From Bacteroidota bacterium (GTDB taxonomy: Bacteria > Bacteroidota > Bacteroidia > Palsa-965): a stretch of DNA of 63,291 nt. Shown one piece after another: positions 1 to 63,291 of the stretch. The stretch covers positions 1 to 63,291 of the forward strand of contig JAAFIA010000015.1 of assembly GCA_013298545.1 (NCBI GenBank), written 5' to 3'. The position numbers and the translations under genes were made by a program. The notes under the pieces were generated by a model, which saw nothing but the letters and a program-made list of their open reading frames with translations, was not told the DNA's origin and searched no databases. Numbering within the stretch: position 1 is the first letter of the stretch; the number at the start of each line of letters is the position of its first letter.

Positions 1-1170
1 CCACAATCGCCGCAAACATTTAAGCAGTTGTTGATGGTGGCTGGAATGGATCGCTATTTTCAGATTGTGAAATGTTTCCGCGATGAAGATTTGCGCGCCG
101 ACCGACAACCTGAATTTACACAAATCGACTGCGAAATGAGCTTTGTGGAACGCGCCGATATTCTCAACATGTTTGAAGGTCTCGTGCGTCATTTGTTTAA
201 AAAAGTAAAAGGCGTTGATATTGGTACGTTGCCGCATTTGACTTATGCCGATGCAATGAAATACTACGGCAGCGATAAGCCGGACACGCGTTTTGAGATG
301 AAGTTTGTGGAGTTGAATGATGTGGTGAAAGGAAAAGGATTTCCTGTTTTTGACAATGCCGAACTCGTTGTGGGCATCTGTGCAAAAGGTGCGGCATCAT
401 ACACACGCAAGCAGTTGGATGAATTAACGGAGTTTGTCAAACGTCCACAAATTGGTGCAACGGGTTTGGTTTACGCACGCGTGAACGATGATGGAACGAT
501 TAAATCTTCTGTCGATAAATTTTATAGTGAGGCCGAATTGAAGAACTGGGCGGCGGCCTTTGGCGCAAGTGCTGGCGATTTGATTTTGGTACTTGCTGGT
601 GGTGCTGACAAGACGCGTAAAGCGTTGAACGAACTGCGTCTGGAAATGGGAACGCGCCAGGGCCTTCGCGATAAAAATACGTTCTCGTGTTTATGGGTCA
701 TTGACTTTCCTTTGCTCGAATATAATGAAGATGAAAAACGTTGGTTTGCGATGCACCATCCGTTTACCGCGCCTTGGCCCGAAGATTTATCCAAACTCGA
801 TAGCGATCCGGGTGCGGTACGTGCCAATGCGTACGATATGGTTATCAATGGTGTTGAAGTGGGCGGCGGTTCAATCCGTATTTTCGACAAAGCATTGCAA
901 GCAAAAATGTTTGGTGTTTTAGGATTCACGCCAGAAGAAGCACAAGCGCAATTTGGTTTCTTGATGAATGCGTTTGAGTTTGGCGCGCCTCCGCACGGCG
1001 GCATCGCTTTCGGATTTGATCGTTTGTGTTCGCTCTTTGGCGGTGCCGATTCGATTCGTGATTTTATTGCTTTCCCGAAAAATAATTCGGGCCGCGATGT
1101 GATGATTGATTCGCCTTCGGTGATTGACGAAAAGCAGTTGAAAGAATTGAGTATTCGGACAACGGTTTAA
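1..1170 (+). CDS. aspS: Aspartyl-tRNA synthetase, C-terminal part (5' end outside window)
   Basis: Class II aminoacyl-tRNA synthetase that charges tRNA-Asp in the cytoplasm. The open frame enters from base 1, so the N-terminal anticodon-binding OB domain and the first part of the catalytic core are missing; about 389 residues remain. Visible motifs are motif 2 ([18 protein letters not shown], about residues 26-43 of the fragment), the inserted GAD-type domain in the middle, and motif 3 near the end (GIAFGFDRL followed by DFIAFPKN). The gene ends in TAA and is followed by a strong hairpin shared with the convergent lipoprotein gene. No oddity was seen. An internal TTG at 28 is not the real start because conserved AspRS sequence continues upstream of it. 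Confidence 0.97.
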
Positions 1171-1184
1171 ACGATTACAAAATC

Positions 1185-1222
1185 AAAAAGGTCAGATTCA
1201 TTAACGAATCTGACCTTTTTTT
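1185..1222. terminator. Bidirectional intrinsic terminator
   Basis: A 15-bp inverted repeat (arms 1185-1199 and 1206-1220, AAAAAGGTCAGATTC and its complement, loop of 6) is flanked by A and T tracts on both sides. It lies between the convergent aspS and head-GIN lipoprotein genes and can end transcription from either direction. Confidence 0.9.
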
Positions 1223-1235
1223 ATGCCCTAAAAAT

Positions 1236-1841
1236 TTACTCTTGTTCTACGGTTCCATTTCCGTCAATCACTTTTGTAACAACTGGATTTCCGGCATAAC
1301 GTACTTTTCCAGAACCAATGATGGTGGCCTTCAACGAATCGGAAACCGCCATGCGTACAAATCCCGACCCCACAATTTCAGTTTCCAAAAAGGCGCACGA
1401 TGAGTTGTTGTGGTTGATTGCGCCATTTCCATTGACTTCAAGTATTAAGCGTGGGAAATGGCAGTTATCGAAACGCATTTGGCAATTGCCGCCTTCGGAG
1501 GCAACTTCGCGCACATCGGGCAAATAGACACGCACTTTGACGTCGCTGTTGATGAATGGATTTTGCCTGTTTGGTGGATGAATAATTAGCGCATCGCCTT
1601 GCAAGGTTGTTGCAATAAAGGGAACAATATTGCTTGAGCCAACGAGTTCGAGTCGCGCTGTATCGCTTTCAAAAATCGTAACATCGCCCGATCCGGTAAG
1701 CAGAATTTTATGAATATCGGCTGTAATGGGGCGTTGCTCGGTAACGATAATTCCGTTGGGAATATAATCTTCTTGCTCGTTGCGGCAACTCGAAGATACC
1801 ATTGCAAAAAGCAACAGCGAAAAGGTGGTGATGCGTTTCAT
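1236..1841 (-). CDS. Head GIN domain (DUF2807) lipoprotein
   Basis: Predicted 201-residue lipoprotein. It has an N-terminal hydrophobic signal ending in a lipobox (SSSC, Cys19), then a beta-rich body with the recurring G-S/N-G elements typical of the DUF2807 'head GIN' family (GSGDV, GNGA, GSGF, GSGKV, GNGTV). These families are predicted beta-helical surface or periplasmic proteins; no enzymatic role is known to me. It is the last gene of a minus-strand run (GxQ-repeat protein, TonB-dependent receptor, this gene), 24 bp downstream of the receptor stop, so co-transcription is likely. A shared terminator with aspS follows. The family call is firm; the function is unknown. Confidence 0.85.
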   Translation of the reverse strand: MKRITTFSLLLFAMVSSSCRNEQEDYIPNGIIVTEQRPITADIHKILLTGSGDVTIFESDTARLELVGSSNIVPFIATTLQGDALIIHPPNRQNPFINSDVKVRVYLPDVREVASEGGNCQMRFDNCHFPRLILEVNGNGAINHNNSSCAFLETEIVGSGFVRMAVSDSLKATIIGSGKVRYAGNPVVTKVIDGNGTVEQE

Positions 1842-1856
1842 TTTTTTTGTGTGTTA

Positions 1857-1873
1857 AGAGCCTGTTTAAAATT
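1857..1873. repeat. Solo copy of a MITE terminal sequence
   Basis: The 16-mer AGAGCCTGTTTAAAAT is identical to the left end of the 165-bp inverted-repeat element at 46916-47080. Here it occurs alone and covers the stop codon of the TonB-dependent receptor gene (TAA at 1866-1868 on the minus strand). No partner end was found nearby. It may be a remnant of an excised or decayed element. Confidence 0.5.
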
Positions 1874-4238
1874 CGATGCGATAATTCAATACAGGAATCA
1901 AAGGTGCTTGATAGTTGTATTTTATTGTATTTGAAGAAGGATCGAAATAGCGGTTAAAAACATTTTTACGATTTGTTGTGTTTTGAATATCGAGCGAAAC
2001 GCGGGTGGTGCATTTTTTGAAATTGCGTTTCAAACTCACGCCCACATCAAGACGCAGGTAATCGGAATTTTTTTCTTGAAATGATTTTGCGGGATCTTTG
2101 TATGTACCACCAAGCGCAATTGACTTTTCAAGATCAATAGGTGTATCATAAAAACCACCGGCCCAGATTAGTTTTGCATTAACGCCAATGACACGACCTT
2201 TTCTTTTCTCGCTGAGTGTATATTCTTTGCCTCCTGTAAACGTAAAATTATATTTTCCGTTGAAGCGTGAATTGCGCCAAACACCATCCAATGCTTTATA
2301 TTTCGATTCGTAAAGCGATGCTGATGCAATCATGTACGAACCACCAGAGAAGAATTTTTCGAGCGTGAGTTCTAGTCCATAATTTTTGCCTGCTCCGGCA
2401 TTCACCAAACTATCGGTGTAAGAACCAGCAATCATGTTGTTTACGGCAAAAGGATCGGTCATGCTATTCTTTACGGCAAGATCTGAAAGCCATTGATAAT
2501 AGGTTTCTGCTTTTATCCGAAAATTTTCGCCAAATGGATGATCGTATGCCAAAACCAAATGGTGCGCTTTTTGAAATTTCAGTTTGGTATTCGGACGAAC
2601 AATTGAGCCATCGGTTAATGTAGCTTGCGCAAAATATGCCGGAAGCGGTAAGTGCTGGCTGTGTAAGCCATAACCAAGACTGATGTTATGAAGTGGTGCC
2701 AATTCCCAACGCACAGCCGCACGTGGCTCGATGCTTGTATTTCCGTTGAGTGCCAAATACAAACTATGAAAACCAGCGTTGATCGTCAACCGTTCTGTGG
2801 GGCGAAATTGCCATTGCGAATAGGCTTGGAGCGTTTGCGTAGTGCCATCTTGTTTTAGGTTTTCTACCAACTGATTTACTTCGGGATCGTAAACGCCTTC
2901 GTATAATGAAAAGCCGAGTTGATTGAAAACGATTCCGCTGCGAATGGTATTTTTTGCATTTAGTTTGGTGGTCAATGTTGCCGAACCGGTTAAGCGTTTG
3001 GTGTCGTTAAATTCGCTGTTTTCTAATCGAAGCGAATAATCGTCTTGGGTGTATTCGCTTTTGTATTTGATGTTTACATCCGAAACTCCGGCAACAATTT
3101 TCAGCAACGATTTTTCACCAAGCTGATTGGTCCACGAAGCACCATTAAAAAGTGTATTGCTTATAAATTTACTGGTATAGCGATCGTCTTCTGATTCCCA
3201 TTCCAGCGAATCTGTTTTCGCCCGATAAGTCTCGCCGCTCAATCCGCCAAATCCAAAAAACGCAAATGTTCCGAATCGTTCTGTTGGCAAGACCACATTG
3301 TACGACAAGTCTTGAAATGTTGTAATGCCCACATCGTCTCCAAAAACGCCAGCTTTACTGAGTAGTCCCAGTGTAGAATATCTATAATTGATGAGATACG
3401 AACCGTTGTGTTTTTTGGAGAGTGGTCCTTCGGCAGCAAAATCAACACCCAAGACTCCTGCTTGAAATGTATATTCTGCTTTTTCGTTATTTCCGGAGCG
3501 CAGCCGCAAATCGAAAACACCCGATGTTGCATTTCCGTATTCAGAAGCAAATGCGCCCGTCATAAAATCTGAATTGGCAAGTAGTTGTGTACTGAGAATA
3601 GAAATACCGCCTCCAGCAGCACCGGGTATTGAAAAGTGGTTTGGATTAGGAATATCAATTCCTTCCATACGCCACAATAAGCCGCTAGGTGCATTGCCAC
3701 GAATGACAATAAAATTATTGCCATCGCTCGCCGTTGATACGCCTGCATAAGCGAGTGCCGCACGTGCAGGGTCGTTTACGGCGGCTGCGAAACGTCGTGT
3801 TTCTTCGACCGAGAACGTGCGGGCACTAACTGTTGACATGGAATTGAGTGGCTTTTTCTTATCGTCTTTGGCGGTAATAACCACTTCATTTGTTTGATTG
3901 ATTTGCTCTTCGAGTTCGATATTCAAAACCAATTCTTTGCCAGAACTTACGTCCACATCGTTGAGCAAAATTTCGCGGTAACCAATCATGTTGATTTTAA
4001 AACTGTGGCGACCGACAGGAATTTCGTTGAGCTTGAATTGTCCATTGATGTCGGTTGCTGTGCCTTTTGGCGGCACGAGGTCTGTAACTGCAACCAATGC
4101 ACCCATGAGTGGCGTTTTAAGTTGCTTATCGACAATTTTCCCGCGTACGGTTTGTGTCCATGTTTGCGCTGGCAGAGCAACACCGAATAAGAAAAGAAGT
4201 AATAAGGTAAGAACTGCTGCAAGTGTGATCGATTTCAT
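1866..4238 (-). CDS. TonB-dependent receptor with carboxypeptidase-regulatory-like N-terminus
   Basis: Outer-membrane active-transport receptor of 790 residues. A signal peptide (hydrophobic about 5-24, ending near PAQ) is followed by a CarboxypepD_reg-like/transthyretin-like domain (about 30-110; VRGKIVD, DINGQF, GYRE). A plug domain comes next (about 120-240; NNFIVIRGNAPSGLLWRMEG), then a long C-terminal beta-barrel ending in F (YRIEF). I chose the ATG at 4238 because the signal peptide begins MKSITL; an in-frame ATG at 4256 would add six residues. There is no STN domain, so it is a transporter and not a FecA-type transducer. It lies 84 bp downstream of the GxQ-repeat protein and 24 bp upstream of the DUF2807 lipoprotein, probably in one operon. 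The substrate cannot be read from sequence. The stop codon lies inside a repeat fragment. Confidence 0.9.
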   Translation of the reverse strand: MKSITLAAVLTLLLLFLFGVALPAQTWTQTVRGKIVDKQLKTPLMGALVAVTDLVPPKGTATDINGQFKLNEIPVGRHSFKINMIGYREILLNDVDVSSGKELVLNIELEEQINQTNEVVITAKDDKKKPLNSMSTVSARTFSVEETRRFAAAVNDPARAALAYAGVSTASDGNNFIVIRGNAPSGLLWRMEGIDIPNPNHFSIPGAAGGGISILSTQLLANSDFMTGAFASEYGNATSGVFDLRLRSGNNEKAEYTFQAGVLGVDFAAEGPLSKKHNGSYLINYRYSTLGLLSKAGVFGDDVGITTFQDLSYNVVLPTERFGTFAFFGFGGLSGETYRAKTDSLEWESEDDRYTSKFISNTLFNGASWTNQLGEKSLLKIVAGVSDVNIKYKSEYTQDDYSLRLENSEFNDTKRLTGSATLTTKLNAKNTIRSGIVFNQLGFSLYEGVYDPEVNQLVENLKQDGTTQTLQAYSQWQFRPTERLTINAGFHSLYLALNGNTSIEPRAAVRWELAPLHNISLGYGLHSQHLPLPAYFAQATLTDGSIVRPNTKLKFQKAHHLVLAYDHPFGENFRIKAETYYQWLSDLAVKNSMTDPFAVNNMIAGSYTDSLVNAGAGKNYGLELTLEKFFSGGSYMIASASLYESKYKALDGVWRNSRFNGKYNFTFTGGKEYTLSEKRKGRVIGVNAKLIWAGGFYDTPIDLEKSIALGGTYKDPAKSFQEKNSDYLRLDVGVSLKRNFKKCTTRVSLDIQNTTNRKNVFNRYFDPSSNTIKYNYQAPLIPVLNYRIEF

Positions 4239-4322
4239 CTGATCGGAAGTAAGCATAGCGTTTTTTTATTTGAATGAAATGGGAGATGAAAATTGTTCGC
4301 AGCAATTTTGTGTTGTGTTTTT

Positions 4323-5414
4323 TTAGAAGAAACGGATGGCAGCACCAAAGCCAAACCAAGCTTTTACATTCCAACGGTTATCATACGTTTGTGTAAATCC
4401 GTAGTATGGTGGAAATTGGTTGACGGGTAATTCTCCTGCTTGGGTACGCACATCATTGACAAAAACGTTGAATGTTGGTCCGGCAGCAATGGATATTTTT
4501 TGGGCGAGATGAAAATCAAATGGTGCTTCGATTTTAATCCATTCGCTGGTACGTGTATTGAATCCGCCGCGGTTGACGTGTGCAGTACTGAGTTCGATGG
4601 CGGCATCCAAACGTTTAGAAATCGACCAAGCAGTTCCAATGCCATAACCGATAGACCAGTATGGATCGCGCGGGCGATAGTCGATACCAACAAGTAAATT
4701 GTTGTGAAATATTTTGCTACCGCTACGAAACGCTGCATTGATGGGCATGGTTTCATTCCATCCCAATTCGAGTTTATGGTAACCATGACGGGCATAACTG
4801 AACACACCAATCATAGCACCCGAAACACTATCAGCAAAATTGAATACTCCAATTTGTACGCCTTTTACATTTCGTGCATAGTTGACAAAGCCACTGATTT
4901 GTGCGCCTTGCACGGTGCCAAAAGCGATGTTGAGTGCTCCGGCGGTTTGAAGGCCACGTACATGTTTCGCGATGTTCACGCTTCCGGCCATTTGAAGTGC
5001 TTCGACGGTTCCGCCGCAAACATTCGCCGTTCCTGAAACTTGTGCGCCATAAATATCGCCACCGGCCATGTTTAATGTTCCTGCAATTTGCGCCCCGCGA
5101 ACTGATTTGGTGGCAATGTTCATGACACCACCAATTTGTGCACCATCAACACTATCCATAGCTAAATTGCCAATGCCTGCCATCTGAAAACCACGCATAT
5201 AACCTGTTGACATATTGAAACAGGCCGAAAGTTGCGATCCGTAAAACCGATTTTGAGCCACATTGGCGATGATCGCCACTTGTGCATTGGTGCTCGAAAC
5301 GCCTAAGATCGAGTAGTTGGCTTGCTGATTTGGATTGGTGAGCAAGGTATCAGGAGTGGCCATCGCGAATGCGCTGATAGCACAAGTGAACGAGAGAAGA
5401 GCTAAACGTTTCAT
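4323..5414 (-). CDS. GxQ-repeat outer-membrane protein without STN domain
   Basis: Protein of 363 residues with a signal peptide (about 1-20). A block of about nine tandem units of 14-16 residues follows (about 72-215) with consensus V-x-G-x-Q-[MIV]-[AS]-G-x-x-N-[IL]. The C-terminal region (about 220-363) looks like beta-barrel strands and ends in RFF. The repeats resemble those of proteins I know as LA_2272-type surface repeat proteins; the fold is unproven but a beta-solenoid fits. It is a clear paralogue of the protein at 7232-9277: the repeats match and so do barrel motifs (IGYGIG, SIAAGPTFN, AIRFF), but it lacks the STN and carboxypeptidase-like domains. The ATG at 5414 was chosen for its signal peptide. 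It is divergent from the sigma gene, with a TAGGGGT motif about 45 bp upstream of the start. Confidence 0.75.
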   Translation of the reverse strand: MKRLALLSFTCAISAFAMATPDTLLTNPNQQANYSILGVSSTNAQVAIIANVAQNRFYGSQLSACFNMSTGYMRGFQMAGIGNLAMDSVDGAQIGGVMNIATKSVRGAQIAGTLNMAGGDIYGAQVSGTANVCGGTVEALQMAGSVNIAKHVRGLQTAGALNIAFGTVQGAQISGFVNYARNVKGVQIGVFNFADSVSGAMIGVFSYARHGYHKLELGWNETMPINAAFRSGSKIFHNNLLVGIDYRPRDPYWSIGYGIGTAWSISKRLDAAIELSTAHVNRGGFNTRTSEWIKIEAPFDFHLAQKISIAAGPTFNVFVNDVRTQAGELPVNQFPPYYGFTQTYDNRWNVKAWFGFGAAIRFF

Positions 5415-5458
5415 GTTTTTGATGTTGTTTGCTCTCATGACCAGCTAAAAGGGGATTC

Positions 5459-5485
5459 ACCCCTACGCCAGTTGAAAATATTTTT
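5459..5485 (-). promoter_or_regulatory. Candidate ECF-sigma promoter for the GxQ-repeat/TBDT operon
   Basis: On the minus strand TAGGGGT (5459-5465) is preceded by an A/T-rich stretch (AAAAATATTTT). The same arrangement occurs on the plus strand before the sigma gene. I infer a shared promoter or operator class, and I recall that similar GGGGT elements often precede FecI-type genes in Bacteroidota. The GGGG also pairs with CCCC in a 5-bp hairpin (5450-5464). Confidence 0.45.
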
Positions 5486-5512
5486 GTTTTTCTTCTTTTC
5501 AGGAAGTTTTTT

Positions 5513-5539
5513 AAAAATTTTAAGGAAGGGCATAGGGGT
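5513..5539 (+). promoter_or_regulatory. Candidate ECF-sigma promoter for the sigma/FecR/STN operon
   Basis: TAGGGGT (5533-5539) is preceded at about 20 bp by AAAAATTTT, mirroring the minus-strand element at 5459-5485. It lies 107 bp upstream of the preferred sigma start (5647) and 14 bp upstream of an alternative ATG (5554). It is compatible with autoregulation by the encoded sigma factor; this is inference from motif repetition only. Confidence 0.45.
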
Positions 5540-5646
5540 ATCTGTATTTTAATATGTCTTCTAAGTACATGAACTTGCTGCGAACACCTGTTTCATCGGA
5601 TTCAAGTCCGACTTATCTTTACCGCTCCGGACAGGATTTGAATCGT

Positions 5647-6237
5647 ATGGAAACAGAACAAGAATGGATTGCTGCCATCCGCAAAGGCGACGAACAGGCG
5701 TTTGAACGCATGTTTCGCGCATACCATGCGGCTTTGTGTAGGCATGCTGTACGTTTGCTCGAAGATGCAGAAGATGCAGAGGAAGCGGTACAGCAGGTTT
5801 TTTTGAAAATATGGGAGCGTCGCGAGGCTTTTGAGATTACAGTTGCTTTAAAAGCATATTTGTATCGCGCGGTTCACAATGCTGGTCTGAACATGATTGA
5901 ACGAAAAAAACGTGAACGCAACCACCAACAAGCAGAATTGCATGTGGTTCATCGCTCAGAAGATGCTGTTCCAGAAATGCGTCGTAAGGAATTGGAAACG
6001 GCTATTCAGCAAGCCATTCAAACCTTGCCCGAACAATGTCGGCGCGTTTTTGAATTGAGTCGTTTTGAAGAATTGAAATACCGCGAGATTGCCGATACGT
6101 TGGGTATTTCCATCAAAACAGTCGAAAATCAAATGGGTAAGGCCCTGCGTTTGTTGCGCGAGCGGCTCGCTCCTTTTCTATCGGTGTTTGGCGTTTTAAC
6201 TATTCACGAATTGCTTAACCTCTTTTTTCACTCATGA
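5647..6237 (+). CDS. ECF-type RNA polymerase sigma factor (FecI-like, Bacteroidota group)
   Basis: Sigma factor of 196 residues that would direct RNA polymerase to a small regulon. Region 2 is seen at about 18-85 (FERMFRAYHAALCRHAVRLL, then VFLKIWERRE) and region 4 with its helix-turn-helix at about 115-170 (LPEQCRRVFELSRFE, then YREIADTLGISIKTVENQMGKAL). I prefer the ATG at 5647 (METEQEW) because it gives the usual family length; an in-frame ATG at 5554 would add 31 low-complexity residues. The stop overlaps the anti-sigma start (ATGA), so the two are translationally coupled. The partner is the FecR-like protein immediately downstream. Likely targets are its own promoter and the divergent operon, both bearing TAGGGGT. 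Confidence 0.92.
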   Translation: METEQEWIAAIRKGDEQAFERMFRAYHAALCRHAVRLLEDAEDAEEAVQQVFLKIWERREAFEITVALKAYLYRAVHNAGLNMIERKKRERNHQQAELHVVHRSEDAVPEMRRKELETAIQQAIQTLPEQCRRVFELSRFEELKYREIADTLGISIKTVENQMGKALRLLRERLAPFLSVFGVLTIHELLNLFFHS

Positions 6238-7226
6238 ACGTTTCTGAAGAAAACACCATCGATACCTTGCTTGCGCGCTACCTCGCAAACGAGTGTGATA
6301 CGTCGGAAAAATTGCAGGCGGAAGCATGGATTGCGGCATCGCCCGAAAATAAATTATACTTCGATGGTTTACATCAAATTTGGAACGATGCTTCGGAAAC
6401 GGATGCTTCGCATTTCAATACGGATGCGGCTTGGAATCGGTTGCAAAGTAGTATGCACGGAAATACGGCTTCTGCCAATACGTTTGCATTGTGGAAAGTT
6501 GCGGCTTCCGTTGCGGCATTTTTAATAATCGGAGTTCTGACTTATACACTTATTAAAGATGATGTTGTCGAAATTCCACAAGTGGCTTTTTCGACTACGG
6601 ATAAAATTCAAAATGGTATTTTGCCCGATGGTAGCAAAATTGCATTGAATGTCCATTCGCAACTTAATTATCCAAAATCATTTGATGGAAATACGCGTGA
6701 GGTTGAATTGAAAGGGCAAGCGTTTTTTGATGTGGCGCATGATGCTACGCATCCATTCATCATTCACACGAATGCAATTGATATTCGTGTTGTTGGAACG
6801 TCGTTTGATGTAAAAGCCTATCCCAATTCGGATAGCGCGTTGGTGAGTGTGGTTTCTGGAAAAGTAAAATGTTATACGGGAACAGACACAACGGTTTTAA
6901 CGGCTGGACAACAAATCGTTTTCAGAAAAAGCAAAAAAGAATTTGTTAGCCCAGAAACGGTTGTTGACAATACACAATCTTGGCGCACACGTTTGTTTAA
7001 GTTTGATCGCAAGCCGCTTGCTGATGCGTTGCGCGAAATTGCTGTCTCTTTTCAAGTGAAGATCAACGTTCCAGAAGGATTAAATAAGTGTTTACTAACA
7101 CTCGATTACGACACCAATCTGCAAACGGTTGAAGAAGTGCTTGACCTCATCCAAGAATCGTATCCGACAACACATTGGAACCGACAGGGCGATGTGATTA
7201 TCTTTGAAGGTGAGGCTTGTCCGTAA
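6234..7226 (+). CDS. FecR-family anti-sigma factor
   Basis: Inner-membrane anti-sigma factor of 330 residues. The N-terminal cytoplasmic part (1-80; YLANECDTSEKLQAEAWI) binds the sigma factor in this family. One transmembrane helix follows (about 88-108, ending VLTYTLI), then a periplasmic FecR domain (about 120-215; LPDGSKIALN, VELKGQAFFDVAHD, VVGTSFDVKAY) and a C-terminal DUF4974/STN-like domain (about 255-325; KFDRKPLADALREIA). In FecI/FecR systems the periplasmic part contacts the STN domain of an outer-membrane transducer. Here the next gene supplies an STN domain, but on a non-TonB-receptor protein. It overlaps the sigma gene by 4 bp, and the next gene's ATG lies 5 bp after its stop. 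Confidence 0.93.
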   Translation: MNVSEENTIDTLLARYLANECDTSEKLQAEAWIAASPENKLYFDGLHQIWNDASETDASHFNTDAAWNRLQSSMHGNTASANTFALWKVAASVAAFLIIGVLTYTLIKDDVVEIPQVAFSTTDKIQNGILPDGSKIALNVHSQLNYPKSFDGNTREVELKGQAFFDVAHDATHPFIIHTNAIDIRVVGTSFDVKAYPNSDSALVSVVSGKVKCYTGTDTTVLTAGQQIVFRKSKKEFVSPETVVDNTQSWRTRLFKFDRKPLADALREIAVSFQVKINVPEGLNKCLLTLDYDTNLQTVEEVLDLIQESYPTTHWNRQGDVIIFEGEACP

Positions 7227-7231
7227 ACTGT

Positions 7232-9277
7232 ATGCTGCTGCGCATTTTTATTTTCTTTTTTTGTTTTTTGAGCTTGCATGGTGCGGCACAAACTTCTACA
7301 CCTCCAACGGAACGTATGGTCTCGGTTGTTTGTGTGAATCGTTCGGCTTCCGAAGTATTGAACGATTTATCGCAACAGGCAAAATTTTTCTGGTCGTACG
7401 ATTCGCGTTTGGTTGATCCGAAAAAATTGGTTACGCTGAACGAAAAAAACATTACGGTTCGTCGTGCGATTGCGTTAATTTTTGATGGTAAAATTTCATG
7501 TCGTTCGAAGGGGAATCATTGTATTTTATCGGCCACGCCTGAACCACTTGCAGATGATGTGGTTTCGCCTCCACGCAAATTGACTTATACGGTTGGTGGC
7601 TACATTACGGATATAGAAACGGGCAATCGGATTCCATATACAACGGTTTACGATAGCATCAGTTTGCATTCGGCATTGAGTGATGAGTGGGGGTTTTATC
7701 AATTGGAACTGGATGCTTCGCGCACGCCGGTGAAATTAAAATCGAGTCGTTTGAATTATTACGATACGTCGTTTGTGGTTGTTCCATCGGCCAATAAAAC
7801 GGTTGACATTCAAATGCGCGCGATTCCGAAGCAAACGATTACGCGTGCTGAAATTCGGAAATTACCGAGCGATACAGGGAATGCGTTTGGGCGTATTGAT
7901 TCGGTTCAAGTAGCGGATTATAAAAAATCGCGTCGTGGTTTGGATCGTTTTCCGTGGGTCGATTCGCTGGCTGGTTTTGAGCAGGCAATGCGTTCGCGCA
8001 ATTTGAAAGAGACGTTGCAAAGTGGTGGACAGGTTTCGTTGTTGCCTTTTATTTCAACGAATGGCCGGTTGAGTGGTAGTGTAGTGAATAAATTTTCGTT
8101 GAATATTATTGCGGGTTATGCGGGTGGTGTTGATGGATTTGAGGTGGGTGGTGCTGCGAATATTGTGCGTGGAGATGTGCGTGGGGCGCAGGTTGCGGGG
8201 GCGGTGAATTTGGTGGGGGGCAATGTGCGGGGGGCGCAGCTTGCGGGCTTGCTCAATTTGAATGTTGGGACGTTGCGTGGGGTGCAATTGAGTGGTGGTG
8301 CAAACATCAACATGGACAGCTTGCGCGGGATTCAGGTGGCGGGTGGATCGAATTTTAATTTTGGAAGTATGTATGGCATTCAAGTGGCGGGTGGTTCGAA
8401 TTTTGTGAAAGGGGATGTGGATGGTTTGCAAGTGGCGGCTACGGCGAATGTTACGTTTGGTACAGTCAATAAAGTGCAGGTGGCGGGTTGGGGAAATTAT
8501 GCGCGGGGGGTGCGGGGCATTCAGGTTTCTGGGAGTGTAAATATTGCGCGTGAAATGATGGAGGGTTTGCAAGTGAGTGGTTTTCTAAATCGTGCGGGGC
8601 ATGTGCGGGGGTTTCAGGTTTCGGGTTTTATAAACAGTTGTAGAGATACAACAACCGGTGTACAAATTGCTGCGTTTCTCAATGCCGCTGGGCGTTTGTC
8701 GGGCTACCAGTTTGGTAGTGTCAATGTGGCGCGTGAGCTGAATGGGTTGCAAATTGGGATCATTAATATAACGCAACAAAAAAACGATGGGTTGCAAATA
8801 GGCTTGTTTTGCTTCGCTCGCAATGGGTTGCATCAGGTGGAATTGGCTTGTACTGAAAATTTATTTACGACGATTTCTTTTAAAACAGGTTCTACCGATT
8901 TCTACAACATTTTTACTGCGGGTCAAGGAAAATTCATCGGCGAAGATGGTGTATGGACAATTGGTTATGGCTTAGGTCATCGGTTTAAATTACCTTATGC
9001 TTTAGCCGTCGATTTGGAAGCGGTAACCAATCAGGTTAGTCGTGAGGCTCTTTCGTTATATACAAACAACTGGACATTCTTATACATGGGTTTGAGTTGG
9101 GTTCCGCTCCAAACATTTTCTGTTTCTGTTGGGCCTACGTTCAATTATTTTGTTTCGGGATCGAATGCAGATTATTTTTCCGTTTGGCATCCCAAACCTT
9201 TGCTCGAAAAAACATTTGAAACGGGAACACGGGGTAGTGGATGGATTGGTCTGCGTTGTGCAGTTCGCTTTTTTTAA
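7232..9277 (+). CDS. STN-domain GxQ-repeat outer-membrane protein, putative sensor
   Basis: Protein of 681 residues. Order of parts: signal peptide (1-20, ending GAAQ); STN-like (secretin/TonB short N-terminal) domain at about 30-100 (ASEVLNDLSQQAKFFWSYD, VRRAIALIF); CarboxypepD-regulatory-like domain at about 118-200 (VGGYITDIETGNRIPYTTV, WGFYQLEL); a linker; about 15 tandem 14-16-residue GxQ units at about 300-540 (GAQVAGAVN, GLQVSGFLN); and a C-terminal barrel-like part (about 545-681, ending VRFF). No plug domain or TonB-dependent barrel is seen. The position straight after sigma and anti-sigma suggests it signals to the FecR-like protein through the STN domain. The ATG at 7232 gives the signal peptide; a TTG at 7217 lies inside fecR. 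The repeat DNA is unusually G-rich. Domain calls are good, the sensor role is inference. Confidence 0.8.
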   Translation: MLLRIFIFFFCFLSLHGAAQTSTPPTERMVSVVCVNRSASEVLNDLSQQAKFFWSYDSRLVDPKKLVTLNEKNITVRRAIALIFDGKISCRSKGNHCILSATPEPLADDVVSPPRKLTYTVGGYITDIETGNRIPYTTVYDSISLHSALSDEWGFYQLELDASRTPVKLKSSRLNYYDTSFVVVPSANKTVDIQMRAIPKQTITRAEIRKLPSDTGNAFGRIDSVQVADYKKSRRGLDRFPWVDSLAGFEQAMRSRNLKETLQSGGQVSLLPFISTNGRLSGSVVNKFSLNIIAGYAGGVDGFEVGGAANIVRGDVRGAQVAGAVNLVGGNVRGAQLAGLLNLNVGTLRGVQLSGGANINMDSLRGIQVAGGSNFNFGSMYGIQVAGGSNFVKGDVDGLQVAATANVTFGTVNKVQVAGWGNYARGVRGIQVSGSVNIAREMMEGLQVSGFLNRAGHVRGFQVSGFINSCRDTTTGVQIAAFLNAAGRLSGYQFGSVNVARELNGLQIGIINITQQKNDGLQIGLFCFARNGLHQVELACTENLFTTISFKTGSTDFYNIFTAGQGKFIGEDGVWTIGYGLGHRFKLPYALAVDLEAVTNQVSREALSLYTNNWTFLYMGLSWVPLQTFSVSVGPTFNYFVSGSNADYFSVWHPKPLLEKTFETGTRGSGWIGLRCAVRFF

Positions 9278-9299
9278 GTTTTTAGGTGGATTGATTTTC

Positions 9300-9307
9300 T
9301 ATATTTG
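9300..9307 (+). promoter_or_regulatory. Possible -7 box TATATTTG
   Basis: Matches the Bacteroidota -7 consensus TAnnTTTG and ends only 3 bp before the ATG at 9311. A transcript from it would be almost leaderless. No convincing -33 element was seen, so it is tentative. Confidence 0.35.
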
Positions 9308-9310
9308 AGC

Positions 9311-9940
9311 ATGAAAAAATTCCTTTTCCTCTGCGTAATTTTATCTCCTGCATTTTTATCGGCTCAGTTTATCGAGCGTGGCGATAAAATCATTGCTGCT
9401 CATGGCGCATTTGGTTTGTATAAATATCAGTTTACCGATAAAGCAAATAACCTCGTCGATCCTCGCGATACGAGTGCGGGGTTTAACGTTCCAGTGAGTT
9501 TTGAGTATGGTTTGTTTTCGTGGCTGAGTGGTGCTGCGCATTTCAACTATGTGAATTACATTGAAGGAGATAGTGCACGGGACGAGCGTTCGCGAGGCAT
9601 TGATGCACAATTGGGCATCAATCTGCATGTGCCGTGGAAGTGGCAGCGTTTTGATCTTTGTGCGGGGATTGCGTATGGGTTTTCTAATTTCAATTATACG
9701 TTTAAAGACAATGGGAATGAGTCGGTTGCTAAAGCGAATGGCAGTGCGCTTTCGTTTTCTGTTAATCCACGTTTTTATTTCAGCAGCGAAAAGCATTTGG
9801 GTATGAGTTTTCTCTATCGCAGGACCAATTATTTGTACAAGAATGGTAATGTCTCGTATTCCAATTCGAGTTTAAATTTTCCTTTTAAGTTGGAAGGGCC
9901 GGGTAGCACCTTTGGACTTGGTTTGTTTTACCGCATTTAA
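9311..9940 (+). CDS. Small outer-membrane beta-barrel protein
   Basis: Protein of 209 residues with a cleavable signal peptide (MKKFLFL, ending SAQ at about 17-19). Alternating hydrophobic/aromatic strands follow, such as GINLHVPWKWQRFDLCAGIAYG and GSTFGLGLFYRI, with a C-terminal aromatic-x-I typical of outer-membrane barrels. I do not recognise a specific family. It starts 33 bp after the STN GxQ protein, so it may be the fourth gene of the sigma operon, though a TATATTTG box just before the ATG could provide an independent start. An upstream in-frame TTG (9305) is not needed for the signal peptide. Confidence 0.7.
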   Translation: MKKFLFLCVILSPAFLSAQFIERGDKIIAAHGAFGLYKYQFTDKANNLVDPRDTSAGFNVPVSFEYGLFSWLSGAAHFNYVNYIEGDSARDERSRGIDAQLGINLHVPWKWQRFDLCAGIAYGFSNFNYTFKDNGNESVAKANGSALSFSVNPRFYFSSEKHLGMSFLYRRTNYLYKNGNVSYSNSSLNFPFKLEGPGSTFGLGLFYRI

Positions 9941-9948
9941 TTTGTGTC

Positions 9949-10473
9949 ATGCAGCCTGATCTTATTTTTGCTTCGGAACGTTTAGCATTTTATCCGATTA
10001 CGGAAGATGATGCGGCGATCATGGTTGATTTAAACTCCGATCCGGAAGTAATTCGCTATACAGGCGATTCGGCTTTTGAATCGGTTGAGGCGGCGCGTTT
10101 ATTTTTTCGCGAGCGTGTGGCCCAATATACGCGTGTGGGCTATGGCCGCTGGAAAGTTTACTTGCGCGATTCGGGCGAATTTATTGGCTGGTGTGGCTTA
10201 AAATTTCACGATGAGGAGGGTATTACCGATGTTGGCTATCGTTTTTTTCAACGCTATTGGGGCAACGGGTATGGAAGCGAGGCATGTGCCGCAACCTTGC
10301 GTTATGGTTTTGTAGCACTAAATCTTCCTGAAATATATGCGCATGCACGCGTAGAAAATATTGCTTCGTGCCGAATTCTAGAAAAGTGTGGCATGCAGTA
10401 TCAAAAAACCATACAGGAGTGTGGCGGTGATGCGCGGGTGTATAAGTTGCTGCGAAGTGATTTTATGGCTTAA
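9949..10473 (+). CDS. GNAT N-acetyltransferase, RimJ/RimL type
   Basis: Cytoplasmic acyl-CoA-dependent N-acetyltransferase of 174 residues. The start LIFASERLAFYPITEDDA is the usual opening of the RimJ/RimL-like (Acetyltransf_3) group. The acetyl-CoA binding motif A is RYWGNGYGSEA at about residues 104-114, followed by the family element HARVENIASCRILEKCGM. In this group the substrates are N-terminal residues of ribosomal proteins or small amines; here the substrate cannot be assigned. It follows the barrel gene by 8 bp and is convergent with the next GNAT gene, 24 bp apart. Confidence 0.85.
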   Translation: MQPDLIFASERLAFYPITEDDAAIMVDLNSDPEVIRYTGDSAFESVEAARLFFRERVAQYTRVGYGRWKVYLRDSGEFIGWCGLKFHDEEGITDVGYRFFQRYWGNGYGSEACAATLRYGFVALNLPEIYAHARVENIASCRILEKCGMQYQKTIQECGGDARVYKLLRSDFMA

Positions 10474-10497
10474 TTTCAGCGTCATCGCACCACAACA

Positions 10498-10962
10498 TCA
10501 AGGGCGATAAATCATTTCGATATGGGGAATATCGTCTTCGAGGTATTCTGCTTTTTCGGTGCGCATAAATCCAAAGCTTTCGTAAAATTTCTGTAAATAG
10601 CTTTGTGCCGAAATTTTGACAGGAACATTTCCGTATAATTTTTCAATGCCTTGCATACACGCACGCATAAGCTCGCGCCCCGCCCCGCCCCCACGCACTT
10701 CGCCACCCGTCGCCACGCGCCCAATCGAAACCTCTTGATACGAAACACCTGCGGGCAAAATACGGGCACAGGCCACAAGTTTATCGCCGCACCAACCTAA
10801 AACATGAACGGCTTTTAAATCTTTTTCGTCTGGGTCTTGATACGGGCAATTTTGCTCTACCACAAAAACCGCCGCACGTAACGTAAGCAAGGCATGTAGT
10901 TGCGATGCGCTCATTTCAACAAACGGAATGAGTTGCCAAGAAATAGTTGTTGTATCAAGCAT
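10498..10962 (-). CDS. GNAT N-acetyltransferase, ElaA type
   Basis: Protein of 154 residues. The stretch LRAAVFVVEQNCPYQDPDEKD is diagnostic of the ElaA family of GNAT proteins, and the acetyl-CoA loop is seen as RGGGAGREL. The substrate is unknown in this family. I chose the ATG at 10962, which overlaps the stop of the upstream VanZ-like gene by 8 bp (ATGCTTGA); the longer frame from 10998 would run 44 bp into that gene. It is the last gene of a gcvH-vanZ-elaA run. Confidence 0.88.
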   Translation of the reverse strand: MLDTTTISWQLIPFVEMSASQLHALLTLRAAVFVVEQNCPYQDPDEKDLKAVHVLGWCGDKLVACARILPAGVSYQEVSIGRVATGGEVRGGGAGRELMRACMQGIEKLYGNVPVKISAQSYLQKFYESFGFMRTEKAEYLEDDIPHIEMIYRP

Positions 10963-11350
10963 ATTTCGGGAAATTAAATCGCTGTAATTTTCTCGCAAAA
11001 AAATTGTAGGTCAACACAGCAACCACACAACCGAAACTATTGGCACAAAAATCCAACACATCGGCACTACGTTCAGAAAATAAGACGCCTTGTAAAATTT
11101 CGATTAAGCCGCCGTACAAGACACAGGGAATAAACGTGGCCCATTTGGCGTGTCGTTTCAGAAAATCGTTTTGCCCCAACAAACAACCGCGCATAGCAAA
11201 GAGATTGAGTGCGAAAAAAATACCAGCGTGCACCCATTTGTCAAAGGCAAGCATCTCTAGAAACGAAACGTGCGGAATATCCCGACCGGGAATTCCGCAC
11301 AGTATCAAAATGAGTAATGCTTGAAGCAACGTTGGAACGTGATGCTTCAT
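10955..11350 (-). CDS. VanZ-like family membrane protein
   Basis: Integral membrane protein of 131 residues with about four hydrophobic segments (about 8-20, 38-52, 68-80, 100-118). The VanZ-family pattern is visible: DKWVHAGIFFALN, then YGGLIEILQ, then RSADVLDFCANSFGC. The family is named for a teicoplanin-resistance gene, but most members have no known role; I infer none. It starts 7 bp after the gcvH stop and overlaps the following GNAT gene by 8 bp, so it is part of the same transcript. In Bacteroidota a VanZ-like gene often sits next to gcvH and sprA, as here. Confidence 0.85.
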   Translation of the reverse strand: MKHHVPTLLQALLILILCGIPGRDIPHVSFLEMLAFDKWVHAGIFFALNLFAMRGCLLGQNDFLKRHAKWATFIPCVLYGGLIEILQGVLFSERSADVLDFCANSFGCVVAVLTYNFFARKLQRFNFPKYA

Positions 11351-11357
11351 GCGAGAT

Positions 11358-11738
11358 TTATTGTCCGATTAATTCGCGGTAAGCCGCAGCACTCAACAAA
11401 CCATCGACTTGCGAAGGATCGCTGATCGAAATTTTGATCATCCAACCTGCTTCGTAAGGATCTTTGTTGACAATCTCTGGATTGCCATCGATGGCATCGT
11501 TTTTGGCCAGAACAACTCCCGAAATTGGCATAAACAAATCCGAAACTGTTTTAACGGCTTCTACTGTTCCAAACACTTCGTGTTGTGCAACTTCTTCGTC
11601 AACGGTTTCAATTTCGACGTACACGATGTCGCCAAGAGCATCTTGTGCAAATTCGGTAATACCAACAGTTGCTTCGTTGCCTTCGACACGAACCCATTCG
11701 TGGTCTTTCGTGTACTTGAGATTTTCGGGAAAATTCAT
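11358..11738 (-). CDS. gcvH: Glycine cleavage system H protein
   Basis: Lipoyl carrier protein of 126 residues, the usual length. It shuttles the aminomethyl group between the P, T and L proteins of glycine cleavage. Visible features are the N-terminal YTKDHEWV, the GITEFAQDALGDIVYVE strand and the lipoylation site Lys63 within GTVEAVKTVSD. It heads a short operon with a VanZ-like and an ElaA-like gene, transcribed from its own promoter (-7 box at 11767-11774). It lies downstream of sprA on the same strand, separated by a 394-bp repeat block. Confidence 0.97.
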   Translation of the reverse strand: MNFPENLKYTKDHEWVRVEGNEATVGITEFAQDALGDIVYVEIETVDEEVAQHEVFGTVEAVKTVSDLFMPISGVVLAKNDAIDGNPEIVNKDPYEAGWMIKISISDPSQVDGLLSAAAYRELIGQ

Positions 11739-11766
11739 GGTTAGATAGATTGATTTTGATGCTTGG

Positions 11767-11797
11767 CAAAGATAATTGATCCAAGCACTTCGCCAAG
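11767..11797 (-). promoter_or_regulatory. Promoter of gcvH operon
   Basis: The minus strand has CTTG (11794-11797) and TATCTTTG (11767-11774) with exactly 19 bp between them, matching the Bacteroidota TTTG / TAnnTTTG promoter, 28 bp upstream of the gcvH ATG. Confidence 0.65.
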
Positions 11798-11832
11798 CAG
11801 ATGGCTTTGTTTTTTCAAAAAAAGTTGGCTGG

Positions 11833-12060
11833 TTTTTTTAACCGCTAAGAGCGCGAAGGTTTTCGCAAAGGACGCTAAGGATTTCTTGCATCTTGGGCTT
11901 GATGAAATTGGTGGATGCTTTTTTTAACCGCTAAGAGCGCGAAGGTTTTCGCAAAGGACGCTAAGGATTTCTCGCATCTTGGGCTTCGCGATCTTGGCGT
12001 CTTCTTGGCGTTCTTGGCGGCTACCTTTTTGCGCGAAGGTTTTCGCATCTTGGGCGTTGA
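11833..12060. repeat. Tandem direct repeat block between gcvH and sprA
   Basis: Two near-identical 68-bp copies (11833-11900 and 11919-11986) begin with T7-AACCGCTAAGAGCGC, differ at one base (TTGCAT against TCGCAT), and repeat at an 86-bp period. A partial third copy (12031-12056) follows short CTTGGCGT/TTCTTGGCG units. The block is non-coding; the reading frame across it gives a low-complexity TAKSAKVFAKDAKDF-like peptide typical of spurious calls. Apart from the gcvH promoter and the sprA terminator I see nothing else in 11739-12132. Confidence 0.85.
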
Positions 12061-12075
12061 TTATTCTTCCCAAAG

Positions 12076-12112
12076 AAAAAGCGTTTCAGGCATTACACCC
12101 AAAACGCTTTTT
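12076..12112 (-). terminator. Terminator after sprA
   Basis: An 11-bp perfect inverted repeat (AAAAAGCGTTT at 12076-12086, complement at 12102-12112) with a 15-nt loop lies 20 bp beyond the sprA stop. It gives a T-rich tail on the minus strand. Confidence 0.75.
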
Positions 12113-12132
12113 GATATTCCTTTTATCAGTTT

Positions 12133-15100
12133 TTACTGCGCCAATGTAAATTGCAAACTAATTCCGGCATTGGTATTCGCTGTTTTAAACGAAGACGAAA
12201 TGAGCGGCGCTGTCTGCACACGATCGCAGAAGAAACGAACATTCAAGCGATCGTTGAGGCGGTAATCTGCCGATGTTTTGATCGAGAAAATATTTTGTCC
12301 GGCAGTGAGTACGTTAATTTCTTCTACACTCTTACGGATAACCGTTTGGTTGCTGCGGTAAGAGAAATCGGCGCGTAAATTCAGATCGCTCTTCGGTGCT
12401 TTGCCGCGCATGATTTTCTTCAAGAATTTTGCTTCAAGACCAGGAACGCGATAGCCAAGACCAATGGTGAGTTCGCGGCCAGAAACTTCGGTCATTTGTG
12501 TATTGGCCAAGCTCAAGCTCAACATGCGATCACGCTTGTATTCAATGCGTGTCATCAAGCTGTTTTGCCAAGTCATGTCAATGCCAATCAGCGGACTAAA
12601 TTGTTCTGAAATCGTAACGGTATTGATCAAATACTTGCTTTCAAAATCGCCAACGGTATTACGAATATTATCAGAGAATCCATCGCCGTCAATATCGGTG
12701 AAGTTGAGGTTCGTATTGAAACCACCAAGCGCATACGTTGAACGGTAGGCATGATTGAGCGAGAACGTTTTGAAGTGTTTCTTCATCTTGTTGTACTTGG
12801 TCAATCCGTCGTATTTGATGCTCCAGTTTGGAAGCGGGATGGCTGGGAACAAATTGGTTGAAGCACTCTCAGCACGTTTGCCTTGATATGCGGCAAGGAA
12901 TGCCGGAATCAACACTTCTTGCGATGTTTTGCTATATCCATCAAAGAAACCATCAACACCTTGACCAGCAGAATTTGGATTATCCACGCCAAGTTTATTG
13001 GAAAGAATTGCGCGGTTGTTGAGGAATTGCTGGAAGACTTCCGAGAAGTGGTCTTTTGTATCGCGCTTGAATGCTGTGCTCCACGTGATGATGGTCATAC
13101 TGAATGCGCCCGTTTCAGTTGGCGACTCAATTACATACTGTTGTAAGGCGTCGTTCCAGCGGAAGAATTCACTCTTATTGAGCGAGTATGTGCGGTTTGC
13201 ATTCAACTCAATACGCAAATCAGGGAATGGTTCTAACGTTGCACGAACCGTCATGTTTTTCGCATTGCCGCGGGTGAATGGTGTAAACAGCGATTGCGTT
13301 TGAACCAACCAATTTTGCTGCGACGCATAAATCGGGAACTCAGTACGATCTGGTCCGAATCCAGTTTGTTTGCCAAATAAGTAACCAAAACCTGGTCCTT
13401 CAAACTGGTTATCAAATCCGAGGATGCGGGTGTTTCGCGCATATCCAGGAAGTGCCATCGTTGAATTGTCTGAGTAGTTGACCGAAATTGTACGCACACT
13501 CATCACCAAACGCGCGAGGTATTCGCCAATGACAAACGTATCGTCTTTTTTGGCTTTCGCAGAATCTTCTTTGGTTTTCGGTTGTTCTGCAGAAGGTCGT
13601 GTTTGTGTATTTCCAACACGGCCTTTGGTATCTCCGCCCGGTCGTTTCTGATTGACTTTTTTGAAGTACGGTACTTTATTGTACAACGTAGTCATATTTA
13701 ACTGACCCGTGTATTGCCATTGTGCGCTGTTGCCTATGGTGTTCCCAACGGTATCGGCAGAAAGTGGTGCGCGCTGCCAGTTAAATCCGGTATTGTAACG
13801 CACACTTGCTGTTACCCAATCAAAGACTGGAATTTTATTGATTGGGATATTGTAGTTGAGACTCGTTTGGTGGTGGTAATTCATGTTTGTACCAAAGGCG
13901 CGCACATTTTCCCAGATCGAATCGCGTTCGAGTTTGGTATCAATGCGTCCTTCTGGCTCCAGGATACGCGACTCATTATCGGCGTTAAATTCGAGTTTGA
14001 GGTTTTTGGTTAAATCCCAACGCAAATCGTAATTGCGCATCCACACAAAATTCTTGTTGTAGTTGGTTGGCACAATGATGTCGGAGAAGCCTGTAATGTT
14101 TCGGCCTTTCACTTCGCTGTAAGAGCGGTTGAGATCGGTTGTCATGCCAAACATATTGGGTGCAGGCATGAAATTAATATCGCGCACTAGCGTCATCCAT
14201 TTTGATTTAGCCCATTTGGCTTTCTCGAATGGTTTGATTGGTTTCAACTGACTGCTGTATGTGTAAGCCAAGCCGCCACGGTAATTGCGAATGACATTGA
14301 ATTCCGTATTGACATTGTGTTTATACACTTCTGTAAACGCATAGCTTGCCGAGAAATTTTCAATATCCCAGAAGTATTGTTTCTTCTTGCCTTTCGCGCG
14401 TTCCTTGTGTACGTTGGTCATGTTGAAACTTTTCCTTCGCGTATAATCAACCGTGGAACCACGTATCGAATCGCGCACTTCTTGCGAAAGATTTTCATCG
14501 CTCAAAACGGGCCGCAATAAAATATCGGGATCAAGCGGATTAAATTGTGGTGTAATGAATGTTTCGCCAAAGCCCCAGAACAGTGGCAAACGGATTCCAG
14601 TTTTTTCGGAGAAAAATTTACCCATTTCCAATTGTGCCGAAACATCGTAATTCATTTGTGTTTCGCGCAAGCGCTCACTTACTTTTTTCTCAATACTTCC
14701 GAAACCAGGCGTTGCCATATTTCCAGAAACGTTAACGACACCGAAATCAGCGAGTTTTGCGCTGACGCGAGCCGTTGCAGCCCATCCGCCTTCTTCGTCA
14801 AAATCAGTCAAACGCAATTCGTTAAACCAAACTTCGGTGCATTTGGTTGCGCCATCGTCGTTTGGTGTTGCACTGGTACGTTTTGGATTACGCACACCGA
14901 GCATGATGACGCGGATGCTACTCAAATTCGGATTTCCTTTTACGGTTACAAAACGTCCAGGATGATCGGGATCTTCAACCGTAAATTCCTGTGTGAGCGC
15001 AATATTGCCTTGTGCTTGCGCGATGTTGCGTTGTTGTTTGATGCGTTGCAACAATTCAAACGAAAGTTCAAGGTTGTTGCCAACAGGCCAAACTTTTTCG

Positions 15101-18100
15101 CGGTCGGTCTGATCGTTTGGTGAATAGTTTCCGGCAGGTGTTACTTCCATCGGAACTTCGTATTCATAATAGTTGTCGGTGTAATCAGAACCAATACGAA
15201 CGAAGTAGCGCAAATCGCCGTTGTTGAGAGGTTCGTTTGTTCCCGTTCCTGCTTCGGCATGTACAAACATGCGCATCTTTTTATACGAACGCACATCAAG
15301 TGTTCCTGTTGTTTTAAACGCTGCGCGCGAATCGCCATCTTCCAGTCCGCAGACGCGCATGGAAAGTGATTGTTCGTTTAAGCGAACGAGTGTTGCGCTT
15401 TGTACGTTTTGTTCGCGGTCGATTCCTGGAGGAAGAATGTAATTTACAGGAACACGGTTTCCGTTTTCCTCAACGTTGACTGCCGCAACAGTAAATGCTG
15501 TTCCGCTCTGATCGTTAGAAATATATTCGCCCGGATGCAAGAGCGAGTATTGATAACGGCGCCAATCGCTACGCACCAATTCCATACGCGCAAAACGACA
15601 AACAACAGGTTTATCCACATCGCGGAAATACATACGAATGAAACGGATGGAGTTGAAGTTTTCAATGTTTCCAACTTTCTGATCGTAGCTGCGCACAGGC
15701 ACACGGAACTGGTACCAAGTAACCGGACGCGAACGGCCATCTTTCGTCGTTACGTTTGTGGTGTAAACATCGGTGATGTAGTTGTTTCCGATGTTGTTTG
15801 GATTGATGTCTTGCGGCGTAACTTTAATTTTGTACAGGTAATAACTCTCGTTTTCGTTGAGTGTATTATCGCGGTTGATGTCTTCCTGATTGGGAAGTGT
15901 TGTAGATTGTGTTGGGTACGATTCGCTTTGTCCGTCGTCGTTTGGTTCTCCGGTTGCAGGAGAGTTTCCGTCGAGGCCATTAAACATTTTATAGCGCTCT
16001 AAAACGGGTTTGCTCACGGCATCGTAATCTGTTCCGCGGAAATAGTGGAAGTTGTCGCCAGCAGGGTCTTTGATGGCGTTTGCATACGCTTGCGATCCGG
16101 TTCCGTATGCGGCAGCAATATTGGTTAAGTATTGTGAGAAGAAATTTGTTTCGTCTTCATCGCCGAGACCATCTAAACCAACGTCTTGTTTTTTGCGCTT
16201 TTCAGGATCGTTGTCGAATGCGTTGACGATGGACTGAACCACAGGAACACGCCCCCATGGTGTCTCGTCAACAAGTGTTGGCGGATCTTCGGTTGGTAAT
16301 CCATTTTCAAAACTATTGCGCGAGTCTTTCAATACATCCTCCGAAATATTTCCGAGGTTGATGACGAGTTCGCCTGTTGTATTTGGCAATGCATTGTCTT
16401 CGTTGAATGGATCCATCATCCAGAATTGGATGTACTCGATGTTTGATGCTTCGAAATCGTTGGTCTGAATTTGACGCATGATACCGCCCCAACGCGAAGC
16501 TGGATCATTCAAAAATCCGTTGGCATCCAATCCGGCAGAAAATGCGGTTGGGTTGACATCAAAATTATACGGCCCGCGTTCGTTTGGATAGTAGGCCAAA
16601 TCGAGCATGGAGATGTTGAGCGGTTGGCCGTTTGGTGGCTGTTTGTTTGGAAATACTTCGGTCTCCAATACTTCGCGCACAAAGTGGTTGGATTGATCGG
16701 CGAGTGATAAATGGTCTGGACGAAGGTTGTTATCAGGACGCAAAAACAAAGGATCGATGACATACCAAGCGAGTTTCGCGCGGTTGAATCCAGAAGGCAA
16801 ACTGTCTTGTGCCGCTTCGGGGAAAAGCGCGTTTTGTCCTTGCGGAACAGAGGCCAGCGACCAACCTTGCGGTGAACGAATATCGATTGCCGATTGTGTG
16901 CCTTCGAAATCGTCGAGGTAGGAATTTCCGTTTTTACCAATGACTTTGTTGTGGCCGGGAACGAGGTAAGCAAATTCGCCTTGTGCCGTGATGGACGATG
17001 GTACTTTGGTTTCGATGAGTGGTAATTTATCGACCCAACGGGTGAGGAATGGTGCGTCGGTGCGGTAATTGACATCAAAGCCCCATATCGTATTGCTCAT
17101 TGGCTCGTCACCGATATTGATTTTTTGGGTGATCGGACGTTCGGTCAAATTCATCACAGTTGCGCCAATTCCGAAATCGCGGTTCACGCGGTAATCGAAA
17201 TGCGTTCCGAAAAGTGTCTTGGATTGAATGGCAAAAAGTGAATTACTCTCCAACGAAACTTTAATGGGCACACCCGAATTGAGAATGCTTTCGTTGATGA
17301 TTTTGACACGACCAAGTGTGTAGTCAACCGTATAATCTTGGTTCTCGGTAAGTGGTGCGCCGCCCGCAGTAACGCTTACAGAGCCTTGCGGAATATTGAC
17401 TGCGTTGAGCGAAATTTCTGAACTGGATGAGGACTTGTATTGTCCTTTGAGTTTGAATCGGTTTTTTCCGGCAAAGGTGGTTTGTGCAATGGTTTTGGTA
17501 GAGTCGTAAAGTTGCGGGTAGCAATACTTTGTAATCAAATCAGGATTACCATTGAATTGGCGTTCGAGAAAACTTCCGAATGGTTCGGCAACCGGAAAAA
17601 TAATTCTACCGTTGGCCGGATTGATGGTTACGCCATCGATGAAGTCGAACGTTCCGTCGGGTTGTGCTTGTTGCTGTTGGTTGAGTTTATCGAGGTTTAA
17701 AACTTGAACGAGTGGTTTGCCGTTGATTGGTCCTTCGGGAATAAATGGAATGTCTGTACCGGTTGAAATGTTGTTGTACCAAACATCGAGTTTAAAATCT
17801 TGTGGATTGACTTGATACGCGCCAATGGCGTAGATGTTTTTCATCATCAAGTCCCACAATTTGAATCGAGTGGTTCCGGTAATGCGCGGCACGTTGTTCG
17901 TACTCTTGAGCAATTTAACAATCAAGGCGTCTTGTCCATTGACACCATCGGTAGAAAATTCGCCAACTTGATACACTTGGTTGTTTAAAGTGTATTGATA
18001 CGCAACACCTAAAACTTCGTCGTAGTTGAGTGCTTGGTTGAGAGAAATGTACCCTAAGCGTGGATTGAACACATACTCGGTTGATTGGAGTTTGCGCGCA

Positions 18101-19428
18101 TTGGCAACGCGTTCGTAGTTGACGGCGGCACTGAAGTTAAAGTTTGTTTGAAGTGTTTGAAAGGTTGTTGAAAGCGGAACGTTGATGTCGCGCACTTGTG
18201 GGTACGAGGTTGTGAGTTGCTGGTACAAGTCGTTGCGATCATTATCGGGATAGTAGGGAGTATTGTTGTTCAGACTGATAAATCCAGTACCAACCAATTC
18301 GAGATCGGATTCACCAAGGTCGGTGAAGGCAACAATGTTTCGGGTATTGTCAACAGCGCCATTGCGGTTGGTTACCCAAACTTCGACGCGTGTTACGTTG
18401 ATACCGGAATTGATGACGGGGAAATTAGCGAGTGCGGTATCGTAGCGTTGCTGGTGATATTGGCCTAAGAAAAAGTGTTTGTTTGCTTCGTAGTTGTCGG
18501 CTTGCACTTCAAACTTGCTGAGTTGTGCGCCGCCTTGTACGTTGACTTCCGATTTTTTACCGCGTTGTTGCGAGATAACACTGGTCATGGTGAGGCGACC
18601 AAACTGCATCTGTGTCTTAATCCCGAAGAGTGTTTGCGATCCGGTGATGAGTGATGTGTTCAAGCCAAAGTTGACGTTACCGGCTTCAATTTTTTTGATG
18701 ATTTCGTCTTCAAATCCGGTGTATTCGAGTTTCATTTGATTCTCGAAATCGAACGTAGATTCGGTATTGTAGTTGGTGGTGAGTTTTAATTTTTCACCGA
18801 TTTTTCCGACAACGTTCAACTGAATTTTTTCGTCGAAGTCGAAGGTTGAAATGCGGCGTTGGCGTTCGGGGAGGGCAGGATTATCGGTGCGATTGATGTT
18901 GACACCAAAGATCAATTCGGCAGATCCTTGAGGACGAATATCGATTGTACCGCCACCAAAAATGCGGTCGAAACCTTCGCTGTTAATTTTGATGGGAGGA
19001 ATTAATCCTTTTCCACCGGCTTGGTTTTGACTTTCGGCATGAATGCGTTGTTTCCAATAATCGCGAACGGCTTTTTTGCGTTCGTACTCGACATATTCTT
19101 CAAAGGTTAAATAGCTCGGTGGGCGGTAGTCGAGGTTGCCCATTTTCTGTTCAACTTCGTAGGTATTGGAATCGGGGTTATAGGTAATGGTTGTTTTAAA
19201 ATTTGAGGGGTCGTTGAGTTTGAGCGGGCCGTTGTTGGAATAGTGCAACGGATCGAGTGCTGATTGATCTTGAAACTGGTAAGGAAGTTGTGTGGTATCG
19301 CCAGGCGTATCGAGTGCAGAAATGATGCGCGGGGCGGCCATGCGTGCGTTGCTGTCTTTGCTCACAATAGAAGCAAAGAGCGCAACGGAGGCGATTCCAA
19401 CAAGTGTATATTTTAATAGCGGTCTCAA
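12133..19428 (-). CDS. sprA: SprA, type IX secretion system outer-membrane translocon
   Basis: Giant outer-membrane protein of about 2431 residues, the normal size for SprA/Sov (about 2300-2500). It forms the very large beta-barrel channel of the T9SS and is also needed for gliding in Flavobacterium. A hydrophobic N-terminal segment (LLKYTLVGIASVALFAS) is followed by the SprA signature region (YLTFEEYVEYERKKAVRDYW; FGGGTIDIRPQGSAEL; TFDFENQMKLEYTG), then thousands of bases of barrel strands ending GISLQFTLAQ. No ATG fits: upstream in-frame ATGs lie inside ruvA, so I take the TTG at 19428 (LRPLLKYT), 25 bp after the ruvA stop. The start is uncertain. It is third gene of maeB-ruvA-sprA. T9SS cargo is present at 45271-46814. 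Confidence 0.95.
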   Translation of the reverse strand: MRPLLKYTLVGIASVALFASIVSKDSNARMAAPRIISALDTPGDTTQLPYQFQDQSALDPLHYSNNGPLKLNDPSNFKTTITYNPDSNTYEVEQKMGNLDYRPPSYLTFEEYVEYERKKAVRDYWKQRIHAESQNQAGGKGLIPPIKINSEGFDRIFGGGTIDIRPQGSAELIFGVNINRTDNPALPERQRRISTFDFDEKIQLNVVGKIGEKLKLTTNYNTESTFDFENQMKLEYTGFEDEIIKKIEAGNVNFGLNTSLITGSQTLFGIKTQMQFGRLTMTSVISQQRGKKSEVNVQGGAQLSKFEVQADNYEANKHFFLGQYHQQRYDTALANFPVINSGINVTRVEVWVTNRNGAVDNTRNIVAFTDLGESDLELVGTGFISLNNNTPYYPDNDRNDLYQQLTTSYPQVRDINVPLSTTFQTLQTNFNFSAAVNYERVANARKLQSTEYVFNPRLGYISLNQALNYDEVLGVAYQYTLNNQVYQVGEFSTDGVNGQDALIVKLLKSTNNVPRITGTTRFKLWDLMMKNIYAIGAYQVNPQDFKLDVWYNNISTGTDIPFIPEGPINGKPLVQVLNLDKLNQQQQAQPDGTFDFIDGVTINPANGRIIFPVAEPFGSFLERQFNGNPDLITKYCYPQLYDSTKTIAQTTFAGKNRFKLKGQYKSSSSSEISLNAVNIPQGSVSVTAGGAPLTENQDYTVDYTLGRVKIINESILNSGVPIKVSLESNSLFAIQSKTLFGTHFDYRVNRDFGIGATVMNLTERPITQKINIGDEPMSNTIWGFDVNYRTDAPFLTRWVDKLPLIETKVPSSITAQGEFAYLVPGHNKVIGKNGNSYLDDFEGTQSAIDIRSPQGWSLASVPQGQNALFPEAAQDSLPSGFNRAKLAWYVIDPLFLRPDNNLRPDHLSLADQSNHFVREVLETEVFPNKQPPNGQPLNISMLDLAYYPNERGPYNFDVNPTAFSAGLDANGFLNDPASRWGGIMRQIQTNDFEASNIEYIQFWMMDPFNEDNALPNTTGELVINLGNISEDVLKDSRNSFENGLPTEDPPTLVDETPWGRVPVVQSIVNAFDNDPEKRKKQDVGLDGLGDEDETNFFSQYLTNIAAAYGTGSQAYANAIKDPAGDNFHYFRGTDYDAVSKPVLERYKMFNGLDGNSPATGEPNDDGQSESYPTQSTTLPNQEDINRDNTLNENESYYLYKIKVTPQDINPNNIGNNYITDVYTTNVTTKDGRSRPVTWYQFRVPVRSYDQKVGNIENFNSIRFIRMYFRDVDKPVVCRFARMELVRSDWRRYQYSLLHPGEYISNDQSGTAFTVAAVNVEENGNRVPVNYILPPGIDREQNVQSATLVRLNEQSLSMRVCGLEDGDSRAAFKTTGTLDVRSYKKMRMFVHAEAGTGTNEPLNNGDLRYFVRIGSDYTDNYYEYEVPMEVTPAGNYSPNDQTDREKVWPVGNNLELSFELLQRIKQQRNIAQAQGNIALTQEFTVEDPDHPGRFVTVKGNPNLSSIRVIMLGVRNPKRTSATPNDDGATKCTEVWFNELRLTDFDEEGGWAATARVSAKLADFGVVNVSGNMATPGFGSIEKKVSERLRETQMNYDVSAQLEMGKFFSEKTGIRLPLFWGFGETFITPQFNPLDPDILLRPVLSDENLSQEVRDSIRGSTVDYTRRKSFNMTNVHKERAKGKKKQYFWDIENFSASYAFTEVYKHNVNTEFNVIRNYRGGLAYTYSSQLKPIKPFEKAKWAKSKWMTLVRDINFMPAPNMFGMTTDLNRSYSEVKGRNITGFSDIIVPTNYNKNFVWMRNYDLRWDLTKNLKLEFNADNESRILEPEGRIDTKLERDSIWENVRAFGTNMNYHHQTSLNYNIPINKIPVFDWVTASVRYNTGFNWQRAPLSADTVGNTIGNSAQWQYTGQLNMTTLYNKVPYFKKVNQKRPGGDTKGRVGNTQTRPSAEQPKTKEDSAKAKKDDTFVIGEYLARLVMSVRTISVNYSDNSTMALPGYARNTRILGFDNQFEGPGFGYLFGKQTGFGPDRTEFPIYASQQNWLVQTQSLFTPFTRGNAKNMTVRATLEPFPDLRIELNANRTYSLNKSEFFRWNDALQQYVIESPTETGAFSMTIITWSTAFKRDTKDHFSEVFQQFLNNRAILSNKLGVDNPNSAGQGVDGFFDGYSKTSQEVLIPAFLAAYQGKRAESASTNLFPAIPLPNWSIKYDGLTKYNKMKKHFKTFSLNHAYRSTYALGGFNTNLNFTDIDGDGFSDNIRNTVGDFESKYLINTVTISEQFSPLIGIDMTWQNSLMTRIEYKRDRMLSLSLANTQMTEVSGRELTIGLGYRVPGLEAKFLKKIMRGKAPKSDLNLRADFSYRSNQTVIRKSVEEINVLTAGQNIFSIKTSADYRLNDRLNVRFFCDRVQTAPLISSSFKTANTNAGISLQFTLAQ

Positions 19429-19453
19429 CGTAATTATTGCTTTGGGGTGATGA

Positions 19454-20041
19454 TCAGAGATTCTTGAGTGCGAGTTTAATGAGGTGTTCGACAGAAACCA
19501 CATTGCCTTCTGTTTTGAGGGCTTTGTCAACTGCTTTTTCGGCGGCTTGGCGGGCAAAGCCAAGCATAACGAGTGCGGTTAACGCTTCTTCGTGCATTTT
19601 ATTGTTTGCGGCAAAAACAGTTGCTGGCATTTCGCCAAAATCTTTGCCCAATTTGCCTTTGAGGTCAACGATGATGCGTTGTGCCGATTTTTCGCCAATG
19701 CCTTTCACGCCTTTGAGTACAGCCACATTTCCGGTTTGTATTGCACCCCGAATTTCGGTTGGATTCATTGACGAGAGAATCATGCGGGCCGTGCTTGGTC
19801 CAACACCTGAAACAGAAATCAATTGACGAAATAAATCGCGTTCTTCTTCGTCGGCAAAGCCAAACAAGACGTGTGCGTCTTCGCGGATAGAAAGGTGAGC
19901 GAGTAAGCGGCAACGTTCTTGATCGCCGATTTTAGAATAGGTATGCAACGAAATATTGAGCAGGTAGCCCACCCCACCACAGTCAATGACTGCGTAGGTT
20001 GGTGTTTTCTCTGTCAGTTTTCCGTCGATGTGGTTAATCAT
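19454..20041 (-). CDS. ruvA: Holliday junction branch-migration protein RuvA
   Basis: DNA-binding subunit of the RuvAB branch-migration motor, 195 residues, full length. The N-terminal OB domain starts MINHIDGKLTEKTPTYAVIDCGGVGY, two helix-hairpin-helix elements follow (LISVSGVGPSTARMIL; LKGVKGIGEKSAQRIIVDLKGKL), and domain III ends the protein (EEALTALVMLGF). It starts 8 bp after the maeB stop and is followed by sprA after 25 bp, so the three are probably co-transcribed. Its partner ruvB lies separately at 23849-24889. Confidence 0.98.
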   Translation of the reverse strand: MINHIDGKLTEKTPTYAVIDCGGVGYLLNISLHTYSKIGDQERCRLLAHLSIREDAHVLFGFADEEERDLFRQLISVSGVGPSTARMILSSMNPTEIRGAIQTGNVAVLKGVKGIGEKSAQRIIVDLKGKLGKDFGEMPATVFAANNKMHEEALTALVMLGFARQAAEKAVDKALKTEGNVVSVEHLIKLALKNL

Positions 20042-20049
20042 AATTTCAC

Positions 20050-22320
20050 TTAGCGTTTGTTCTGCGCGTCAACGACAGAAATGGTTACCATATTGACAAT
20101 TTCGCGAACGGAACTGCCGAGTTGAAGCACGTGAACTGGTTTTTTCAGACCAATCAAAACAGGGCCAATGGCTTCTGCGCCACCCATTTCTTGCATGAGT
20201 TTGTAGGCAATATTGCCCGATGCAAGGTTGGGGAAAATGAGTGTATTGACTTTTTTATCGACGAGTTCGCTAAAGGGGAATTGTTCTTTGAGCAATTCGT
20301 TATTGAGTGCAAAATTGGCTTGCATTTCACCATCGACAATTAAGCCGGGATAGTTCTCGTGCAAAATGCGTGTGGCTTCGCGCACTTTTTCAGGGAGCGT
20401 TCCATCTTCTGAGCCGAAATTGGTGTATGAAAGCAAAGCGATACGTGGTACAATGTTGAACTGACGAACGGCCTGTGCAGTAAGAACGGTTATATCGACC
20501 AGTTCTTGAGCAGTAGGATCTACATTCATAGTCGTATCGGCGAAGAAAAAGTTGCCTTGCTTGGTCGAAAGAATATACATTCCGGCTACGCGTTTGGCTC
20601 CATCTTGCACGCCAATGCAATGCAAGGCGGGTTTAATCGGAACGCCGTATTTGCGTGTGAGGCCCGAAATCATGGCATCGGCCATGCCCGTTTCAACCAT
20701 CATAACGCCAAAATAATTGCGGTCTTGCATGACTTTACGGGCTTCGTAAAGAGTATGTCCGCGGCGTTTGCGTTTCTGGAAAAGCATATCGCCGAAGCGT
20801 TGACGCAATTCTTCTTGGCCCGATTCGCGTGGGTCGATGATAGGCGTATCGCCCAAGTCGATGTGGTATTCTTCCATCAAGCGCATGATACGTTCGCGGT
20901 CGCCGAGGAGAATGGGTTTGGCAATGCCTTCGTCGCGTACGAGTTGCGCGGCTTTGAGCATTTTGTGGTGATCGGCTTCGGCAAAAACCACGCGTTTTGG
21001 GTTTTGTTTGGCTTTGTTGGCAAGGCCACGCATGAGTTTATTGTCAAGCCCGAGGCGATTGCTGAGGTTTGTTTTGTACGCTTCCCAATCGGTAATGGCC
21101 ATGCGGGCAACACCAGATTCCATTGCGGCTTTGGCAACGGCTGGCGGAACGGTGGCAATCAGGCGTGGATCAATTGGTTTGGGAATGATGTACGTTGGAC
21201 CAAAGCTTAAATTCTTGGTATCGTAAGCGAGGTTTACGGCTTCTGGAACAGGTTCTTTGGCAAGTTGCGCAATAGCCTGAACAGCGGCCAGCTTCATGGC
21301 TTCGTTGATTTGACTAGCACGCACATCGAGTGCTCCGCGGAAAATAAATGGAAATCCTAAAACGTTGTTGACTTGGTTGGGATGATCGCTGCGTCCGGTG
21401 GCCATGATGATGTCGGGACGGGCGGCCATGGCTTCATCGTACGAAATTTCAGGATCGGGATTGGCGAGTGCAAAAACGATTGGACGTTCGCCGAGCGAGC
21501 GAATCATATCTTGACTCACGACATTGCCTTTGGAGAGTCCAACAAATACATCGGCACCCACCATAGCTTCTTCGAGTGTGCTGATGCCATTGGGTTTGCG
21601 GGCAAACATTTTTTTCTGCTCGTCGAGTCCTTCGCGGTCTGTGGTAATCAATCCTTTGCTGTCAAGCATGAAAATATTTTCGAGGCTTGCACCAACGGCA
21701 ACATATAATTTTGCGCAGGAGATGGCAGACGCGCCAGCACCATTGACCACAATTTTTACTTTGGCTAAATCTTTTCCGGCCACTTCGCAAGCGTTGAGCA
21801 GGGCTGCTGCCGAAATGATGGCGGTTCCATGCTGGTCGTCGTGCATGACAGGAATATCAAGCTCTTCTTTGAGGCGGCGTTCGATTTCAAAGCATTCGGG
21901 GGCTTTGATGTCTTCGAGGTTGATACCGCCAAAGGTTGGAGCAATGGCTTTCACCGTGCTTACAAAATGGTCGATGTCTGTTGCATCAACTTCAATATCG
22001 AACACATCAATATCGGCGTAGATTTTGAAGAGCATGCCTTTGCCTTCCATCACGGGTTTGGAGGCGAGTGCGCCAATGTTGCCGAGGCCAAGTACAGCGG
22101 TACCGTTAGTGATAACAGCAACTAGATTTCCTTTTGCGGTATAGCGGTAGGCGTCTTCTGGATTTTTTTCAATTTCCAGACAAGGTTCGGCAACGCCTGG
22201 AGAATAAGCGAGCGTGAGGTCGCGTTGCGAACTGTAGGGCTTTGTAGGGATTACTTCAATTTTACCGGGTCTGCCTTGTGCGTGATAATCGAGGGCATCC
22301 TGTTTACGAAATTTTGCCAT
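20050..22320 (-). CDS. maeB: NADP-dependent malic enzyme with phosphotransacetylase-like domain
   Basis: Cytoplasmic enzyme of 756 residues that oxidatively decarboxylates malate to pyruvate. The N-terminal half (about 1-430) is malic enzyme: [13 protein letters not shown], the [17 protein letters not shown] motif, [12 protein letters not shown] and the nucleotide fold [15 protein letters not shown]. The C-terminal half (about 430-756) resembles phosphate acetyltransferase ([41 protein letters not shown] in the first domain). In known MaeB proteins this second domain is regulatory and inactive as a transferase. The length matches the family. It is the first gene of the maeB-ruvA-sprA run; a weak -7-like TATCTTCG lies at 22358-22365. 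Confidence 0.97.
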
Positions 22321-22535
22321 AATGAATCTGTGGCTGTTTTTAAAAAACAGCGAACGACGAAGATACTAATTTTTGGTGGGTGGGCGGCTTGCTTTGCGGG
22401 GATTTTTTGGGGTGGTTATTGGGGTACTTTTTCAATGTTAGGGCGGGTTTTGCGGTAGTTTTTGGGCATTGGGTTAACAACGCACTGATCTAAATCATTT
22501 TTCGCCCCAAAAACTGGACTTAAATTGTCTTTCTT

Positions 22536-22880
22536 ATGGAACAGCACAACCAAGCGCTACACGATCAGTTATGCGCCAAAGTCATGAAACTTTTGGATGA
22601 TGGTTGTTCGACAACAGCCATCGAAGCGCAACTTCAAGCAGAAACGAATGACGCTGATTTGATTGCGTCTGTAATTAAAAAAGCGAAGAAAGATTTCTTT
22701 CGCATGCGCAGGCATGAAGGTCTTGTGCGTATTGCCATTGGTGCATTTATTATTGTGGCGGGTTTTGTCATCACGTGTTTTAATTTTCACACCAATCGGT
22801 CGGTGGATTTTGCGATGTATGGTTTAACGAGTGTTGGACTGATCATTATTTTTTGGGGTTTGTATAAAATTATTGGGTAA
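22536..22880 (+). CDS. Hypothetical two-helix membrane protein
   Basis: I do not recognise this 114-residue protein. Residues 1-55 are a charged, probably helical cytoplasmic domain (QLCAKVMKLLDDGCSTTAIEAQL, with Cys13 and Cys24). Two hydrophobic segments follow (about 63-83 and 93-112) separated by a short polar loop, ending YKIIG. The start ATG is preceded by a TGTCTTTC near-match to a -7 box. It is followed after 74 bp by the YceI-like gene on the same strand. The steady codon pattern and plausible membrane topology support a real gene. Confidence 0.65.
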   Translation: MEQHNQALHDQLCAKVMKLLDDGCSTTAIEAQLQAETNDADLIASVIKKAKKDFFRMRRHEGLVRIAIGAFIIVAGFVITCFNFHTNRSVDFAMYGLTSVGLIIIFWGLYKIIG

Positions 22881-22954
22881 ATCTTGCTGTGTCATTTTCT
22901 GTTTTGGGGAAAGCGGTTTCCGCGGTTCGTGTTGAATTATTGTATCTTTCGCAG

Positions 22955-23605
22955 ATGAAAACTGGTATTCGTTTATTGGCTGTTTTAGCCGTTTTTTGCC
23001 TCGTCTTGTTAGCATTTGGCCCGAGTCGTTTTGCTCCTGTTTTTAAAAAATCAGTGGTGCGTATTGATTCAATTGCGATTGATCAATTTGCTTCAACATT
23101 GTCTTGCGATCGTCATAAAGTTTCGAAGAATTTCAACCGCAACACGAACGATGGACAGGTAAAAATTTCCATAAGCGCGAGTGATATTGACATGACCTTT
23201 ACCAAGTCAGGAAAAGTGTTGGGTGGTGCTTGGTTGCTGCGCGATGGAAAATTTGCGGGTGGTGTTTTTGATTTGAATCTGACCGATATTTTAGAGCCTT
23301 CGATGTGGTCAAGCCGCACGGGCGCGAAGTTGCAGCGTGGGAAATTGCGCATTTTATCGTTCGATAATAAAGATGTTGCGGAAGGTTTTACGCGTGTGTA
23401 TGCCGAAATTCAATTTCCAGACACAACAGGAAAAATTTCTTTTCCGGTGGAAATGATTTATCAGGACAACAATTTTTATCCCACTGAATTGAAGGGCAAT
23501 TTTCCGATTGATGCAAAAGCGTGGCATTTATATCCGCGCGATACAACGCAAGAAATCAGCAAAGATGATTTGCTGTTTAAGCTCAAATTGGTTACGAAAA
23601 AATAG
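22955..23605 (+). CDS. YceI-like domain protein
   Basis: Protein of 216 residues with an N-terminal hydrophobic signal/anchor (about 5-24, LLAVLAVFCLVLLAFG). The body has the YceI pattern: GGAWLLRDGKFAGGVFDLNL, a central TRVYAEIQFPDTTGKISFPVEM strand pair, then NFPIDAKAWHLYPRD, and a closing SKDDLLFKLKL. YceI proteins are periplasmic lipocalin-like barrels that bind isoprenoid-type lipids; whether this one does is unknown. I prefer the ATG at 22955 (MKTGIR), because it starts the signal and follows a TATCTTTC box by 4 bp; the frame opens upstream at 22889. Confidence 0.6.
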   Translation: MKTGIRLLAVLAVFCLVLLAFGPSRFAPVFKKSVVRIDSIAIDQFASTLSCDRHKVSKNFNRNTNDGQVKISISASDIDMTFTKSGKVLGGAWLLRDGKFAGGVFDLNLTDILEPSMWSSRTGAKLQRGKLRILSFDNKDVAEGFTRVYAEIQFPDTTGKISFPVEMIYQDNNFYPTELKGNFPIDAKAWHLYPRDTTQEISKDDLLFKLKLVTKK

Positions 23606-23648
23606 GGGTTTTAAAATTTCATTTCCCATCGCACAGACGGCCTACGCA

Positions 23649-23804
23649 GACATGAGATTAGAGACGAGAGACATGAGACTTGGCGATTTACTGAATTCGT
23701 GAATTAGCGATTTGCTAATTTGCATGTTGCATGTGTGATGGAAAAATTCGCCAATTGCGCGCTAGGCTGTGCGATCTCATGTTTCTCGTCTCTAATCTCA
23801 TGTC
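23649..23804. repeat. Inverted and dispersed repeats downstream of ruvB
   Basis: Arms 23649-23679 and 23774-23804 are about 31 bp, imperfectly inverted (both contain AGACGAGA / TCTCGTCT and CATGAGAT / ATCTCATG). They flank about 95 bp of AATT-rich sequence. TGTGCGATCTCATGTTTC at 23768-23785 recurs exactly at 25048-25065 on the other side of ruvB. The stretch 23606-23848 contains no gene. Confidence 0.7.
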
Positions 23805-23848
23805 TAAAAAACGAGCGAAGCGAGTTGGGGAAATTAATTTCAATGGTA

Positions 23849-24889
23849 TTATTCGCCTTCGCCAAACAAAGTGCCGCGATTCATGGCGGGCATTCTGTTG
23901 AGGTGCTTGTAGGCCTGCTCAGTAGCTTGTCTTCCGCGTGGAGTGCGGATGAGATAACCTTCTTGAATCAAAAACGGTTCGTAAACTTCTTCGATTGTTC
24001 CGGCTTCTTCGCCCACGGCTGTTGAAATGGTGGTGATGCCAACAGGCCCGCCTTTAAATTTATCGATGAGGGCAGAAAGGATGCGAATATCCATTTCGTC
24101 CAATCCGTTTTTATCTACGTTTAATGCTTGCAATCCGTATTGTGCGATGGCGAGGTCGATGGTTCCATCGCCTTTGATTTGCGCGAAGTCTCTAACGCGG
24201 CGGAGGAGTGCGTTGGCGATGCGCGGCGTGCCGCGCGAGCGACGTGCAATTTCGTAAGCCGCTTCTTCAGCAATAGGGACATTGATAATTCCCGCAGCAC
24301 GTTCAATGATTTTCTTCAACAACATGGCATCGTAATAACCAAGTCGCGACGTAATCCCGAACCGAGCACGCAATGGAGCAGTGAGCAATCCCGAACGTGT
24401 GGTTGCACCAACCAAGGTAAATGGGTTGAGTTTAATCTGCACACTTCGCGCATTCGGGCCACTATCAAGCATAATGTCGATGCGGTAATCTTCCATCGCA
24501 GAATACAAATACTCTTCCACTACTGGACTCAATCGGTGAATCTCATCAATAAATAAAACGTCGTATTCGCCCAGATTGGTAAGCAATCCCGCAAGATCGC
24601 CCGGCTTATCCAAAACAGGCCCAGAAGTAATGCGGATGCTCACACCCAATTCTTGTGCAACAATGTTGGCAAGTGTTGTTTTTCCCAATCCTGGCGGGCC
24701 ATGTAGCAAGACATGATCCAATGCTTCGCCACGTTGTTTTGCAGCGGCAACAAAAATTTTCAGATTCTCAACAACAGCATCTTGACCCGAAAAATCGGAG
24801 AATTCTTGTGGACGCAACAGTTTTTCGTACTCTTTATCAGAGGCACTTAAATTCTCGCTATCGGGATCGATGTTTGGATTGAGAGACAT
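23849..24889 (-). CDS. ruvB: Holliday junction branch-migration ATPase RuvB
   Basis: AAA+ motor subunit of RuvAB, 346 residues. It shows Walker [13 protein letters not shown], Walker [10 protein letters not shown], sensor/arginine-finger region [18 protein letters not shown], and a C-terminal winged helix with [27 protein letters not shown]. The opening [12 protein letters not shown] is conventional. I use the ATG at 24889 (MSLNPN) because a TATCTTTG box ends 6 bp upstream of it; the frame continues to an ATG at 24922, which would lie upstream of that box. It stands alone between two repeat-rich spacers and is not linked to ruvA. Confidence 0.97.
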
Positions 24890-24895
24890 GTTGGA

Positions 24896-24903
24896 CAAAG
24901 ATA
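24896..24903 (-). promoter_or_regulatory. -7 box of ruvB
   Basis: TATCTTTG on the minus strand, 6 bp upstream of the ruvB ATG at 24889. It supports that start and predicts a leaderless or nearly leaderless mRNA. No clear -33 element was found. Confidence 0.5.
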
Positions 24904-24934
24904 CATGTTTTCCTACGCGCATTGCCCACGCATG

Positions 24935-25065
24935 TGAGTTGGTGGGTTGGTGAGTTGGTGGATTTTCCTACACACCTGCTTACGCTAATTGGTGAATTTC
25001 TAATTCAGTAATTCACCAATTTACACGTTTGTCAATTTGCGTAGGTTTGTGCGATCTCATGTTTC
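24935..25065. repeat. Repeat-rich spacer upstream of ruvB
   Basis: Contains a GTTGGTG-type microsatellite (24935-24962), a perfect 11-bp inverted repeat ATTGGTGAATT (24988-24998 and 25010-25020), and the 18-bp dispersed repeat (25048-25065) shared with 23768-23785. Confidence 0.65.
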
Positions 25066-25078
25066 AAGTCCGAAAAAC

Positions 25079-25744
25079 TCAAAGCCGTTTTGCCCATTTC
25101 GATTCTGGGAAAGCTGTTTTAAAAATCTCAGCCCAATACACAATCATATAAAGCGAATACATCGGCGAGTTGAAATTTTCGGGTATCGCTTTGTTGCGCA
25201 ATAAGGCCAGACGCAAACCCAAATCAAGTCCAAAACCAAGCCACGGCATCACTTTATACGAAGTTGAAATTCCCCATTCATACAAAATCATCATACGTTG
25301 GCCTTGTCGGCGTTGGCCATCATCTGCCGTAAAACTGTAAAACGAATTACCTATGCCGAGATGAAATGGTGTTACACTATACTTCCAGCGTTTGTCCTGA
25401 AAAAAAACATATTGTACATGCACACTCATGTATTGAAATTGCAAACCGCCTTCGGCAGAATCGAGGCGTCCATCCGTACGATCGTAATAAATCGTTTTGA
25501 TGAGATCGTCATTGAGTTTATTCCAGCCCAAGCCAAACGTTATTTTTCCACCAAACTCTGCTCCTGCTTTGACGCCCCAGATATTGGCGCGGCGAGTAGA
25601 GATAAATGAATTGCGGGAGTCGAACGAAAACGAAGGGACAATTGTTCCATGCATTGCTTTACGCAGCGAATCGCCAGTTTGTGCACACAAGGAATGTGTA
25701 CAAGCCAACAACACGATAAGCTTGAACAAGCCAACAATACGCAT
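25079..25744 (-). CDS. Hypothetical outer-membrane beta-barrel protein
   Basis: Protein of 221 residues with a signal peptide (about 1-21, ending SLCAQ). Alternating strands such as VKAGAEFGGKITFGLGWNKL, YMSVHVQYVFF and YSVTPFHLGIGNSFYSF suggest an eight-stranded barrel. The C-terminus WAKRL is not the classic aromatic end. I recognise no named family. It stands alone downstream (in its own direction) of the respiratory operon, from which it is separated by an inverted repeat. The function is unknown. Confidence 0.65.
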   Translation of the reverse strand: MRIVGLFKLIVLLACTHSLCAQTGDSLRKAMHGTIVPSFSFDSRNSFISTRRANIWGVKAGAEFGGKITFGLGWNKLNDDLIKTIYYDRTDGRLDSAEGGLQFQYMSVHVQYVFFQDKRWKYSVTPFHLGIGNSFYSFTADDGQRRQGQRMMILYEWGISTSYKVMPWLGFGLDLGLRLALLRNKAIPENFNSPMYSLYMIVYWAEIFKTAFPESKWAKRL

Positions 25745-25757
25745 GATTTCTATGCAA

Positions 25758-25787
25758 AACGAGGACTGCTTTTGGGCAATCCTCGTT
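25758..25787. terminator. Possible terminator after coxA
   Basis: An 8-bp inverted repeat AACGAGGA / TCCTCGTT (25758-25765, 25780-25787) lies 20 bp past the coxA stop. A T-run is present on the plus side and only a short one on the minus side, so its strength as terminator of the respiratory operon is uncertain. Confidence 0.45.
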
Positions 25788-25807
25788 GAGTTTTTGTATG
25801 ATGATAT

Positions 25808-27652
25808 TTAGTGTCCGCCACCATCTTCTTCACCTGGGCGAAGTGGAACAGTTTGTGGGATAAAATCCGACTCTTCGCCAGGCTTGCTGTAATCATAAGC
25901 CCAACGGTGAACTTCAGGAAGTGCTCCAGGCCAGTTGCCGTGCGTATGTGCCATTGGAGTAGTCCATTCGAGTGAGTTTGAACCCCAAGGATTTTGCTCC
26001 GATTTCTGTCCAAAGAACATGCTATAGAAGAAATTGAAGAGGAAAATAACTTGGCCAAGACCACCCAGAATTGCAAATATGGTAATGAGCACGTTAATGT
26101 CTTGCAAGTTTTCAAACATCGGGAATTCGGTGTTTGAATAATAGCGACGTGGTACGCCAGCCAAGCCTAAGAAGTGCATGGGGAAGAATACGCCATAAGC
26201 AGACACAAAGGTGATCCAGAAATGAATGTAGCCCATATTCTTGTTCATCTTACGAAGGAACAATTTTGGAAACCAATGGTAAACACCCGCCAACATACCC
26301 AGAATAGCAGAAACACCCATTACAATGTGGAAGTGAGCAACTACGAAGTATGTATCGTGAACGTTGATGTCCAATGCCGAGTCGGCGAGAATAATACCGG
26401 TAACACCGCCTGTAATGAACGTCGATACGAGACCAATCGCAAACAACATAGCAGGCGTATATTGAATATTTCCTTTCCAAAGTGTGGTGATGTAGTTAAA
26501 TGCTTTTACCGCAGATGGAATCGCAATCAAGAGTGTCGTGAATACGAAGACCGAACCAAGGAATGGATTCATACCCGTTATAAACATGTGGTGCCCCCAT
26601 ACAATAAACGAAAGGAAACCAATGGCAAGGATTGAAGTAATCATAGCACGGTAACCGAAAATTGGTTTACGGGCATTAACCGAAATAATTTCAGATGTAA
26701 GACCCAATGCCGGAAGGATGATGATATATACTTCAGGGTGACCAAGAAACCAAAATAAGTGTTGGAAGAGAATCGGACTACCACCAGTTTGCTCAAGCGG
26801 AGCACCTCCGATATAAATATCAGAAAGGTAAAAACTTGTTCCCATGCTTCGGTCGAAGATGAGCAACAAAGCGCAAGAGAAAAGAACAGGGAATGAAAGT
26901 ACACCGAGAATCGCTGTAACAAAGAACGCCCAAATAGTCAATGGCATGCGGGTCATCTTCATGCCTTTCGTACGCAAGTTGAGTACCGTAATGATGTAAT
27001 TCAAACCACCTAAAAGCGACGAAACAATGAACAAGGACATGGAAACGAGCCAAAGGGTCATACCCAATCCAGAACCTGGCATGGCTTGCGGAAGTGCAGA
27101 AAGTGGTGGGTAAACTGTCCAACCACCAGAAGCAGGACCATCTTCAACAAACATGGAAATAACCATGAAGAAACTAGATGCGAAGAAGAACCAGTAAGAA
27201 AGCATGTTGAGAAACCCGGAAGCCATGTCGCGCGCACCAATTTGGTACGGAATAAGCAAATTGGAAAATGTTCCCGACAAACCACCTGTGAGTACAAAGA
27301 AGACCATGATGGTTCCGTGAATGGTTACGAGACCCATGTACATGTTTGCGTCCAGTACACCTTCAGGTGCCCACTTATCACCAAGCAATGCGTTTGCAAT
27401 GGCAAATTTTTCTCCTGGCCAAGCAAGTTGGAGACGGAATAAAAGAGACATCATCATGGCAAAAACGGCCATAAACACGGCAGTTACAAGGAACTGTCGA
27501 GAAATGGTTTTATGGTCCATGCTGAAAATATACTTCGACACAAACGATTCTTCGTGATGATGATCGTGGTCGTCGTGGCCATGGTGCGCATGCACTTCAT
27601 GCTCCAGCGAGGTGCCATGAAGTTCTTCGTGCGAATGTGCGTGACTTGACAT
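25808..27652 (-). CDS. coxA: Cytochrome c oxidase subunit I (haem-copper oxidase)
   Basis: Catalytic subunit of a proton-pumping haem-copper oxidase, 614 residues, with about 12 membrane helices. Haem and CuB ligands are visible: HGTIMVFF (low-spin haem), WFLGHPEVYIIILPALG (CuB His and cross-linked Tyr region), HHMFITGMNP, and HDTYFVVAHFHIVMG (high-spin and low-spin haem ligands). The N-terminus is strongly His-rich (about residues 4-34), unusual but seen in Bacteroidota members. It is the last gene of the act-cox operon, 57 bp after coxB. It should accept electrons from the ActA/ActE haems or a small cytochrome c. Confidence 0.97.
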   Translation of the reverse strand: MSSHAHSHEELHGTSLEHEVHAHHGHDDHDHHHEESFVSKYIFSMDHKTISRQFLVTAVFMAVFAMMMSLLFRLQLAWPGEKFAIANALLGDKWAPEGVLDANMYMGLVTIHGTIMVFFVLTGGLSGTFSNLLIPYQIGARDMASGFLNMLSYWFFFASSFFMVISMFVEDGPASGGWTVYPPLSALPQAMPGSGLGMTLWLVSMSLFIVSSLLGGLNYIITVLNLRTKGMKMTRMPLTIWAFFVTAILGVLSFPVLFSCALLLIFDRSMGTSFYLSDIYIGGAPLEQTGGSPILFQHLFWFLGHPEVYIIILPALGLTSEIISVNARKPIFGYRAMITSILAIGFLSFIVWGHHMFITGMNPFLGSVFVFTTLLIAIPSAVKAFNYITTLWKGNIQYTPAMLFAIGLVSTFITGGVTGIILADSALDINVHDTYFVVAHFHIVMGVSAILGMLAGVYHWFPKLFLRKMNKNMGYIHFWITFVSAYGVFFPMHFLGLAGVPRRYYSNTEFPMFENLQDINVLITIFAILGGLGQVIFLFNFFYSMFFGQKSEQNPWGSNSLEWTTPMAHTHGNWPGALPEVHRWAYDYSKPGEESDFIPQTVPLRPGEEDGGGH

Positions 27653-27709
27653 AGTGTTGTGTTTTATATCTTCCCTACTAAATGATGATTGTAATCGTAC
27701 TTCTTATTG

Positions 27710-28744
27710 TTATTTTTTTAAAGAGTCGGCTTTCATAGAATCGGCTTCTGGCTTTGCGTCAGCTTTCGCTTCTTCAACTTTTGGAATAAACGTCTTTTGT
27801 TGTTTAATCCATTCTTCGTATTGTTTTGGAGAATCGACTACAATTTTCATTTGCATGTTGTAGTGCGATGCGCCGCAGATTTTATTACACATCAAAATAT
27901 AATCAAATTCAGGATTTCCCGTAATCTTACGCATCTCCTCTGTGGTGTGGATTGGCTTAAAGTGGAAATACGTTTCTATGCCGGGTACAGTATTGATTTG
28001 TGCACGGAAATGCGGCATGAACATCGAATGGATGACATCCTGCGAACGGTTGCGGAAGTTTACTTCCTGATCAACTGGAATATGAAATTCGCCTTTCACG
28101 ATAATATCGTCGTTGCTTGCTTTATCGGTTGAGTCGAGACCAAGTTCATTTGCCCCTTGAATCAACAAATAATTTGCTTTTCCTAATTTGTTGTCTTCTC
28201 CTGCATAACGCGCAGTCCAGTTAAATTGTTTAGCATAAAGCTCAATTAAACGCACATTGGCTGGTGCTGGCTCTGTAATGTTGTTCCAGAGTTTAATCCC
28301 CAAGAAGATGATGATAAACAAAACAACAGCAGGAACGCCTGTCCACAACATTTCTAATTTGTTGTTGTGTGGATAGAATGTTGCTTTGGCGTTGTCGCGG
28401 CCATAGTATTTGTAGGCCATAAAAAACAATACCCCATTCGTAATAAAGAATACAATGATAATGATGATCATGTTGAAGTCCCATAACCAATCAATTTCCT
28501 CACCATGCGCCGAACCGGAAGTTGGCAGCAAGCGATCTTTGTATGCAAAGAATTGCCAGATACTAAATCCAAACATGGCAATCATAAAGGTTAGCATCAG
28601 GCGACCGTTCAAACGGTTGTCGCTTTCGGTAACTTTATTCGGATCAACACCTTTAAGTCGTGCAGATAATTCCACGACACGGACAAGCTGCCAGATAGCG
28701 GCAAATCCGAGGATGATGATGGCGTAAATCAGAAGCTCAAACAT
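27710..28744 (-). CDS. coxB: Cytochrome c oxidase subunit II
   Basis: CuA-bearing subunit of 344 residues. There are four predicted helices (about 3-22, 50-68, 88-110, 130-150); the first two are extra to the usual two, as in many Bacteroidota members. The periplasmic cupredoxin domain contains QDVIHSMFMPHFRAQINTVPG and the CuA loop CNKICGASHYNMQM (C-x3-C, then His and Met). No cytochrome c domain is fused at the C-terminus, so it is not a caa3 type by itself. A charged Lys/Ala/Asp tail ends the protein. It lies between actF (38 bp) and coxA (57 bp). Confidence 0.96.
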   Translation of the reverse strand: MFELLIYAIIILGFAAIWQLVRVVELSARLKGVDPNKVTESDNRLNGRLMLTFMIAMFGFSIWQFFAYKDRLLPTSGSAHGEEIDWLWDFNMIIIIIVFFITNGVLFFMAYKYYGRDNAKATFYPHNNKLEMLWTGVPAVVLFIIIFLGIKLWNNITEPAPANVRLIELYAKQFNWTARYAGEDNKLGKANYLLIQGANELGLDSTDKASNDDIIVKGEFHIPVDQEVNFRNRSQDVIHSMFMPHFRAQINTVPGIETYFHFKPIHTTEEMRKITGNPEFDYILMCNKICGASHYNMQMKIVVDSPKQYEEWIKQQKTFIPKVEEAKADAKPEADSMKADSLKK

Positions 28745-28782
28745 AGTGTACTGTGATTATGATGTTGCTTTGGGCAATCGGA

Positions 28783-30144
28783 TTAAATGTGATGGTGTAA
28801 ACTTTCTTCCAGAAACGGGTGATTCTTGGCCAGCAAAGGTGCTTTCGACAAAGAACGCAGAATCCAGTAGGTAAAGAATCCAAGGAAAAGCAGGAACATA
28901 CCAATTTCCAACAAGCCAATGTTCCAATTTCCTGATACTGTTCCGGGCATGACCAAAAGATAGGTATCGCACCAGTGGAAAATCAGAATTAAAACACCAA
29001 CAAATAACAAATATGATTTGTTGCGCTTGGTATCGCGTGCCATGAGGAGAATCATTGGGAATACGAAGTTTACCAGCATCGTAATCCAGAACAAGCCGCG
29101 GTATTGCTCCCAACGTTGTTGGAAATAAACAACTTCTTCAGGAATGTTAGAGTACCAAATGAGCATGAATTGCGAGAACCACAAGTATGTCCAAAGGAAA
29201 GAAATAGCAAACATCCATTTACCCAAATCGTGAACGTGGCTTGGATTAACATGCTCCAACTGATCGCGCGATTTGAGGTGAATCACCAACATATTGAATG
29301 TGATAATCGCGCCAATCCACATACCCGCAAACACATACCATCCAAACAAAGTACTGTACCAATGCGCGTCGATAGACATGATAACATCCCAAACAAACAC
29401 CGATGAGGTAAAGCCGAAGAATACCAAGAAAATTGCAGAATTTTTAAGGTTCAGTTTCCAGTTGTTTGTAGCATCTGTCATCTGATCTTCCAACAAGGCA
29501 TTTTTAGTTGCCCAACGTTGATACATCACCCAACCCGCAACAAAAATCAGAATACGGCCAAAAAAGAAGAAGTCGTTGAAATACGCGCCTTTGTGTGCAA
29601 GAATCGCATCGTATTTTGGACTCGCAACATCATACACATCGTGATCCATCCAGTGATAGATATGGTGCAAATGTGCACGACCAGCAATCAAGATAATGAC
29701 GATTAAGGCCATGCCAATAGGCAAGAACGAAGCGACGGCATTGAAAATGCGCATAAAAACAACGCTCCAAGCGGCTTGAGCAGCATATTGAAGGGAGTAG
29801 AAAAACACGGCAGCCAAAGCAATACATCCGAAAAAGAAGCTATTGACCAGCAAGTTTGCCCAAACGCGTTGGTTGAGGCTTGCGGTATAGTCTTCGCCAT
29901 GATGACCAGCAGCAGCAACTTCATCATGAGCCGCTTCTCCTTTTGCAGCCGCGTGAGCCGCATCAGCATGAGGAGCAACAGCAGCATGAGCGTCTGTGGC
30001 ATGAGTGTCGCAGGCCTGATGCGGTTTAAAAAATACAAGGCCGAGAATAAGCAGAATAGCGCCTATTCCCATTACGATCCAGAGGTTACGTTTACTCGTT
30101 GGAGTAAAATCGTACATCAGGTTATTTGAATTCACATGATTCAT
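28783..30144 (-). CDS. actF: Alternative complex III subunit ActF
   Basis: Quinol:cytochrome c oxidoreductase integral membrane subunit of 453 residues with about ten hydrophobic segments. The start (TSKRNLWIVMGIGAILLILGLVFF) and the Ala/His-rich loop after helix 1 are typical of Bacteroidota ActF. WFSQFMLIWYSNIPEE is a conserved internal element. In solved complexes ActF is a quinol-site-free relative of ActC. It is sixth of eight genes in the operon, after actE and before coxB, which implies physical coupling of the complex to the oxidase. Confidence 0.93.
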   Translation of the reverse strand: MNHVNSNNLMYDFTPTSKRNLWIVMGIGAILLILGLVFFKPHQACDTHATDAHAAVAPHADAAHAAAKGEAAHDEVAAAGHHGEDYTASLNQRVWANLLVNSFFFGCIALAAVFFYSLQYAAQAAWSVVFMRIFNAVASFLPIGMALIVIILIAGRAHLHHIYHWMDHDVYDVASPKYDAILAHKGAYFNDFFFFGRILIFVAGWVMYQRWATKNALLEDQMTDATNNWKLNLKNSAIFLVFFGFTSSVFVWDVIMSIDAHWYSTLFGWYVFAGMWIGAIITFNMLVIHLKSRDQLEHVNPSHVHDLGKWMFAISFLWTYLWFSQFMLIWYSNIPEEVVYFQQRWEQYRGLFWITMLVNFVFPMILLMARDTKRNKSYLLFVGVLILIFHWCDTYLLVMPGTVSGNWNIGLLEIGMFLLFLGFFTYWILRSLSKAPLLAKNHPFLEESLHHHI

Positions 30145-30190
30145 AGCACTGCGAGCGTGTTCGTTCGTCGGATGAATGCGTTGATACTAC

Positions 30191-30841
30191 TTATGGTTTC
30201 TTTGTTACTGTGGTGTCAGCAGCGGGCTTATTGGCGGCAGCATATTCTGCTTCCGTTTTACCTCCGCGTCCTAATTTTTGAACGTAAGCCGCTACCATGA
30301 AACGTTCTTCTGGATTGAGCTGAACAACGTGTGAGCCCATTACGCCTTTTCCATAAGTAACAACATGGTAAATATGACCTACTGTCAAAGCACCTTCTTT
30401 CATTCTGGTTTCGTAATTTGGCGGAACAGCTCCATACTTTTCGCTTTCAACCAATTTACCATTTCCATCACCTTTTGCTCCGTGGCAATAAACACAATTG
30501 CGTGTATATAGCAATTCGCCTTGTGCATAAAATGCGTCATCGCGTTTCATGTTTGCAGGAAAATCCCAAAATTTAGAAGCAAGCGTGTCGCCTTGTGGTG
30601 TATTCGGGTATGGGAATACGGTAAAATTACGGGGAACAGAACCTTCTGCGGGAAGCAAATTGCCCATACTGTCTTTTACATACGGGTTTTTAAACTCCAC
30701 GTTGGTCTCTGGACCGGTACCACGATACATATCGGGCATGAACTCGTAGCCAGGACTGTTCGGGTCACTTTTGCCGCAGGAACTAAGCATCGCCAATGCG
30801 GCTAATCCTAGTGCGAGGGTATATGTGGTTTTGCGGATCAT
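30191..30841 (-). CDS. actE: Alternative complex III subunit ActE, monohaem cytochrome c lipoprotein
   Basis: Protein of 216 residues. It has a signal peptide with lipobox LSSC (Cys22), then a class I cytochrome c domain with haem motif CVYCH at 116-120 and a distal Met in the GVMGSHV region. In known complexes ActE carries one haem c at the periplasmic face and can pass electrons to the oxidase. Ala/Lys/Thr-rich C-terminal tail. It lies between actD (25 bp) and actF (46 bp). Confidence 0.94.
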   Translation of the reverse strand: MIRKTTYTLALGLAALAMLSSCGKSDPNSPGYEFMPDMYRGTGPETNVEFKNPYVKDSMGNLLPAEGSVPRNFTVFPYPNTPQGDTLASKFWDFPANMKRDDAFYAQGELLYTRNCVYCHGAKGDGNGKLVESEKYGAVPPNYETRMKEGALTVGHIYHVVTYGKGVMGSHVVQLNPEERFMVAAYVQKLGRGGKTEAEYAAANKPAADTTVTKKP

Positions 30842-30866
30842 GAATAGTGCGCTGATCGTTCTTGAA

Positions 30867-31385
30867 TTAGTGAATTGTTACTTCAGATGCTCCTGTGCTA
30901 CGCAAAATGTTTGCAATCTCAGCCTCTTGTTCAGGACGCGCATCAATCTGCATCATGAATTTATCATCGGTTGTGCGTGGATCAGGATTCTTTGGAGAAA
31001 CACCTGGCAATAACCAGCAACGAAGCAAATACGTAATTGCCATGCCGTGACCAGCGCAAAATACCGTTAACTCAAATGTTACCGGAATAAATGCAGGCCA
31101 GTTCATATAGTAATACATACTTGGTTTTCCACCAACATCGGTAGGCCAATCGCTAACCATCATGAACCAAGTCATTAAAATGGCCAATGATGTTCCGGTG
31201 ATTCCGTAGATAAAAGCACAGATTGCCAAGCGGGTACGCGGAACACCAATAATCGGATCGATTCCGTGAATGGGGAACGGCGAGAATACGTCTTTCACGC
31301 GGATGCGGGCAGCTTTCAGCTTTTTCGCTCCTTCGACGAGTAATTCTTCGTCGTCGTAAATACCGTAAATTGTTTTAGTTGCCAT
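30867..31385 (-). CDS. actD: Alternative complex III subunit ActD (DUF3341)
   Basis: Membrane subunit of 172 residues with the DUF3341 pattern: an N-terminal IYGIYDDEELLVEGAKKL that resembles ferredoxin-like regulatory folds, PFPIHGIDPIIGVPRTRLA, then two helices (about 58-78 and 98-122), and a polar C-terminus. It has no cofactor. It packs beside ActB/ActC in the known structures. It lies 20 bp after actC and 25 bp before actE. Confidence 0.95.
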   Translation of the reverse strand: MATKTIYGIYDDEELLVEGAKKLKAARIRVKDVFSPFPIHGIDPIIGVPRTRLAICAFIYGITGTSLAILMTWFMMVSDWPTDVGGKPSMYYYMNWPAFIPVTFELTVFCAGHGMAITYLLRCWLLPGVSPKNPDPRTTDDKFMMQIDARPEQEAEIANILRSTGASEVTIH

Positions 31386-31405
31386 ATCGGTTTATGCTAT
31401 TCAGA

Positions 31406-32815
31406 CTAGTGATGGGTTTCGGCTTTCTTATTCAAAGCGCGTTTGTTTTTGTGCTGTTCTCCAGATGATTTGAGAATTGATTTCAATTCGCTCAACGCAA
31501 TAACAGGGAACGTACGGGCAAACAACAAGAAGATGGTAAAGAACATACCAATCGTTCCTACAAAGATGCCAATCTCAACCCATGTTGGATGATACATCGT
31601 CCAGTTTGATGGTAAGAAATCGCGGTGCAAAGAGGTAACGATAATTACGAAACGCTCAAACCACATACCGATGTTTACAACAATAGACAATACAAATGTT
31701 GCGATCAAACTCGTACGGATTTTCTTGAACCAGAAAAGCTGCGGAGAAATTACGTTACACGTCATCATGCCCCAATAACTCCACCAGTATGGACCAGTAG
31801 CGCGGTTCATGAACGCATAACCTTCGTATTCAACGCCTGAGTACCAAGAGATGAACAATTCCGACAAGTACGCAACACCAACCATCGAACCAGTCATGAT
31901 GATAATTACGTTCATCATTTCCAAATGTTGAATGGTGATGTAATGCTCCAAACTCAACACTTTACGCATGATCAACAAGAGTGTCGATACCATCGCAAAA
32001 CCAGAGAAGATAGCACCAGCAACGAAGTATGGTGGGAAAATGGTGGTGTGCCAACCCGGAACAACCGAGGTCGCAAAGTCCATCGATACAATCGAGTGAA
32101 CCGAGAATACAAGTGGTGTAGAAAGACCAGCGAGAACAAGCGAAACTTCTTCAAAACGTGACCATTCACGGGCTTTACCACTCCATCCGAAACTGAGGGT
32201 ACGGTAAATTTTTTCTTTTACAACATCGCCTTTCATCTTGAAACGATCGCGAATTGCACCGAAATCAGGAATCAAACCGATATACCAGAATACGAGTGAA
32301 ATGGAGAAGTAAGTCGATACCGCGAAAACGTCCCACATGAGTGGTGAGTTGAAGTTTACCCACAACGAACCAAATTGGTTGGCATGTGGAAACAACCAGT
32401 AATCGAGCCAAGGACGGCCTGTGTGCATGGTTACGAAAATCGCAGCGCACATAACGGCGAAGATGGTCATCGCCTCAGCAGAACGGTTGATCGCCATACG
32501 CCATTTCTGACGGAAGAGCAAGAGTACCGCAGAGATGAGCGTTCCAGCGTGACCGATACCGATCCACCAAACGAAGTTGGTAATATCCCAGGCCCAGCCT
32601 ACTGTTTTATTCGCACCCCATTGGCCAATACCTGTACCAATCGTGTATGCGAGGCAGCCAAAACCCCATAAAAATGTCAATACGGAAATCGTGAAAACGA
32701 TATACCAGTATTTGTTTGCTTTGCCTTCGATCGGGCGCGCAATATCGGCTGTGATGTCACCGTAGGTTTTATCACCGAGAATAAGCGGGTCCCTGAGCGG
32801 AGATTCGTGATGCAT
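31406..32815 (-). CDS. actC: Alternative complex III subunit ActC (NrfD/PsrC-like, quinol site)
   Basis: Integral membrane protein of 469 residues, NrfD/PsrC family, with about ten helices. It carries the menaquinol-oxidising site in known complexes. Recognisable stretches are WAWDITNFVWWIGIGHAGTLISA near the start, FSVHSIVSMDFATSVVPGWHTTIFPPYFVAGAIFSG in the middle, and WFERFVIIVTSLHRDFLPS towards the end. It lies 33 bp after actB and 20 bp before actD. Confidence 0.96.
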   Translation of the reverse strand: MHHESPLRDPLILGDKTYGDITADIARPIEGKANKYWYIVFTISVLTFLWGFGCLAYTIGTGIGQWGANKTVGWAWDITNFVWWIGIGHAGTLISAVLLLFRQKWRMAINRSAEAMTIFAVMCAAIFVTMHTGRPWLDYWLFPHANQFGSLWVNFNSPLMWDVFAVSTYFSISLVFWYIGLIPDFGAIRDRFKMKGDVVKEKIYRTLSFGWSGKAREWSRFEEVSLVLAGLSTPLVFSVHSIVSMDFATSVVPGWHTTIFPPYFVAGAIFSGFAMVSTLLLIMRKVLSLEHYITIQHLEMMNVIIIMTGSMVGVAYLSELFISWYSGVEYEGYAFMNRATGPYWWSYWGMMTCNVISPQLFWFKKIRTSLIATFVLSIVVNIGMWFERFVIIVTSLHRDFLPSNWTMYHPTWVEIGIFVGTIGMFFTIFLLFARTFPVIALSELKSILKSSGEQHKNKRALNKKAETHH

Positions 32816-32848
32816 ATTGGACGTTTATTTCGTTCGGATTCGTTTGAT

Positions 32849-35800
32849 CTAAATATGTGCTTTTTCGTCTTCGCGGTTCCACACTTTGGTGAGGTAGAAC
32901 ACAGAAGGTTTTGCGCCAACAACTTCGAGCATTTCAAATTTGCGACCGCTCTTCTCGAGCATCGAAACTTCGCTGTTCGGATCGTTCAAATCGCCAAACA
33001 TGATGGCATTTGTTGGGCATGACTGTGAACATGCGGTCTGGATTTCGCCGTCTTTCGGACGATCTCCACGTTTCTTGGCTTCGAGTTTGCCGCCTTGAAT
33101 ACGTTGAACGCACATCGAACATTTTTCCATAACACCACGTGCACGTACAGTTACGTCTGGGTTGAGAACCATGCGTCCGAGTGTATCGGCTGCTGGGTTC
33201 AGGTTTTCACCTTCGGCACGGTGGTACTCAACATAGTTGAACCAATTGAAGCGACGTACTTTGTATGGACAGTTGTTTGCGCAGTAACGGGTTCCTACAC
33301 AACGGTTGTAAGTCATTTGATTCAGACCTTCGCTGCTGTGGTTGGTTGCCAATACCGGACAAACGGTTTCGCATGGTGCGTGGTTGCAATGCTGGCACAT
33401 AACGGGCTGGAACGCAACTTTCGGATTATCGAAAGCTGGATTTTCCATCATGCGGTACATGCTCATTTTGCCGAGTTCACCTTTTTCTTCAGCCTCTTCT
33501 TTTACTGTATCTGAACTGTAGTAACGGTCAATGCGAATCCAGTGCATTTCGCGGCTACGGCGTACTTCGTCTTTTCCTACAACGTGAACGTTGTTCTCCA
33601 CATTACAACTCACAACGCAGTTGCCACAACCAATACAAGAATTCAGGTCGATAGCCAATGCCCAACTGTGGTTTGGACGTTCAAAATCATTCCACAAAGT
33701 TACTTGTTCAACGTGCTGCTGACCTTTGTAGGTATGCATATCGTTGATCTTGTTTCCTGCGCGTTCGTCTTTCTGATAGGCGGTAAGTGTCGTTTCACGA
33801 AGAATATCTTCGTTACGACTCATCATGGTATGATGTTGCTGTGTGGTAGCAATTAAATGGGTACCTTCTGCTTTGGTAACAGCCACATCGAAAATATCGT
33901 AGCTGATGTTTCCAGAAGCGCTCATGCCTGTGGCTGGTGCAATGTTTTGGCCAACACCGTTCGATGTTTTACCAAACGTTTCGTTGCGGCCATAACCCAA
34001 AGCAATACCAATTGTACCGCGAACTTGTCCGGGCTGAACCCAAACAGGAAGTTTTACGCTGTGCCCATTGGCTTTTACTTCAACCATATCCAGTTCGTTC
34101 TCCATTTGGTCGAAACGAACCATCACGTCTTTGCCACCTTCTTGTGTCATACCAAAGAGCTGAAGATCTTTGGCATCAAGCGGGTGCATGGTAACGTAGT
34201 TATCCCAAGTAATTTTGGTGATCGGATCAGGCATTTCTTGCAACCATGGGTTGTTGGCTTGTGAGCCATTGCCCATTGCTACTTTCTGATAGATAACCAA
34301 TTCAAATTTTCCGCCTTTAGCTGCGCTCAATTGGCTAGAAGCTTCGCCAAGACTGATGGCTTTTCCGGTAAACGGAATTGCTTCTGTCGTTGGTGCTGCA
34401 ATAACTGCCGCTGGTGGTGGAACAGAATCGTTAGGCAGAGCAAAGTTGTGGTCTTCTACAACAATAGGAGCAGCAGGGATATTCACCAATGTAGCCACAC
34501 CGTCTTGAACGCTGTGATTCCAGAATTGGGTGAAATCGCCATACATGCCTTGGCGGCCAAGGAAATTATTCTGCCAGTATTTTTGAATGTACGTGCGGAA
34601 ACTTGTTGTATTGCCAGACCATGCGAGTAAAGACTCTTGCGCCTGACGTGTTTTGAACAAGGGGCGAATGGTTGGCTGTTGCAAGCTGTATTGGCTTGTG
34701 CGTGGGTTGTGATCGTTCCACGACTCGAGCCAGTTGTGATCTGGACAAACCCAATCGCATTTCATGGCTGTTTCGTCGCGGTGTGTTGCAAACGAAACTT
34801 TCAATGATGCTTTGGCCATTGCCGCAACGAAACCTAAGGCTTTGGGTGCAGTATAAACCGGATTGGTGTTCCAGAAAATAAGTGTGTCAACTGTTCCTGC
34901 ATTCAAATCATCAACGAGTTTCTTCATGGCGAAATCATCGCCTTGATGCGTTAAATCTTGAATGTTGGTATCGATTGTTGTACCGTATGCGCCGATGCTT
35001 TTGTTGATTTCATTGACAACAACTTGCATAGCAGCATCATTTGATCCGGCTACAACGAGTGCTTTGCCTTTTGCGGCTTTGAGGGCTGCGGCAACAGCAT
35101 CAATTTCTTTTTTCAGTACGCTTGAAGCAGAACCACCACCACCAACGGCATTGAGCAAACCGAGTGCTACTTGTCCGAGTTGTGAGGCTTTGGTTGGATA
35201 ACGCTCGTCAGCATTTGCACCTGTCATTGAAAGCATGCTTTCAAACTGGAAGTGCTTAGACATTTCTTTCTTCTCGGCGCTTACTTTACGGCTGATACCG
35301 TATTGTTTAGCGTGTTCGATTGGAGAAACCCAGTTACCAAGGAAATCGCAACCGAGCGAAACAATAACATCTGCTTTATCAAAACGGTAAGTTGGAATCA
35401 TGGCCTTTCCGAACGTAGAAAGGTTGGCTTGCAACATACCAGAGTATGAAACAGCATCAACTTGAACATGGCGTGTTTTGGGGTATTTACCCATAAACTC
35501 GCTCAGTGCTTGTTTTGAAGAAGGGCTGATGATGGTGGAAGAAACAATGGCAATGCCTTTTGCTTGTTGAAGACCTGCTCCAATAGCTTTATCAGCTTCT
35601 TCCCATGTTTTGCTAACGCCTTTCATCAACGGTGTGGTGATGCGGTTGCTGTCGTAAAGGCCAAGAATACTAGCCTGAACACGCGCGTTGGTACCGCCCA
35701 TCGTTACTTTCGAAAGGTTATTGCCTTCGAGTTTGATTGGACGTCCTTCGCGGGTTTTAACAATTACAGAAGCGTAATCGTAACCATCAAAAAATGTCGA

Positions 35801-36088
35801 AGCGTACCAATTGGCAACACCAGGAGTAATTTCTTCAGGACGATTGATGTAAGGAACCGCTTTGGTAACAGGGGCTTCGCAAGCAGCGAGTGTAGCAGCC
35901 GCAGCACTAAAGCCGAGGAATTTAAGAAAATCGCGACGATTGGTGGAAGCATTTTCCACAATAGCCTTATCGCCAATAAATTCTTCGACAGGAACATACT
36001 CCGCAAATTCGTTTTGTTGTTTTGCAACAAAAGACGGGTCGTTGTTCAGGTGTGCGAGGCCTTGCCAGTATTTTTTTTCGTTCGCCAT
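32849..36088 (-). CDS. actB: Alternative complex III subunit ActB, TAT-variant molybdopterin-like/Fe-S protein
   Basis: Periplasmic subunit of 1079 residues. It fuses a molybdopterin-oxidoreductase-like part (about 60-740), which in known ActB lacks the cofactor, to a four-cluster ferredoxin-like part (about 760-1060). A twin-Arg variant signal (NRRDFLKFLGFSAAAATLAAC) sits unusually far in, at about 51-71, as is normal for ActB. The cluster motifs are CIGCGNCVVSC, CQHCNHAPCETVC, CVGTRYCANNC and CSMCVQRIQ with CSQSCPT. Electrons from menaquinol in ActC pass along these clusters to ActA haems. It lies 65 bp after actA. Confidence 0.96.
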   Translation of the reverse strand: MANEKKYWQGLAHLNNDPSFVAKQQNEFAEYVPVEEFIGDKAIVENASTNRRDFLKFLGFSAAAATLAACEAPVTKAVPYINRPEEITPGVANWYASTFFDGYDYASVIVKTREGRPIKLEGNNLSKVTMGGTNARVQASILGLYDSNRITTPLMKGVSKTWEEADKAIGAGLQQAKGIAIVSSTIISPSSKQALSEFMGKYPKTRHVQVDAVSYSGMLQANLSTFGKAMIPTYRFDKADVIVSLGCDFLGNWVSPIEHAKQYGISRKVSAEKKEMSKHFQFESMLSMTGANADERYPTKASQLGQVALGLLNAVGGGGSASSVLKKEIDAVAAALKAAKGKALVVAGSNDAAMQVVVNEINKSIGAYGTTIDTNIQDLTHQGDDFAMKKLVDDLNAGTVDTLIFWNTNPVYTAPKALGFVAAMAKASLKVSFATHRDETAMKCDWVCPDHNWLESWNDHNPRTSQYSLQQPTIRPLFKTRQAQESLLAWSGNTTSFRTYIQKYWQNNFLGRQGMYGDFTQFWNHSVQDGVATLVNIPAAPIVVEDHNFALPNDSVPPPAAVIAAPTTEAIPFTGKAISLGEASSQLSAAKGGKFELVIYQKVAMGNGSQANNPWLQEMPDPITKITWDNYVTMHPLDAKDLQLFGMTQEGGKDVMVRFDQMENELDMVEVKANGHSVKLPVWVQPGQVRGTIGIALGYGRNETFGKTSNGVGQNIAPATGMSASGNISYDIFDVAVTKAEGTHLIATTQQHHTMMSRNEDILRETTLTAYQKDERAGNKINDMHTYKGQQHVEQVTLWNDFERPNHSWALAIDLNSCIGCGNCVVSCNVENNVHVVGKDEVRRSREMHWIRIDRYYSSDTVKEEAEEKGELGKMSMYRMMENPAFDNPKVAFQPVMCQHCNHAPCETVCPVLATNHSSEGLNQMTYNRCVGTRYCANNCPYKVRRFNWFNYVEYHRAEGENLNPAADTLGRMVLNPDVTVRARGVMEKCSMCVQRIQGGKLEAKKRGDRPKDGEIQTACSQSCPTNAIMFGDLNDPNSEVSMLEKSGRKFEMLEVVGAKPSVFYLTKVWNREDEKAHI

Positions 36089-36153
36089 ATTTGGTTAACG
36101 TTCGGTATCTTCGGTGATATTAATAATCGTACTTATAATTTCGTTTATTATTC

Positions 36154-37479
36154 TTAGTAGTGGCAGCGTGCACATTCAATTCCGCCTGCTTGCGCTACGG
36201 TGATTTTTGCGCCTTTACCATACTTTTCTTTCATCTTTTCATGAAGCGATGCGTAGTAGCCGTTACCTGCGTAATTGCCTTTTTCATCTTCTTTCATGTC
36301 AATTTGTGTGTTGCGGTGGCAATCAATACACCAGCCCATTGTAAGCGGACGTTGCTGCTCGGCAACGGTCATGGCTTTGAGGTTTCCGTGGCAGGTTTCG
36401 CATTCTTGCTTACCTACTTTAACGTGTTGTTGGTGGCTGAAGAAAACGTGATCTGGAAGAACGTGAACTTTGTTCCATTTGATCGGGTGTGTGATACCTG
36501 TATATTTAGCGGAATCAGGATTCCAACCTACGGCGTAGTAAATTTTAGCAATCTCTTCTTTCGATCCTTCGTTAGCGGTTTGATCAATTACACGGTGGCA
36601 ATTCATACAAACGTTTGCAGAAGGGATGCTGGCTGTTTTAGATTTCTCAACCGTGCTGTGGCAGTATTGGCAGTCAATGCCATTTTCGCCAGCATGAATT
36701 TTGTGTGAGAAATTGATTGGCTGTTCGGGTTTGTAACCAACCCATTTGCCGGGCTTCACTTCGTGCGCATAAACACCAATTCCTTTTAACGAATACCAAC
36801 CTTTAACAACCAAAACACCCATCAAAAACAAGCCGATAACCAAAACAATTTTCTTGTTGTTGTTGATCCAAACTTTAGCTGATTCGATAAACGGTAAGCC
36901 GGGTTCTTCAGGTGTGCCTTCGTTTGAATGAACCGCGTTGCGGAGGTTGATTTTCGCATAACGAAGAACAGCAATCAAAATGATGATGATAACGAGGATA
37001 ATGATAGCGAGTGCTGTTGTGCCAATGCTTCCTTGTCCTTCGTTGAGGGTAACATCTGTTCCAGCAGCGCCAGGACCAGCAACAACGGCGGGACCAGCTT
37101 TTTTCTCGTCTGGGCCTGTGGTTGCATAAGCAAGAATAGCATCAATTTCTTTTTCAGAAAGCGCAGGGAAAGTGTTCATCACACTCTTGTTGTTTTCCAA
37201 GAAGATCTTGTTTGCGTAGGCATCACCAGAGGCAATGAGTGCCGTTGAGTTTTTCACCCATTTGTATTTCCAGTCTCCTGCCGGAATACGATCAAGCACA
37301 CCCAATAAACCGGGACCAGTCCCTTTTTTGGATGAAGCGTAATGACACGAGGCGCAGTTCACTTTGAACAACGCTTTACCATCCTGAGCGCGGAGGTTGA
37401 GCGTGCACAATAAAGAGAGAACCAGCGGTAAAAGAACGACGAAGCGGAAATTTCGAGCGTTTTGCCAGAGGCTGTTCAT
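36154..37479 (-). CDS. actA: Alternative complex III subunit ActA, multihaem cytochrome c (six CXXCH)
   Basis: Protein of 441 residues with a signal sequence (about 10-31) and six haem c motifs. One is in an N-terminal class I cytochrome domain (CASCH). After a membrane helix (about 155-175) and a second one (about 212-230), five occur in the cytochrome c3-like C-terminal domain (CQYCH, CMNCH, CETCH, CIDCH, CARCH). The pentahaem part is the defining ActA domain; the extra N-terminal monohaem domain is a fusion. First gene of the act-cox operon, with a 329-bp spacer upstream holding a 21-bp palindrome and the divergent SPOR gene. Confidence 0.94.
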   Translation of the reverse strand: MNSLWQNARNFRFVVLLPLVLSLLCTLNLRAQDGKALFKVNCASCHYASSKKGTGPGLLGVLDRIPAGDWKYKWVKNSTALIASGDAYANKIFLENNKSVMNTFPALSEKEIDAILAYATTGPDEKKAGPAVVAGPGAAGTDVTLNEGQGSIGTTALAIIILVIIIILIAVLRYAKINLRNAVHSNEGTPEEPGLPFIESAKVWINNNKKIVLVIGLFLMGVLVVKGWYSLKGIGVYAHEVKPGKWVGYKPEQPINFSHKIHAGENGIDCQYCHSTVEKSKTASIPSANVCMNCHRVIDQTANEGSKEEIAKIYYAVGWNPDSAKYTGITHPIKWNKVHVLPDHVFFSHQQHVKVGKQECETCHGNLKAMTVAEQQRPLTMGWCIDCHRNTQIDMKEDEKGNYAGNGYYASLHEKMKEKYGKGAKITVAQAGGIECARCHY

Positions 37480-37597
37480 ATATTTTGGTTGCTTTTTGGC
37501 GTGTTTAATTAACCTTACACTTTAAGGCGTGGCAAATTTAGTTAGTTGACCCTTCCGCGATTCTCTCCAAGCGAAAAAAATCTTCAAGAAGTTTAAT

Positions 37598-37618
37598 TTA
37601 TATTGATTCTAAATAAAT
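37598..37618. promoter_or_regulatory. Imperfect palindrome upstream of actA, candidate operator
   Basis: A 21-bp sequence in which 8 of 10 base pairs around the centre are complementary (TTTAT at one end, ATAAA at the other, GA.TC inside). It lies 119 bp upstream of the actA start and about 190 bp from the divergent SPOR gene. The regulator is unknown. Otherwise the 37480-37808 spacer shows only A/T-rich sequence and the -7 box of the SPOR gene. Confidence 0.4.
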
Positions 37619-37796
37619 GTGAAAATGTGTTAAGCCTTTGTTTTTTTCTTAATCCATTGTAAGCCAAAAATCAACGGCATAAATCTTGCATTTATCGAAA
37701 GTAATTTGGAAAGTGCCGAACGAGTGGTATAGGCAACAATTTTCGTTTGCTTGACAATTCGATGACGCTTAATTCCAAAAAACGCATCCGAAAACC

Positions 37797-37804
37797 TATC
37801 TTTG
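37797..37804 (+). promoter_or_regulatory. -7 box of the SPOR gene
   Basis: TATCTTTG, exact match to TAnnTTTG, ending 4 bp before the ATG at 37809. It implies a leaderless transcript. No -33 TTTG was found at the normal distance. Confidence 0.5.
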
Positions 37805-37808
37805 CACC

Positions 37809-38216
37809 ATGATTTGGCGATTTCTCCTCTTTATAACCTTGCTTACGGTTGTTCCCGCAGCCGCACAAACCGCCGCTTCCGATAGTTTGCAACGGGGCGT
37901 TGATGCCGATGCGCGCACAACAGAACTTGTAAACAAACATGCCGAAATCAATGCCAAAGGCAAAATCAAAGGCTACCGCGTTCAGATTTATTTCGGTGTC
38001 GATAATGCCAAAGCCAAAGAAGTCAAATCGAAATTTCTCAGCAGTTACGGTACCGATGCACACGGCTATGTCATTTACGATTTACCCAATTTCAAAGTAC
38101 GTGTTGGCGATTTCCGCACACGCATGGAAGCCTATCGTTTTCTAAAAAAGATCAAAGCCGATTTTCCAAGTGCTTTTATTGTTGAGAGCGAAATCGAGCT
38201 TGAAGACATTCATTAA
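37809..38216 (+). CDS. SPOR-domain periplasmic protein
   Basis: Protein of 135 residues with a signal peptide (1-20, ending AAAQ) and one SPOR domain at about 55-133 (GYRVQIYFG ... YDLPNFKVRVGDFRTRMEAYRFLKKIKADFPSAFIVES). SPOR domains bind denuded glycan strands of septal peptidoglycan, so a cell-division or wall-associated location is likely. No other domain is attached, so this is a minimal SPOR protein. It is divergent from actA. The thioredoxin-like gene starts 16 bp after its stop. Confidence 0.9.
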   Translation: MIWRFLLFITLLTVVPAAAQTAASDSLQRGVDADARTTELVNKHAEINAKGKIKGYRVQIYFGVDNAKAKEVKSKFLSSYGTDAHGYVIYDLPNFKVRVGDFRTRMEAYRFLKKIKADFPSAFIVESEIELEDIH

Positions 38217-38232
38217 TTCCTCCTCAAAACGT

Positions 38233-38841
38233 ATGAAAATTGCAGAAATCACACCATCATTACTTGATGGTGCTATGACGTATAGTCAATACTATACCAT
38301 GATCGAAAACTTATTGCACGAAGGCAAAACAACTGGCCCCGACCAAAGCGAATTCTTGGTTGCGTATGCAAAACTGAATTTCCAACGCATGAAGCGCATT
38401 CAGAAAACCGTTCAAATTCTTCCAGACATTAAAGCAGCACTCAACAAATCGGAGCGTTCGATGATTTGGTTGTGTATTACCGAAGGTTGGTGTGGAGATG
38501 CCGCACAAATTTGCGGTGTTTTGAACGCTATGGCCGAAACCCGCGCCAACACCAAGTTTTTAGTCGTTTTGCGCGATGAGAATACGGCGTTGATTGATCG
38601 TTTTTTGACCAATGGCGGAAGAGCTATTCCCATTATTGTTCTGCTCGATGCCCAAACGCTTGATGTATTGGCGCATTGGGGACCACGCCCAACCGCGTTG
38701 CAAACACTAGTCAATGAATGGAAAACGAGTTTGCCGAAAGAGGAAATGATTGAAAAAGTACATACGTGGTATGCACACGATAAAACACAAACAACTCAAA
38801 CCGATTTTTTAGCCATTTACGAGCAAGCGCTACTAAACTAA
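38233..38841 (+). CDS. Thioredoxin-family protein with atypical active site
   Basis: Predicted 202-residue cytoplasmic protein of the thioredoxin-like (Thioredoxin_9 type) group. The active-site position reads TEGWCGDAAQIC: the first Cys is present but the second Cys of CXXC is replaced by Ala, with another Cys five residues further on. Strand KFLVVLRDE and the cis-Pro region RAIPIIVLLD support the fold. A dithiol role is therefore doubtful and a single-Cys or bacilliredoxin-like role possible. I use the ATG at 38233 (MKIAEI); the frame opens upstream inside the SPOR gene. A strong terminator follows. Confidence 0.8.
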   Translation: MKIAEITPSLLDGAMTYSQYYTMIENLLHEGKTTGPDQSEFLVAYAKLNFQRMKRIQKTVQILPDIKAALNKSERSMIWLCITEGWCGDAAQICGVLNAMAETRANTKFLVVLRDENTALIDRFLTNGGRAIPIIVLLDAQTLDVLAHWGPRPTALQTLVNEWKTSLPKEEMIEKVHTWYAHDKTQTTQTDFLAIYEQALLN

Positions 38842-38865
38842 AAACACCTTAAAGCCCAAATAAAG

Positions 38866-38895
38866 AAGTCCTGAAATAAATTTCAGGACTTTTTG
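38866..38895 (+). terminator. Terminator after thioredoxin-like gene
   Basis: Perfect 10-bp stem AGTCCTGAAA (38867-38876, complement 38881-38890), 4-nt loop, then TTTTT. The following 38896-39274 spacer is A/T-rich and shows no gene, tRNA or clear repeat. Confidence 0.85.
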
Positions 38896-39274
38896 TCATA
38901 TATGTGTTAATAACCTGTTAATAAAGAACAGTTTGCCGCATTTGAGTGTATAAAAACTCTAAGGCTTTCAGCGGCAATTTGAATGCAAAAATGGAAGATT
39001 TGGGGTGATTTCGGATTCAAAAAAGCCTCTTTTATTCGTTTTTTGAATGTTTCGTAAAGGTAAATCAACGGTTAAGCGAAGTCAAGTTTTAGTGTTATTA
39101 CTTGTTCACAAAATGCATGTTCATAAACACGGGCCTGATTCAGGATGCAAAATCGCTTGAAAAGACCAAGAATAAAGCGTTTAAGTCATTTTCTCTTCCT
39201 CAAGTGGCGGCATTTTTCTTCCAAACAAAAAGAAGCAGGGGCTTTTGTACCTTCGCCCAAACTCAAATTCCGCA

Positions 39275-40204
39275 ATGAACCTAAACGAACGTTCTGTATT
39301 GATTAAATCCGAAGCTAAAAAGCTCGGATTTTCATACTGCGGTATTTCTAAGGCTTGTTTTTTAGAGGAAGAGGCACCACGACTAGAAAATTGGTTGAAT
39401 CAACACATGCACGGCGAAATGACCTACATGGCCAATCATTTCGATATGCGCCTTGATCCGCGCAAACTCGTGCCTGGCGCGAAGTCTGTGGTTTCATTGC
39501 TTTTGAATTATTACACCGAAGACAAACAAACCGATCTCGACGCGCCTAAAATATCGAAGTATGCGTATGGCGAAGATTACCATTTCGTCATCAAACGCAA
39601 ACTCAAAACCTTGCTCGCCGCTTTACAAGAAAAAATTGGTGAAAGCGTTGGCGGGCGCGTTTTTGTTGACTCGGCGCCAGTAATGGATAAAGTTTGGGCA
39701 CGCAAAAGTGGTTTGGGTTGGCTCGGAAAACACAGCAACCTCATTAACCGCGAAATGGGATCGTTTTTCTTCATCGCCGAATTAATTCTCGACGTTGAAT
39801 TGGAAGAAGACGGTCCTGTAAAAGATTATTGCGGAACCTGCACGCGCTGCATCGACGCTTGTCCAACAGATGCTATTGTCAATCCATACATCGTTGACGG
39901 CAGCAAATGTATTTCGTACTTCACCATCGAATTGAAAGGTGCGATTCCCGAAACACAAAGCGGCAAGTTCGGAAACTGGGCCTTTGGTTGCGATATCTGT
40001 CAAGATGTTTGTCCTTGGAACCGTTTTGCAAAACCGCACCAAGAGCCAGCATTTTTGCCGCACGAAAATTTTTCCGGCATGACAAAATCAGACTGGACAG
40101 AATTAACAGAAGAAATTTTTCAGGAATTGTTCCGCAAATCGACCATTAAACGAACCGGATTTGACGGACTCCAACGCAATATTCGGTTTATTGAGAAATC
40201 GTAA
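39275..40204 (+). CDS. queG: Epoxyqueuosine reductase QueG
   Basis: Cobalamin-dependent [4Fe-4S] enzyme of 309 residues that reduces epoxyqueuosine to queuosine in the wobble position of tRNAs, the last step of queuosine synthesis. Typical elements are [15 protein letters not shown] at the start, [36 protein letters not shown], and the two-cluster ferredoxin pattern [16 protein letters not shown] plus [11 protein letters not shown]. The short form lacks the extra C-terminal HEAT-repeat domain of some homologues. The ATG at 39275 begins at the conserved helix. The 3' end overlaps the convergent small gene by 17 bp. Confidence 0.96.
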
Positions 40205-40376
40205 CCGATTTATAAACCTCGCGGATGACATCGCCATACAAATGGCCGAATGTGGCTAAACACCATGCTTTGAGCAATAACGCTTCATCTGGTTTCACCC
40301 AACGAACCGCTTTCATTAATTCTTTCTTGAATAAGAACCGATCAAAACTGACCTTCTCGAGGATCATTTTACTCAT
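40188..40376 (-). CDS. Small conserved protein of unknown function
   Basis: Protein of 62 residues ([20 protein letters not shown] ... [16 protein letters not shown]). The pattern FKKELxKAxxW followed by a Trp-Cys element looks like a short helical protein common in Bacteroidota genomes; I recall such proteins only as hypothetical. It is convergent with queG and overlaps its last 17 bp. I chose the ATG at 40376; five residues upstream another ATG (40391) is possible. Amino-acid composition is balanced, unlike an antisense shadow. Confidence 0.6.
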
Positions 40377-40518
40377 TTCCAACATACGCAACTGTGTTAA
40401 AGTTCTCTGTTAAACGTCAATTAACATACCTAAGATACACCAGCAACGTTAATTTTTGTCAATAAAAGTTTTCCACAAAACAAACCTGCTGAAAATCAAT
40501 TCATTTCGATATTAACAG

Positions 40519-41094
40519 CTATTCTTTCCAGCGGTAAGTCTCCTGAGAAAGACCTGACAGATCGACGATTCGATCGGTAACAGTGGCAGCTAATTCTTCA
40601 AATGTTTTCGGATTGCTGTAAAACGAAGGACTAGCCGGGGCAATGATTCCGCCCGCTTCCGTAACCGTTTTCATGTTATTGAGGTGAATCAAACTCAACG
40701 GCGTATCGCGTATGGCTAAAATTAATTTGCGCCGTTCTTTCAACATCACATCTGCTGCGCGTGTAACCAAATCATTCGACACACCAGATGCAATGCGGGC
40801 CAATGTTCCCATCGAACACGGGCAAATAATCATGGTACGAAAACTCGATGAACCAGAAGCGAATGGCGCATAAAAATCGCCCTTAGAAAAATACTCAAAC
40901 GGATACTTCGAAAAATCATCGTTGCCCAATTCGTGCCGCCATACCTCTTTCGCGTTGTCGCTCATCACCACAGCCACACGGTCAATTTGTGGTGCTAATT
41001 TCTGGAGTTTATCCAACAAGACTTTGGCGTAAACCGAACCACTTGCTCCCGTAACAGCTACAACAATACGGTGTTTTTGTGTGTGCATATCCAT
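40519..41094 (-). CDS. ubiX: Flavin prenyltransferase UbiX
   Basis: Enzyme of 191 residues that prenylates FMN with dimethylallyl phosphate to make prFMN, the cofactor of UbiD-type decarboxylases. Visible are VAVTGASGSVYAKVLLDKL, the FMN-binding centre SSSFRTMIICPCSMGTLARIASGVSNDLVTRAADVMLKERRKLILAIRDTPLS (cited here only as landmarks), and the closing MKTVTEAGGIIAPASPSFY. Length matches the family. It lies 18 bp downstream of the PorT-like barrel gene on the same strand. No ubiD is in the window. Confidence 0.97.
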   Translation of the reverse strand: MDMHTQKHRIVVAVTGASGSVYAKVLLDKLQKLAPQIDRVAVVMSDNAKEVWRHELGNDDFSKYPFEYFSKGDFYAPFASGSSSFRTMIICPCSMGTLARIASGVSNDLVTRAADVMLKERRKLILAIRDTPLSLIHLNNMKTVTEAGGIIAPASPSFYSNPKTFEELAATVTDRIVDLSGLSQETYRWKE

Positions 41095-41112
41095 TGAAAC
41101 AACTGCTCGGTA

Positions 41113-41742
41113 TTATTGTTCGCTGCCACCCAAACGGTACGAAATGGTAAGCCCAACCACATTGTGATACATGCCACGATTGAATAAATTGGGAATAAAT
41201 CGCTGGTAATAAATCGGTGTTGGAAAAACTTTGACCGGAAAAAACGAATTGGTCGAGCGTAAATTAAACATCCAATGCGAATTGATTTGATACGAAACAC
41301 CAACGATGGTCGAGGTTTCTGTACGGCGATAACCAATGGGTGTAATCTCACCAAAATCGTCAAACTCACGCGTATTGACCAATACCGCAAAAGCAAGACC
41401 AATCTCTGGAACGATGCGTTTTAAATTTAAACGCAAAAGCAAAGGCACTTCGATGTAATTCATCCGCAATTCAAAAAAATCGTAATCGCCTTTTTCGGGA
41501 TTGGCAATTTTACGACTTCCTTTCATGCTGTATTGCATCTCCATTTGCCCGTACCATTTCTTTTCAGGATTGGTTGACACAAAAATTCCCCCTACACCAC
41601 CCGCTTTATTAAAACCCGAATACGTATCGCCATGAACTTGACTCGCATTCAAACCAAACAGCAATCCTGCGCGGAAAGCACGTTGCGCATACACACTGGT
41701 GTTGAGAAACACTACGATCAGCAAAAAACAAAAACGAATCAT
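41113..41742 (-). CDS. PorT-family-like outer-membrane beta-barrel protein
   Basis: Protein of 209 residues with a signal peptide (1-19, ending VYAQ) and eight or so amphipathic strands (FRAGLLFGLNASQVHGD, WYGQMEMQYSMKGSRK, YIEVPLLLRLNL, NVVGLTISYRLGG). This is the pattern of the Bacteroidota 'outer membrane protein beta-barrel' (PorT-like) families. The true T9SS component PorT/SprT belongs to the same broad type, but I cannot tell whether this is it. It is co-directional with ubiX, 18 bp apart. Confidence 0.75.
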   Translation of the reverse strand: MIRFCFLLIVVFLNTSVYAQRAFRAGLLFGLNASQVHGDTYSGFNKAGGVGGIFVSTNPEKKWYGQMEMQYSMKGSRKIANPEKGDYDFFELRMNYIEVPLLLRLNLKRIVPEIGLAFAVLVNTREFDDFGEITPIGYRRTETSTIVGVSYQINSHWMFNLRSTNSFFPVKVFPTPIYYQRFIPNLFNRGMYHNVVGLTISYRLGGSEQ

Positions 41743-41802
41743 GGTGTCAAAGGTAGTTTTTTATTTTTTGCTGTTTTGGGAAACCACGCTCCGTTAATGG
41801 CA

Positions 41803-41834
41803 TAAAAAATCCCGCTCAAATGATGCGGGATTTT
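41803..41834 (-). terminator. Terminator after Omp28-like gene
   Basis: Perfect 10-bp stem AAAATCCCGC (41806-41815, complement 41825-41834) with a 9-nt loop and, on the minus strand, a T6 tail. It ends the Omp28/DUF6029/TlpA operon. Confidence 0.85.
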
Positions 41835-41851
41835 CTTCAATTGCTTTTGGC

Positions 41852-42721
41852 TTATGGAATAAGATCAACTTCTTCTGCTTGCAATACTTCTTTCGTTGCA
41901 TCATCATAAAGAATAGCGATGATTTTGCAATGCGAAGCATTCCAGTTTGCATTGACAATGTAGTTGGTGTAAACATGACCAAATGTAGCTTGCGCAGTAA
42001 CTGCACCTGTTGAAGAAACTGCACCTGCAATCGACCCTGGTGTATTCACACAACCACGCAACACATGCTCCCATTCGTAATCCGGAATGTAAGTAGAGCC
42101 ATCTTGTTGCCAACCCACAAGACTATCTTCAACAATCAAAATGGTGGTTTTGTATGTTCCATTCAAATCTTGCAAAAAACGGCCATCAATCGAAACATTT
42201 AACGAACGGGTAGCACTGTTGTACTCGCGCGAAATTTCCATCGATGCAATGGGCGCAGTATTGAGTAAACTATCAATAATTCCACCCCAATCGCCCGCTG
42301 GTTTACCGTGTGTATTGGTAGGAAAACCAAGGCGGTTGACCATCCCAACAGGCGGCGCATTAGAGAGTTGAAAAACCGCATCGTAATCAGCACTTTCTGT
42401 TGAATTAAGATCTTCAGAAAAAGATCCTGAGGGAGCACCGCTTGGGAGCGATGCGGGCGGACAAGGGCGCGCAAAGAAACCCGTGTGTATAGCAATTCCA
42501 ATCAGTTTCTCGCCATAGAGGCTATCGAGTGCATGCAGTGTGCGAGCAGCTGCCGGGCACGTTGGACACGTATGTCCTGTAAATTCTTCTATCAATACTT
42601 TGCGTTGAACACCCGGCCCACCGCCTTGACCACTGTTTGTTTGATTAGGCTCGGCAACATAATCGCATGATGCAAAACCAAATACAGCAATGCTTGCTAA
42701 AAGAGAAAGAATGTGTTTCAT
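41852..42721 (-). CDS. Omp28-related lipoprotein with thioredoxin-like CPTC motif
   Basis: Lipoprotein of 289 residues with lipobox FASC (about Cys19). The Omp28-related family signature VLIEEFTGHTCPTCPAAARTLHALDSLYG carries a CPTC motif as in thioredoxin folds, at about residues 54-57. A beta-rich C-terminal half follows (SMEISREYNSATRSLNVSIDG; WEHVLRGCV). The family is outer-membrane associated; its redox role is inferred from CxxC. I use the ATG at 42721 (MKHILSL); the frame is open further upstream but only this start gives a signal peptide. Third gene of an operon with DUF6029 and TlpA-like genes. Confidence 0.85.
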   Translation of the reverse strand: MKHILSLLASIAVFGFASCDYVAEPNQTNSGQGGGPGVQRKVLIEEFTGHTCPTCPAAARTLHALDSLYGEKLIGIAIHTGFFARPCPPASLPSGAPSGSFSEDLNSTESADYDAVFQLSNAPPVGMVNRLGFPTNTHGKPAGDWGGIIDSLLNTAPIASMEISREYNSATRSLNVSIDGRFLQDLNGTYKTTILIVEDSLVGWQQDGSTYIPDYEWEHVLRGCVNTPGSIAGAVSSTGAVTAQATFGHVYTNYIVNANWNASHCKIIAILYDDATKEVLQAEEVDLIP

Positions 42722-42756
42722 GGCAATTTTCTTATGACGTATAAAATTAAGCATTT

Positions 42757-44400
42757 TTAGAACGAACTCGTAATGTTGAGCGAGAAACCATTTGATGCCG
42801 GAACAAAACGACAAACGCCACCTACACAAAAAATCCCCGCACGTTGTTTTCCGTAACCCAAGGTAATCCGATTTGTACCGCGTATGTAACCGCCTTGCAC
42901 ACTCAAGTAATGCACTTGCGCACCGTACTTATTTCCATAATTGTATTGATCGGTAACCGCACAAAAGAAATGTTCGCCAAACGTAAACTCCTCAATGATG
43001 GCCGCCCAACTACCCAAATCGTCTTTGGTGTACATGTGCTCCAAATCGGAACGCAACGTAAATTTACTATTCACTTTCCAGATCACATCCACAACCGCAA
43101 TGTGTGTGCGAATAATTGGATAATTGATTTTCCCTTCGATCACATTTTTATTGTATCCGATATTCGCGTACAAAAATGTAGCCTTCACTTTTGGCGAAAA
43201 CTTCTTGAAAATTTCAATGTTAATGTCTTGAAAGAACAACGAATCGCTGATGCTTGTCCAGCTTGACGTGTAGCCTTTCCGCGGGCCGGCCAAATCATTC
43301 AAATTGGTGGTATCGGGCATCCAAGCAGCGGAATAATTGAACGTAACGTCCATTCCATATTTCCCGCCCAACGGAGTTCCCTTTTTTACTTTATACGCTA
43401 CTTCTGCTTGCCAACCAACTTCGCCATTGGGCTGTGTTGCATACGGATAATACGCCGCAAGCATGTATGTGTGCTGCTTCGTCAACGCTGGCAAATAATT
43501 AATCAACAAAGCATTTCCAGTTGCATTGCGTTCTGAACGGAAACCAAAATTATCAATCCGTTTTGCTGCCAACGAAATACCCAGCCCTTTCCGCGCATAC
43601 GTTGCCGAAACAAGAAGCGCAGAACCGTCTTTATAGATATACCCATTCGCCAAAGTTGGATCATTGATTTTATGCGCATACTCTGCCGAAAAATTCACTC
43701 GTCCACGAATAATGCTTATACGACCAGCCGATGCTCCTACATTGAGTGGAAGGACCAACAACGGATCCTGATCTTGTTGGTATTTGCTTACAAAACTACC
43801 GCCTAAAATAAACTGTGTTTTGCAGCTATCCATTTTTCCGGCAAACAATTCGTTGAGGTTTACTTCGCCATCAAAACCACGCACAATGCCTGCGCCATAG
43901 GTAAAGAACGAACGCTGATGCCCCCAAATACCTTTCAAATAAATGCCTTTGTAAGGCGAATAGCGCACACGCAACCCATCAATCGAGTTGTCAAAACCCA
44001 ATCCACGATCTTCGTACGAACGGAAAACCAAACCGCTACCAAACTGGTCATAGCTGTTTCCAACAGTTACTTCCAACTTCTCATTATCGTACGTGAAAAA
44101 ACGATAGGGAATTCCAGCACCTTTAAAGCGCGGATCAAATCCTTGCATCACATTCTGATAACTCTCGTAACGCATTCCCGCAGAGAAATGACCGTTTGTA
44201 TAAGTCAATGCCCCCCACCCGTTTGAGAGCGCCTTCTCAGGAACAGCTGGCGCACCAATGGCCGAATCGGGATTATAATACTGTGCATCGATTTGAAAAT
44301 TGCCATGAATCTGGCCGCCACCAATAGAAGGGAGCTGTGCTTGGGCAGAAATGCCGAATCCGGCCACTAAAGCCGGAATCAACAGTTTTTTGAGTATCAC
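42757..44400 (-). CDS. DUF6029 family outer-membrane protein
   Basis: Protein of 547 residues with a signal peptide (1-21, ending AQAQ), then GGQIHGNFQIDAQYYNPDSAIG, a large number of alternating strands, and a C-terminal LNITSSF ending in Phe. This fits DUF6029, a Bacteroidota outer-membrane barrel family usually found beside Omp28-like and thioredoxin-like genes, as here. Its molecular role is not known to me. Spacing is 35 bp to both neighbours, consistent with one transcript. Confidence 0.8.
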   Translation of the reverse strand: MILKKLLIPALVAGFGISAQAQLPSIGGGQIHGNFQIDAQYYNPDSAIGAPAVPEKALSNGWGALTYTNGHFSAGMRYESYQNVMQGFDPRFKGAGIPYRFFTYDNEKLEVTVGNSYDQFGSGLVFRSYEDRGLGFDNSIDGLRVRYSPYKGIYLKGIWGHQRSFFTYGAGIVRGFDGEVNLNELFAGKMDSCKTQFILGGSFVSKYQQDQDPLLVLPLNVGASAGRISIIRGRVNFSAEYAHKINDPTLANGYIYKDGSALLVSATYARKGLGISLAAKRIDNFGFRSERNATGNALLINYLPALTKQHTYMLAAYYPYATQPNGEVGWQAEVAYKVKKGTPLGGKYGMDVTFNYSAAWMPDTTNLNDLAGPRKGYTSSWTSISDSLFFQDINIEIFKKFSPKVKATFLYANIGYNKNVIEGKINYPIIRTHIAVVDVIWKVNSKFTLRSDLEHMYTKDDLGSWAAIIEEFTFGEHFFCAVTDQYNYGNKYGAQVHYLSVQGGYIRGTNRITLGYGKQRAGIFCVGGVCRFVPASNGFSLNITSSF

Positions 44401-44435
44401 GATAATTGAGCGTTTAAGAAATATTCGGTTCGTTA

Positions 44436-44957
44436 TTATTCAGGCTTCTCGCCTTTGGCAACTTTTGCAATGACCTCGTGGAGTTTTTCTTCACCACCTT
44501 CTACATACGCATTGGTTTGCCAAACAATTTCCATATTGCCATTCAAGACAAATGTGTGGGGAACATTATTCACGTTCATGGCACGTTTGAAATCTTGGTT
44601 CTCGTCAATATAAACCTCGTATTCCCAAGCCTTACTTTCAACGTATGGTTTTACTTTTGGAGCATTGCGCGCATCGTCGATAGACACCGCAATAACTTTT
44701 ACGCCTGTTTCTGCTTGCCAGTCTTCGTATTTCTCCGCAATGGCATTCAACTCTTTTTTGCATGGCGCACACCAAGTTGCCCAGAAACTAATCACGATAG
44801 GTTTGCCATCGTTTTTAAAATCGGCAGTGCTGATTGTTTTACCATCCAATGTTTTGATCGTAACAGAAGGAAGTTTAGCCAGATTCTCGCCGCTCTGGAA
44901 TGCTGTTGCGGTAACAAAAGCCATCGCAAGCAAAAGCATAGAAGTAATTCGTTTCAT
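44436..44957 (-). CDS. TlpA/ResA-like periplasmic thioredoxin
   Basis: Protein of 173 residues with a signal peptide (about 1-22) and a thioredoxin/AhpC-TSA fold. The active site FWATWCAPCKKEL has Cys63 and Cys66 and the cis-Pro lies in NNVPHTFVLNG. TlpA-type proteins keep substrate cysteines reduced outside the cytoplasm. Here the neighbours, an Omp28-like CPTC lipoprotein and a DUF6029 barrel, are the likely partners. The ATG at 44957 gives the signal peptide. First gene of the operon; a 313-bp spacer separates it from the divergent T9SS cargo. Confidence 0.9.
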   Translation of the reverse strand: MKRITSMLLLAMAFVTATAFQSGENLAKLPSVTIKTLDGKTISTADFKNDGKPIVISFWATWCAPCKKELNAIAEKYEDWQAETGVKVIAVSIDDARNAPKVKPYVESKAWEYEVYIDENQDFKRAMNVNNVPHTFVLNGNMEIVWQTNAYVEGGEEKLHEVIAKVAKGEKPE

Positions 44958-45193
44958 AGTTTGTTTTTGTTGAGTATTCTTAAACGCACCAACAAACATC
45001 CAAAGAACAGGCCAAACTTATCGCACACCTGTTTTATTTCGTTTGCCATGCAGATCAGATACTGTTTTATAACATCTGTAACACGGTTGCAATTGAGCAC
45101 CGCTAAAGTACATAATCTCCCGAACTTTGCTCAATCTTAACCGATTTGGTCAATTTTTACAAACAAACGGTCAATTTAAGTTTATATCTGGTA

Positions 45194-45225
45194 GTTGTAA
45201 GATCAATCTTTTATTCCTATGTTTG
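45194..45225 (+). promoter_or_regulatory. Promoter of the first T9SS cargo gene
   Basis: GTTG (45194-45197) and TATGTTTG (45218-45225) with a 20-bp spacer match the Bacteroidota promoter form, 45 bp upstream of the ATG at 45271. Nothing else is evident in the 44958-45270 spacer. Confidence 0.55.
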
Positions 45226-45270
45226 TAAGGCTCAACCAAAAGAAATAAGAGTTCCATAAAATAAATCGTC

Positions 45271-46002
45271 ATGAAAAAAATCTTACTCGCCATTACTGTC
45301 CTTTTCTGTGCAGGATCTGCTTCTGCACAAAACCTCCATATCCTTGACATGGCCAATGGCAATGCCATGGTTAATGGACAAACGATGACCTATACCACAT
45401 CGTCTTTGTTGACAGATGCGCGCCACTTCGAAATTCACAATGCACAAGGCCAACAAGTAACGGTGAAAGTACGCAAAACCGTTTTGGTTTTAAACGCACC
45501 TACAAGCAGCACATGGTTTTGTTCTGACTTAAATTGCTATGCTCCTGGCACAACGCTTTCTCCAAACATTAACATTGGTGCAAATGGCCAATTCGAACTT
45601 TCTGTCGATTATGATGCTGAAGATTATTCTTCCGGTATGACACGTGTTCGTTATGCCATTTTCAACACTGCAAATCCAAACGATTCTGCTTATATTATTG
45701 TTGAATACAATACACCTGTTGGCGTTGCAACAAACACTGCTCTCAAAGCAACTGTTTCTAACCCAATGCCAAATCCAGCTTCTTCTGCATTCAGCATGAA
45801 TTACAAAATGACCAATACACCCGCTTCTGCGAAATTGGTTGTTTTCAACATGCTTGGTGCACAAGTAATGGAAACTGAAATCACCGACATGGAAGGAACT
45901 GTTCGCATGGACGTTAGCACCTTGGAGCAAGGCGTTTATTTCTGCTCACTCGTTGCCGATAACAAAACATTGACTACACGTCGTTTGATTGTAAGTTACT
46001 AA
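45271..46002 (+). CDS. Secreted protein with T9SS type A sorting domain (copy 1)
   Basis: Protein of 243 residues with a signal peptide (1-19, ending ASAQ). A beta-rich domain spans about 20-160 (NGQTMTYTTSS, STWFCSDLNCYAPGTTLSP, NPNDSAYIIVEYNTP; two Cys near WFC-x5-C probably pair). The C-terminal sorting domain (about 168-243) starts NPMPNPASSAFSMNYKM and ends TTRRLIVSY. The sorting domain directs export through the SprA/PorSS pathway. The protein is a paralogue of the next gene. I do not recognise the N-terminal domain by name. It has its own promoter and is separated from copy 2 by a terminator. Confidence 0.88.
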   Translation: MKKILLAITVLFCAGSASAQNLHILDMANGNAMVNGQTMTYTTSSLLTDARHFEIHNAQGQQVTVKVRKTVLVLNAPTSSTWFCSDLNCYAPGTTLSPNINIGANGQFELSVDYDAEDYSSGMTRVRYAIFNTANPNDSAYIIVEYNTPVGVATNTALKATVSNPMPNPASSAFSMNYKMTNTPASAKLVVFNMLGAQVMETEITDMEGTVRMDVSTLEQGVYFCSLVADNKTLTTRRLIVSY

Positions 46003-46006
46003 TTAC
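45760..46006 (+). repeat. Near-identical sorting-domain DNA, copy 1
   Basis: 247 bp that recur at 46572-46818 (offset 812) with six differences by my count, most of them silent. The upstream parts of the two genes are clearly divergent at DNA level. Confidence 0.9.
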
Positions 46007-46021
46007 ATAAATTCATTTATT

Positions 46022-46060
46022 AAAAGAAAGGTTGATCAGTAATGTTCAACCTTTTCTTTT
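46022..46060. terminator. Terminator between the two T9SS cargo genes
   Basis: AAAAGAAAGGTTGA (46022-46035) pairs with TCAACCTTTTCTTTT (46046-46060), one T bulged; T-rich tail. Confidence 0.75.
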
Positions 46061-46073
46061 AAACCCTACTGCC

Positions 46074-46814
46074 ATGAAAAAATACACTCTCCTATTGTTT
46101 GTTTGCCTCGCAGTAAATGCACTTTTTGCGCAAACTATTGAGTTTCGTGATCCAAACAACAACAACCAATTGCTCAACGGGCAAACACTTTACTATTCTG
46201 TTTCGTCCGCAGCAAATATTGATTTTGAACACCATTACGAACTTGTTTCCACAACAAACCAGCAAATCATTCTCAAAGCACGTCGTGTGAATTTACAACT
46301 CAACGATCCCAATACACTCGTTTGGTTTTGCATGCGCATTCGTTGTTATGGACCAAGTACACCATTATCAGGAAACGACACCATCTTTGGCAGCACGCCA
46401 CTCGATTTCAGTACGCATTATGTCCCTACGCAATACTCTTCTGGAATTAGCCGCATCCAATACTCCGCATTCTTAGTATCAAACCCCAACGACTCCGCCG
46501 TATTTTATATTGAATACGACACGCCCGCCGGAATTGATGCACATGCATCAACCAACTTCGTTTCACTTTCCAACCCAATACCAAATCCAGCTTCTTCTGC
46601 ATTCAGCATGAATTACAAAATGACCAATACACCCGCTTCTGCGAAATTGGTTGTTTTCAACATGCTTGGCGCACAAGTAATGGAAACAGAAATCACCGAC
46701 ATGGAAGGAACTGTTCGTATGGACGTTAGCACCTTGGAACAAGGCGTTTATTTCTGCTCACTCGTTGCCGATAACAAAACATTGACTACACGTCGTTTGA
46801 TTGTAAGTCACTAA
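46074..46814 (+). CDS. Secreted protein with T9SS type A sorting domain (copy 2)
   Basis: Protein of 246 residues with a signal peptide (1-20, ending FAQ). The N-terminal domain is homologous but divergent from copy 1 (NGQTLYYSVSS, LVWFCMRIRCYGPSTPLSG, NPNDSAVFYIEYDTPAG). The C-terminal sorting domain is identical in protein to copy 1 except at the first Met/Ile and the last residue (His for Tyr). The ATG at 46074 (MKKYTLL) begins the signal peptide. The duplication plus homogenised sorting domain suggests gene conversion. A terminator follows. Confidence 0.88.
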   Translation: MKKYTLLLFVCLAVNALFAQTIEFRDPNNNNQLLNGQTLYYSVSSAANIDFEHHYELVSTTNQQIILKARRVNLQLNDPNTLVWFCMRIRCYGPSTPLSGNDTIFGSTPLDFSTHYVPTQYSSGISRIQYSAFLVSNPNDSAVFYIEYDTPAGIDAHASTNFVSLSNPIPNPASSAFSMNYKMTNTPASAKLVVFNMLGAQVMETEITDMEGTVRMDVSTLEQGVYFCSLVADNKTLTTRRLIVSH

Positions 46815-46818
46815 TTAC
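46572..46818 (+). repeat. Near-identical sorting-domain DNA, copy 2
   Basis: Partner of 45760-46006; see that entry. The identity continues past the stop codon to CTAATTAC, which shows that DNA homology and not only protein selection is involved. Confidence 0.9.
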
Positions 46819-46831
46819 TTCTTTTTTCTTT

Positions 46832-46869
46832 AAGAGTGGCTGTTTCGGTAAACCGAGGCAGCCACTTTT
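46832..46869. terminator. Terminator after T9SS cargo copy 2
   Basis: Stem AAGAGTGGCTG (46832-46842) with CAGCCACTTTT (46859-46869), loop of 16 containing a smaller CGGT/ACCG pairing, T-rich tail. Confidence 0.8.
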
Positions 46870-46915
46870 ATGTTCAAAAAATAGGTGCCAAACACCTGCT
46901 GCAACTGCTTTTATT

Positions 46916-47080
46916 AGAGCCTGTTTAAAATGTGTTTTTGAGAATTGTTATGATGGATTTTTGTGCCAGACGAGGCGCGTTTTGAAGGCCATAGCGGCGC
47001 GCCTACGGTCAAAAAACGCAACGAAGTATGGTGCAAAAAGACGCATAACAAACTCAAAGGATAAAATTTAAACAGGCTCT
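46916..47080. mobile_element. MITE-like element, 165 bp, terminal inverted repeats
   Basis: Perfect terminal inverted repeats AGAGCCTGTTTAAA (46916-46929) and TTTAAACAGGCTCT (47067-47080) enclose a non-coding interior with a second, imperfect inner inverted repeat (TTTTTGTGCCA near 46965 against TGGTGCAAAAA near 47030). No transposase and no clear target-site duplication was seen. I recall similar elements as abundant in Bacteroidota intergenic DNA. It occupies most of the 46870-47186 spacer. Confidence 0.75.
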
Positions 47081-47186
47081 TGTACTTCCATTGTTTTCAT
47101 TTTCTTGAAAAGGGCACTCATACACAACTTTATTTAGTTTGACTTGTTTATAGGTTTATCAGTATAACCATTTAAACCTACTTCCT

Positions 47187-47957
47187 ATGAAAAGACTAAC
47201 ACTACCTTTTGCCGTAGCCCTCGCGCTTATGTGCGCGTTTAGCGCATGTAAAAAAGATGAAACTGAAACATTTGGGCCAATGTCCCAGATAACCAAAGTA
47301 GATGACTCTAAAAAAGGCAGCACATCCAACCTGCGCGAAGACGATTGTTTTTACATCCCATTTACGCAGACAGGAGCAAATACGTGGACTGTCAACCAAA
47401 ATGGTGTAAACATGACCTTTACCGATCTTCACCTGAAAGCCGATGGTCGTTTGTATGGAAAGCTAGCTTCTGTTAGTTCTGGTTCGAGGATCATTAATGG
47501 AGGAGACGATTATAATGGACGTGAATATGCTGTTGAGATTCCAATTTGTACTGGCAATTATGGCATCACTAAGTCAAGAGAACTCATTTCTCTTGTCCTT
47601 TACACTTCCATGTACGGAAATCATTCTTTTGTTTCTGTGAATGGTCAAGGTGCTCCTGGCGCTGAATTTATGGCCGAACTCGGAAAAAGTATCAAATCTG
47701 GAATACCGCTTTACGAAATTTCATCCTCTACGGCAACAATCACACATTACAATTTTACCAGCAATATATCTTCTTGTACTGGCTCGCGATTGATTCTTGG
47801 TAAATTATATGCCAAAGGTGTGGTTCGTCATCCTGGGCCAAACGGCACAGAAACATTCACCTTTACAGAACTTGGTATCGCAAGTATGTGTTTGGAAGAC
47901 GAATTTATTGCCCCACTTCCTCCGCCGCCAGTTGGACCACCATTGCCACTTTCTTAA
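47187..47957 (+). CDS. Hypothetical lipoprotein
   Basis: Lipoprotein of 256 residues with lipobox FSAC (Cys21) and a charged tether KKDETE. Residues about 50-240 are beta-rich (YIPFTQTGANTWTVNQNGVNMTFTDLHLKADGRLYG) with several Cys (about 53, 120, 197, 233), and a Pro-rich C-terminus (APLPPPPVGPPLP). No family recognised. It is a single gene between a MITE-like element and a terminator. Confidence 0.7.
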   Translation: MKRLTLPFAVALALMCAFSACKKDETETFGPMSQITKVDDSKKGSTSNLREDDCFYIPFTQTGANTWTVNQNGVNMTFTDLHLKADGRLYGKLASVSSGSRIINGGDDYNGREYAVEIPICTGNYGITKSRELISLVLYTSMYGNHSFVSVNGQGAPGAEFMAELGKSIKSGIPLYEISSSTATITHYNFTSNISSCTGSRLILGKLYAKGVVRHPGPNGTETFTFTELGIASMCLEDEFIAPLPPPPVGPPLPLS

Positions 47958-47974
47958 ACTTCTGTTTTATTACT

Positions 47975-48012
47975 AGAGCCGCATCTTGATTCTGTCAGGA
48001 TGCGGTTCTTAA
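47975..48012. terminator. Terminator between lipoprotein and sirtuin genes
   Basis: AGAGCCGCATC (47975-47985) pairs, with a G-T pair, to GATGCGGTTCT (47999-48009). It lies between convergent genes and can serve both. Confidence 0.75.
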
Positions 48013-48014
48013 TA

Positions 48015-48716
48015 TTACTTCGAAGTATAAGCCGAAAGTAATTTATCTACCAAAATCGGGACACCTTTACTTGCAGGTTCGCGAATAATAATTGTATTCC
48101 TTACCGTTGTTCCACCTACTTCATTTGGATCAATCAAGAAAACCGGACAAGCTTGCGGTGCATAATTCACAAGCCCTGCAGCAGGATAAACATTAAGCGA
48201 TGTTCCGATAATGATAAAAATATCAGCCGTTGCTGCAAGTGCCGCCGCGTTTTCAATTTCTGGCACTTCCTCACCAAACCAAACAATGTGTGGGCGCAAA
48301 CGCGACCCTTCTTCACAGCGATCTGTTGCGGTTAATTCCCAACCCTCAATTTCATAAATCAATGCCGGATTGTATGTACTGCGCGCTTTCCGAATCTCGC
48401 CATGCAAATGCAAAATATTTTTTGATCCCGCGCGCTCGTGCAAGTCATCAACATTCTGCGTGATAATCTGCACATCAAACTTCGACTCTAAACGCACGAG
48501 TGCTTTATGCCCTTCGTTGGGTTGCGCTTCGATTACTTGCTTACGTCGCTCGTTGTAAAAACGCAAAACCAATTCGGGATTCTTTTTCCACGCCTCATAC
48601 GTTGCCACTTCTGTTACATCATGCTCTTCCCACAAGCCACCGCTATCGCGGAATGTACGAATTCCACTTTCAGCACTAATTCCGGCACCTGTAAGGACTA
48701 CGATTCTTCGTGACAT
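48015..48716 (-). CDS. cobB: Sirtuin-family NAD-dependent protein deacylase, zinc cysteines missing
   Basis: Protein of 233 residues with the sirtuin core: VLTGAGISAESGIRTFRDSGGLWE (NAD site), TQNVDDLHERAG and the catalytic His in ILHLHGEI, then IIGTSLNVYPAAGL. FYNERR contains the Tyr-x-x-Arg pair that in class III sirtuins favours acidic acyl groups such as succinyl. The four Cys that bind structural zinc in most sirtuins are absent: only Cys131 and Cys191 exist in the protein. It may therefore be one of the zinc-free sirtuins. It is monocistronic, with a terminator shared with the lipoprotein gene. Confidence 0.88.
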   Translation of the reverse strand: MSRRIVVLTGAGISAESGIRTFRDSGGLWEEHDVTEVATYEAWKKNPELVLRFYNERRKQVIEAQPNEGHKALVRLESKFDVQIITQNVDDLHERAGSKNILHLHGEIRKARSTYNPALIYEIEGWELTATDRCEEGSRLRPHIVWFGEEVPEIENAAALAATADIFIIIGTSLNVYPAAGLVNYAPQACPVFLIDPNEVGGTTVRNTIIIREPASKGVPILVDKLLSAYTSK

Positions 48717-48766
48717 AAAATGAGTTTATTCTTCTTACTGAGCGAATGTATAAAATTCCTTTACGC

Positions 48767-48803
48767 AAAAAAAGCGCCTCATCAGAATTGACAAGGCGCC
48801 TTT
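48767..48803 (-). terminator. Terminator after DUF3078 gene
   Basis: Stem around GCGCCT/AGGCGC (48774-48779 and 48794-48799) with flanking A-run giving T7 on the minus strand; 19 bp past the stop. Confidence 0.75.
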
Positions 48804-48821
48804 CATGTTGTTCTTGTAGGC

Positions 48822-49697
48822 TTAGAACTTTGCAGAGAATCCAATGCCTAACACTTCGCGGAACTGAAGTGCAGGACCAGAACTTCCATCTTCACGCAAA
48901 ATAGTAATGTCATGATCGTAAATCATCTGTGTATTAATGCTCGCAGACAAGTATTTATTCACTTTCATCGACAAGAGAACTTCCCAGTTCAAATCCACGT
49001 TTTGCGGACGATCGAGGTAATTGCTAAACAATTCGAGTTTTGTGGCAAGATTCACATTCGTCATGATGTCTTTGCGGTATTGCGCACGCAAATAACCACC
49101 AAACTCGTTACGAAGTGTTTCTCCTGGTTTCACACCAAAAGCACCAACCTCAGAAAGCAAAGGTGCTGTTACAATTGTGGTACGGCCCGTAAACGGAGAA
49201 ATGAATAACGAAAACGCATCATTCGGTTTGTAATCCAAACCAATAGCAAGCAACGCATAACCCGGTGCCAACATATCGGAGATACGCGATTGTGTTGTAT
49301 CGTTTGGATAAGTATAACCTGGACTGAATTGTGTTTTGAAGTTGAACAAGATCGAATAGTACCAAACTTTTGCAAACGCATAACGACCATACTTTGAAGT
49401 AAAATCGAATTTATCATCTGTCTTACGAATCAACGAAGATTTACCTTGTTGCAATAGACCGTAAGCCATGTCAAGTGTGTTATCCCAAGTCGTTGATCCT
49501 TTTTTGTAGTTTGCAAATAAGTTGAACAACGTTTGTCCAGAAACAGAATTTACACCACCAGCAGCCCAATTGGAAAATGACGCTTGTGTAAAATTAAGAG
49601 CAAGTACACCACCCCGTTTCCAAAGTTTTGTTGAATCTGTTTGTGCTACTGATGTCAGGCTCAGGAGCATTAAAAAAAGTGTAACAATTTTTTTCAT
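48822..49697 (-). CDS. DUF3078 outer-membrane protein
   Basis: Protein of 291 residues with a signal peptide (1-18, ending SVAQ). The family opening is LWKRGGVLALNFTQASFSNWAAGGVNSVSG; many barrel strands follow (YFAKVWYYSILFNFKTQFSPGY-like segments, LDYKPNDAFSLFISPFTGR) with C-terminal GIGFSAKF. DUF3078 proteins are Bacteroidota envelope barrels of unknown role. A TATCTTTG box lies 22 bp upstream of the start. The gene stands alone between two terminators. Confidence 0.88.
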   Translation of the reverse strand: MKKIVTLFLMLLSLTSVAQTDSTKLWKRGGVLALNFTQASFSNWAAGGVNSVSGQTLFNLFANYKKGSTTWDNTLDMAYGLLQQGKSSLIRKTDDKFDFTSKYGRYAFAKVWYYSILFNFKTQFSPGYTYPNDTTQSRISDMLAPGYALLAIGLDYKPNDAFSLFISPFTGRTTIVTAPLLSEVGAFGVKPGETLRNEFGGYLRAQYRKDIMTNVNLATKLELFSNYLDRPQNVDLNWEVLLSMKVNKYLSASINTQMIYDHDITILREDGSSGPALQFREVLGIGFSAKF

Positions 49698-49719
49698 AAG
49701 TAGTCAGGTTTATTTTCGA

Positions 49720-49727
49720 CAAAGATA
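49720..49727 (-). promoter_or_regulatory. -7 box of the DUF3078 gene
   Basis: TATCTTTG on the minus strand, 22 bp upstream of the ATG at 49697. No clear -33 element; it overlaps the start of the mscL terminator region. Confidence 0.45.
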
Positions 49728-49736
49728 TTCAAAAAG

Positions 49737-49767
49737 AAAAGCATACCCGATTTATGGATATGCTTTT
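49737..49767 (-). terminator. Terminator after mscL
   Basis: Stem AAAAGCATA (49737-49745) with TATGCTTTT (49759-49767); T-rich on the minus strand; 17 bp past the mscL stop. Confidence 0.7.
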
Positions 49768-49784
49768 CCTATATGATGAATTAT

Positions 49785-50231
49785 TTATTTGCTGCGCAAA
49801 GCATCGCGAATTTCTGTAAGCAAAACTTCTTCTTTTGATGGCGCTGGTGGTGCGGCTGGAGCTTCTTCCTCTTTCTTCTTCATCTTATTCATCATTTTGA
49901 TCACCATGAACACAACCAAGGCTACGATCAAGAAATCAATCACCATTGTGATGAAACTACCGTAAGCAATGACAGGTCCTAGTTTCTTTGCATCTTCCAA
50001 TGCCATCGGTTGTCCGGCGGCTAAATTTGCAGCATCAACTTTGTCGCTGATACTCATGTACAAATTGTTGAAATCAACATTGTTCATCAACTTACCAATC
50101 ATAGGCATAACCATACCATCGATAAACGCTGTTACAACTTTTCCAAATGCAGCTCCGATTACGACACCAATGGCCATATCGATCAGGTTTCCTTTGAGTG
50201 CAAATTCTTTGAATTCTTTAACGAACCCCAT
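49785..50231 (-). CDS. mscL: Large-conductance mechanosensitive channel MscL
   Basis: Inner-membrane pentameric channel of 148 residues that opens under osmotic downshock. TM1 carries the gate sequence NLIDMAIGVVIGAAFGKVVTAF, a periplasmic loop follows, then TM2 (ITMVIDFLIVALVVFMVI), and a cytoplasmic tail with Lys/Glu- and Ala/Pro-rich linker ending EVLLTEIRDALR. The periplasmic loop is moderately long (about residues 48-85). It is monocistronic with a terminator. Confidence 0.97.
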   Translation of the reverse strand: MGFVKEFKEFALKGNLIDMAIGVVIGAAFGKVVTAFIDGMVMPMIGKLMNNVDFNNLYMSISDKVDAANLAAGQPMALEDAKKLGPVIAYGSFITMVIDFLIVALVVFMVIKMMNKMKKKEEEAPAAPPAPSKEEVLLTEIRDALRSK

Positions 50232-50327
50232 AGTGTTTTGTTTTTTTAGTGAATTGATTTATCCGGTTTATTTAATGCCGCAAATTAAGAGCATTATTTT
50301 AACATATCAAAAACCTTTTTTTGCTGC

Positions 50328-51110
50328 TTACAAACAACCCGTTCTTCCACCATCAACCGGAACATTAATACCATTGATATAAGCCGCCGCCGGACTAGCC
50401 AGAAACGCAATTGCCGCAGCCACTTCCGATGGATCGGCAAAACGTCCCGCTGGAATTTCTTCAATCATTTCATGCCTCAACGCATCCATCGACTTTCCTG
50501 TCTTCAGCGCTTTTGCTTCCAGCAAACTACTCAGCCGTTGTGTCGCTGTGGCACCTGGCAAAACATTATTTACCGTTATTCCAAAAGACGCCAATTCTAA
50601 CGAAAGCGTTTTCGACCAATTGCCAACAGCTGCACGAATCGTATTCGAAACACCTAAGCCTTTCAGCGGTTGTTTTACCGAAGTTGAAATCACATTGATG
50701 ATGCGACCAAATTTTTCTTGTTTCATGCCCGGCAATACCGCTTGCACCAACAAATGATTGCACAATAAATGATTCGAGAAAGCCGTCAAAAACTCATCTG
50801 GTTTCGCTTCCGTAATCGGCCCGCCCGCAGGCCCACCCGTATTGTTCACCAAAATATGAATGGCGCCGCGCGTGCGCACATACACATCCACCAAGTCATA
50901 CAATTTTTGTGGCTCACCGAAATCGGCAATAATGTAATCGTGCTTACCAACTCCACCCAATTGCTCCATCGCCGTTTTTAAACGCGCTTCATTACGCGCC
51001 ACCAACGTTACCGAAGCACCCAGCAAAGCCAATTCCTGCGCCGCTGCACGGCCAATCCCCTGCGAACTTCCGCACACCAACGCGCGTTTACCTTCCAAAT
51101 TTAAATTCAT
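50328..51110 (-). CDS. Short-chain dehydrogenase/reductase with atypical active site
   Basis: Rossmann-fold protein of 260 residues. The cofactor motif is GSSQGIGRAAA at about 15-25, then NNTGGPAGG at about 91, and a C-terminal ASPAAAYINGINVPVDGGRTG. At the catalytic position the usual Tyr-x3-Lys is replaced by a LGVSNTIRAAV stretch, while Ser is kept (NVISTS). I know a FabG-like SDR subfamily with this N/S-x3-R pattern, so the annotation '3-oxoacyl-ACP reductase' should be treated with care. It is the last gene of the HAO/TMTC/ACMSD run, 12 bp after ACMSD. Confidence 0.85.
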   Translation of the reverse strand: MNLNLEGKRALVCGSSQGIGRAAAQELALLGASVTLVARNEARLKTAMEQLGGVGKHDYIIADFGEPQKLYDLVDVYVRTRGAIHILVNNTGGPAGGPITEAKPDEFLTAFSNHLLCNHLLVQAVLPGMKQEKFGRIINVISTSVKQPLKGLGVSNTIRAAVGNWSKTLSLELASFGITVNNVLPGATATQRLSSLLEAKALKTGKSMDALRHEMIEEIPAGRFADPSEVAAAIAFLASPAAAYINGINVPVDGGRTGCL

Positions 51111-51122
51111 GCTGTTTATGTG

Positions 51123-52133
51123 TTAGAGAAATGATTTTTTATCCATGTTCAACCACTCCAAGGCCGCACCGCTCAAGAGCAATTCTTTTTTCGCATCTGG
51201 CCATTGCATTCCACGAATCAATGTGCCCGGAATATTTTCGCCCAACGGAAACGGATAATCGCTTCCAAGAGCCACGCGATTTGCACCAAACTGATCTACC
51301 ACCACATCCAACATCCGCGGATCATGCACCAAACTATCAATCCAGAATTTTCCTAAATAATCAAGCGGACGAACCGAATTATCCACCGCACACAAATCAG
51401 GACGACAATCAAAACCATGCTGCACACGACCCACTGTTGCCGGAAACGAGCCACCACCATGCGCAAACGCAATACGAAGCGTTGGGAGTTTTTCTAAAAC
51501 ACCACCAAACAACAACGAACAAATTGCCCGCGACGTTTCTGCTGGCATACCCACCAACCACGGCAACCAATACTTCTGCATGTGCTCCTCGCCCATCATT
51601 TCCCACGGATGTACAAACACCGCCATGTCCAATTCTGCACAAGCCGCAAAAATTTCGAGGTACTCTGGCTCATTCAAATTTCGTTGGTTGATATTTGTAC
51701 CAATCTGTACGCCCTTCAAGCCAATTTTTTTGCACCGCTCCAATTCCTGAATCGCAAACGCTGTATGCTGCATGGGCAAAGTCCCCAAGCCCATAAACCG
51801 TTTCGGATAACGCGATACAATATCTGCAATGTGATCATTCAAAAATTTCGATAGCTCCAAACAATCTTGCGGCTTTGCCCAGTAACTAAACATCACCGGA
51901 ACAGTTGATAACACTTGAACATGCACACCATGCCCATCGCACTCGTGCATACGCGTTTCCGCGCTCCAACAATTGTCATCAATATCGCGGAAAAACTTTC
52001 CATCATCGCGCATCATCCGCGCACAACAAGGCTTATAATGATCGAGCGTAATAAAACCACCATACCCAAATTTCTCTTTCCAGTTGGGAATATGTTCCGG
52101 CAAAATATGCGTATGAATATCGATTGTAAGCAT
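51123..52133 (-). CDS. Amidohydrolase, aminocarboxymuconate-semialdehyde decarboxylase (ACMSD) type
   Basis: Metal-dependent decarboxylase of 336 residues. ACMSD converts 2-amino-3-carboxymuconate semialdehyde, the product of 3-hydroxyanthranilate dioxygenase, to aminomuconate semialdehyde. Ligand motifs: DIHTHILPEH (His-x-His), AVFVHPWEM, IAFAHGGGSFP, and the Asp in ALGSDYPFPLGE. The match across DGHGVHVQVLSTVPVMFSYW and the nearby dioxygenase gene support ACMSD over other amidohydrolases. It starts 5 bp before... the TMTC-like gene stop, i.e. the two are separated by 5 bp and likely co-translated. Confidence 0.9.
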   Translation of the reverse strand: MLTIDIHTHILPEHIPNWKEKFGYGGFITLDHYKPCCARMMRDDGKFFRDIDDNCWSAETRMHECDGHGVHVQVLSTVPVMFSYWAKPQDCLELSKFLNDHIADIVSRYPKRFMGLGTLPMQHTAFAIQELERCKKIGLKGVQIGTNINQRNLNEPEYLEIFAACAELDMAVFVHPWEMMGEEHMQKYWLPWLVGMPAETSRAICSLLFGGVLEKLPTLRIAFAHGGGSFPATVGRVQHGFDCRPDLCAVDNSVRPLDYLGKFWIDSLVHDPRMLDVVVDQFGANRVALGSDYPFPLGENIPGTLIRGMQWPDAKKELLLSGAALEWLNMDKKSFL

Positions 52134-52138
52134 GATTA

Positions 52139-54055
52139 TTATCGTTTAAATTTTGCCGGATTCAATTGTGCCGCCTTCGCTTTGTAAGCCGAACCTGTTG
52201 CTTTATCGCCTTTGAAATCGTAGGTTATACCAATGTAATAATACGCCTCCGCATAATCCGGTTTTAAATCAATCGCTTTTTGAAAACAGGCAATCGCTTG
52301 GTCGTGATGCCCTGCTTCGCCATGAATAGCACCCAAATTAAAATACGCATCCGTAAAATATGGATTGAACTGAATCGCTTTCTCAAATTGCTCCTGCGCT
52401 TCCGCCATACGCTTCTGCCCAAAAAGTAAGGTTCCGTAATTGCTCCGATACAAAGACACTGAAGGGGCAATTTCAATGGCTTTTTTGAAATACATTTCCG
52501 ACTTCTCCTTTTCTCCATTACGCATGTGGATGCGCGCCAGTTGACCAAGTGCTTCAGGAAACTTCGGATAGATTTTCAACGACTGCTCCAATTCTGAAAT
52601 CGCCAAGTCGTTGTATTTTTTTTGCTCCTCTTTACTTTTCGTGGCCAAGAAATTATCCAACGAAACATAATTTCCTAAATAAAAATGTGCCCGTGCACTG
52701 TTTGGCGCATTCTTCACATCGGCCGTATGCAAGGTCAAATTACTTTCCCAGTCCGCATTCCGCGAAACTGTTTTCCAACTATACAGCAAACACACCACAA
52801 CAACTGGCCAAACAAAAAATCCATTGCGACTAAAAAAAGATGCGAGTTGTGTTTCTTCTGAAACTTCGCGCTTCATCAATGCTGCCAATTTTACAAGCAA
52901 AGCCACACACGCAATCGAAAAAGCAAGCGATGGTACAAACATCAAACGCTCCGCAAAATTTGTCCCGATTAAGGTTACAAGATTTGATACAATTGAAACC
53001 GTAATTACAAAAAACACAATCGCGAACGCCAATAATTCTTTGCGCTTGTAAGAACGAACCGCATAAAAAATCATACCACCAAACAACACCAACGAAAGCA
53101 GGAAACGCCAATCGCCAAACGATTCCAACAACTGTATTTCTGCAAACGAATGATCGGACGAAAGCGGATCGGGCCAAACCATGCGCCACACATACAAACC
53201 CAACAAGTAAATAGCCGTTGCATAACGCATGCCAACATTCGGCGCGCCCACCAAGATGTTTTCTGTAATCGTTGCGCTGTCCGTTGCGCGCATGCCAATG
53301 ACCGAAAGGCGGAACAAAAAGAAAATCACCGCCGCACCAACAAAAATGCTCAGAATACGCACATAATCTTTCTTCTCCGCCTTACTAAAAAAATACATCA
53401 TGGCCGGAACAATAGCCAAAAACGTAATCGCCGACTCTTTTGAAAACAACGACAGCAGATACAAGCCTCCAGCAAAATACGAAGCCAATTTATTCCCCTC
53501 CGATAAATAACGATGCAAAAATTTGAGCGACAACACAAAGAAAAACAAGCCCATAATTTCATCGCGGCTCTTGATGTTTGCCACCACTTCGGTATGAATC
53601 GGATGTGCCGCAAAAAGCGCAGTAATTAAAAACGAAATCAACAAATGCCCAGTGTACAAATACAAAACACGGAAAAGCAAAAAAATCGTCAACGCATAGA
53701 ACAACACATTCACAAAATGACTCAGGCCCGGCGAATCGGGTGCCATGCTCCATTCAATAGCAAACATCGCCTTCGACAAAGGACGATACAGCGAAGCATC
53801 CGCATTCAAAGAACCTTCACGATACGATGAAAAGAAAATTTTCGGAACAGCACTGATGCCCTGTTGTGTAATTTGATTCTCTTTAATGATCGAGTAATCA
53901 TCGAGTACATACGCATGACTCAACGTATTGAAATAAAGTAAAAACGCAAAAATGCCAAGCAGCCAAGCTAGCGTTTTGACCAACTTAGTTGAATCGGCAA
54001 CCGTTTTACGGCCCGATTTGTTTTTAGCAGACGATTCGTTTTTTTGTTTGCTCAT
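52139..54055 (-). CDS. TMTC-like multi-pass membrane protein with C-terminal TPRs
   Basis: Protein of 638 residues. About 10-11 membrane segments occupy residues about 30-430 and TPR repeats fill about 450-620 (AISELEQSLKIYPKFPEALGQLARIH, FKKAIEIAP, FEKAIQFNPYFTDAYFNLGAIH, FQKAIDLKPDYAEAYYYIGITY). The first luminal/periplasmic loop has an Asp-Asp (HAYVLDDYSIIKENQI) as in GT-C glycosyltransferases, and the layout resembles eukaryotic TMTC O-mannosyltransferases. The enzymatic role is inferred from architecture only. The ATG at 54055 overlaps the stop of the upstream dioxygenase gene by one base (TGATG). Why it sits inside a tryptophan-degradation cluster is unclear. Confidence 0.8.
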   Translation of the reverse strand: MSKQKNESSAKNKSGRKTVADSTKLVKTLAWLLGIFAFLLYFNTLSHAYVLDDYSIIKENQITQQGISAVPKIFFSSYREGSLNADASLYRPLSKAMFAIEWSMAPDSPGLSHFVNVLFYALTIFLLFRVLYLYTGHLLISFLITALFAAHPIHTEVVANIKSRDEIMGLFFFVLSLKFLHRYLSEGNKLASYFAGGLYLLSLFSKESAITFLAIVPAMMYFFSKAEKKDYVRILSIFVGAAVIFFLFRLSVIGMRATDSATITENILVGAPNVGMRYATAIYLLGLYVWRMVWPDPLSSDHSFAEIQLLESFGDWRFLLSLVLFGGMIFYAVRSYKRKELLAFAIVFFVITVSIVSNLVTLIGTNFAERLMFVPSLAFSIACVALLVKLAALMKREVSEETQLASFFSRNGFFVWPVVVVCLLYSWKTVSRNADWESNLTLHTADVKNAPNSARAHFYLGNYVSLDNFLATKSKEEQKKYNDLAISELEQSLKIYPKFPEALGQLARIHMRNGEKEKSEMYFKKAIEIAPSVSLYRSNYGTLLFGQKRMAEAQEQFEKAIQFNPYFTDAYFNLGAIHGEAGHHDQAIACFQKAIDLKPDYAEAYYYIGITYDFKGDKATGSAYKAKAAQLNPAKFKR

Positions 54056-54573
54056 CACGCTTGAACAGGCGGTTGCATAACCGTTTGGCAATGCTTACAC
54101 GTACGCAACGTTTCGCTACCATAAAACGTTTTAAATACCGATTGAAACTGCGACATAATATCGGTTAGCGTAAAATACTCTTCGTACAATTTAGCATTGC
54201 AGCTTTCGCAAAACCACAACAACCCATCCTTTTCAGTATCGCGACGTTTACGCTCCATAACTAAGCCAACCGTATTCGGCCCGCGCATGGGGCTGTGCGG
54301 AACTCGCGGTGGCAAAAGAAAAATATCGCCTTCTTTGATGTGTACATCAACCGCTTTCCCATCTTCTTGAATGCGCACCATCACATCACCTTCCAATTGA
54401 TAGAAAAATTCCTCGCTCTCGTTGTAATGGTAATCTTTACGCGCATTCGGCCCGCCAACCACCATCACAATAAACTCGGCGTCTTGATACACAACCTTAT
54501 TGCCAACAGGCGGTTTCAGCAGATGACGGTTTTCGTCGATCCATTTTTTAAAGTTGAACGGGCGGGTGATCAT
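54055..54573 (-). CDS. nbaC: 3-hydroxyanthranilate 3,4-dioxygenase
   Basis: Cupin-fold iron dioxygenase of 172 residues that opens the ring of 3-hydroxyanthranilate in the kynurenine pathway. Visible are NFKKWIDENRHLLKPPVGNKVVY, the cupin metal region RKDYHYNESEEFFYQLEGDV (His, Glu) and LPPRVPHSP (His). A C-terminal rubredoxin-like second iron site is formed by CESCNAKL and CKHCQ, typical of bacterial enzymes. The ATG at 54573 gives the standard start. Its product is the substrate of the ACMSD-like protein encoded two genes downstream; kynureninase and KMO are not in the window. Confidence 0.95.
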   Translation of the reverse strand: MITRPFNFKKWIDENRHLLKPPVGNKVVYQDAEFIVMVVGGPNARKDYHYNESEEFFYQLEGDVMVRIQEDGKAVDVHIKEGDIFLLPPRVPHSPMRGPNTVGLVMERKRRDTEKDGLLWFCESCNAKLYEEYFTLTDIMSQFQSVFKTFYGSETLRTCKHCQTVMQPPVQA

Positions 54574-54601
54574 GGTGTGGTGGATTTTGGATGCGTTGAA
54601 A

Positions 54602-55330
54602 TTACACAATTGGAGGAACAGGTAGATAATCAACTTGCGAGAAATGCCTCTGGCTCGTTCCATTAAATGCTTTGATTAATGCTTCACGCATTTCGGGAAC
54701 ATCTTCAAAAGCGCGATACCAGATAGAAAAAAAACCTCTTGATTGGGCTTGAAAACAAATATTATCAATCAGCATGTTATCCTTTTTAGGTGCCTCACCC
54801 CAACATTGTCTTGCACTTCGCACATGAATAATGGCCTCGTAACGTTCTTTCCAACGATAATCTGTTGCTCGATTATTTACTTTTAGAATATCTAAACCAA
54901 CTAGTTCAATTGTAGCCTTCGCCATTGTTTCTTCCACACTCCCTTTTACTAATGAAGTTGAAGGAATTGCAATTGCTCCATCATAAGTCTCGCCTTTCCT
55001 CCGAAAAACCTTTTCTATGTAAGCAAACGCTAAATGTGTGTTGTGCATATCGGGCAAAAGATGCGTTGTATGTGAAGTTGGTTTATCCGATTTCGTTAAA
55101 TTACATGGCCCGCAAGCAAGAAGCATATTCGTCCAATCTACTTTTCGAGTTGGATCTAATGACTTTGGCGAAACATGTTCGACTTGTGGTGAAAACGTAA
55201 TTTTCATATTACAGTAAGAACAATAAGAACCAATACGATCAATCAAATCCTTACGCCAATGCGTATAGTTACTGACCGTTTTATCAATGCCTTTTTCTTT
55301 CGGGATAGTCCCACGATCGATTGGTCTCAT
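54602..55330 (-). CDS. ptuB: HNH endonuclease, PtuB-like (TIGR02646 type)
   Basis: Protein of 242 residues that starts MRPIDRG, the typical opening of retron/Septu-associated HNH proteins. The nuclease centre is IGSYCSYCNMKI (Cys37, Cys40), QVEHVSPKS (His52) and LLACGPCNLTKSD (Cys73, Cys76, Asn77). The rest (about 95-242) is helical and unassigned. It begins one base after the stop of the ATPase gene, so the two form a pair as in Septu defence systems (PtuA ATPase plus PtuB HNH). Its A+T-richer codon use differs from the kynurenine genes just downstream. Its stop is 28 bp before the HAO start. Confidence 0.8.
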   Translation of the reverse strand: MRPIDRGTIPKEKGIDKTVSNYTHWRKDLIDRIGSYCSYCNMKITFSPQVEHVSPKSLDPTRKVDWTNMLLACGPCNLTKSDKPTSHTTHLLPDMHNTHLAFAYIEKVFRRKGETYDGAIAIPSTSLVKGSVEETMAKATIELVGLDILKVNNRATDYRWKERYEAIIHVRSARQCWGEAPKKDNMLIDNICFQAQSRGFFSIWYRAFEDVPEMREALIKAFNGTSQRHFSQVDYLPVPPIV

Positions 55331-55331
55331 C

Positions 55332-56621
55332 TTATAATCCTTTCGCCATTCTATTCATTTGGAGAAAGGCACGCAAAGCCGGATCTGAAATATGCTCTTC
55401 GCGCTTTTCCAACTCCTCAACCAATACTTTTTTATCCTTTTCACTATTCGTATTACTAGCTTTCTCTAATAACTCTAAATAGCCTTTTGACATTTCTTCT
55501 TTTTCTTCGTTCGCTGTTGCGTAAACGTCCTCTACACCCATAAATTCAGCTGTTTCTTGTAAGGATAATGACTGTGGATTAACATCCGCATCTTCATCTA
55601 AATTAATCACTTGACCCTCTTTCAACGACTGAACAATAAAAGGCGAATGCGTTGTTACAACAAACTGAATATTAGGAAATCCATCTTGAATATCATTGAC
55701 AATATGTTTTTGCCAAGTAGGGTGAATATGTAAGTCTAATTCATCAATCATAACCACACCTTTGCTTTTTTCAACTGCTTCAATTCCTAGATGATTGTTT
55801 AATACAATACACCGAAAAGCCAATTCAGCTATAATTTCAACCATGATTTGAATTCCATCACTATGAAAATACGAAGGCAATCTATCGGATTTTTTTTGAT
55901 TTGGAAACTCAACCGCAAAGACCAAATAAGGCGCTTCAAAATCAACATCTTTTATCATTGGCAATGCCTTTTGGAGAGCCTGATAAAAAGCCTCCTTTGT
56001 TCCCTTAGTTTCTTTTCCTGCCAGTAATCGATTATGATAACCATTCAGCCAATTATGATACTGAAACTTGGAAGAACGCATGTCCAACCAATCAGCATAG
56101 CCATGACGAAATATATTTATCCCCGTATATGGTTCTGTAACACGACCACTTCCCCAAAAACGATCTGTACCAAAATATAAAATCACAGGCAAATCAATCG
56201 TTTGACGATGCTCCAGTATTTTTTCCCTTGCTTCAATCGCTAAGTTCCTCGCCTTACCAACATCAGCATCACTTGAAGATGTTTTTGATCCAATTGCAGG
56301 AATTCTCCGACACCATTTTAATCCATCGATTCCATGTATTTCACCTTCTGCAAAAACACCTACTGGCGCACATTCTTTCAAATAAGAACCACGATCTTCT
56401 AGCTTAATTTCTTCTACACGAACTTCTAAAGGATGAATATGTCGTTTTGATGTTTCGTTAATCCCAAGAAGATATGTTCCAGCGGCAATCCGTAGCCCTT
56501 GCAAAATCGTTGACTTACCTTTTCCATTCACTCCAATAACCGCAGTGAATAGACTTGGAAAATAAATCGTCTTCCAATCGATATTACGGAAATTCTCCAG
56601 TTCTAACTTTGTAATACGCAT
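55332..56621 (-). CDS. ptuA: AAA family ATPase, PtuA-like
   Basis: SMC/RecF-type ATPase of 429 residues. Walker A GVNGKGKST lies at 30-38 after the family start MRITKLELENFRNIDW. A SDG signature-like element is at about 254-256, Walker B VVMIDELDLHIHPTW at 289-303, and the His switch VVTTHSPFIVQSL at 321-333. An acidic/Lys helix region follows (about 380-420). The pairing with an HNH gene one base downstream is the Septu (PtuAB) arrangement, which restricts phage. No reverse transcriptase or retron RNA was seen in the 152 bp upstream. A+T-rich relative to neighbours. First gene of the co-directional run to 50328. Confidence 0.8.
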   Translation of the reverse strand: MRITKLELENFRNIDWKTIYFPSLFTAVIGVNGKGKSTILQGLRIAAGTYLLGINETSKRHIHPLEVRVEEIKLEDRGSYLKECAPVGVFAEGEIHGIDGLKWCRRIPAIGSKTSSSDADVGKARNLAIEAREKILEHRQTIDLPVILYFGTDRFWGSGRVTEPYTGINIFRHGYADWLDMRSSKFQYHNWLNGYHNRLLAGKETKGTKEAFYQALQKALPMIKDVDFEAPYLVFAVEFPNQKKSDRLPSYFHSDGIQIMVEIIAELAFRCIVLNNHLGIEAVEKSKGVVMIDELDLHIHPTWQKHIVNDIQDGFPNIQFVVTTHSPFIVQSLKEGQVINLDEDADVNPQSLSLQETAEFMGVEDVYATANEEKEEMSKGYLELLEKASNTNSEKDKKVLVEELEKREEHISDPALRAFLQMNRMAKGL

Positions 56622-56751
56622 AGTCCTCTTTGAATGAAGTCAAATTTAAAAATTATATCTGTTTTGCCACTATTATCCTGTAACATTCCCCCCTTTTTCC
56701 CCGTCACACAACCATTTAACACATTTCGCGTCTATCTTCTCAGCGAAAGCC

Positions 56752-56759
56752 TAACTTTG
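56752..56759 (+). promoter_or_regulatory. -7 box of the DUF5686 gene
   Basis: TAACTTTG, a match to TAnnTTTG, 14 bp before the ATG at 56774; predicts a very short leader. No clear -33 element. Confidence 0.45.
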
Positions 56760-56773
56760 CACCACCTTTTTCA

Positions 56774-59386
56774 ATGCGCCGGATTTTACTCGTTTTTTTG
56801 CTTACTCTTTTTGCACTCACCGCTAACGCAGGTGTTGTGAAGGGAATTGTACGCGATGAAAACAACCAACCGCTTCCCTACGTTTTTGTCCTGCTTAAAA
56901 ATTCTACCTACGGTATCAACACCAACCTCAATGGCGCCTATTTCCTCGAATTAAAACCAGGCACACACACCCTCGTCTTTTCCCAACTCGGTTACGAAAC
57001 ACAAGAACAAGTTGTAACCATCCTAGCTGGCAAAACTACGCTGCTCGATGTGAGCATGAAACCAACCTCCAAAGAACTCGGCGCCGTAGAAATTACCGCC
57101 CGCGGCGACCGCGACAAAGGCAAGGAAATCATGAAAAAGGTGATTGATAACCGCGACAACTATTGGAGCCGCGTTCAGAATTACAAATGCAATACCTACC
57201 AAAAATCATCCCTCGAAAAAATTCTCATCAAACCCTCAAAAGTTGATTCTTTAAAAAAAGACACCATTGCTCCTGAACCGCCCAAAGCAGCAGAAACCGA
57301 TACCACAAAAGCTAAAAAAGGAAAGAAGAAAAACAAAAAAGACACCGAGCTTGAGGAAGAAATAAAACAAAAACAACTCAACCTCATTGAATCCATTTCC
57401 GAAACCTATTTCCGCGCTCCAGGAACATTCAAAGAAAATATTCTGGCCTATCATGATTTTTCTGAAAAGCGCAGTTACAGCGGCGGCGGTGGTGGTGGTG
57501 GCTCGTTTGAATACGGCGAACACGAAATCGCACCCGTTCAATACTCCAACGACAATCCCTATTTATTAATCAGCGACGCGCAAAGTATTGATTTTAATTT
57601 TTACCGCAATCAAATTGATGCGCCCGCCCTCAGCTCCCGCCCGCTCCTCTCGCCCGCCGCTGCCACCGCTTTTTTAAGTTACCGCTTCGAGTTTCTTGGC
57701 TCTTTCGACGAAAACGGAAAAACCATTCACAAAATTGGTGTTCTCCCACTTTTCAAATCCGATGCCCTTTTTTCGGGAAGCATTTTTATTCAAGACAGCA
57801 CTTGGGCAATCGTCTCTGTCAACCTCAGCATCAATCCCGATGTGCTCCTCTTCTGCAAAGAATTTCGCGTCATTCAAGACTATTCCGAAGTTGCACCAAA
57901 CACCTTCCTACCCATTCGCCGCGAATTTCTTTACACCATTCGCGAAGGCAAATACAATATTCTCGGAAACACACGCGTCGATCATTCCAACTACCAACTC
58001 AATATCGAAATTCCCAAAAAATTATTTACCGACGAAGTCAAACACTTTCAGCCCGACGCATTCGACAAAGACAGCGCATATTGGGTCGATAACCGCACCA
58101 TTCGACTCGAAGAAAAAGAAATTGCCTACATCCACGTCGTCGATAGTTTGCAAGCACGCTACAAAAGTCCCGAATTTTTAGCCGAGAAAGATTCTGCAAA
58201 CAACGTCATCAACGTTTGGAGTTTTTTACTCAACGGCGTTTACCACATCAACCGCGCCAAAGGAATTGATTATTACTTCGATCCGCTCATTGCACAAGTT
58301 CAGCCATTTGGTGTTGGCGGCTACCGCCACCGGCTTGGCGCGCATTTCAACAAAGATTTTAAAAACGGCAAATACCTCGAAACCGATGGGCAAATTGATT
58401 ACGGTTTTCTCAATAAAGATGTGCGCGGAAAAGTTGGCGTTGGTTTAACATACTATCCTTTACGCTTCGTCAGAACATTCGTCCGCTTCGGCGATTTCTA
58501 CGATATGGTAAACACGTTTGCATCACTCGAATCAGTTTTTAGTCGAAGCAACTATGTGCGCTGCCGCGAAATCAGTGTGGCCCAACGCATGGAAATTGTC
58601 AACGGACTATTTGGCGAAATAACACTCGAATACAGCGATCAGTTTCCCATCACCGGATTGCGTTTAGAACAATGGTCAACTACACTTTTTGGATCGCTCA
58701 ACATACCAGCCGATTTTCAACGCTACGTCAAATCGGAAGTTCGACTCGAATTGAAATACCGCTTTCGTCAGAAATACATCATCAAGAAAAACAAAAAAAT
58801 AATTCTCGGCTCTAAATTTCCTGAAGTTCGATTCCTTTACCGCAAAGGCATTCCAGGCGTATTCAACAGCGAAGTTAATTTTGACTACATCGAATTTAGT
58901 TCTATCGACGAATTAAAACTCGCACGTTTTGGAACCAGTTCTTGGTCGGTACTTGCAGGCGCATTTGTCAATAAAAAAGATTTACGCTTGCTCGAATACA
59001 AATACTTCCGTGGGTCCGACTCGTTTATTTTCTCCGACCCGCTTCGCTCGTTTCAATTGCTCGGACGCACGCTCAACACACCCGATGCGTTTTTCCGCGT
59101 CAATTACATTCATCACTTTGAAGGCTTGATGGGCAATAAAATTCCGTTGTTCAACAAATTAAAAATCACGGGTGTTGTGGGTGGTGGCGTGTTGCTTATC
59201 CCGAGTGCAAACTTTAATCACCAAGAAATTTTTGTGGGTGTCGAGCGTATTGTTCGCATCCGCAAACAACTTTTCCGCTTCGGTGTTTTTGCTGTAACCG
59301 CCGACAATAGTTTAGACAAGCCGCAGATTACCTATAAGTTTGGTATTGGATTCTACAATACCTACACACGCAAGTGGAGCTATTAA
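56774..59386 (+). CDS. DUF5686 and carboxypeptidase-regulatory-like outer-membrane protein
   Basis: Outer-membrane protein of 870 residues with a signal peptide (1-19, ending TANA). A CarboxypepD_reg-like domain spans about 20-105 (VKGIVRDENNQPLPYVFVLLKNSTYGINTNLNGAYFLEL). A DUF5686 region follows (KEIMKKVIDNRDNYWSRVQNYKCNTYQK). A highly charged Lys/Glu insert (about 165-205) and an eight-residue Gly run (about 237) interrupt it. The C-terminus is a large barrel ending YTRKWSY. The family is wide in Bacteroidota but functionally uncharacterised. It lacks a plug domain, so it is not a TonB-dependent receptor. It is divergent from the PtuA-like gene. Confidence 0.88.
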   Translation: MRRILLVFLLTLFALTANAGVVKGIVRDENNQPLPYVFVLLKNSTYGINTNLNGAYFLELKPGTHTLVFSQLGYETQEQVVTILAGKTTLLDVSMKPTSKELGAVEITARGDRDKGKEIMKKVIDNRDNYWSRVQNYKCNTYQKSSLEKILIKPSKVDSLKKDTIAPEPPKAAETDTTKAKKGKKKNKKDTELEEEIKQKQLNLIESISETYFRAPGTFKENILAYHDFSEKRSYSGGGGGGGSFEYGEHEIAPVQYSNDNPYLLISDAQSIDFNFYRNQIDAPALSSRPLLSPAAATAFLSYRFEFLGSFDENGKTIHKIGVLPLFKSDALFSGSIFIQDSTWAIVSVNLSINPDVLLFCKEFRVIQDYSEVAPNTFLPIRREFLYTIREGKYNILGNTRVDHSNYQLNIEIPKKLFTDEVKHFQPDAFDKDSAYWVDNRTIRLEEKEIAYIHVVDSLQARYKSPEFLAEKDSANNVINVWSFLLNGVYHINRAKGIDYYFDPLIAQVQPFGVGGYRHRLGAHFNKDFKNGKYLETDGQIDYGFLNKDVRGKVGVGLTYYPLRFVRTFVRFGDFYDMVNTFASLESVFSRSNYVRCREISVAQRMEIVNGLFGEITLEYSDQFPITGLRLEQWSTTLFGSLNIPADFQRYVKSEVRLELKYRFRQKYIIKKNKKIILGSKFPEVRFLYRKGIPGVFNSEVNFDYIEFSSIDELKLARFGTSSWSVLAGAFVNKKDLRLLEYKYFRGSDSFIFSDPLRSFQLLGRTLNTPDAFFRVNYIHHFEGLMGNKIPLFNKLKITGVVGGGVLLIPSANFNHQEIFVGVERIVRIRKQLFRFGVFAVTADNSLDKPQITYKFGIGFYNTYTRKWSY

Positions 59387-59490
59387 TTTTTTTTATCGTT
59401 GATACAATAAACTTGAACTTGCTCCGTTTTTCATCGTCTTTTTTAGAAAAACTATGCCGCACAACTACTTCACCAAAACCGCCACGAAAC

Positions 59491-60168
59491 ATGAAAACCG
59501 ATTTTCTGTTCAGTCGCAGAAGTATTGTTGTACTTGCTGCATCTAGTTCCATTACCTTCTTTGCTTGCAAAAAAGAAGATGCCATTCCTGTTGTACAAAA
59601 CCCCGATCCACAACCGCTATCAACGATGTACAACTTTCCAATCACGACAGGCTCGTATTGGATTTATCAAAACGAACAACTCGATTCAAACGGAACCCTT
59701 ATCAACATCGGCGCTTGCGATAGCATGTTTGTAGAAGGCGATACGACTATTGGAGCCAATACGTACAAAAAAATACGCACGATTCGCGGCTTCGGCACAG
59801 GTTACTTTCCGCTCACACAACTAAGCATCCTCCGCGATTCGGCAGGCTATTTAGTTGATCCAACAGGTAGTTTTATTGAGCACGATAATTTTACAGACAC
59901 GCTCAACAACTACAATGTGCCCAATACCGTTGATGTTTGGTATTTTATGGAACACCAAGATTCGCTTGTTACCGTTCCTGCTGGCACATTTCAAACGATT
60001 GATTATAAAGGCCACGCGTATGCCTTAGTCCCCAATTATCCTTGGCCCAACCCGCGCTTCACGCATCGCTTATTTGCAAACAACATTGGCGAAATTCGAC
60101 AACGTTTGCATTTTTTCTCCTCGCCTGATTATATCCAACGCAGCCTTCTCCGCTACCACATCCAATAA
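59491..60168 (+). CDS. Hypothetical lipoprotein
   Basis: Lipoprotein of 225 residues. An Arg-containing signal (FLFSRRSIVVLAASSSITFFAC) ends in lipobox Cys25 followed by KKED. The body contains FPITTGSYWIYQNEQLDSNG, a pattern frequent in Bacteroidota lipoproteins of unknown role, and VTVPAGTFQTIDYKG. I chose the ATG at 59491 for the signal peptide; the frame is open from 59374, overlapping the DUF5686 gene. It follows that gene by 104 bp and ends at a strong terminator. Confidence 0.72.
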   Translation: MKTDFLFSRRSIVVLAASSSITFFACKKEDAIPVVQNPDPQPLSTMYNFPITTGSYWIYQNEQLDSNGTLINIGACDSMFVEGDTTIGANTYKKIRTIRGFGTGYFPLTQLSILRDSAGYLVDPTGSFIEHDNFTDTLNNYNVPNTVDVWYFMEHQDSLVTVPAGTFQTIDYKGHAYALVPNYPWPNPRFTHRLFANNIGEIRQRLHFFSSPDYIQRSLLRYHIQ

Positions 60169-60174
60169 AAACGC

Positions 60175-60220
60175 AACGGGCGATTGCAGGAAATACAAAC
60201 CTGCTTTCGCCCGTTCTTTT
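60175..60220 (+). terminator. Terminator after lipoprotein gene
   Basis: A 16-nt stem with a small internal mismatch (AACGGGCGA...GCAGG at 60175-60190; CCTGC...TCGCCCGTT at 60200-60215) followed by CTTTT. The rest of 60221-60412 shows GCAACGCG/CGCGTT-type short repeats but no gene. Confidence 0.85.
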
Positions 60221-60412
60221 CTTTTCTCCTACGCTTCCGAAGGCTCGGAATGCAACGCGTAGGTACGAAATGCGCGTTTGCAACGCGCGTTTCACCATTT
60301 TAACAACCTACTAAATTCATCCTCCTTATTCATAAAAAACAGACTCCAGAAACGTTAGCAAGTAGCCGATAAAGCACACCCCTACACATTTCGTTTCTTC
60401 ATCTGTCATAGG

Positions 60413-60443
60413 TTTATATAATCCGTATAAAATCGTACCTTTA
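60413..60443 (+). promoter_or_regulatory. Promoter of the purF-like gene
   Basis: TTTA (60413-60416) and TACCTTTA (60436-60443) with exactly 19 bp between, a good fit to the Bacteroidota TTTG / TAnnTTTG form with one mismatch in each, 26 bp upstream of the ATG. Confidence 0.55.
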
Positions 60444-60469
60444 CGCTCCGTTTGTAACCGGCCTCCAAC

Positions 60470-62365
60470 ATGAGCGATCAGATCAAACACGAGTGCGGAA
60501 TTGTACTCATTCGTCTGTTAAAACCCTACCAATACTACATCGACAAATACGATACGCCCATGTACGGGCTAAACAAATTGTATTTGCTCATGGAGAAACA
60601 GCACAACCGCGGCCAAGATGGCGCTGGTGTGGCTACCATCAAATTTGATGTTGCCCCCGGATCGCGCTACATCAGCCGCTACCGTGCTACTGGCTCTACC
60701 GCCATTCAAGAAATTTTTGGGAAAATCAATTCCAAATTTGAAGACGCACAGAAAAAGCATCCTTCAAAAATGAAAGATGCAGCGTTCCTCAAACGTGGCG
60801 TTGCGTTTACAGGCGAATTGCTCATGGGCCATTTGCGCTACGGAACGTATGGCGGAAATAGCATCGAGAACTGTCATCCGTTTTTGCGTCAAAACAATTG
60901 GATTACCCGCAACCTCGTTGTCTCCGGTAATTTTAATTTGACGAATGTGGACGAACTCTTCGATCACCTTGTCGAACTCGGACAACACCCGAAAGAAAAA
61001 GCCGATACCGTAACGGTGATGGAAAAAATCGGGCATTTTCTGGATGGCGAAGTAGAACGCTTATTTCAAGTCTTCAAAGCACAAGGCTATTCCAACCAAG
61101 AAATTACCGACCTCATTGCACGCGATATCGACATTCAAAATATCTTGCAAGGCGCGAGTAAAAAATGGGACGGTGGTTATACCATGACAGGTATGCTTGG
61201 GCATGGCGATGCATTTGTATTGCGCGACCCAAGCGGCATTCGTCCAGCTTTCTGGTATGCCGATGATGAAATTGTCGTTGTTACCTCAGAACGTCCGGCC
61301 ATTCAAACCGCATTCAATGTTCCAATCGAATCGATTCGTGAACTAACGCCTGGCCATGCGTTAATCATTAAAAAAGATGGCACCTTTGGCGAACATGAAA
61401 TTGTTCCTGCCTTGGAGAAAAAATCGTGCACGTTCGAGCGCATCTATTTCTCGCGCGGAAGCGATCGCGACATTTACGAAGAACGTAAAAGTTTGGGCCG
61501 TCAACTCACACCAACCGTTTTGAAAGCGGTTGATTTTGATGTGCAAAATACCGTCTTCTCGTTTATTCCGAATACCGCCGAAGTGGCGTTTTATGGGTTG
61601 GTTGATGGCTTACACAATTACCTCAACACCGTAAAACGACATAAAATTTTGTCGATGGGAAAAGTTGCTGATCCCGAACTCACCGAGATTTTATCGCTTC
61701 AGCCACGCATCGAAAAAATTGCCTTGAAAGATGCCAAGCTACGCACCTTCATCACTTCCGATTCACGTCGCGACGATATGGTGGCACACGTTTACGACAC
61801 CACCTACGGCGTAGTCAAAAAAGGCGATAACCTGGTTGTGCTCGATGATTCGATCGTTCGTGGTACAACCTTGCGTCAAAGCATTCTTAAAATTCTGGAT
61901 CGCCTAGGTCCGAAAAAAATTGTTGTGGTTTCCTCTGCACCACAAATTCGTTACCCCGATTGCTACGGCATCGACATGGCTAAAATGGGCGACTTCATTG
62001 CTTTCCAAGCCGCTGTTGAATTGCTGAAAGAAACCTTCCGCGAAAATTTACTCGACGAAGTTTACGAAAAAGCCAAAGCGCAAGAAGGTTTGCCTGTAGA
62101 ACAAATCACGAATGTGGTGAAAGAAGTTTATGCCCCATTCTCAGCCGAACAGATTTCACAAAAAATATCACAATTGCTTACGCCCGCTGGCATCAATGCC
62201 GATGTAGAAATTTTATACCAATCGCTCGAAGGCTTGCACAGTGCTTGCCCCAACCATACCGGCGACTGGTATTTCTCCGGCAATTATCCAACACCGGGCG
62301 GAAACCGCGTCGTCAATCGCTCTTTCATGAATTACATGGAAGGCAAAAATGTACGTGCATATTAA
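60470..62365 (+). CDS. purF: Amidophosphoribosyltransferase-type protein, long form
   Basis: Class II glutamine amidotransferase fused to a type I phosphoribosyltransferase, 631 residues. PurF makes phosphoribosylamine, the first step of purine synthesis. The nucleophile candidate is Cys9 in KHECGIVLI; NRGQDGAG and MGHLRYGTYG are typical glutaminase motifs, and DPSGIRPAFW follows. The PRPP loop is VVLDDSIVRGTT. It is clearly longer than the usual 460-510 residues: there is an insertion near 75-100 (KKHPSKMKD) and a C-terminal extension after about 520 (EQITNVVKEVY ... GNRVVNRSFMNYMEG). It may be the Bacteroidota-specific long paralogue and not the housekeeping PurF. Confidence 0.88.
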   Translation: MSDQIKHECGIVLIRLLKPYQYYIDKYDTPMYGLNKLYLLMEKQHNRGQDGAGVATIKFDVAPGSRYISRYRATGSTAIQEIFGKINSKFEDAQKKHPSKMKDAAFLKRGVAFTGELLMGHLRYGTYGGNSIENCHPFLRQNNWITRNLVVSGNFNLTNVDELFDHLVELGQHPKEKADTVTVMEKIGHFLDGEVERLFQVFKAQGYSNQEITDLIARDIDIQNILQGASKKWDGGYTMTGMLGHGDAFVLRDPSGIRPAFWYADDEIVVVTSERPAIQTAFNVPIESIRELTPGHALIIKKDGTFGEHEIVPALEKKSCTFERIYFSRGSDRDIYEERKSLGRQLTPTVLKAVDFDVQNTVFSFIPNTAEVAFYGLVDGLHNYLNTVKRHKILSMGKVADPELTEILSLQPRIEKIALKDAKLRTFITSDSRRDDMVAHVYDTTYGVVKKGDNLVVLDDSIVRGTTLRQSILKILDRLGPKKIVVVSSAPQIRYPDCYGIDMAKMGDFIAFQAAVELLKETFRENLLDEVYEKAKAQEGLPVEQITNVVKEVYAPFSAEQISQKISQLLTPAGINADVEILYQSLEGLHSACPNHTGDWYFSGNYPTPGGNRVVNRSFMNYMEGKNVRAY

Positions 62366-62384
62366 TTGATCTATCAACTAATAA

Positions 62385-62422
62385 CCAAAAAACCCCGATT
62401 CAAAACGAATCGGGGTTTTTGG
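62385..62422. terminator. Terminator after purF-like gene
   Basis: Perfect stem CCAAAAACCCCGATTC-type arms (62385-62401 and 62406-62422, one A extra on the left) with a 4-nt loop; A and T tracts on both sides. Confidence 0.9.
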
Positions 62423-62561
62423 TTGGTCTAGAGTCAAAGTAGGAATTATAAAATCTGGTCATTGATGTGGTGACCTTAAAAATAATACTACTTTTAATCC
62501 TATGGCTGGCTTATCACCGTATCGGTATAATTTCAAGCAAATAATATTACAAACAATTCCA

Positions 62562-63291
62562 ATGAAAACAATTCTGCTTTGGCTCTTATTACTAGTCACA
62601 TACTGCTCGTCCGCGCAACAATGGGAGCAAAGAGGCCAAAATATCATTGGGGAAGCGGCTGGCGATAAATCTGGCCAATCGGTTCACCTTAGTAGAGACG
62701 GAAACACATTAGCGATAGGTGCCCCATACAACATTGGGAGTGGTAACTATGCTGGTCATGTGCGGGTTTATACATGGGACAGTGCATCTTGGCAACAAAA
62801 AGGCACAGATATTTTTGGAGAGACGGCTGGTGATTTATTTGGGTGGTCGGTTTGCCTTAGTGACGACGGTAATACTTTAGCAGTCGGTGCTCCAAACAAT
62901 GAAAATCAATTTTTTGATGCTGGACATGTACGTGTATATTCTTGGGATGGCATCGCATGGCTTCAAAGAGGAAATGATATTGATGGAGAAGATTTTTTTG
63001 ACCAATCTGGGATTGGCATTAGCTTGAGTTCGGATGGCAATACGTTAGCAGTTGGTGCAAATATAAACGATGGTAGTTTTATAGATGCAGGACATGTGCG
63101 CATATACACTTGGGATGGAATCACTTGGCAACAAAAGGGTGGTGATATTGACGGTGAAATGGCAAGTGAAGGCTCTGGGTTCAAAGTAAGTTTGAGTAAT
63201 GATGGAAATACCGTTGCAATTGGCGCATTTACGAACGGAGGTCTTAATATATATTGGGGTCAAGTCCGTATATATAGTTGGAATGGAGATC
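62562..63291 (+). CDS. Secreted FG-GAP-like repeat protein, 5' part (runs off window)
   Basis: The ATG at 62562 opens a frame that stays open to the last base (243 codons seen). A signal peptide (about 1-18, ending SSAQ) is followed by at least four repeats of about 56-60 residues with consensus WxQxGxDIxGExxGDxxGxSVxLSxDGNTLAVGAPxN, then AGHVRVYxWDG. This matches integrin-type FG-GAP beta-propeller-like repeats seen in secreted, often T9SS-exported, Bacteroidota proteins. The C-terminus, where a sorting domain would be, lies outside the window. The DNA is visibly more A+T-rich than purF. The 62423-62561 leader shows no clear promoter. Confidence 0.85.
   Translation, partial: MKTILLWLLLLVTYCSSAQQWEQRGQNIIGEAAGDKSGQSVHLSRDGNTLAIGAPYNIGSGNYAGHVRVYTWDSASWQQKGTDIFGETAGDLFGWSVCLSDDGNTLAVGAPNNENQFFDAGHVRVYSWDGIAWLQRGNDIDGEDFFDQSGIGISLSSDGNTLAVGANINDGSFIDAGHVRIYTWDGITWQQKGGDIDGEMASEGSGFKVSLSNDGNTVAIGAFTNGGLNIYWGQVRIYSWNGD

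Follow-up and report, generated by a model that had tools for sequence, protein, structure and literature searches.

The 63,291-nucleotide window of the Bacteroidota assembly analysed here carries on its forward strand an ECF sigma factor gene of the TIGR02985 subfamily (positions 5647–6237; E 7e-50), a FecR-type anti-sigma factor gene overlapping it by 4 bp (6234–7226; PF04773 at 1.7e-17, FecR_C at 3e-7) and, from an ATG at 7232 that lies 5 bp past the FecR stop, a gene for an outer-membrane protein termed the transducer below (7232–9277). The sigma gene is the sole one of the genome's 24 sigma matches to exceed the family cut-off, and its start is placed at ATG 5647 because the predicted promoter occupies 5533–5560. 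FecR comprises a cytoplasmic ASD, a transmembrane helix, the FecR domain and an STN-like FecR_C region, with a GT motif at G188–T189; this predicted self-cleavage motif (GT-x-F/V) occurs in 103 of 103 FecRs, and an S2P protease homologue is present. The genome holds one FecR copy, that of the window locus, which is paired here with the window transducer because the sole other STN protein detected is a secretin. A small beta-barrel outer-membrane protein (PF13505; 9311–9940, forward strand) is encoded 33 bp downstream of the transducer and may be an operon member; its linkage to the module is not conserved in the relatives examined.

Divergently, on the reverse strand, lie a GxQ paralogue without STN or carboxypeptidase-regulatory-like (CPD) domains, composed of a solenoid and an 8-stranded barrel (4323–5414, the open reading frame extending to 5438); a TonB-dependent receptor with CPD, a weak plug (E 2.9e-4, under the gathering score) and a barrel, and no STN (1866–4256); and a head-GIN/Toastrack (DUF2807) lipoprotein (1236–1841; E 8e-18). 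Identification of the receptor as BamP was rejected (E 0.003; 16.9 bits against a cut-off of 230), the match spanning the shared CPD region. The preliminary description had named the sigma, FecR and transducer genes with the same spacings, as well as the three divergent genes, and the domain matches confirm it.

Domain architecture of the transducer

The transducer consists of a signal peptide; an STN signalling domain (residues 29–101; 7316–7534); a CPD/NTE-type domain (residues 117–199; 7580–7828), with a fold match at Z 12–13; a helical linker; a GxQ beta-solenoid of 16-residue period (residues about 262–530; 8018–8821); and an 8-stranded OmpA/OprF/NspA-like barrel ending in a C-terminal F (residues 531–681; 8822–9274). 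In the AlphaFold2 model (mean pLDDT 89) the barrel resembles those of OprF (Z 13.5, rmsd 3.3, 123 aligned) and NspA (Z 13.1, rmsd 3.0, 133 aligned), while a search of the transducer for a Plug domain gave no match. A strict regular expression counts 10 GxQ repeats, and the model forms about 15 coils, the number of repeats first read from the letters together with the STN, the carboxypeptidase-like domain and the plugless barrel end.

The STN of the window protein is weak by Pfam (E 0.038, under the cut-off); PF07660 is matched independently by 43 of 59 orthologues (best 1.2e-9), CarbopepD_reg_2 being matched by all 59. Searching the PDB with a profile built on the STN segment brings up the PilQ N-domain (E 0.03), and Foldseek retrieves the signalling domain of PupB (9cuv, E 0.084, TMt 0.60), so that the fold on which the preliminary description hinged was recovered from orthologues, profile and model alike. 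A PDB sequence search using the whole transducer gave no match, and fold searches with the solenoid gave no close match, left-handed helices such as GlmU aligning only at rmsd 9–12. As the barrel is 8-stranded and C-terminal, the solenoid should, by the AlphaFold2 topology, be periplasmic and not a surface structure, though the repeat family is named 'surface repeat'.

Conservation and a shared promoter

FecR lies immediately upstream of the transducer in 74 of 79 relatives, with sigma as well in 71, or in 52 of 55 fully flanked loci; loci were located via the transducer, so these counts are conditional on it, and a few loci represent the same genome in two collections (e.g. L034/L130, L047/L066). 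Three Chitinophaga loci have a transducer without adjoining sigma or FecR. Near-full-length matches are many among 395 genomes of the class, and the three-gene module is widespread in Bacteroidota, across many families. The repeat numbers of transducer and paralogue correlate with a rho of 0.51 when repeats are counted and 0.31 when length is used, but phylogeny confounds the comparison and it was set aside.

A promoter motif, ATAGGGGTA-N14-TGTCnTA with an invariant 16-bp spacer, was derived by training a PWM solely on sigma-gene upstream regions; above 22 bits it gives 124 matches against 0 in the reversed control. By spacer length, there are 153 matches at 16 bp against 5 in the control, and counts close to control at 14, 15, 17 and 18 bp. 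The motif precedes sigma in 58 of 99 surveyed loci, about 40% having no recognisable motif there, FecR in 18 of 100 and the transducer in 0 of 99; it also precedes 30 of 51 GxQ paralogues, 30 of 54 TonB receptors and 9 of 20 head-GIN lipoproteins, against 4 of 1046 background reading frames, and unlinked GIN and outer-membrane protein genes bear it likewise. The exact motif is present in 15 of 26 genomes that carry the module and in 4 of 92 that lack it (Fisher p 5e-9); phylum-wide, the exact motif has few matches beyond module-bearing families, about equal to the backward control. This shared promoter makes it very probable that the sigma factor activates a group of outer-membrane proteins, among them its sensor's own paralogue, and lends direct sequence support to the control of envelope proteins proposed at the outset.

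Within the window, the best site is TAGGGGTA-N14-TGTC-TT (5533–5560, forward strand; 22.6 bits), which is predicted to drive the sigma operon. The divergent GxQ–receptor–GIN operon has a variant candidate, GTAGGGGTGA...GGTC (5435–5466, reverse strand), 49 bp before ATG 5414, which scores 19.4 bits against 7.3 for the next best at a 17-bp spacer in the window; it is non-canonical in both its spacer and its GGTC, 17-bp spacing not being enriched elsewhere. The motif at two mismatches is not enriched in the window's own genome (25 matches against 48 in the control), and no genome-wide regulon is claimed. Two strong single sites in that genome may serve as leads.

Relation to known signalling systems

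As in FecIRA, FoxIRA and PupIRB, an ECF sigma factor is encoded together with a FecR-type anti-sigma factor that has an STN-like C-terminal subdomain and a GT motif, the outer-membrane protein bears an N-terminal STN (by orthologue Pfam matches, AlphaFold2 fold and PilQ/PupB similarity), and the promoter is predicted to be autoregulated, the motif before sigma or FecR placing the partner's operon computationally under sigma control. In those systems, however, the partner is a TonB-dependent transducer with a plug and a 22-stranded transport barrel; the window transducer has neither, and instead joins a CPD to a solenoid of 16-residue repeats and a barrel of 8 strands, while uptake in the window falls to another protein, the receptor that has no STN.

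Bacteroidota SusC-type receptors with STN are under ECF sigma/anti-sigma control (PMC7782687), and they share with the transducer an STN and a CPD/NTE-type domain beside sigma and FecR in the same phylum (CPD/Plug/STN examples stand at loci L043 and L045); they retain the plug and TonB barrel, whereas the transducer has lost both. STN–CPD proteins without GxQ repeats (L041, L042) have the same plugless front end right after FecR, but their C-terminal domain is of another, non-barrel-looking type, and the promoter motif was not found upstream of their sigma genes. Both window GxQ proteins exceed the curated cut-off of 25 bits for NCBIfam NF047436 (LA_2272_repeat), the transducer barely at 25.8 and the paralogue at 32.5; that model is silent on signalling, whereas here the repeats lie between STN–CPD and barrel and are predicted to be periplasmic. 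No published description of the system was found in the open-access literature searched.

A proposed mechanism and its alternatives

Sequence comparison demonstrates the sigma–FecR–transducer order, the domain order and a predicted promoter common to the sigma operon, GxQ paralogue, TonB receptor and head-GIN lipoprotein. We read the locus as a FecI–FecR-type cell-surface signalling system with a non-transporting outer-membrane transducer, at a probability of roughly 0.78; the earlier suggestion that a solenoid/barrel protein replaces the TonB-dependent transducer is supported, with the solenoid now predicted to lie in the periplasm. The 8-stranded barrel would hold the transducer in the outer membrane, and from it the solenoid, CPD and STN would reach into the periplasm, where the STN would pair with FecR's STN-like C-terminal subdomain and guard FecR. 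An STN is known to contact and protect its FecR-type partner in FoxA/FoxR (PMC11637429), and the FecA/FecR and PupB/PupR pairs have been reviewed in this respect (PMC9249621); physical STN–FecR contact at this locus is inferred. The contact would alter when the barrel or solenoid changes state, whether a surface ligand, a periplasmic one or a failure of barrel assembly is the cause; FecR, cut at its GT site, would then be degraded, the S2P protease would process it, and the freed sigma factor would transcribe its own operon and an outer-membrane regulon that takes in the GxQ paralogue, the TonB receptor, the head-GIN lipoprotein and small barrels. Signalling in the FecIR paradigm would be parted from TonB transport, with the STN on a protein without a transport pore; the unnamed LA_2272-type repeat family would gain a likely function and a FecI-like sigma factor a predicted promoter code, and a testable regulon would join head-GIN lipoproteins, small barrels and a TonB receptor.

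The linked TonB receptor might instead be the true ligand receptor, the STN–GxQ protein being a relay that docks on it, as in a FecA split into transport and signalling parts. The window receptor has a CPD and no STN, and a related receptor, with the promoter in common, is linked in 31 of the 55 loci that are fully flanked; however, none lies nearby in the other 24, the transducer possesses its own barrel, and receptor genes can be located elsewhere beside a GxQ partner of their own (L053), leaving this arrangement possible but rather doubtful. A comparably tentative case can be made for an outer-membrane assembly or stress sensor, in which an 8-stranded barrel that fails to insert or hold would pull the STN off FecR and launch a sigmaE-like response: the barrel has no transport pore, the predicted regulon consists of outer-membrane proteins and a Toastrack-type head-GIN, and the Toastrack group, DUF2807 included, is tied to PSP envelope stress (PMC11237479), although no chaperone, protease or BAM genes are among the promoter-bearing genes found and the regulon's TonB receptor suits nutrient uptake equally. 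Extended across the phylum, barrel and periplasmic solenoid might report the state of the outer membrane or of barrel assembly through STN to FecR, a sigmaE-like surveillance built of FecIR parts with a ATAGGGGTA-N14-TGTC outer-membrane regulon, a speculative reading that we hold to be unlikely as it stands. FecI/FecR pairs are common in Bacteroidota, but an ordinary pair lying by chance beside unrelated outer-membrane proteins is very hard to reconcile with the order conserved in 71 of 79 relatives, the specific promoter common to the genes and the genome's single FecR.

Architecture of the STN-bearing GxQ protein

The preliminary proposal that a GxQ-repeat protein without a plug carries the STN domain is borne out by Pfam matches among orthologues, a profile of the STN segment and structure prediction. 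The window transducer, encoded at 7232-9277 (+), matches STN weakly by itself (E 0.038); PF07660 (STN) is matched individually by 43 of 59 orthologues and CarbopepD_reg_2 by all 59, with Plug absent from the seven families listed for these proteins. The STN-segment profile retrieved the PilQ N-domain from the PDB, and the transducer as the sole protein matched in its own genome. The AlphaFold2 model (mean pLDDT 89.2; input of 59 sequences, namely the window protein and orthologues fetched from related loci) comprises STN (residues 29-101), a carboxypeptidase-like domain (CPD; 117-199), a helical linker, a solenoid of 16-residue coils up to residue ~530 and a barrel of eight long strands ending at the C-terminal phenylalanine.

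In the predicted model, the barrel resembles OprF (Z 13.5, rmsd 3.3, 123 residues aligned) and NspA (Z 13.1, rmsd 3.0, 133 aligned), and the CPD matches carboxypeptidase D and SusC NTE domains (Z 12-13). The modelled paralogue, encoded at 4323-5414 (-), has the same solenoid and barrel without STN and CPD (mean pLDDT 87.3). Outer-side barrel loops (4, 7, 9 and 24 residues) are at least as long as inner-side turns (4, 3 and 5); a barrel with an even number of strands and a C-terminal beta-signal would have both its N- and C-ends in the periplasm, and these features together argue that the solenoid should be periplasmic and the modelled bore too narrow for transport.

Linkage to the sigma factor and FecR

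All genes named in the preliminary description were located: the ECF sigma factor (5647-6237, +), the FecR anti-sigma factor (6234-7226, +; 5 bp from the transducer gene) and, on the (-) strand, the paralogue, a TonB receptor (1866-4256) and a head-GIN lipoprotein (1236-1841). Further along, a 2476-aa ORF (12133-19563, -) presumably represents a protein resembling the T9SS/gliding protein SprA. The window FecR weakly matches NCBIfam NF047528 (LIMLP_03685 anti-sigma); LA_2272 repeats are present in Leptospira, as are FecR-like anti-sigma factors (LIC_12756/12757, PMC12155086).

The source genome (4.5 Mb, 97% complete) encodes one FecR, and of its 24 sigma-family matches only the window sigma exceeds the family cut-off; the only other STN protein found there is a secretin, and no STN-bearing TonB transducer able to serve the window FecR was detected in this genome. 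Surveys covered 118 relatives and 84,980 species genomes, the latter yielding 155 relatives, of which 80 were kept, including Chitinophaga, Algoriphagus, Pedobacter, Flavobacterium, Marinifilum and many MAGs, and neighbourhoods were scored with profiles built in the present analysis. The linkage counts are conditional frequencies, since loci were retrieved via the transducer: FecR lies directly upstream of an intact transducer gene at 74/79 loci, accompanied by sigma at 71, and, among the 55 loci flanked by 5.5 kb or more on each side, sigma-FecR occurs in 52, a related TonB receptor nearby in 31, a second GxQ protein in 26 and head-GIN in 14. Contig ends account for some exceptions to the sigma-FecR linkage; among the others are three Chitinophaga loci (L086, L090, L095), where a small OMP stands in place of sigma/FecR beside the STN-CPD-GxQ gene; the partner FecR may lie elsewhere in these genomes. 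At L056 (7197-8168 and 6250-7113, genome G067) and L126, the transducer gene adjoining sigma-FecR comprises two ORFs, through decay or sequencing error. A class-wide survey of 395 genomes found E 1e-15 matches in 148, of which many are nearly full-length and the rest partial.

Relation to FecIRA-type signalling

In other systems, the STN of an outer-membrane receptor binds an STN-like subdomain of FecR; for FoxA/FoxR, this contact shields the anti-sigma factor from proteolysis until a signal arrives, and FoxR undergoes self-cleavage at a GT site (PMC11637429), while FecA/FecR and PupB/PupR are reviewed elsewhere (PMC9249621). GT-x-F/V is present in all 103 FecRs examined, and an S2P-type protease is encoded in the source genome. 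By analogy, the wiring would be FecIRA-like, with a non-transporting transducer as STN carrier. Its stimulus may be a ligand or the barrel's state of assembly, or the linked TonB receptor may pass on a signal.

A TonB-dependent transducer is among the defining features of the FecIRA family and was found to be lacking at the window locus; the system would work like FecIRA, yet fall outside standard membership of the family. A search of the open-access literature found neither STN on a GxQ protein nor a regulon of this type described, and an earlier description in subscription papers may exist. Two further loci, in other genomes, encode plug-less STN-CPD proteins directly after sigma-FecR (L041:4252-5832 and L042:6364-7947), differing in their C-terminal domain (TTFYRE motif); these are a second type of plug-less STN partner, and absence of the plug from STN partners is therefore a wider theme.

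Shared promoter and predicted regulon

Upstream regions of sigma genes (n=96) share the motif ATAGGGGTA-N14-TGTCnTA; GGGG-N16-TGTC precedes 53 of the 96, with a constant spacer and none expected from shuffles, and spacers of 14, 15, 17 and 18 gave counts near control. Above 15 bits, a weight matrix built from these 53 sites only and scanned across all loci found 158 matches, against 5 in reversed sequence; raising the cut-off to 22 bits left 124 and 0, the informative matches being those outside the training set. Promoters were predicted, typically 45-52 bp upstream of the start codon, before GxQ paralogues (30/51), TonB receptors (30/54) and head-GIN genes (9/20), as well as FecR (18/100, cases where the promoter follows sigma), compared with 0/99 for the internal transducer gene and 4/1046 for other ORFs. 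This recurrence upholds, as a prediction, the earlier suggestion that the system controls envelope proteins including its own paralogue.

The exact motif tracks the module (15/26 genomes that have the module vs 4/92 that lack it, p 5e-9), and none occurs in four genomes where FecR accompanies STN receptors of the conventional type (G057, G068, G083, G116). In exact genome-wide searches, unlinked genes for small OMPs and head-GIN proteins were also found to carry the motif, and at L178 divergent head-GIN and OMP genes have one promoter each; a gene for a small secreted/OMP-like protein of 198-202 aa, like this promoter-bearing OMP, lies upstream of the transducer at L086, L090 and L095.

The predicted promoter of the window sigma operon (5533-5560, +) has the top score of the window (22.6 bits), and the sigma gene start is read from the sequence as ATG 5647 because this site takes up 5533-5560. 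On the opposite (-) strand, GTAGGGGTGAATCCCCTTTTAGCTGGTCATG, 49 bp before ATG 5414, the most likely paralogue start over 5438, scores 19.4 bits with a 17-bp spacer, vs 7.3 bits for the next-best such site in the window. The arrangement suggests a divergent double promoter, serving sigma-FecR-transducer rightward and paralogue-receptor-GIN leftward, the non-canonical left promoter being suggestive evidence. Two further strong promoter-like sites in the source genome (L164, G000:C114:22545, and L147, G000:C119:25109; 26.3 and 27.7 bits) carry CGTC/GGTC at -10, one lying 41 bp upstream of a gene whose secreted product has a T9SS sorting tail, the other 96 bp upstream of the gene for an Fe/Mn superoxide dismutase.

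Follow-up and report, generated by a model that had tools for sequence, protein, structure and literature searches.

Divergent promoters of a candidate ECF class, very probably read by the adjacent sigma factor, at a FecR-type signalling locus of Bacteroidota

The closest described relatives of the system analyzed here are FecI/FecR/FecA of E. coli and the Pup and Fpv systems of Pseudomonas, which likewise combine an ECF sigma factor and a FecR-type anti-sigma factor with an outer-membrane protein bearing an N-terminal STN domain. In the periplasm, STN-type signalling domains of FecA-like receptors are reported to interact with FecR-like proteins (PMC9249621). In Bacteroidota, ECF sigma factors can be very numerous, 50 being given for B. 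thetaiotaomicron (PMC12596196), and few target promoters have been defined. The glycan-locus ECF systems of that bacterium likewise use sigma/anti-sigma pairs to control outer-membrane proteins; they differ in receiving the signal via a SusC-like transporter and in a non-canonical motif with TGTT near −10 (PMC12596196, PMC11501099). The SM6 promoters of F. psychrophilum also include one ECF/anti-sigma operon among their genes; a difference is that several of their targets are T9SS components (PMC9723704). The promoters of E. coli sigma-E and B. subtilis SigW (−35 GGAAC/GAAAC; −10 GTC or CGTC) have two boxes and a GTC-type −10 like those described below, whereas the −35 box here is (T)AGGGGT. 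In sigma-E promoters GTC stands about 22 nt from the −35 box, as it does here.

The stretch of DNA that was analyzed (the window, 63,291 nt) comes from a 4.53 Mb draft genome, and the nearest homologues of its sigma factor are from Bacteroidota. Two gene sets diverge from a short intergenic region. Rightward lies the gene of an ECF sigma factor (5647–6237, +; start corrected to ATG 5647), whose product contains Sigma70_r2 and Sigma70_r4_2 (Pfam, 2.5e-13 and 1.3e-16) and scores 169.4 bits against TIGR02985, above the cut-off of 126.4, which places it in this ECF (group IV) subfamily. The adjoining gene encodes a FecR-type anti-sigma factor (6234–7226, +; FecR 1.7e-17, FecR_C 3.1e-7), an adjacency that is a feature of FecI/FecR/FecA signalling. 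It is followed by LA2272A (7217–9277, +), a predicted outer-membrane transducer of 686 aa with a signal peptide, an STN domain, a TTR-like domain, LA_2272 repeats and a barrel. Leftward lie LA2272B (4323–5414, −; start corrected from 5438), a second, shorter LA_2272-repeat protein without a Pfam STN match, a TonB-dependent-receptor-like protein (1866–4256, −; CarbopepD_reg_2 1.6e-15; Plug 2.9e-4, just under the cut-off) and a DUF2807 (head GIN domain) protein (1236–1841, −; Pfam 8.2e-18). The parts are of known kind, namely ECF sigma factor, FecR and STN signalling. The system as a whole resembles Fec signalling in how it would work, but its predicted transducer is not the TonB receptor that defines the Fec type; its sigma gene also appears to be autoregulated, whereas fecIR is under the control of sigma-70 (PMC9249621).

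An earlier note on this DNA had pointed to TAGGGGT in both divergent leaders, each copy about 20 bp downstream of an A/T block, and had read the symmetry as one promoter class, recognized by the encoded sigma factor and coordinating both operons. Both copies are present, at 5533–5539 (+) and 5459–5465 (−), and from the first base of AAAAAT (5513, +; 5485, −) to the first base of the heptamer the distance is exactly 20 nt in both leaders. The note had the motif right but missed the −10 box. The best reading is an ECF-type promoter in which TAGGGGT serves as −35 box and GTTGTCATA as −10 box, preceded by an A/T block that is best taken as UP-element-like. The most likely layout of the class is a UP-like A/T block, about 10 nt, TAGGGGTA, about 13 nt and the −10 box. 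On the plus strand, the putative −35 box of the sigma–FecR–LA2272A operon corresponds to the aligned −35 in the sigma leaders of relatives, the UP-like block spans 5513–5522, and the candidate −10 box lies at 5553–5561, its GTC (5556–5558) standing at offset 23–25 from TAGGGGT as in the relatives' consensus. On the minus strand, before the LA2272B–TonB receptor–DUF2807 genes, the UP-like block spans 5476–5485 and the candidate −10 box 5436–5444, with GTC at 5441–5439. A matrix trained on other genomes only gives 24.6 for the plus and 24.3 for the minus site, and 9.0 for the next best in the window; scores of this size (24–25) are modest, and the spacer of the minus promoter exceeds the consensus by one base. 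The promoter model R1 finds the minus site with E 6.9e-4 genome-wide.

This anatomy bears on the gene starts. The plus −10 box overlaps the listed ATG 5554, which is therefore an unlikely start, 5647 being likelier, and the minus −10 box overlaps the listed ATG 5438, so that ATG 5414 is the likelier start there. Among the hits in the class-wide survey described below, the first start codons of regulon genes mostly stand 39–75 nt after TAGGGGT, and for LA2272B the distance is 51. The TAGGGGT/GTC element has no TAnnTTTG −7 box and hence does not correspond to the Bacteroidota housekeeping promoter.

We followed the element through the best 80 of 530 loci encoding a sigma relative, taken from a scan of genome contigs. 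In 35 of these 80 loci TAGGGGT lies no more than 400 bp upstream of the sigma match, and when the 35 leaders are lined up on it, a second box, GTTGTCATA, appears at a fixed distance, at positions 20–28 (base frequencies T22 0.97, G23 0.91, T24 1.0, C25 0.71, T27 0.91 and A28 0.83; T−12 0.94). Positions −20 to −11 are 88% A+T in 34 relatives' leaders against 58–59% in the flanking blocks, which fits a UP element. The alignment behind the matrix and the model was built from 30 of these 35 leaders, after removal of four near copies and a truncated sequence, and did not include the window. An element scoring at least 16 was found in 69 of the best 80 of 530 loci, compared with one of 800 shuffled strands, and nine of the other 11 loci carry a variant element. 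The alignment of homologous sigma leaders, which the earlier note had proposed as a check on its reading, thus finds the motif conserved at relatives of this gene in many Bacteroidota, and the loss of conservation that the note had named as fatal to it is not what we see.

The genes behind these elements point the same way. The 80 loci (best 80 of 530) were annotated with the window proteins as queries, and the first gene after 96 elements is the sigma gene in 39 cases, LA2272B in 18, the TonB receptor in 17, LA2272A in seven, DUF2807 in four and FecR in two, while nine of the 96 have no annotated gene within 900 nt. The 39 elements before sigma genes suggest sigma autoregulation. Most Pedobacter, Flavobacterium and Mucilaginibacter loci have no element directly before sigma in the matrix scan of the best 80 of 530 loci; there it lies about 1.4–3.7 kb upstream of sigma, before neighboring genes. 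A TAnnTTTG-like box stands at +45 to +75 in 19 of 34 relatives' leaders (shuffles: mean 2.4, maximum 8), in support of a possible basal sigma-A promoter inside the sigma leader of relatives. The window supports it weakly: its candidate for such a basal −7 box of sigma-A type (TAnnTTTG), TATCTTTA at 5614–5621 (+), is a weak one, imperfect and further downstream than in relatives.

Within its own family, the sigma factor has orthologues in three of 12 genomes, counting its own. In one of the other two (G011) the element stands in front of the genes for sigma, the TonB receptor (there as TAGGGGA), a DUF2807 protein encoded on another contig and a protein of unknown family; the other (G003) has it before sigma (as TAGGGGA) and before LA2272B, sites called there by the simpler matrix, R1 giving E 0.12. 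In both genomes the operons stand in tandem rather than divergently and still carry the element. That the element precedes the same regulon genes where gene order is rearranged further supports the reading of one promoter class.

Beyond the locus, the best further site in the own genome (C114; L124 2526–2577; R1 E 7.9e-7) precedes the gene of a secreted protein with a T9SS sorting domain, which we consider the best candidate for a distant regulon member. Less surely, a weaker site (C119; L125 2090–2141; E 0.02) may make a member of the Fe/Mn superoxide dismutase gene that it precedes, and which an outer-membrane barrel gene follows. R1 matches on two other contigs of the own genome (C100, C146) and in G007 lie inside coding frames and were set aside, and one on C111 looks weak; as weak R1 matches do fall inside coding frames, an E of about 0.003–0.1 is no proof of a promoter.

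Across 198 genomes of the class, R1 (E ≤ 1e-3) finds 50 places in 27 genomes, and LA2272A (E ≤ 1e-25) is found in 40 genomes. Both occur together in 22 genomes, the motif alone in five, LA2272A alone in 18 and neither in 153 (Fisher 6e-14). For 30 of the 50 places an LA2272 match is no more than 6 kb away, and in 29 of these 30 it is on the same strand. The first frames after the hits, named by reading their translations, encode sigma, LA2272B, the TonB receptor, DUF2807, FecR, small outer-membrane proteins and a few others. The class sample is not fully independent, because relatives' sigma leaders served to train the matrix and some genomes of the class belong to training species (three identical sigma pairs). 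Of 36 sigma matches, 30 became loci. Several loci of the survey deserve a record of their own. In one (L132, G164), two tandem promoter copies about 130 nt apart (1520 and 1649), with a repeated signal-peptide start, precede the LA2272B gene, probably through a recent local duplication. In another (L187, G096), the element occurs at 4639 (−) and 5311 (+): it lies between the sigma and FecR genes, within what should be one operon, and also ahead of the divergent TonB receptor. Two genomes that lack an LA2272A match (L145 of G202 and L149 of G077) have this promoter type in front of FecR-like genes, so the class may serve other FecR systems too.

The recognition helix of the sigma factor also bears on what reads the element. 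Residue 161 of this helix (Asn here, numbered from the Met at 5647) aligns with the residue that contacts base −34 in both E. coli sigma-E and B. subtilis SigW. As reported for these two factors, the residues are T171 of SigW and S172 of sigma-E, while the residue before them contacts G′ at −31 and R175/R176 contacts G−35 (PMC6713349); the alignment of these contacts to the present helix is our own. The same helix position would face base −34 in all three, and the helix itself differs: it reads T-V-E-N-Q-M-G-K here, and at E-N-Q SigW has K170-T171-R172 and sigma-E R171-S172-R173. If the third base of TAGGGGT is set at −34, Glu160 comes to lie opposite −31, a position with G instead of C on the non-template strand, and the swap of Arg/Lys for Glu would fit that change.

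Nine loci of a single clade (support 100/100), with a divergent receptor/sigma layout like that of the window, have no element at the matrix threshold, and their sigma factors have Thr161, where 68 of the 71 others among the best 80 of 530 relatives have Asn. These nine carry (A/G)TCAGGGT-N-GTGTC instead (18 matches against a shuffled mean of 0.18 and maximum of 2). TCAGGGT is in both divergent leaders in seven of them, and the remaining two (L044, L058) pair a TCAGGGT leader with a TAAGGGT leader. The −35 box has thus changed in both divergent leaders together with the recognition helix, which further supports the earlier note's claim of one class read by the local sigma factor. When the first three −35 bases were masked in the matrix, the third base was G in 101 of 103 elements of Asn161 loci, and A in 5/5 elements of Thr161 loci (five of the nine had no element by the masked matrix), in 2/2 of Ser161 loci (two Pedobacter, a separate clade) and in 2/2 with Ala161 (G096). 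In the last genome, TAAGGGT in both divergent promoters had led us to expect a residue other than Asn, and Ala was found; the two Ala161 factors group as a third clade of their own, so that the covariation is seen in three clades of the tree. Residue 161 was read by a sequence pattern, except in 13 loci, where it was read by alignment (nine Asn, two Lys, one Ser and one Gly).

There are exceptions. One Ala161 locus (G056) has TAAGGGT before FecR and TAGGGGT before the DUF2807 gene, the Gly161 locus (L072) has one TAGGGGT and one TAAGGGT-type element (G and A once each), and a single weak GTAGGGT occurs at a Lys161 locus (L167). One of the nine Thr161 loci (L039) also holds a TAGGGG-type match, and a TCAGGGT-type match occurs in five of the 71 other loci among the best 80 of 530. 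The sequenced stretches scanned in a Val161 (L171), a Lys161 (L170) and a Ser161 (L182) locus contain no element. Exceptions apart, Asn161 goes with G at the third −35 base and Thr, Ser and Ala with A. Residue 161 differs between the clades together with many other sigma residues, and because of this the residue code is a strong candidate, not a proven one.

The computed domain content sets the predicted transducer apart from that of the Fec type. Among 40 LA2272A members, Pfam finds CarbopepD_reg_2 in 40/40 and STN in 37/40 (best 2.9e-9), the window protein's own STN match being weak (0.038, below the cut-off), and Plug is not among the 16 Pfam families matched by these members. An AlphaFold2 model (pLDDT 86.9, pTM 0.65), made with an alignment (A3) of 39 of 62 listed frames plus the window's own, has an STN-like part, a TTR-like domain at 122–204 (like the SusC NTE and carboxypeptidase D) and a long beta-solenoid at about 304–524; residues 535–686 align with the eight-strand barrels of OprF, NspA and OmpA (VIA Z 12.2–13.6). 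Similarity to the PupB signalling domain was seen in the structure search at TMt 0.60 and E 0.06, and Foldseek E values are above 1e-3 for all rows of the model. LA2272A is therefore predicted to carry its STN domain on a beta-solenoid that is followed by a small OmpA-like barrel, and not to be a TonB receptor; the plug and large barrel that define TonB-dependent receptors are not found in it. The modeled C-terminus, a small barrel of OmpA/NspA type that comes after the solenoid, is where the predicted transducer differs from that of FecI/FecR/FecA. Both LA2272A and LA2272B contain LA_2272 repeats, but the STN and TTR-like domains were seen only in LA2272A, so LA2272B may be a solenoid-barrel relative that lacks the signalling part.

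Could the two heptamers be simply a matter of chance in an A/T-rich intergenic region? TAGGGGT alone is not enriched, with four copies in the window against 1.89 expected and at least four in 14 of 100 shuffles, and the minus copy belongs to a small palindrome; the other two copies, at 23603–23609 (+) and 60378–60384 (−), have no good A/T block plus −10 box and a poor matrix score, and we set them down to chance. The earlier note had proposed a motif search of the genome. AAAAAT-N14-TAGGGGT, a pattern picked after the data had been seen, has two exact matches in the 4.53 Mb genome, both at this locus; with one mismatch three further matches appear elsewhere in the genome, and the counts are not significant against a backwards-pattern control, which exceeds the real pattern (12 vs 5 for the one-mismatch composite, 17 vs 5 for TAGGGGT-N14-18-GTC). 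This control differs in base composition, and conservation was used as the test instead; the element's presence in 69 of 80 relatives (best 80 of 530), with a single one of 800 shuffled strands at the threshold, leaves chance a next to negligible probability. Hardly more credible is that AGGGG (5450–5454)/CCCCT (5460–5464), a hairpin that the earlier note had remarked on, acts in the leader as a terminator or as an RNA regulatory element. The 5-bp inverted repeat does exist (5450–5464), but it lies inside the minus −35/−10 spacer, upstream of the predicted transcription start, and would not be transcribed from the minus promoter; it is found in the minus leader only, and the spacers of relatives do not conserve the CCCC arm. 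We judge it incidental.

A bipartite operator, bound by a separate DNA-binding regulator common to these loci, could also account for a conserved purine box and its fixed partner. We hold this to be very unlikely, since the partner box contains GTC like an ECF −10 box and stands at ECF spacing, the −35 variants track the recognition-helix residue that touches the same base in SigW and sigma-E, and in 29 of 30 near hits the element shares its strand with the LA2272 gene nearby. Alternatively, another ECF sigma factor of the cell, or several overlapping ones, could read the promoter, and the local sigma would be no more than a target. TAGGGGT-type promoters do stand before FecR-first genes (L145, L149), five of the 27 motif genomes lack an LA2272A match, and overlapping ECF regulons have been raised for Flavobacterium (PMC9723704). 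Against this, the −35 box changes along with the helix of the local sigma factor, and the own genome offers no likely other reader among its aligned paralogues: of 14 sigma paralogues listed, 11 were aligned, the best matrix score within about 1.5 kb of a paralogue is 7.4, and Asn161 is present in none of the nine that are readable (two do not extend as far as residue 161). This alternative, too, is unlikely.

We are therefore left with the reading that the two TAGGGGT copies are −35 boxes of divergent ECF promoters of one class, read by the adjacent sigma factor and driving both operons, and consider it very probable on the evidence of sequence. The conservation of −35 and −10 boxes supports the earlier note's proposal in this respect. 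Transcription from the promoters, binding by the sigma factor and the signal with its route are what we infer. LA2272A, held in the outer membrane by its barrel, would present its periplasmic STN domain to FecR; an envelope signal would relieve FecR, and the sigma factor would be freed or activated. RNA polymerase with this sigma factor would then fire both promoters and a few distant ones, the plus promoter driving sigma–FecR–LA2272A in positive autoregulation and the minus promoter the divergent LA2272B–TonB receptor–DUF2807 genes.

A wider reading, in which we place belief and doubt in equal measure, is that of a Bacteroidota-wide ECF promoter class with a readable code (Asn161 reading G at −34, Thr/Ser/Ala going with A), which would serve a non-TonB-receptor transducer of STN, beta-solenoid and OmpA-like barrel, and hence a TonB-independent signal, perhaps reporting the state of the outer membrane. 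We found no earlier description of the promoter class, the residue code or the transducer layout in the open-access literature searched, and none of the open-access papers listed for LA_2272, judged by title and the start of the abstract, concerns the present system. In a phylum where so many ECF sigma factors may coexist, promoter, sigma factor, regulon and a residue-to-base change of specificity can here be read from sequence alone; the regulons of the clade would thereby become predictable in new genomes, and the code could be tested by one substitution. Finally, a transducer that is likely not a TonB receptor points to another route by which an envelope signal may reach a FecR-type anti-sigma factor.
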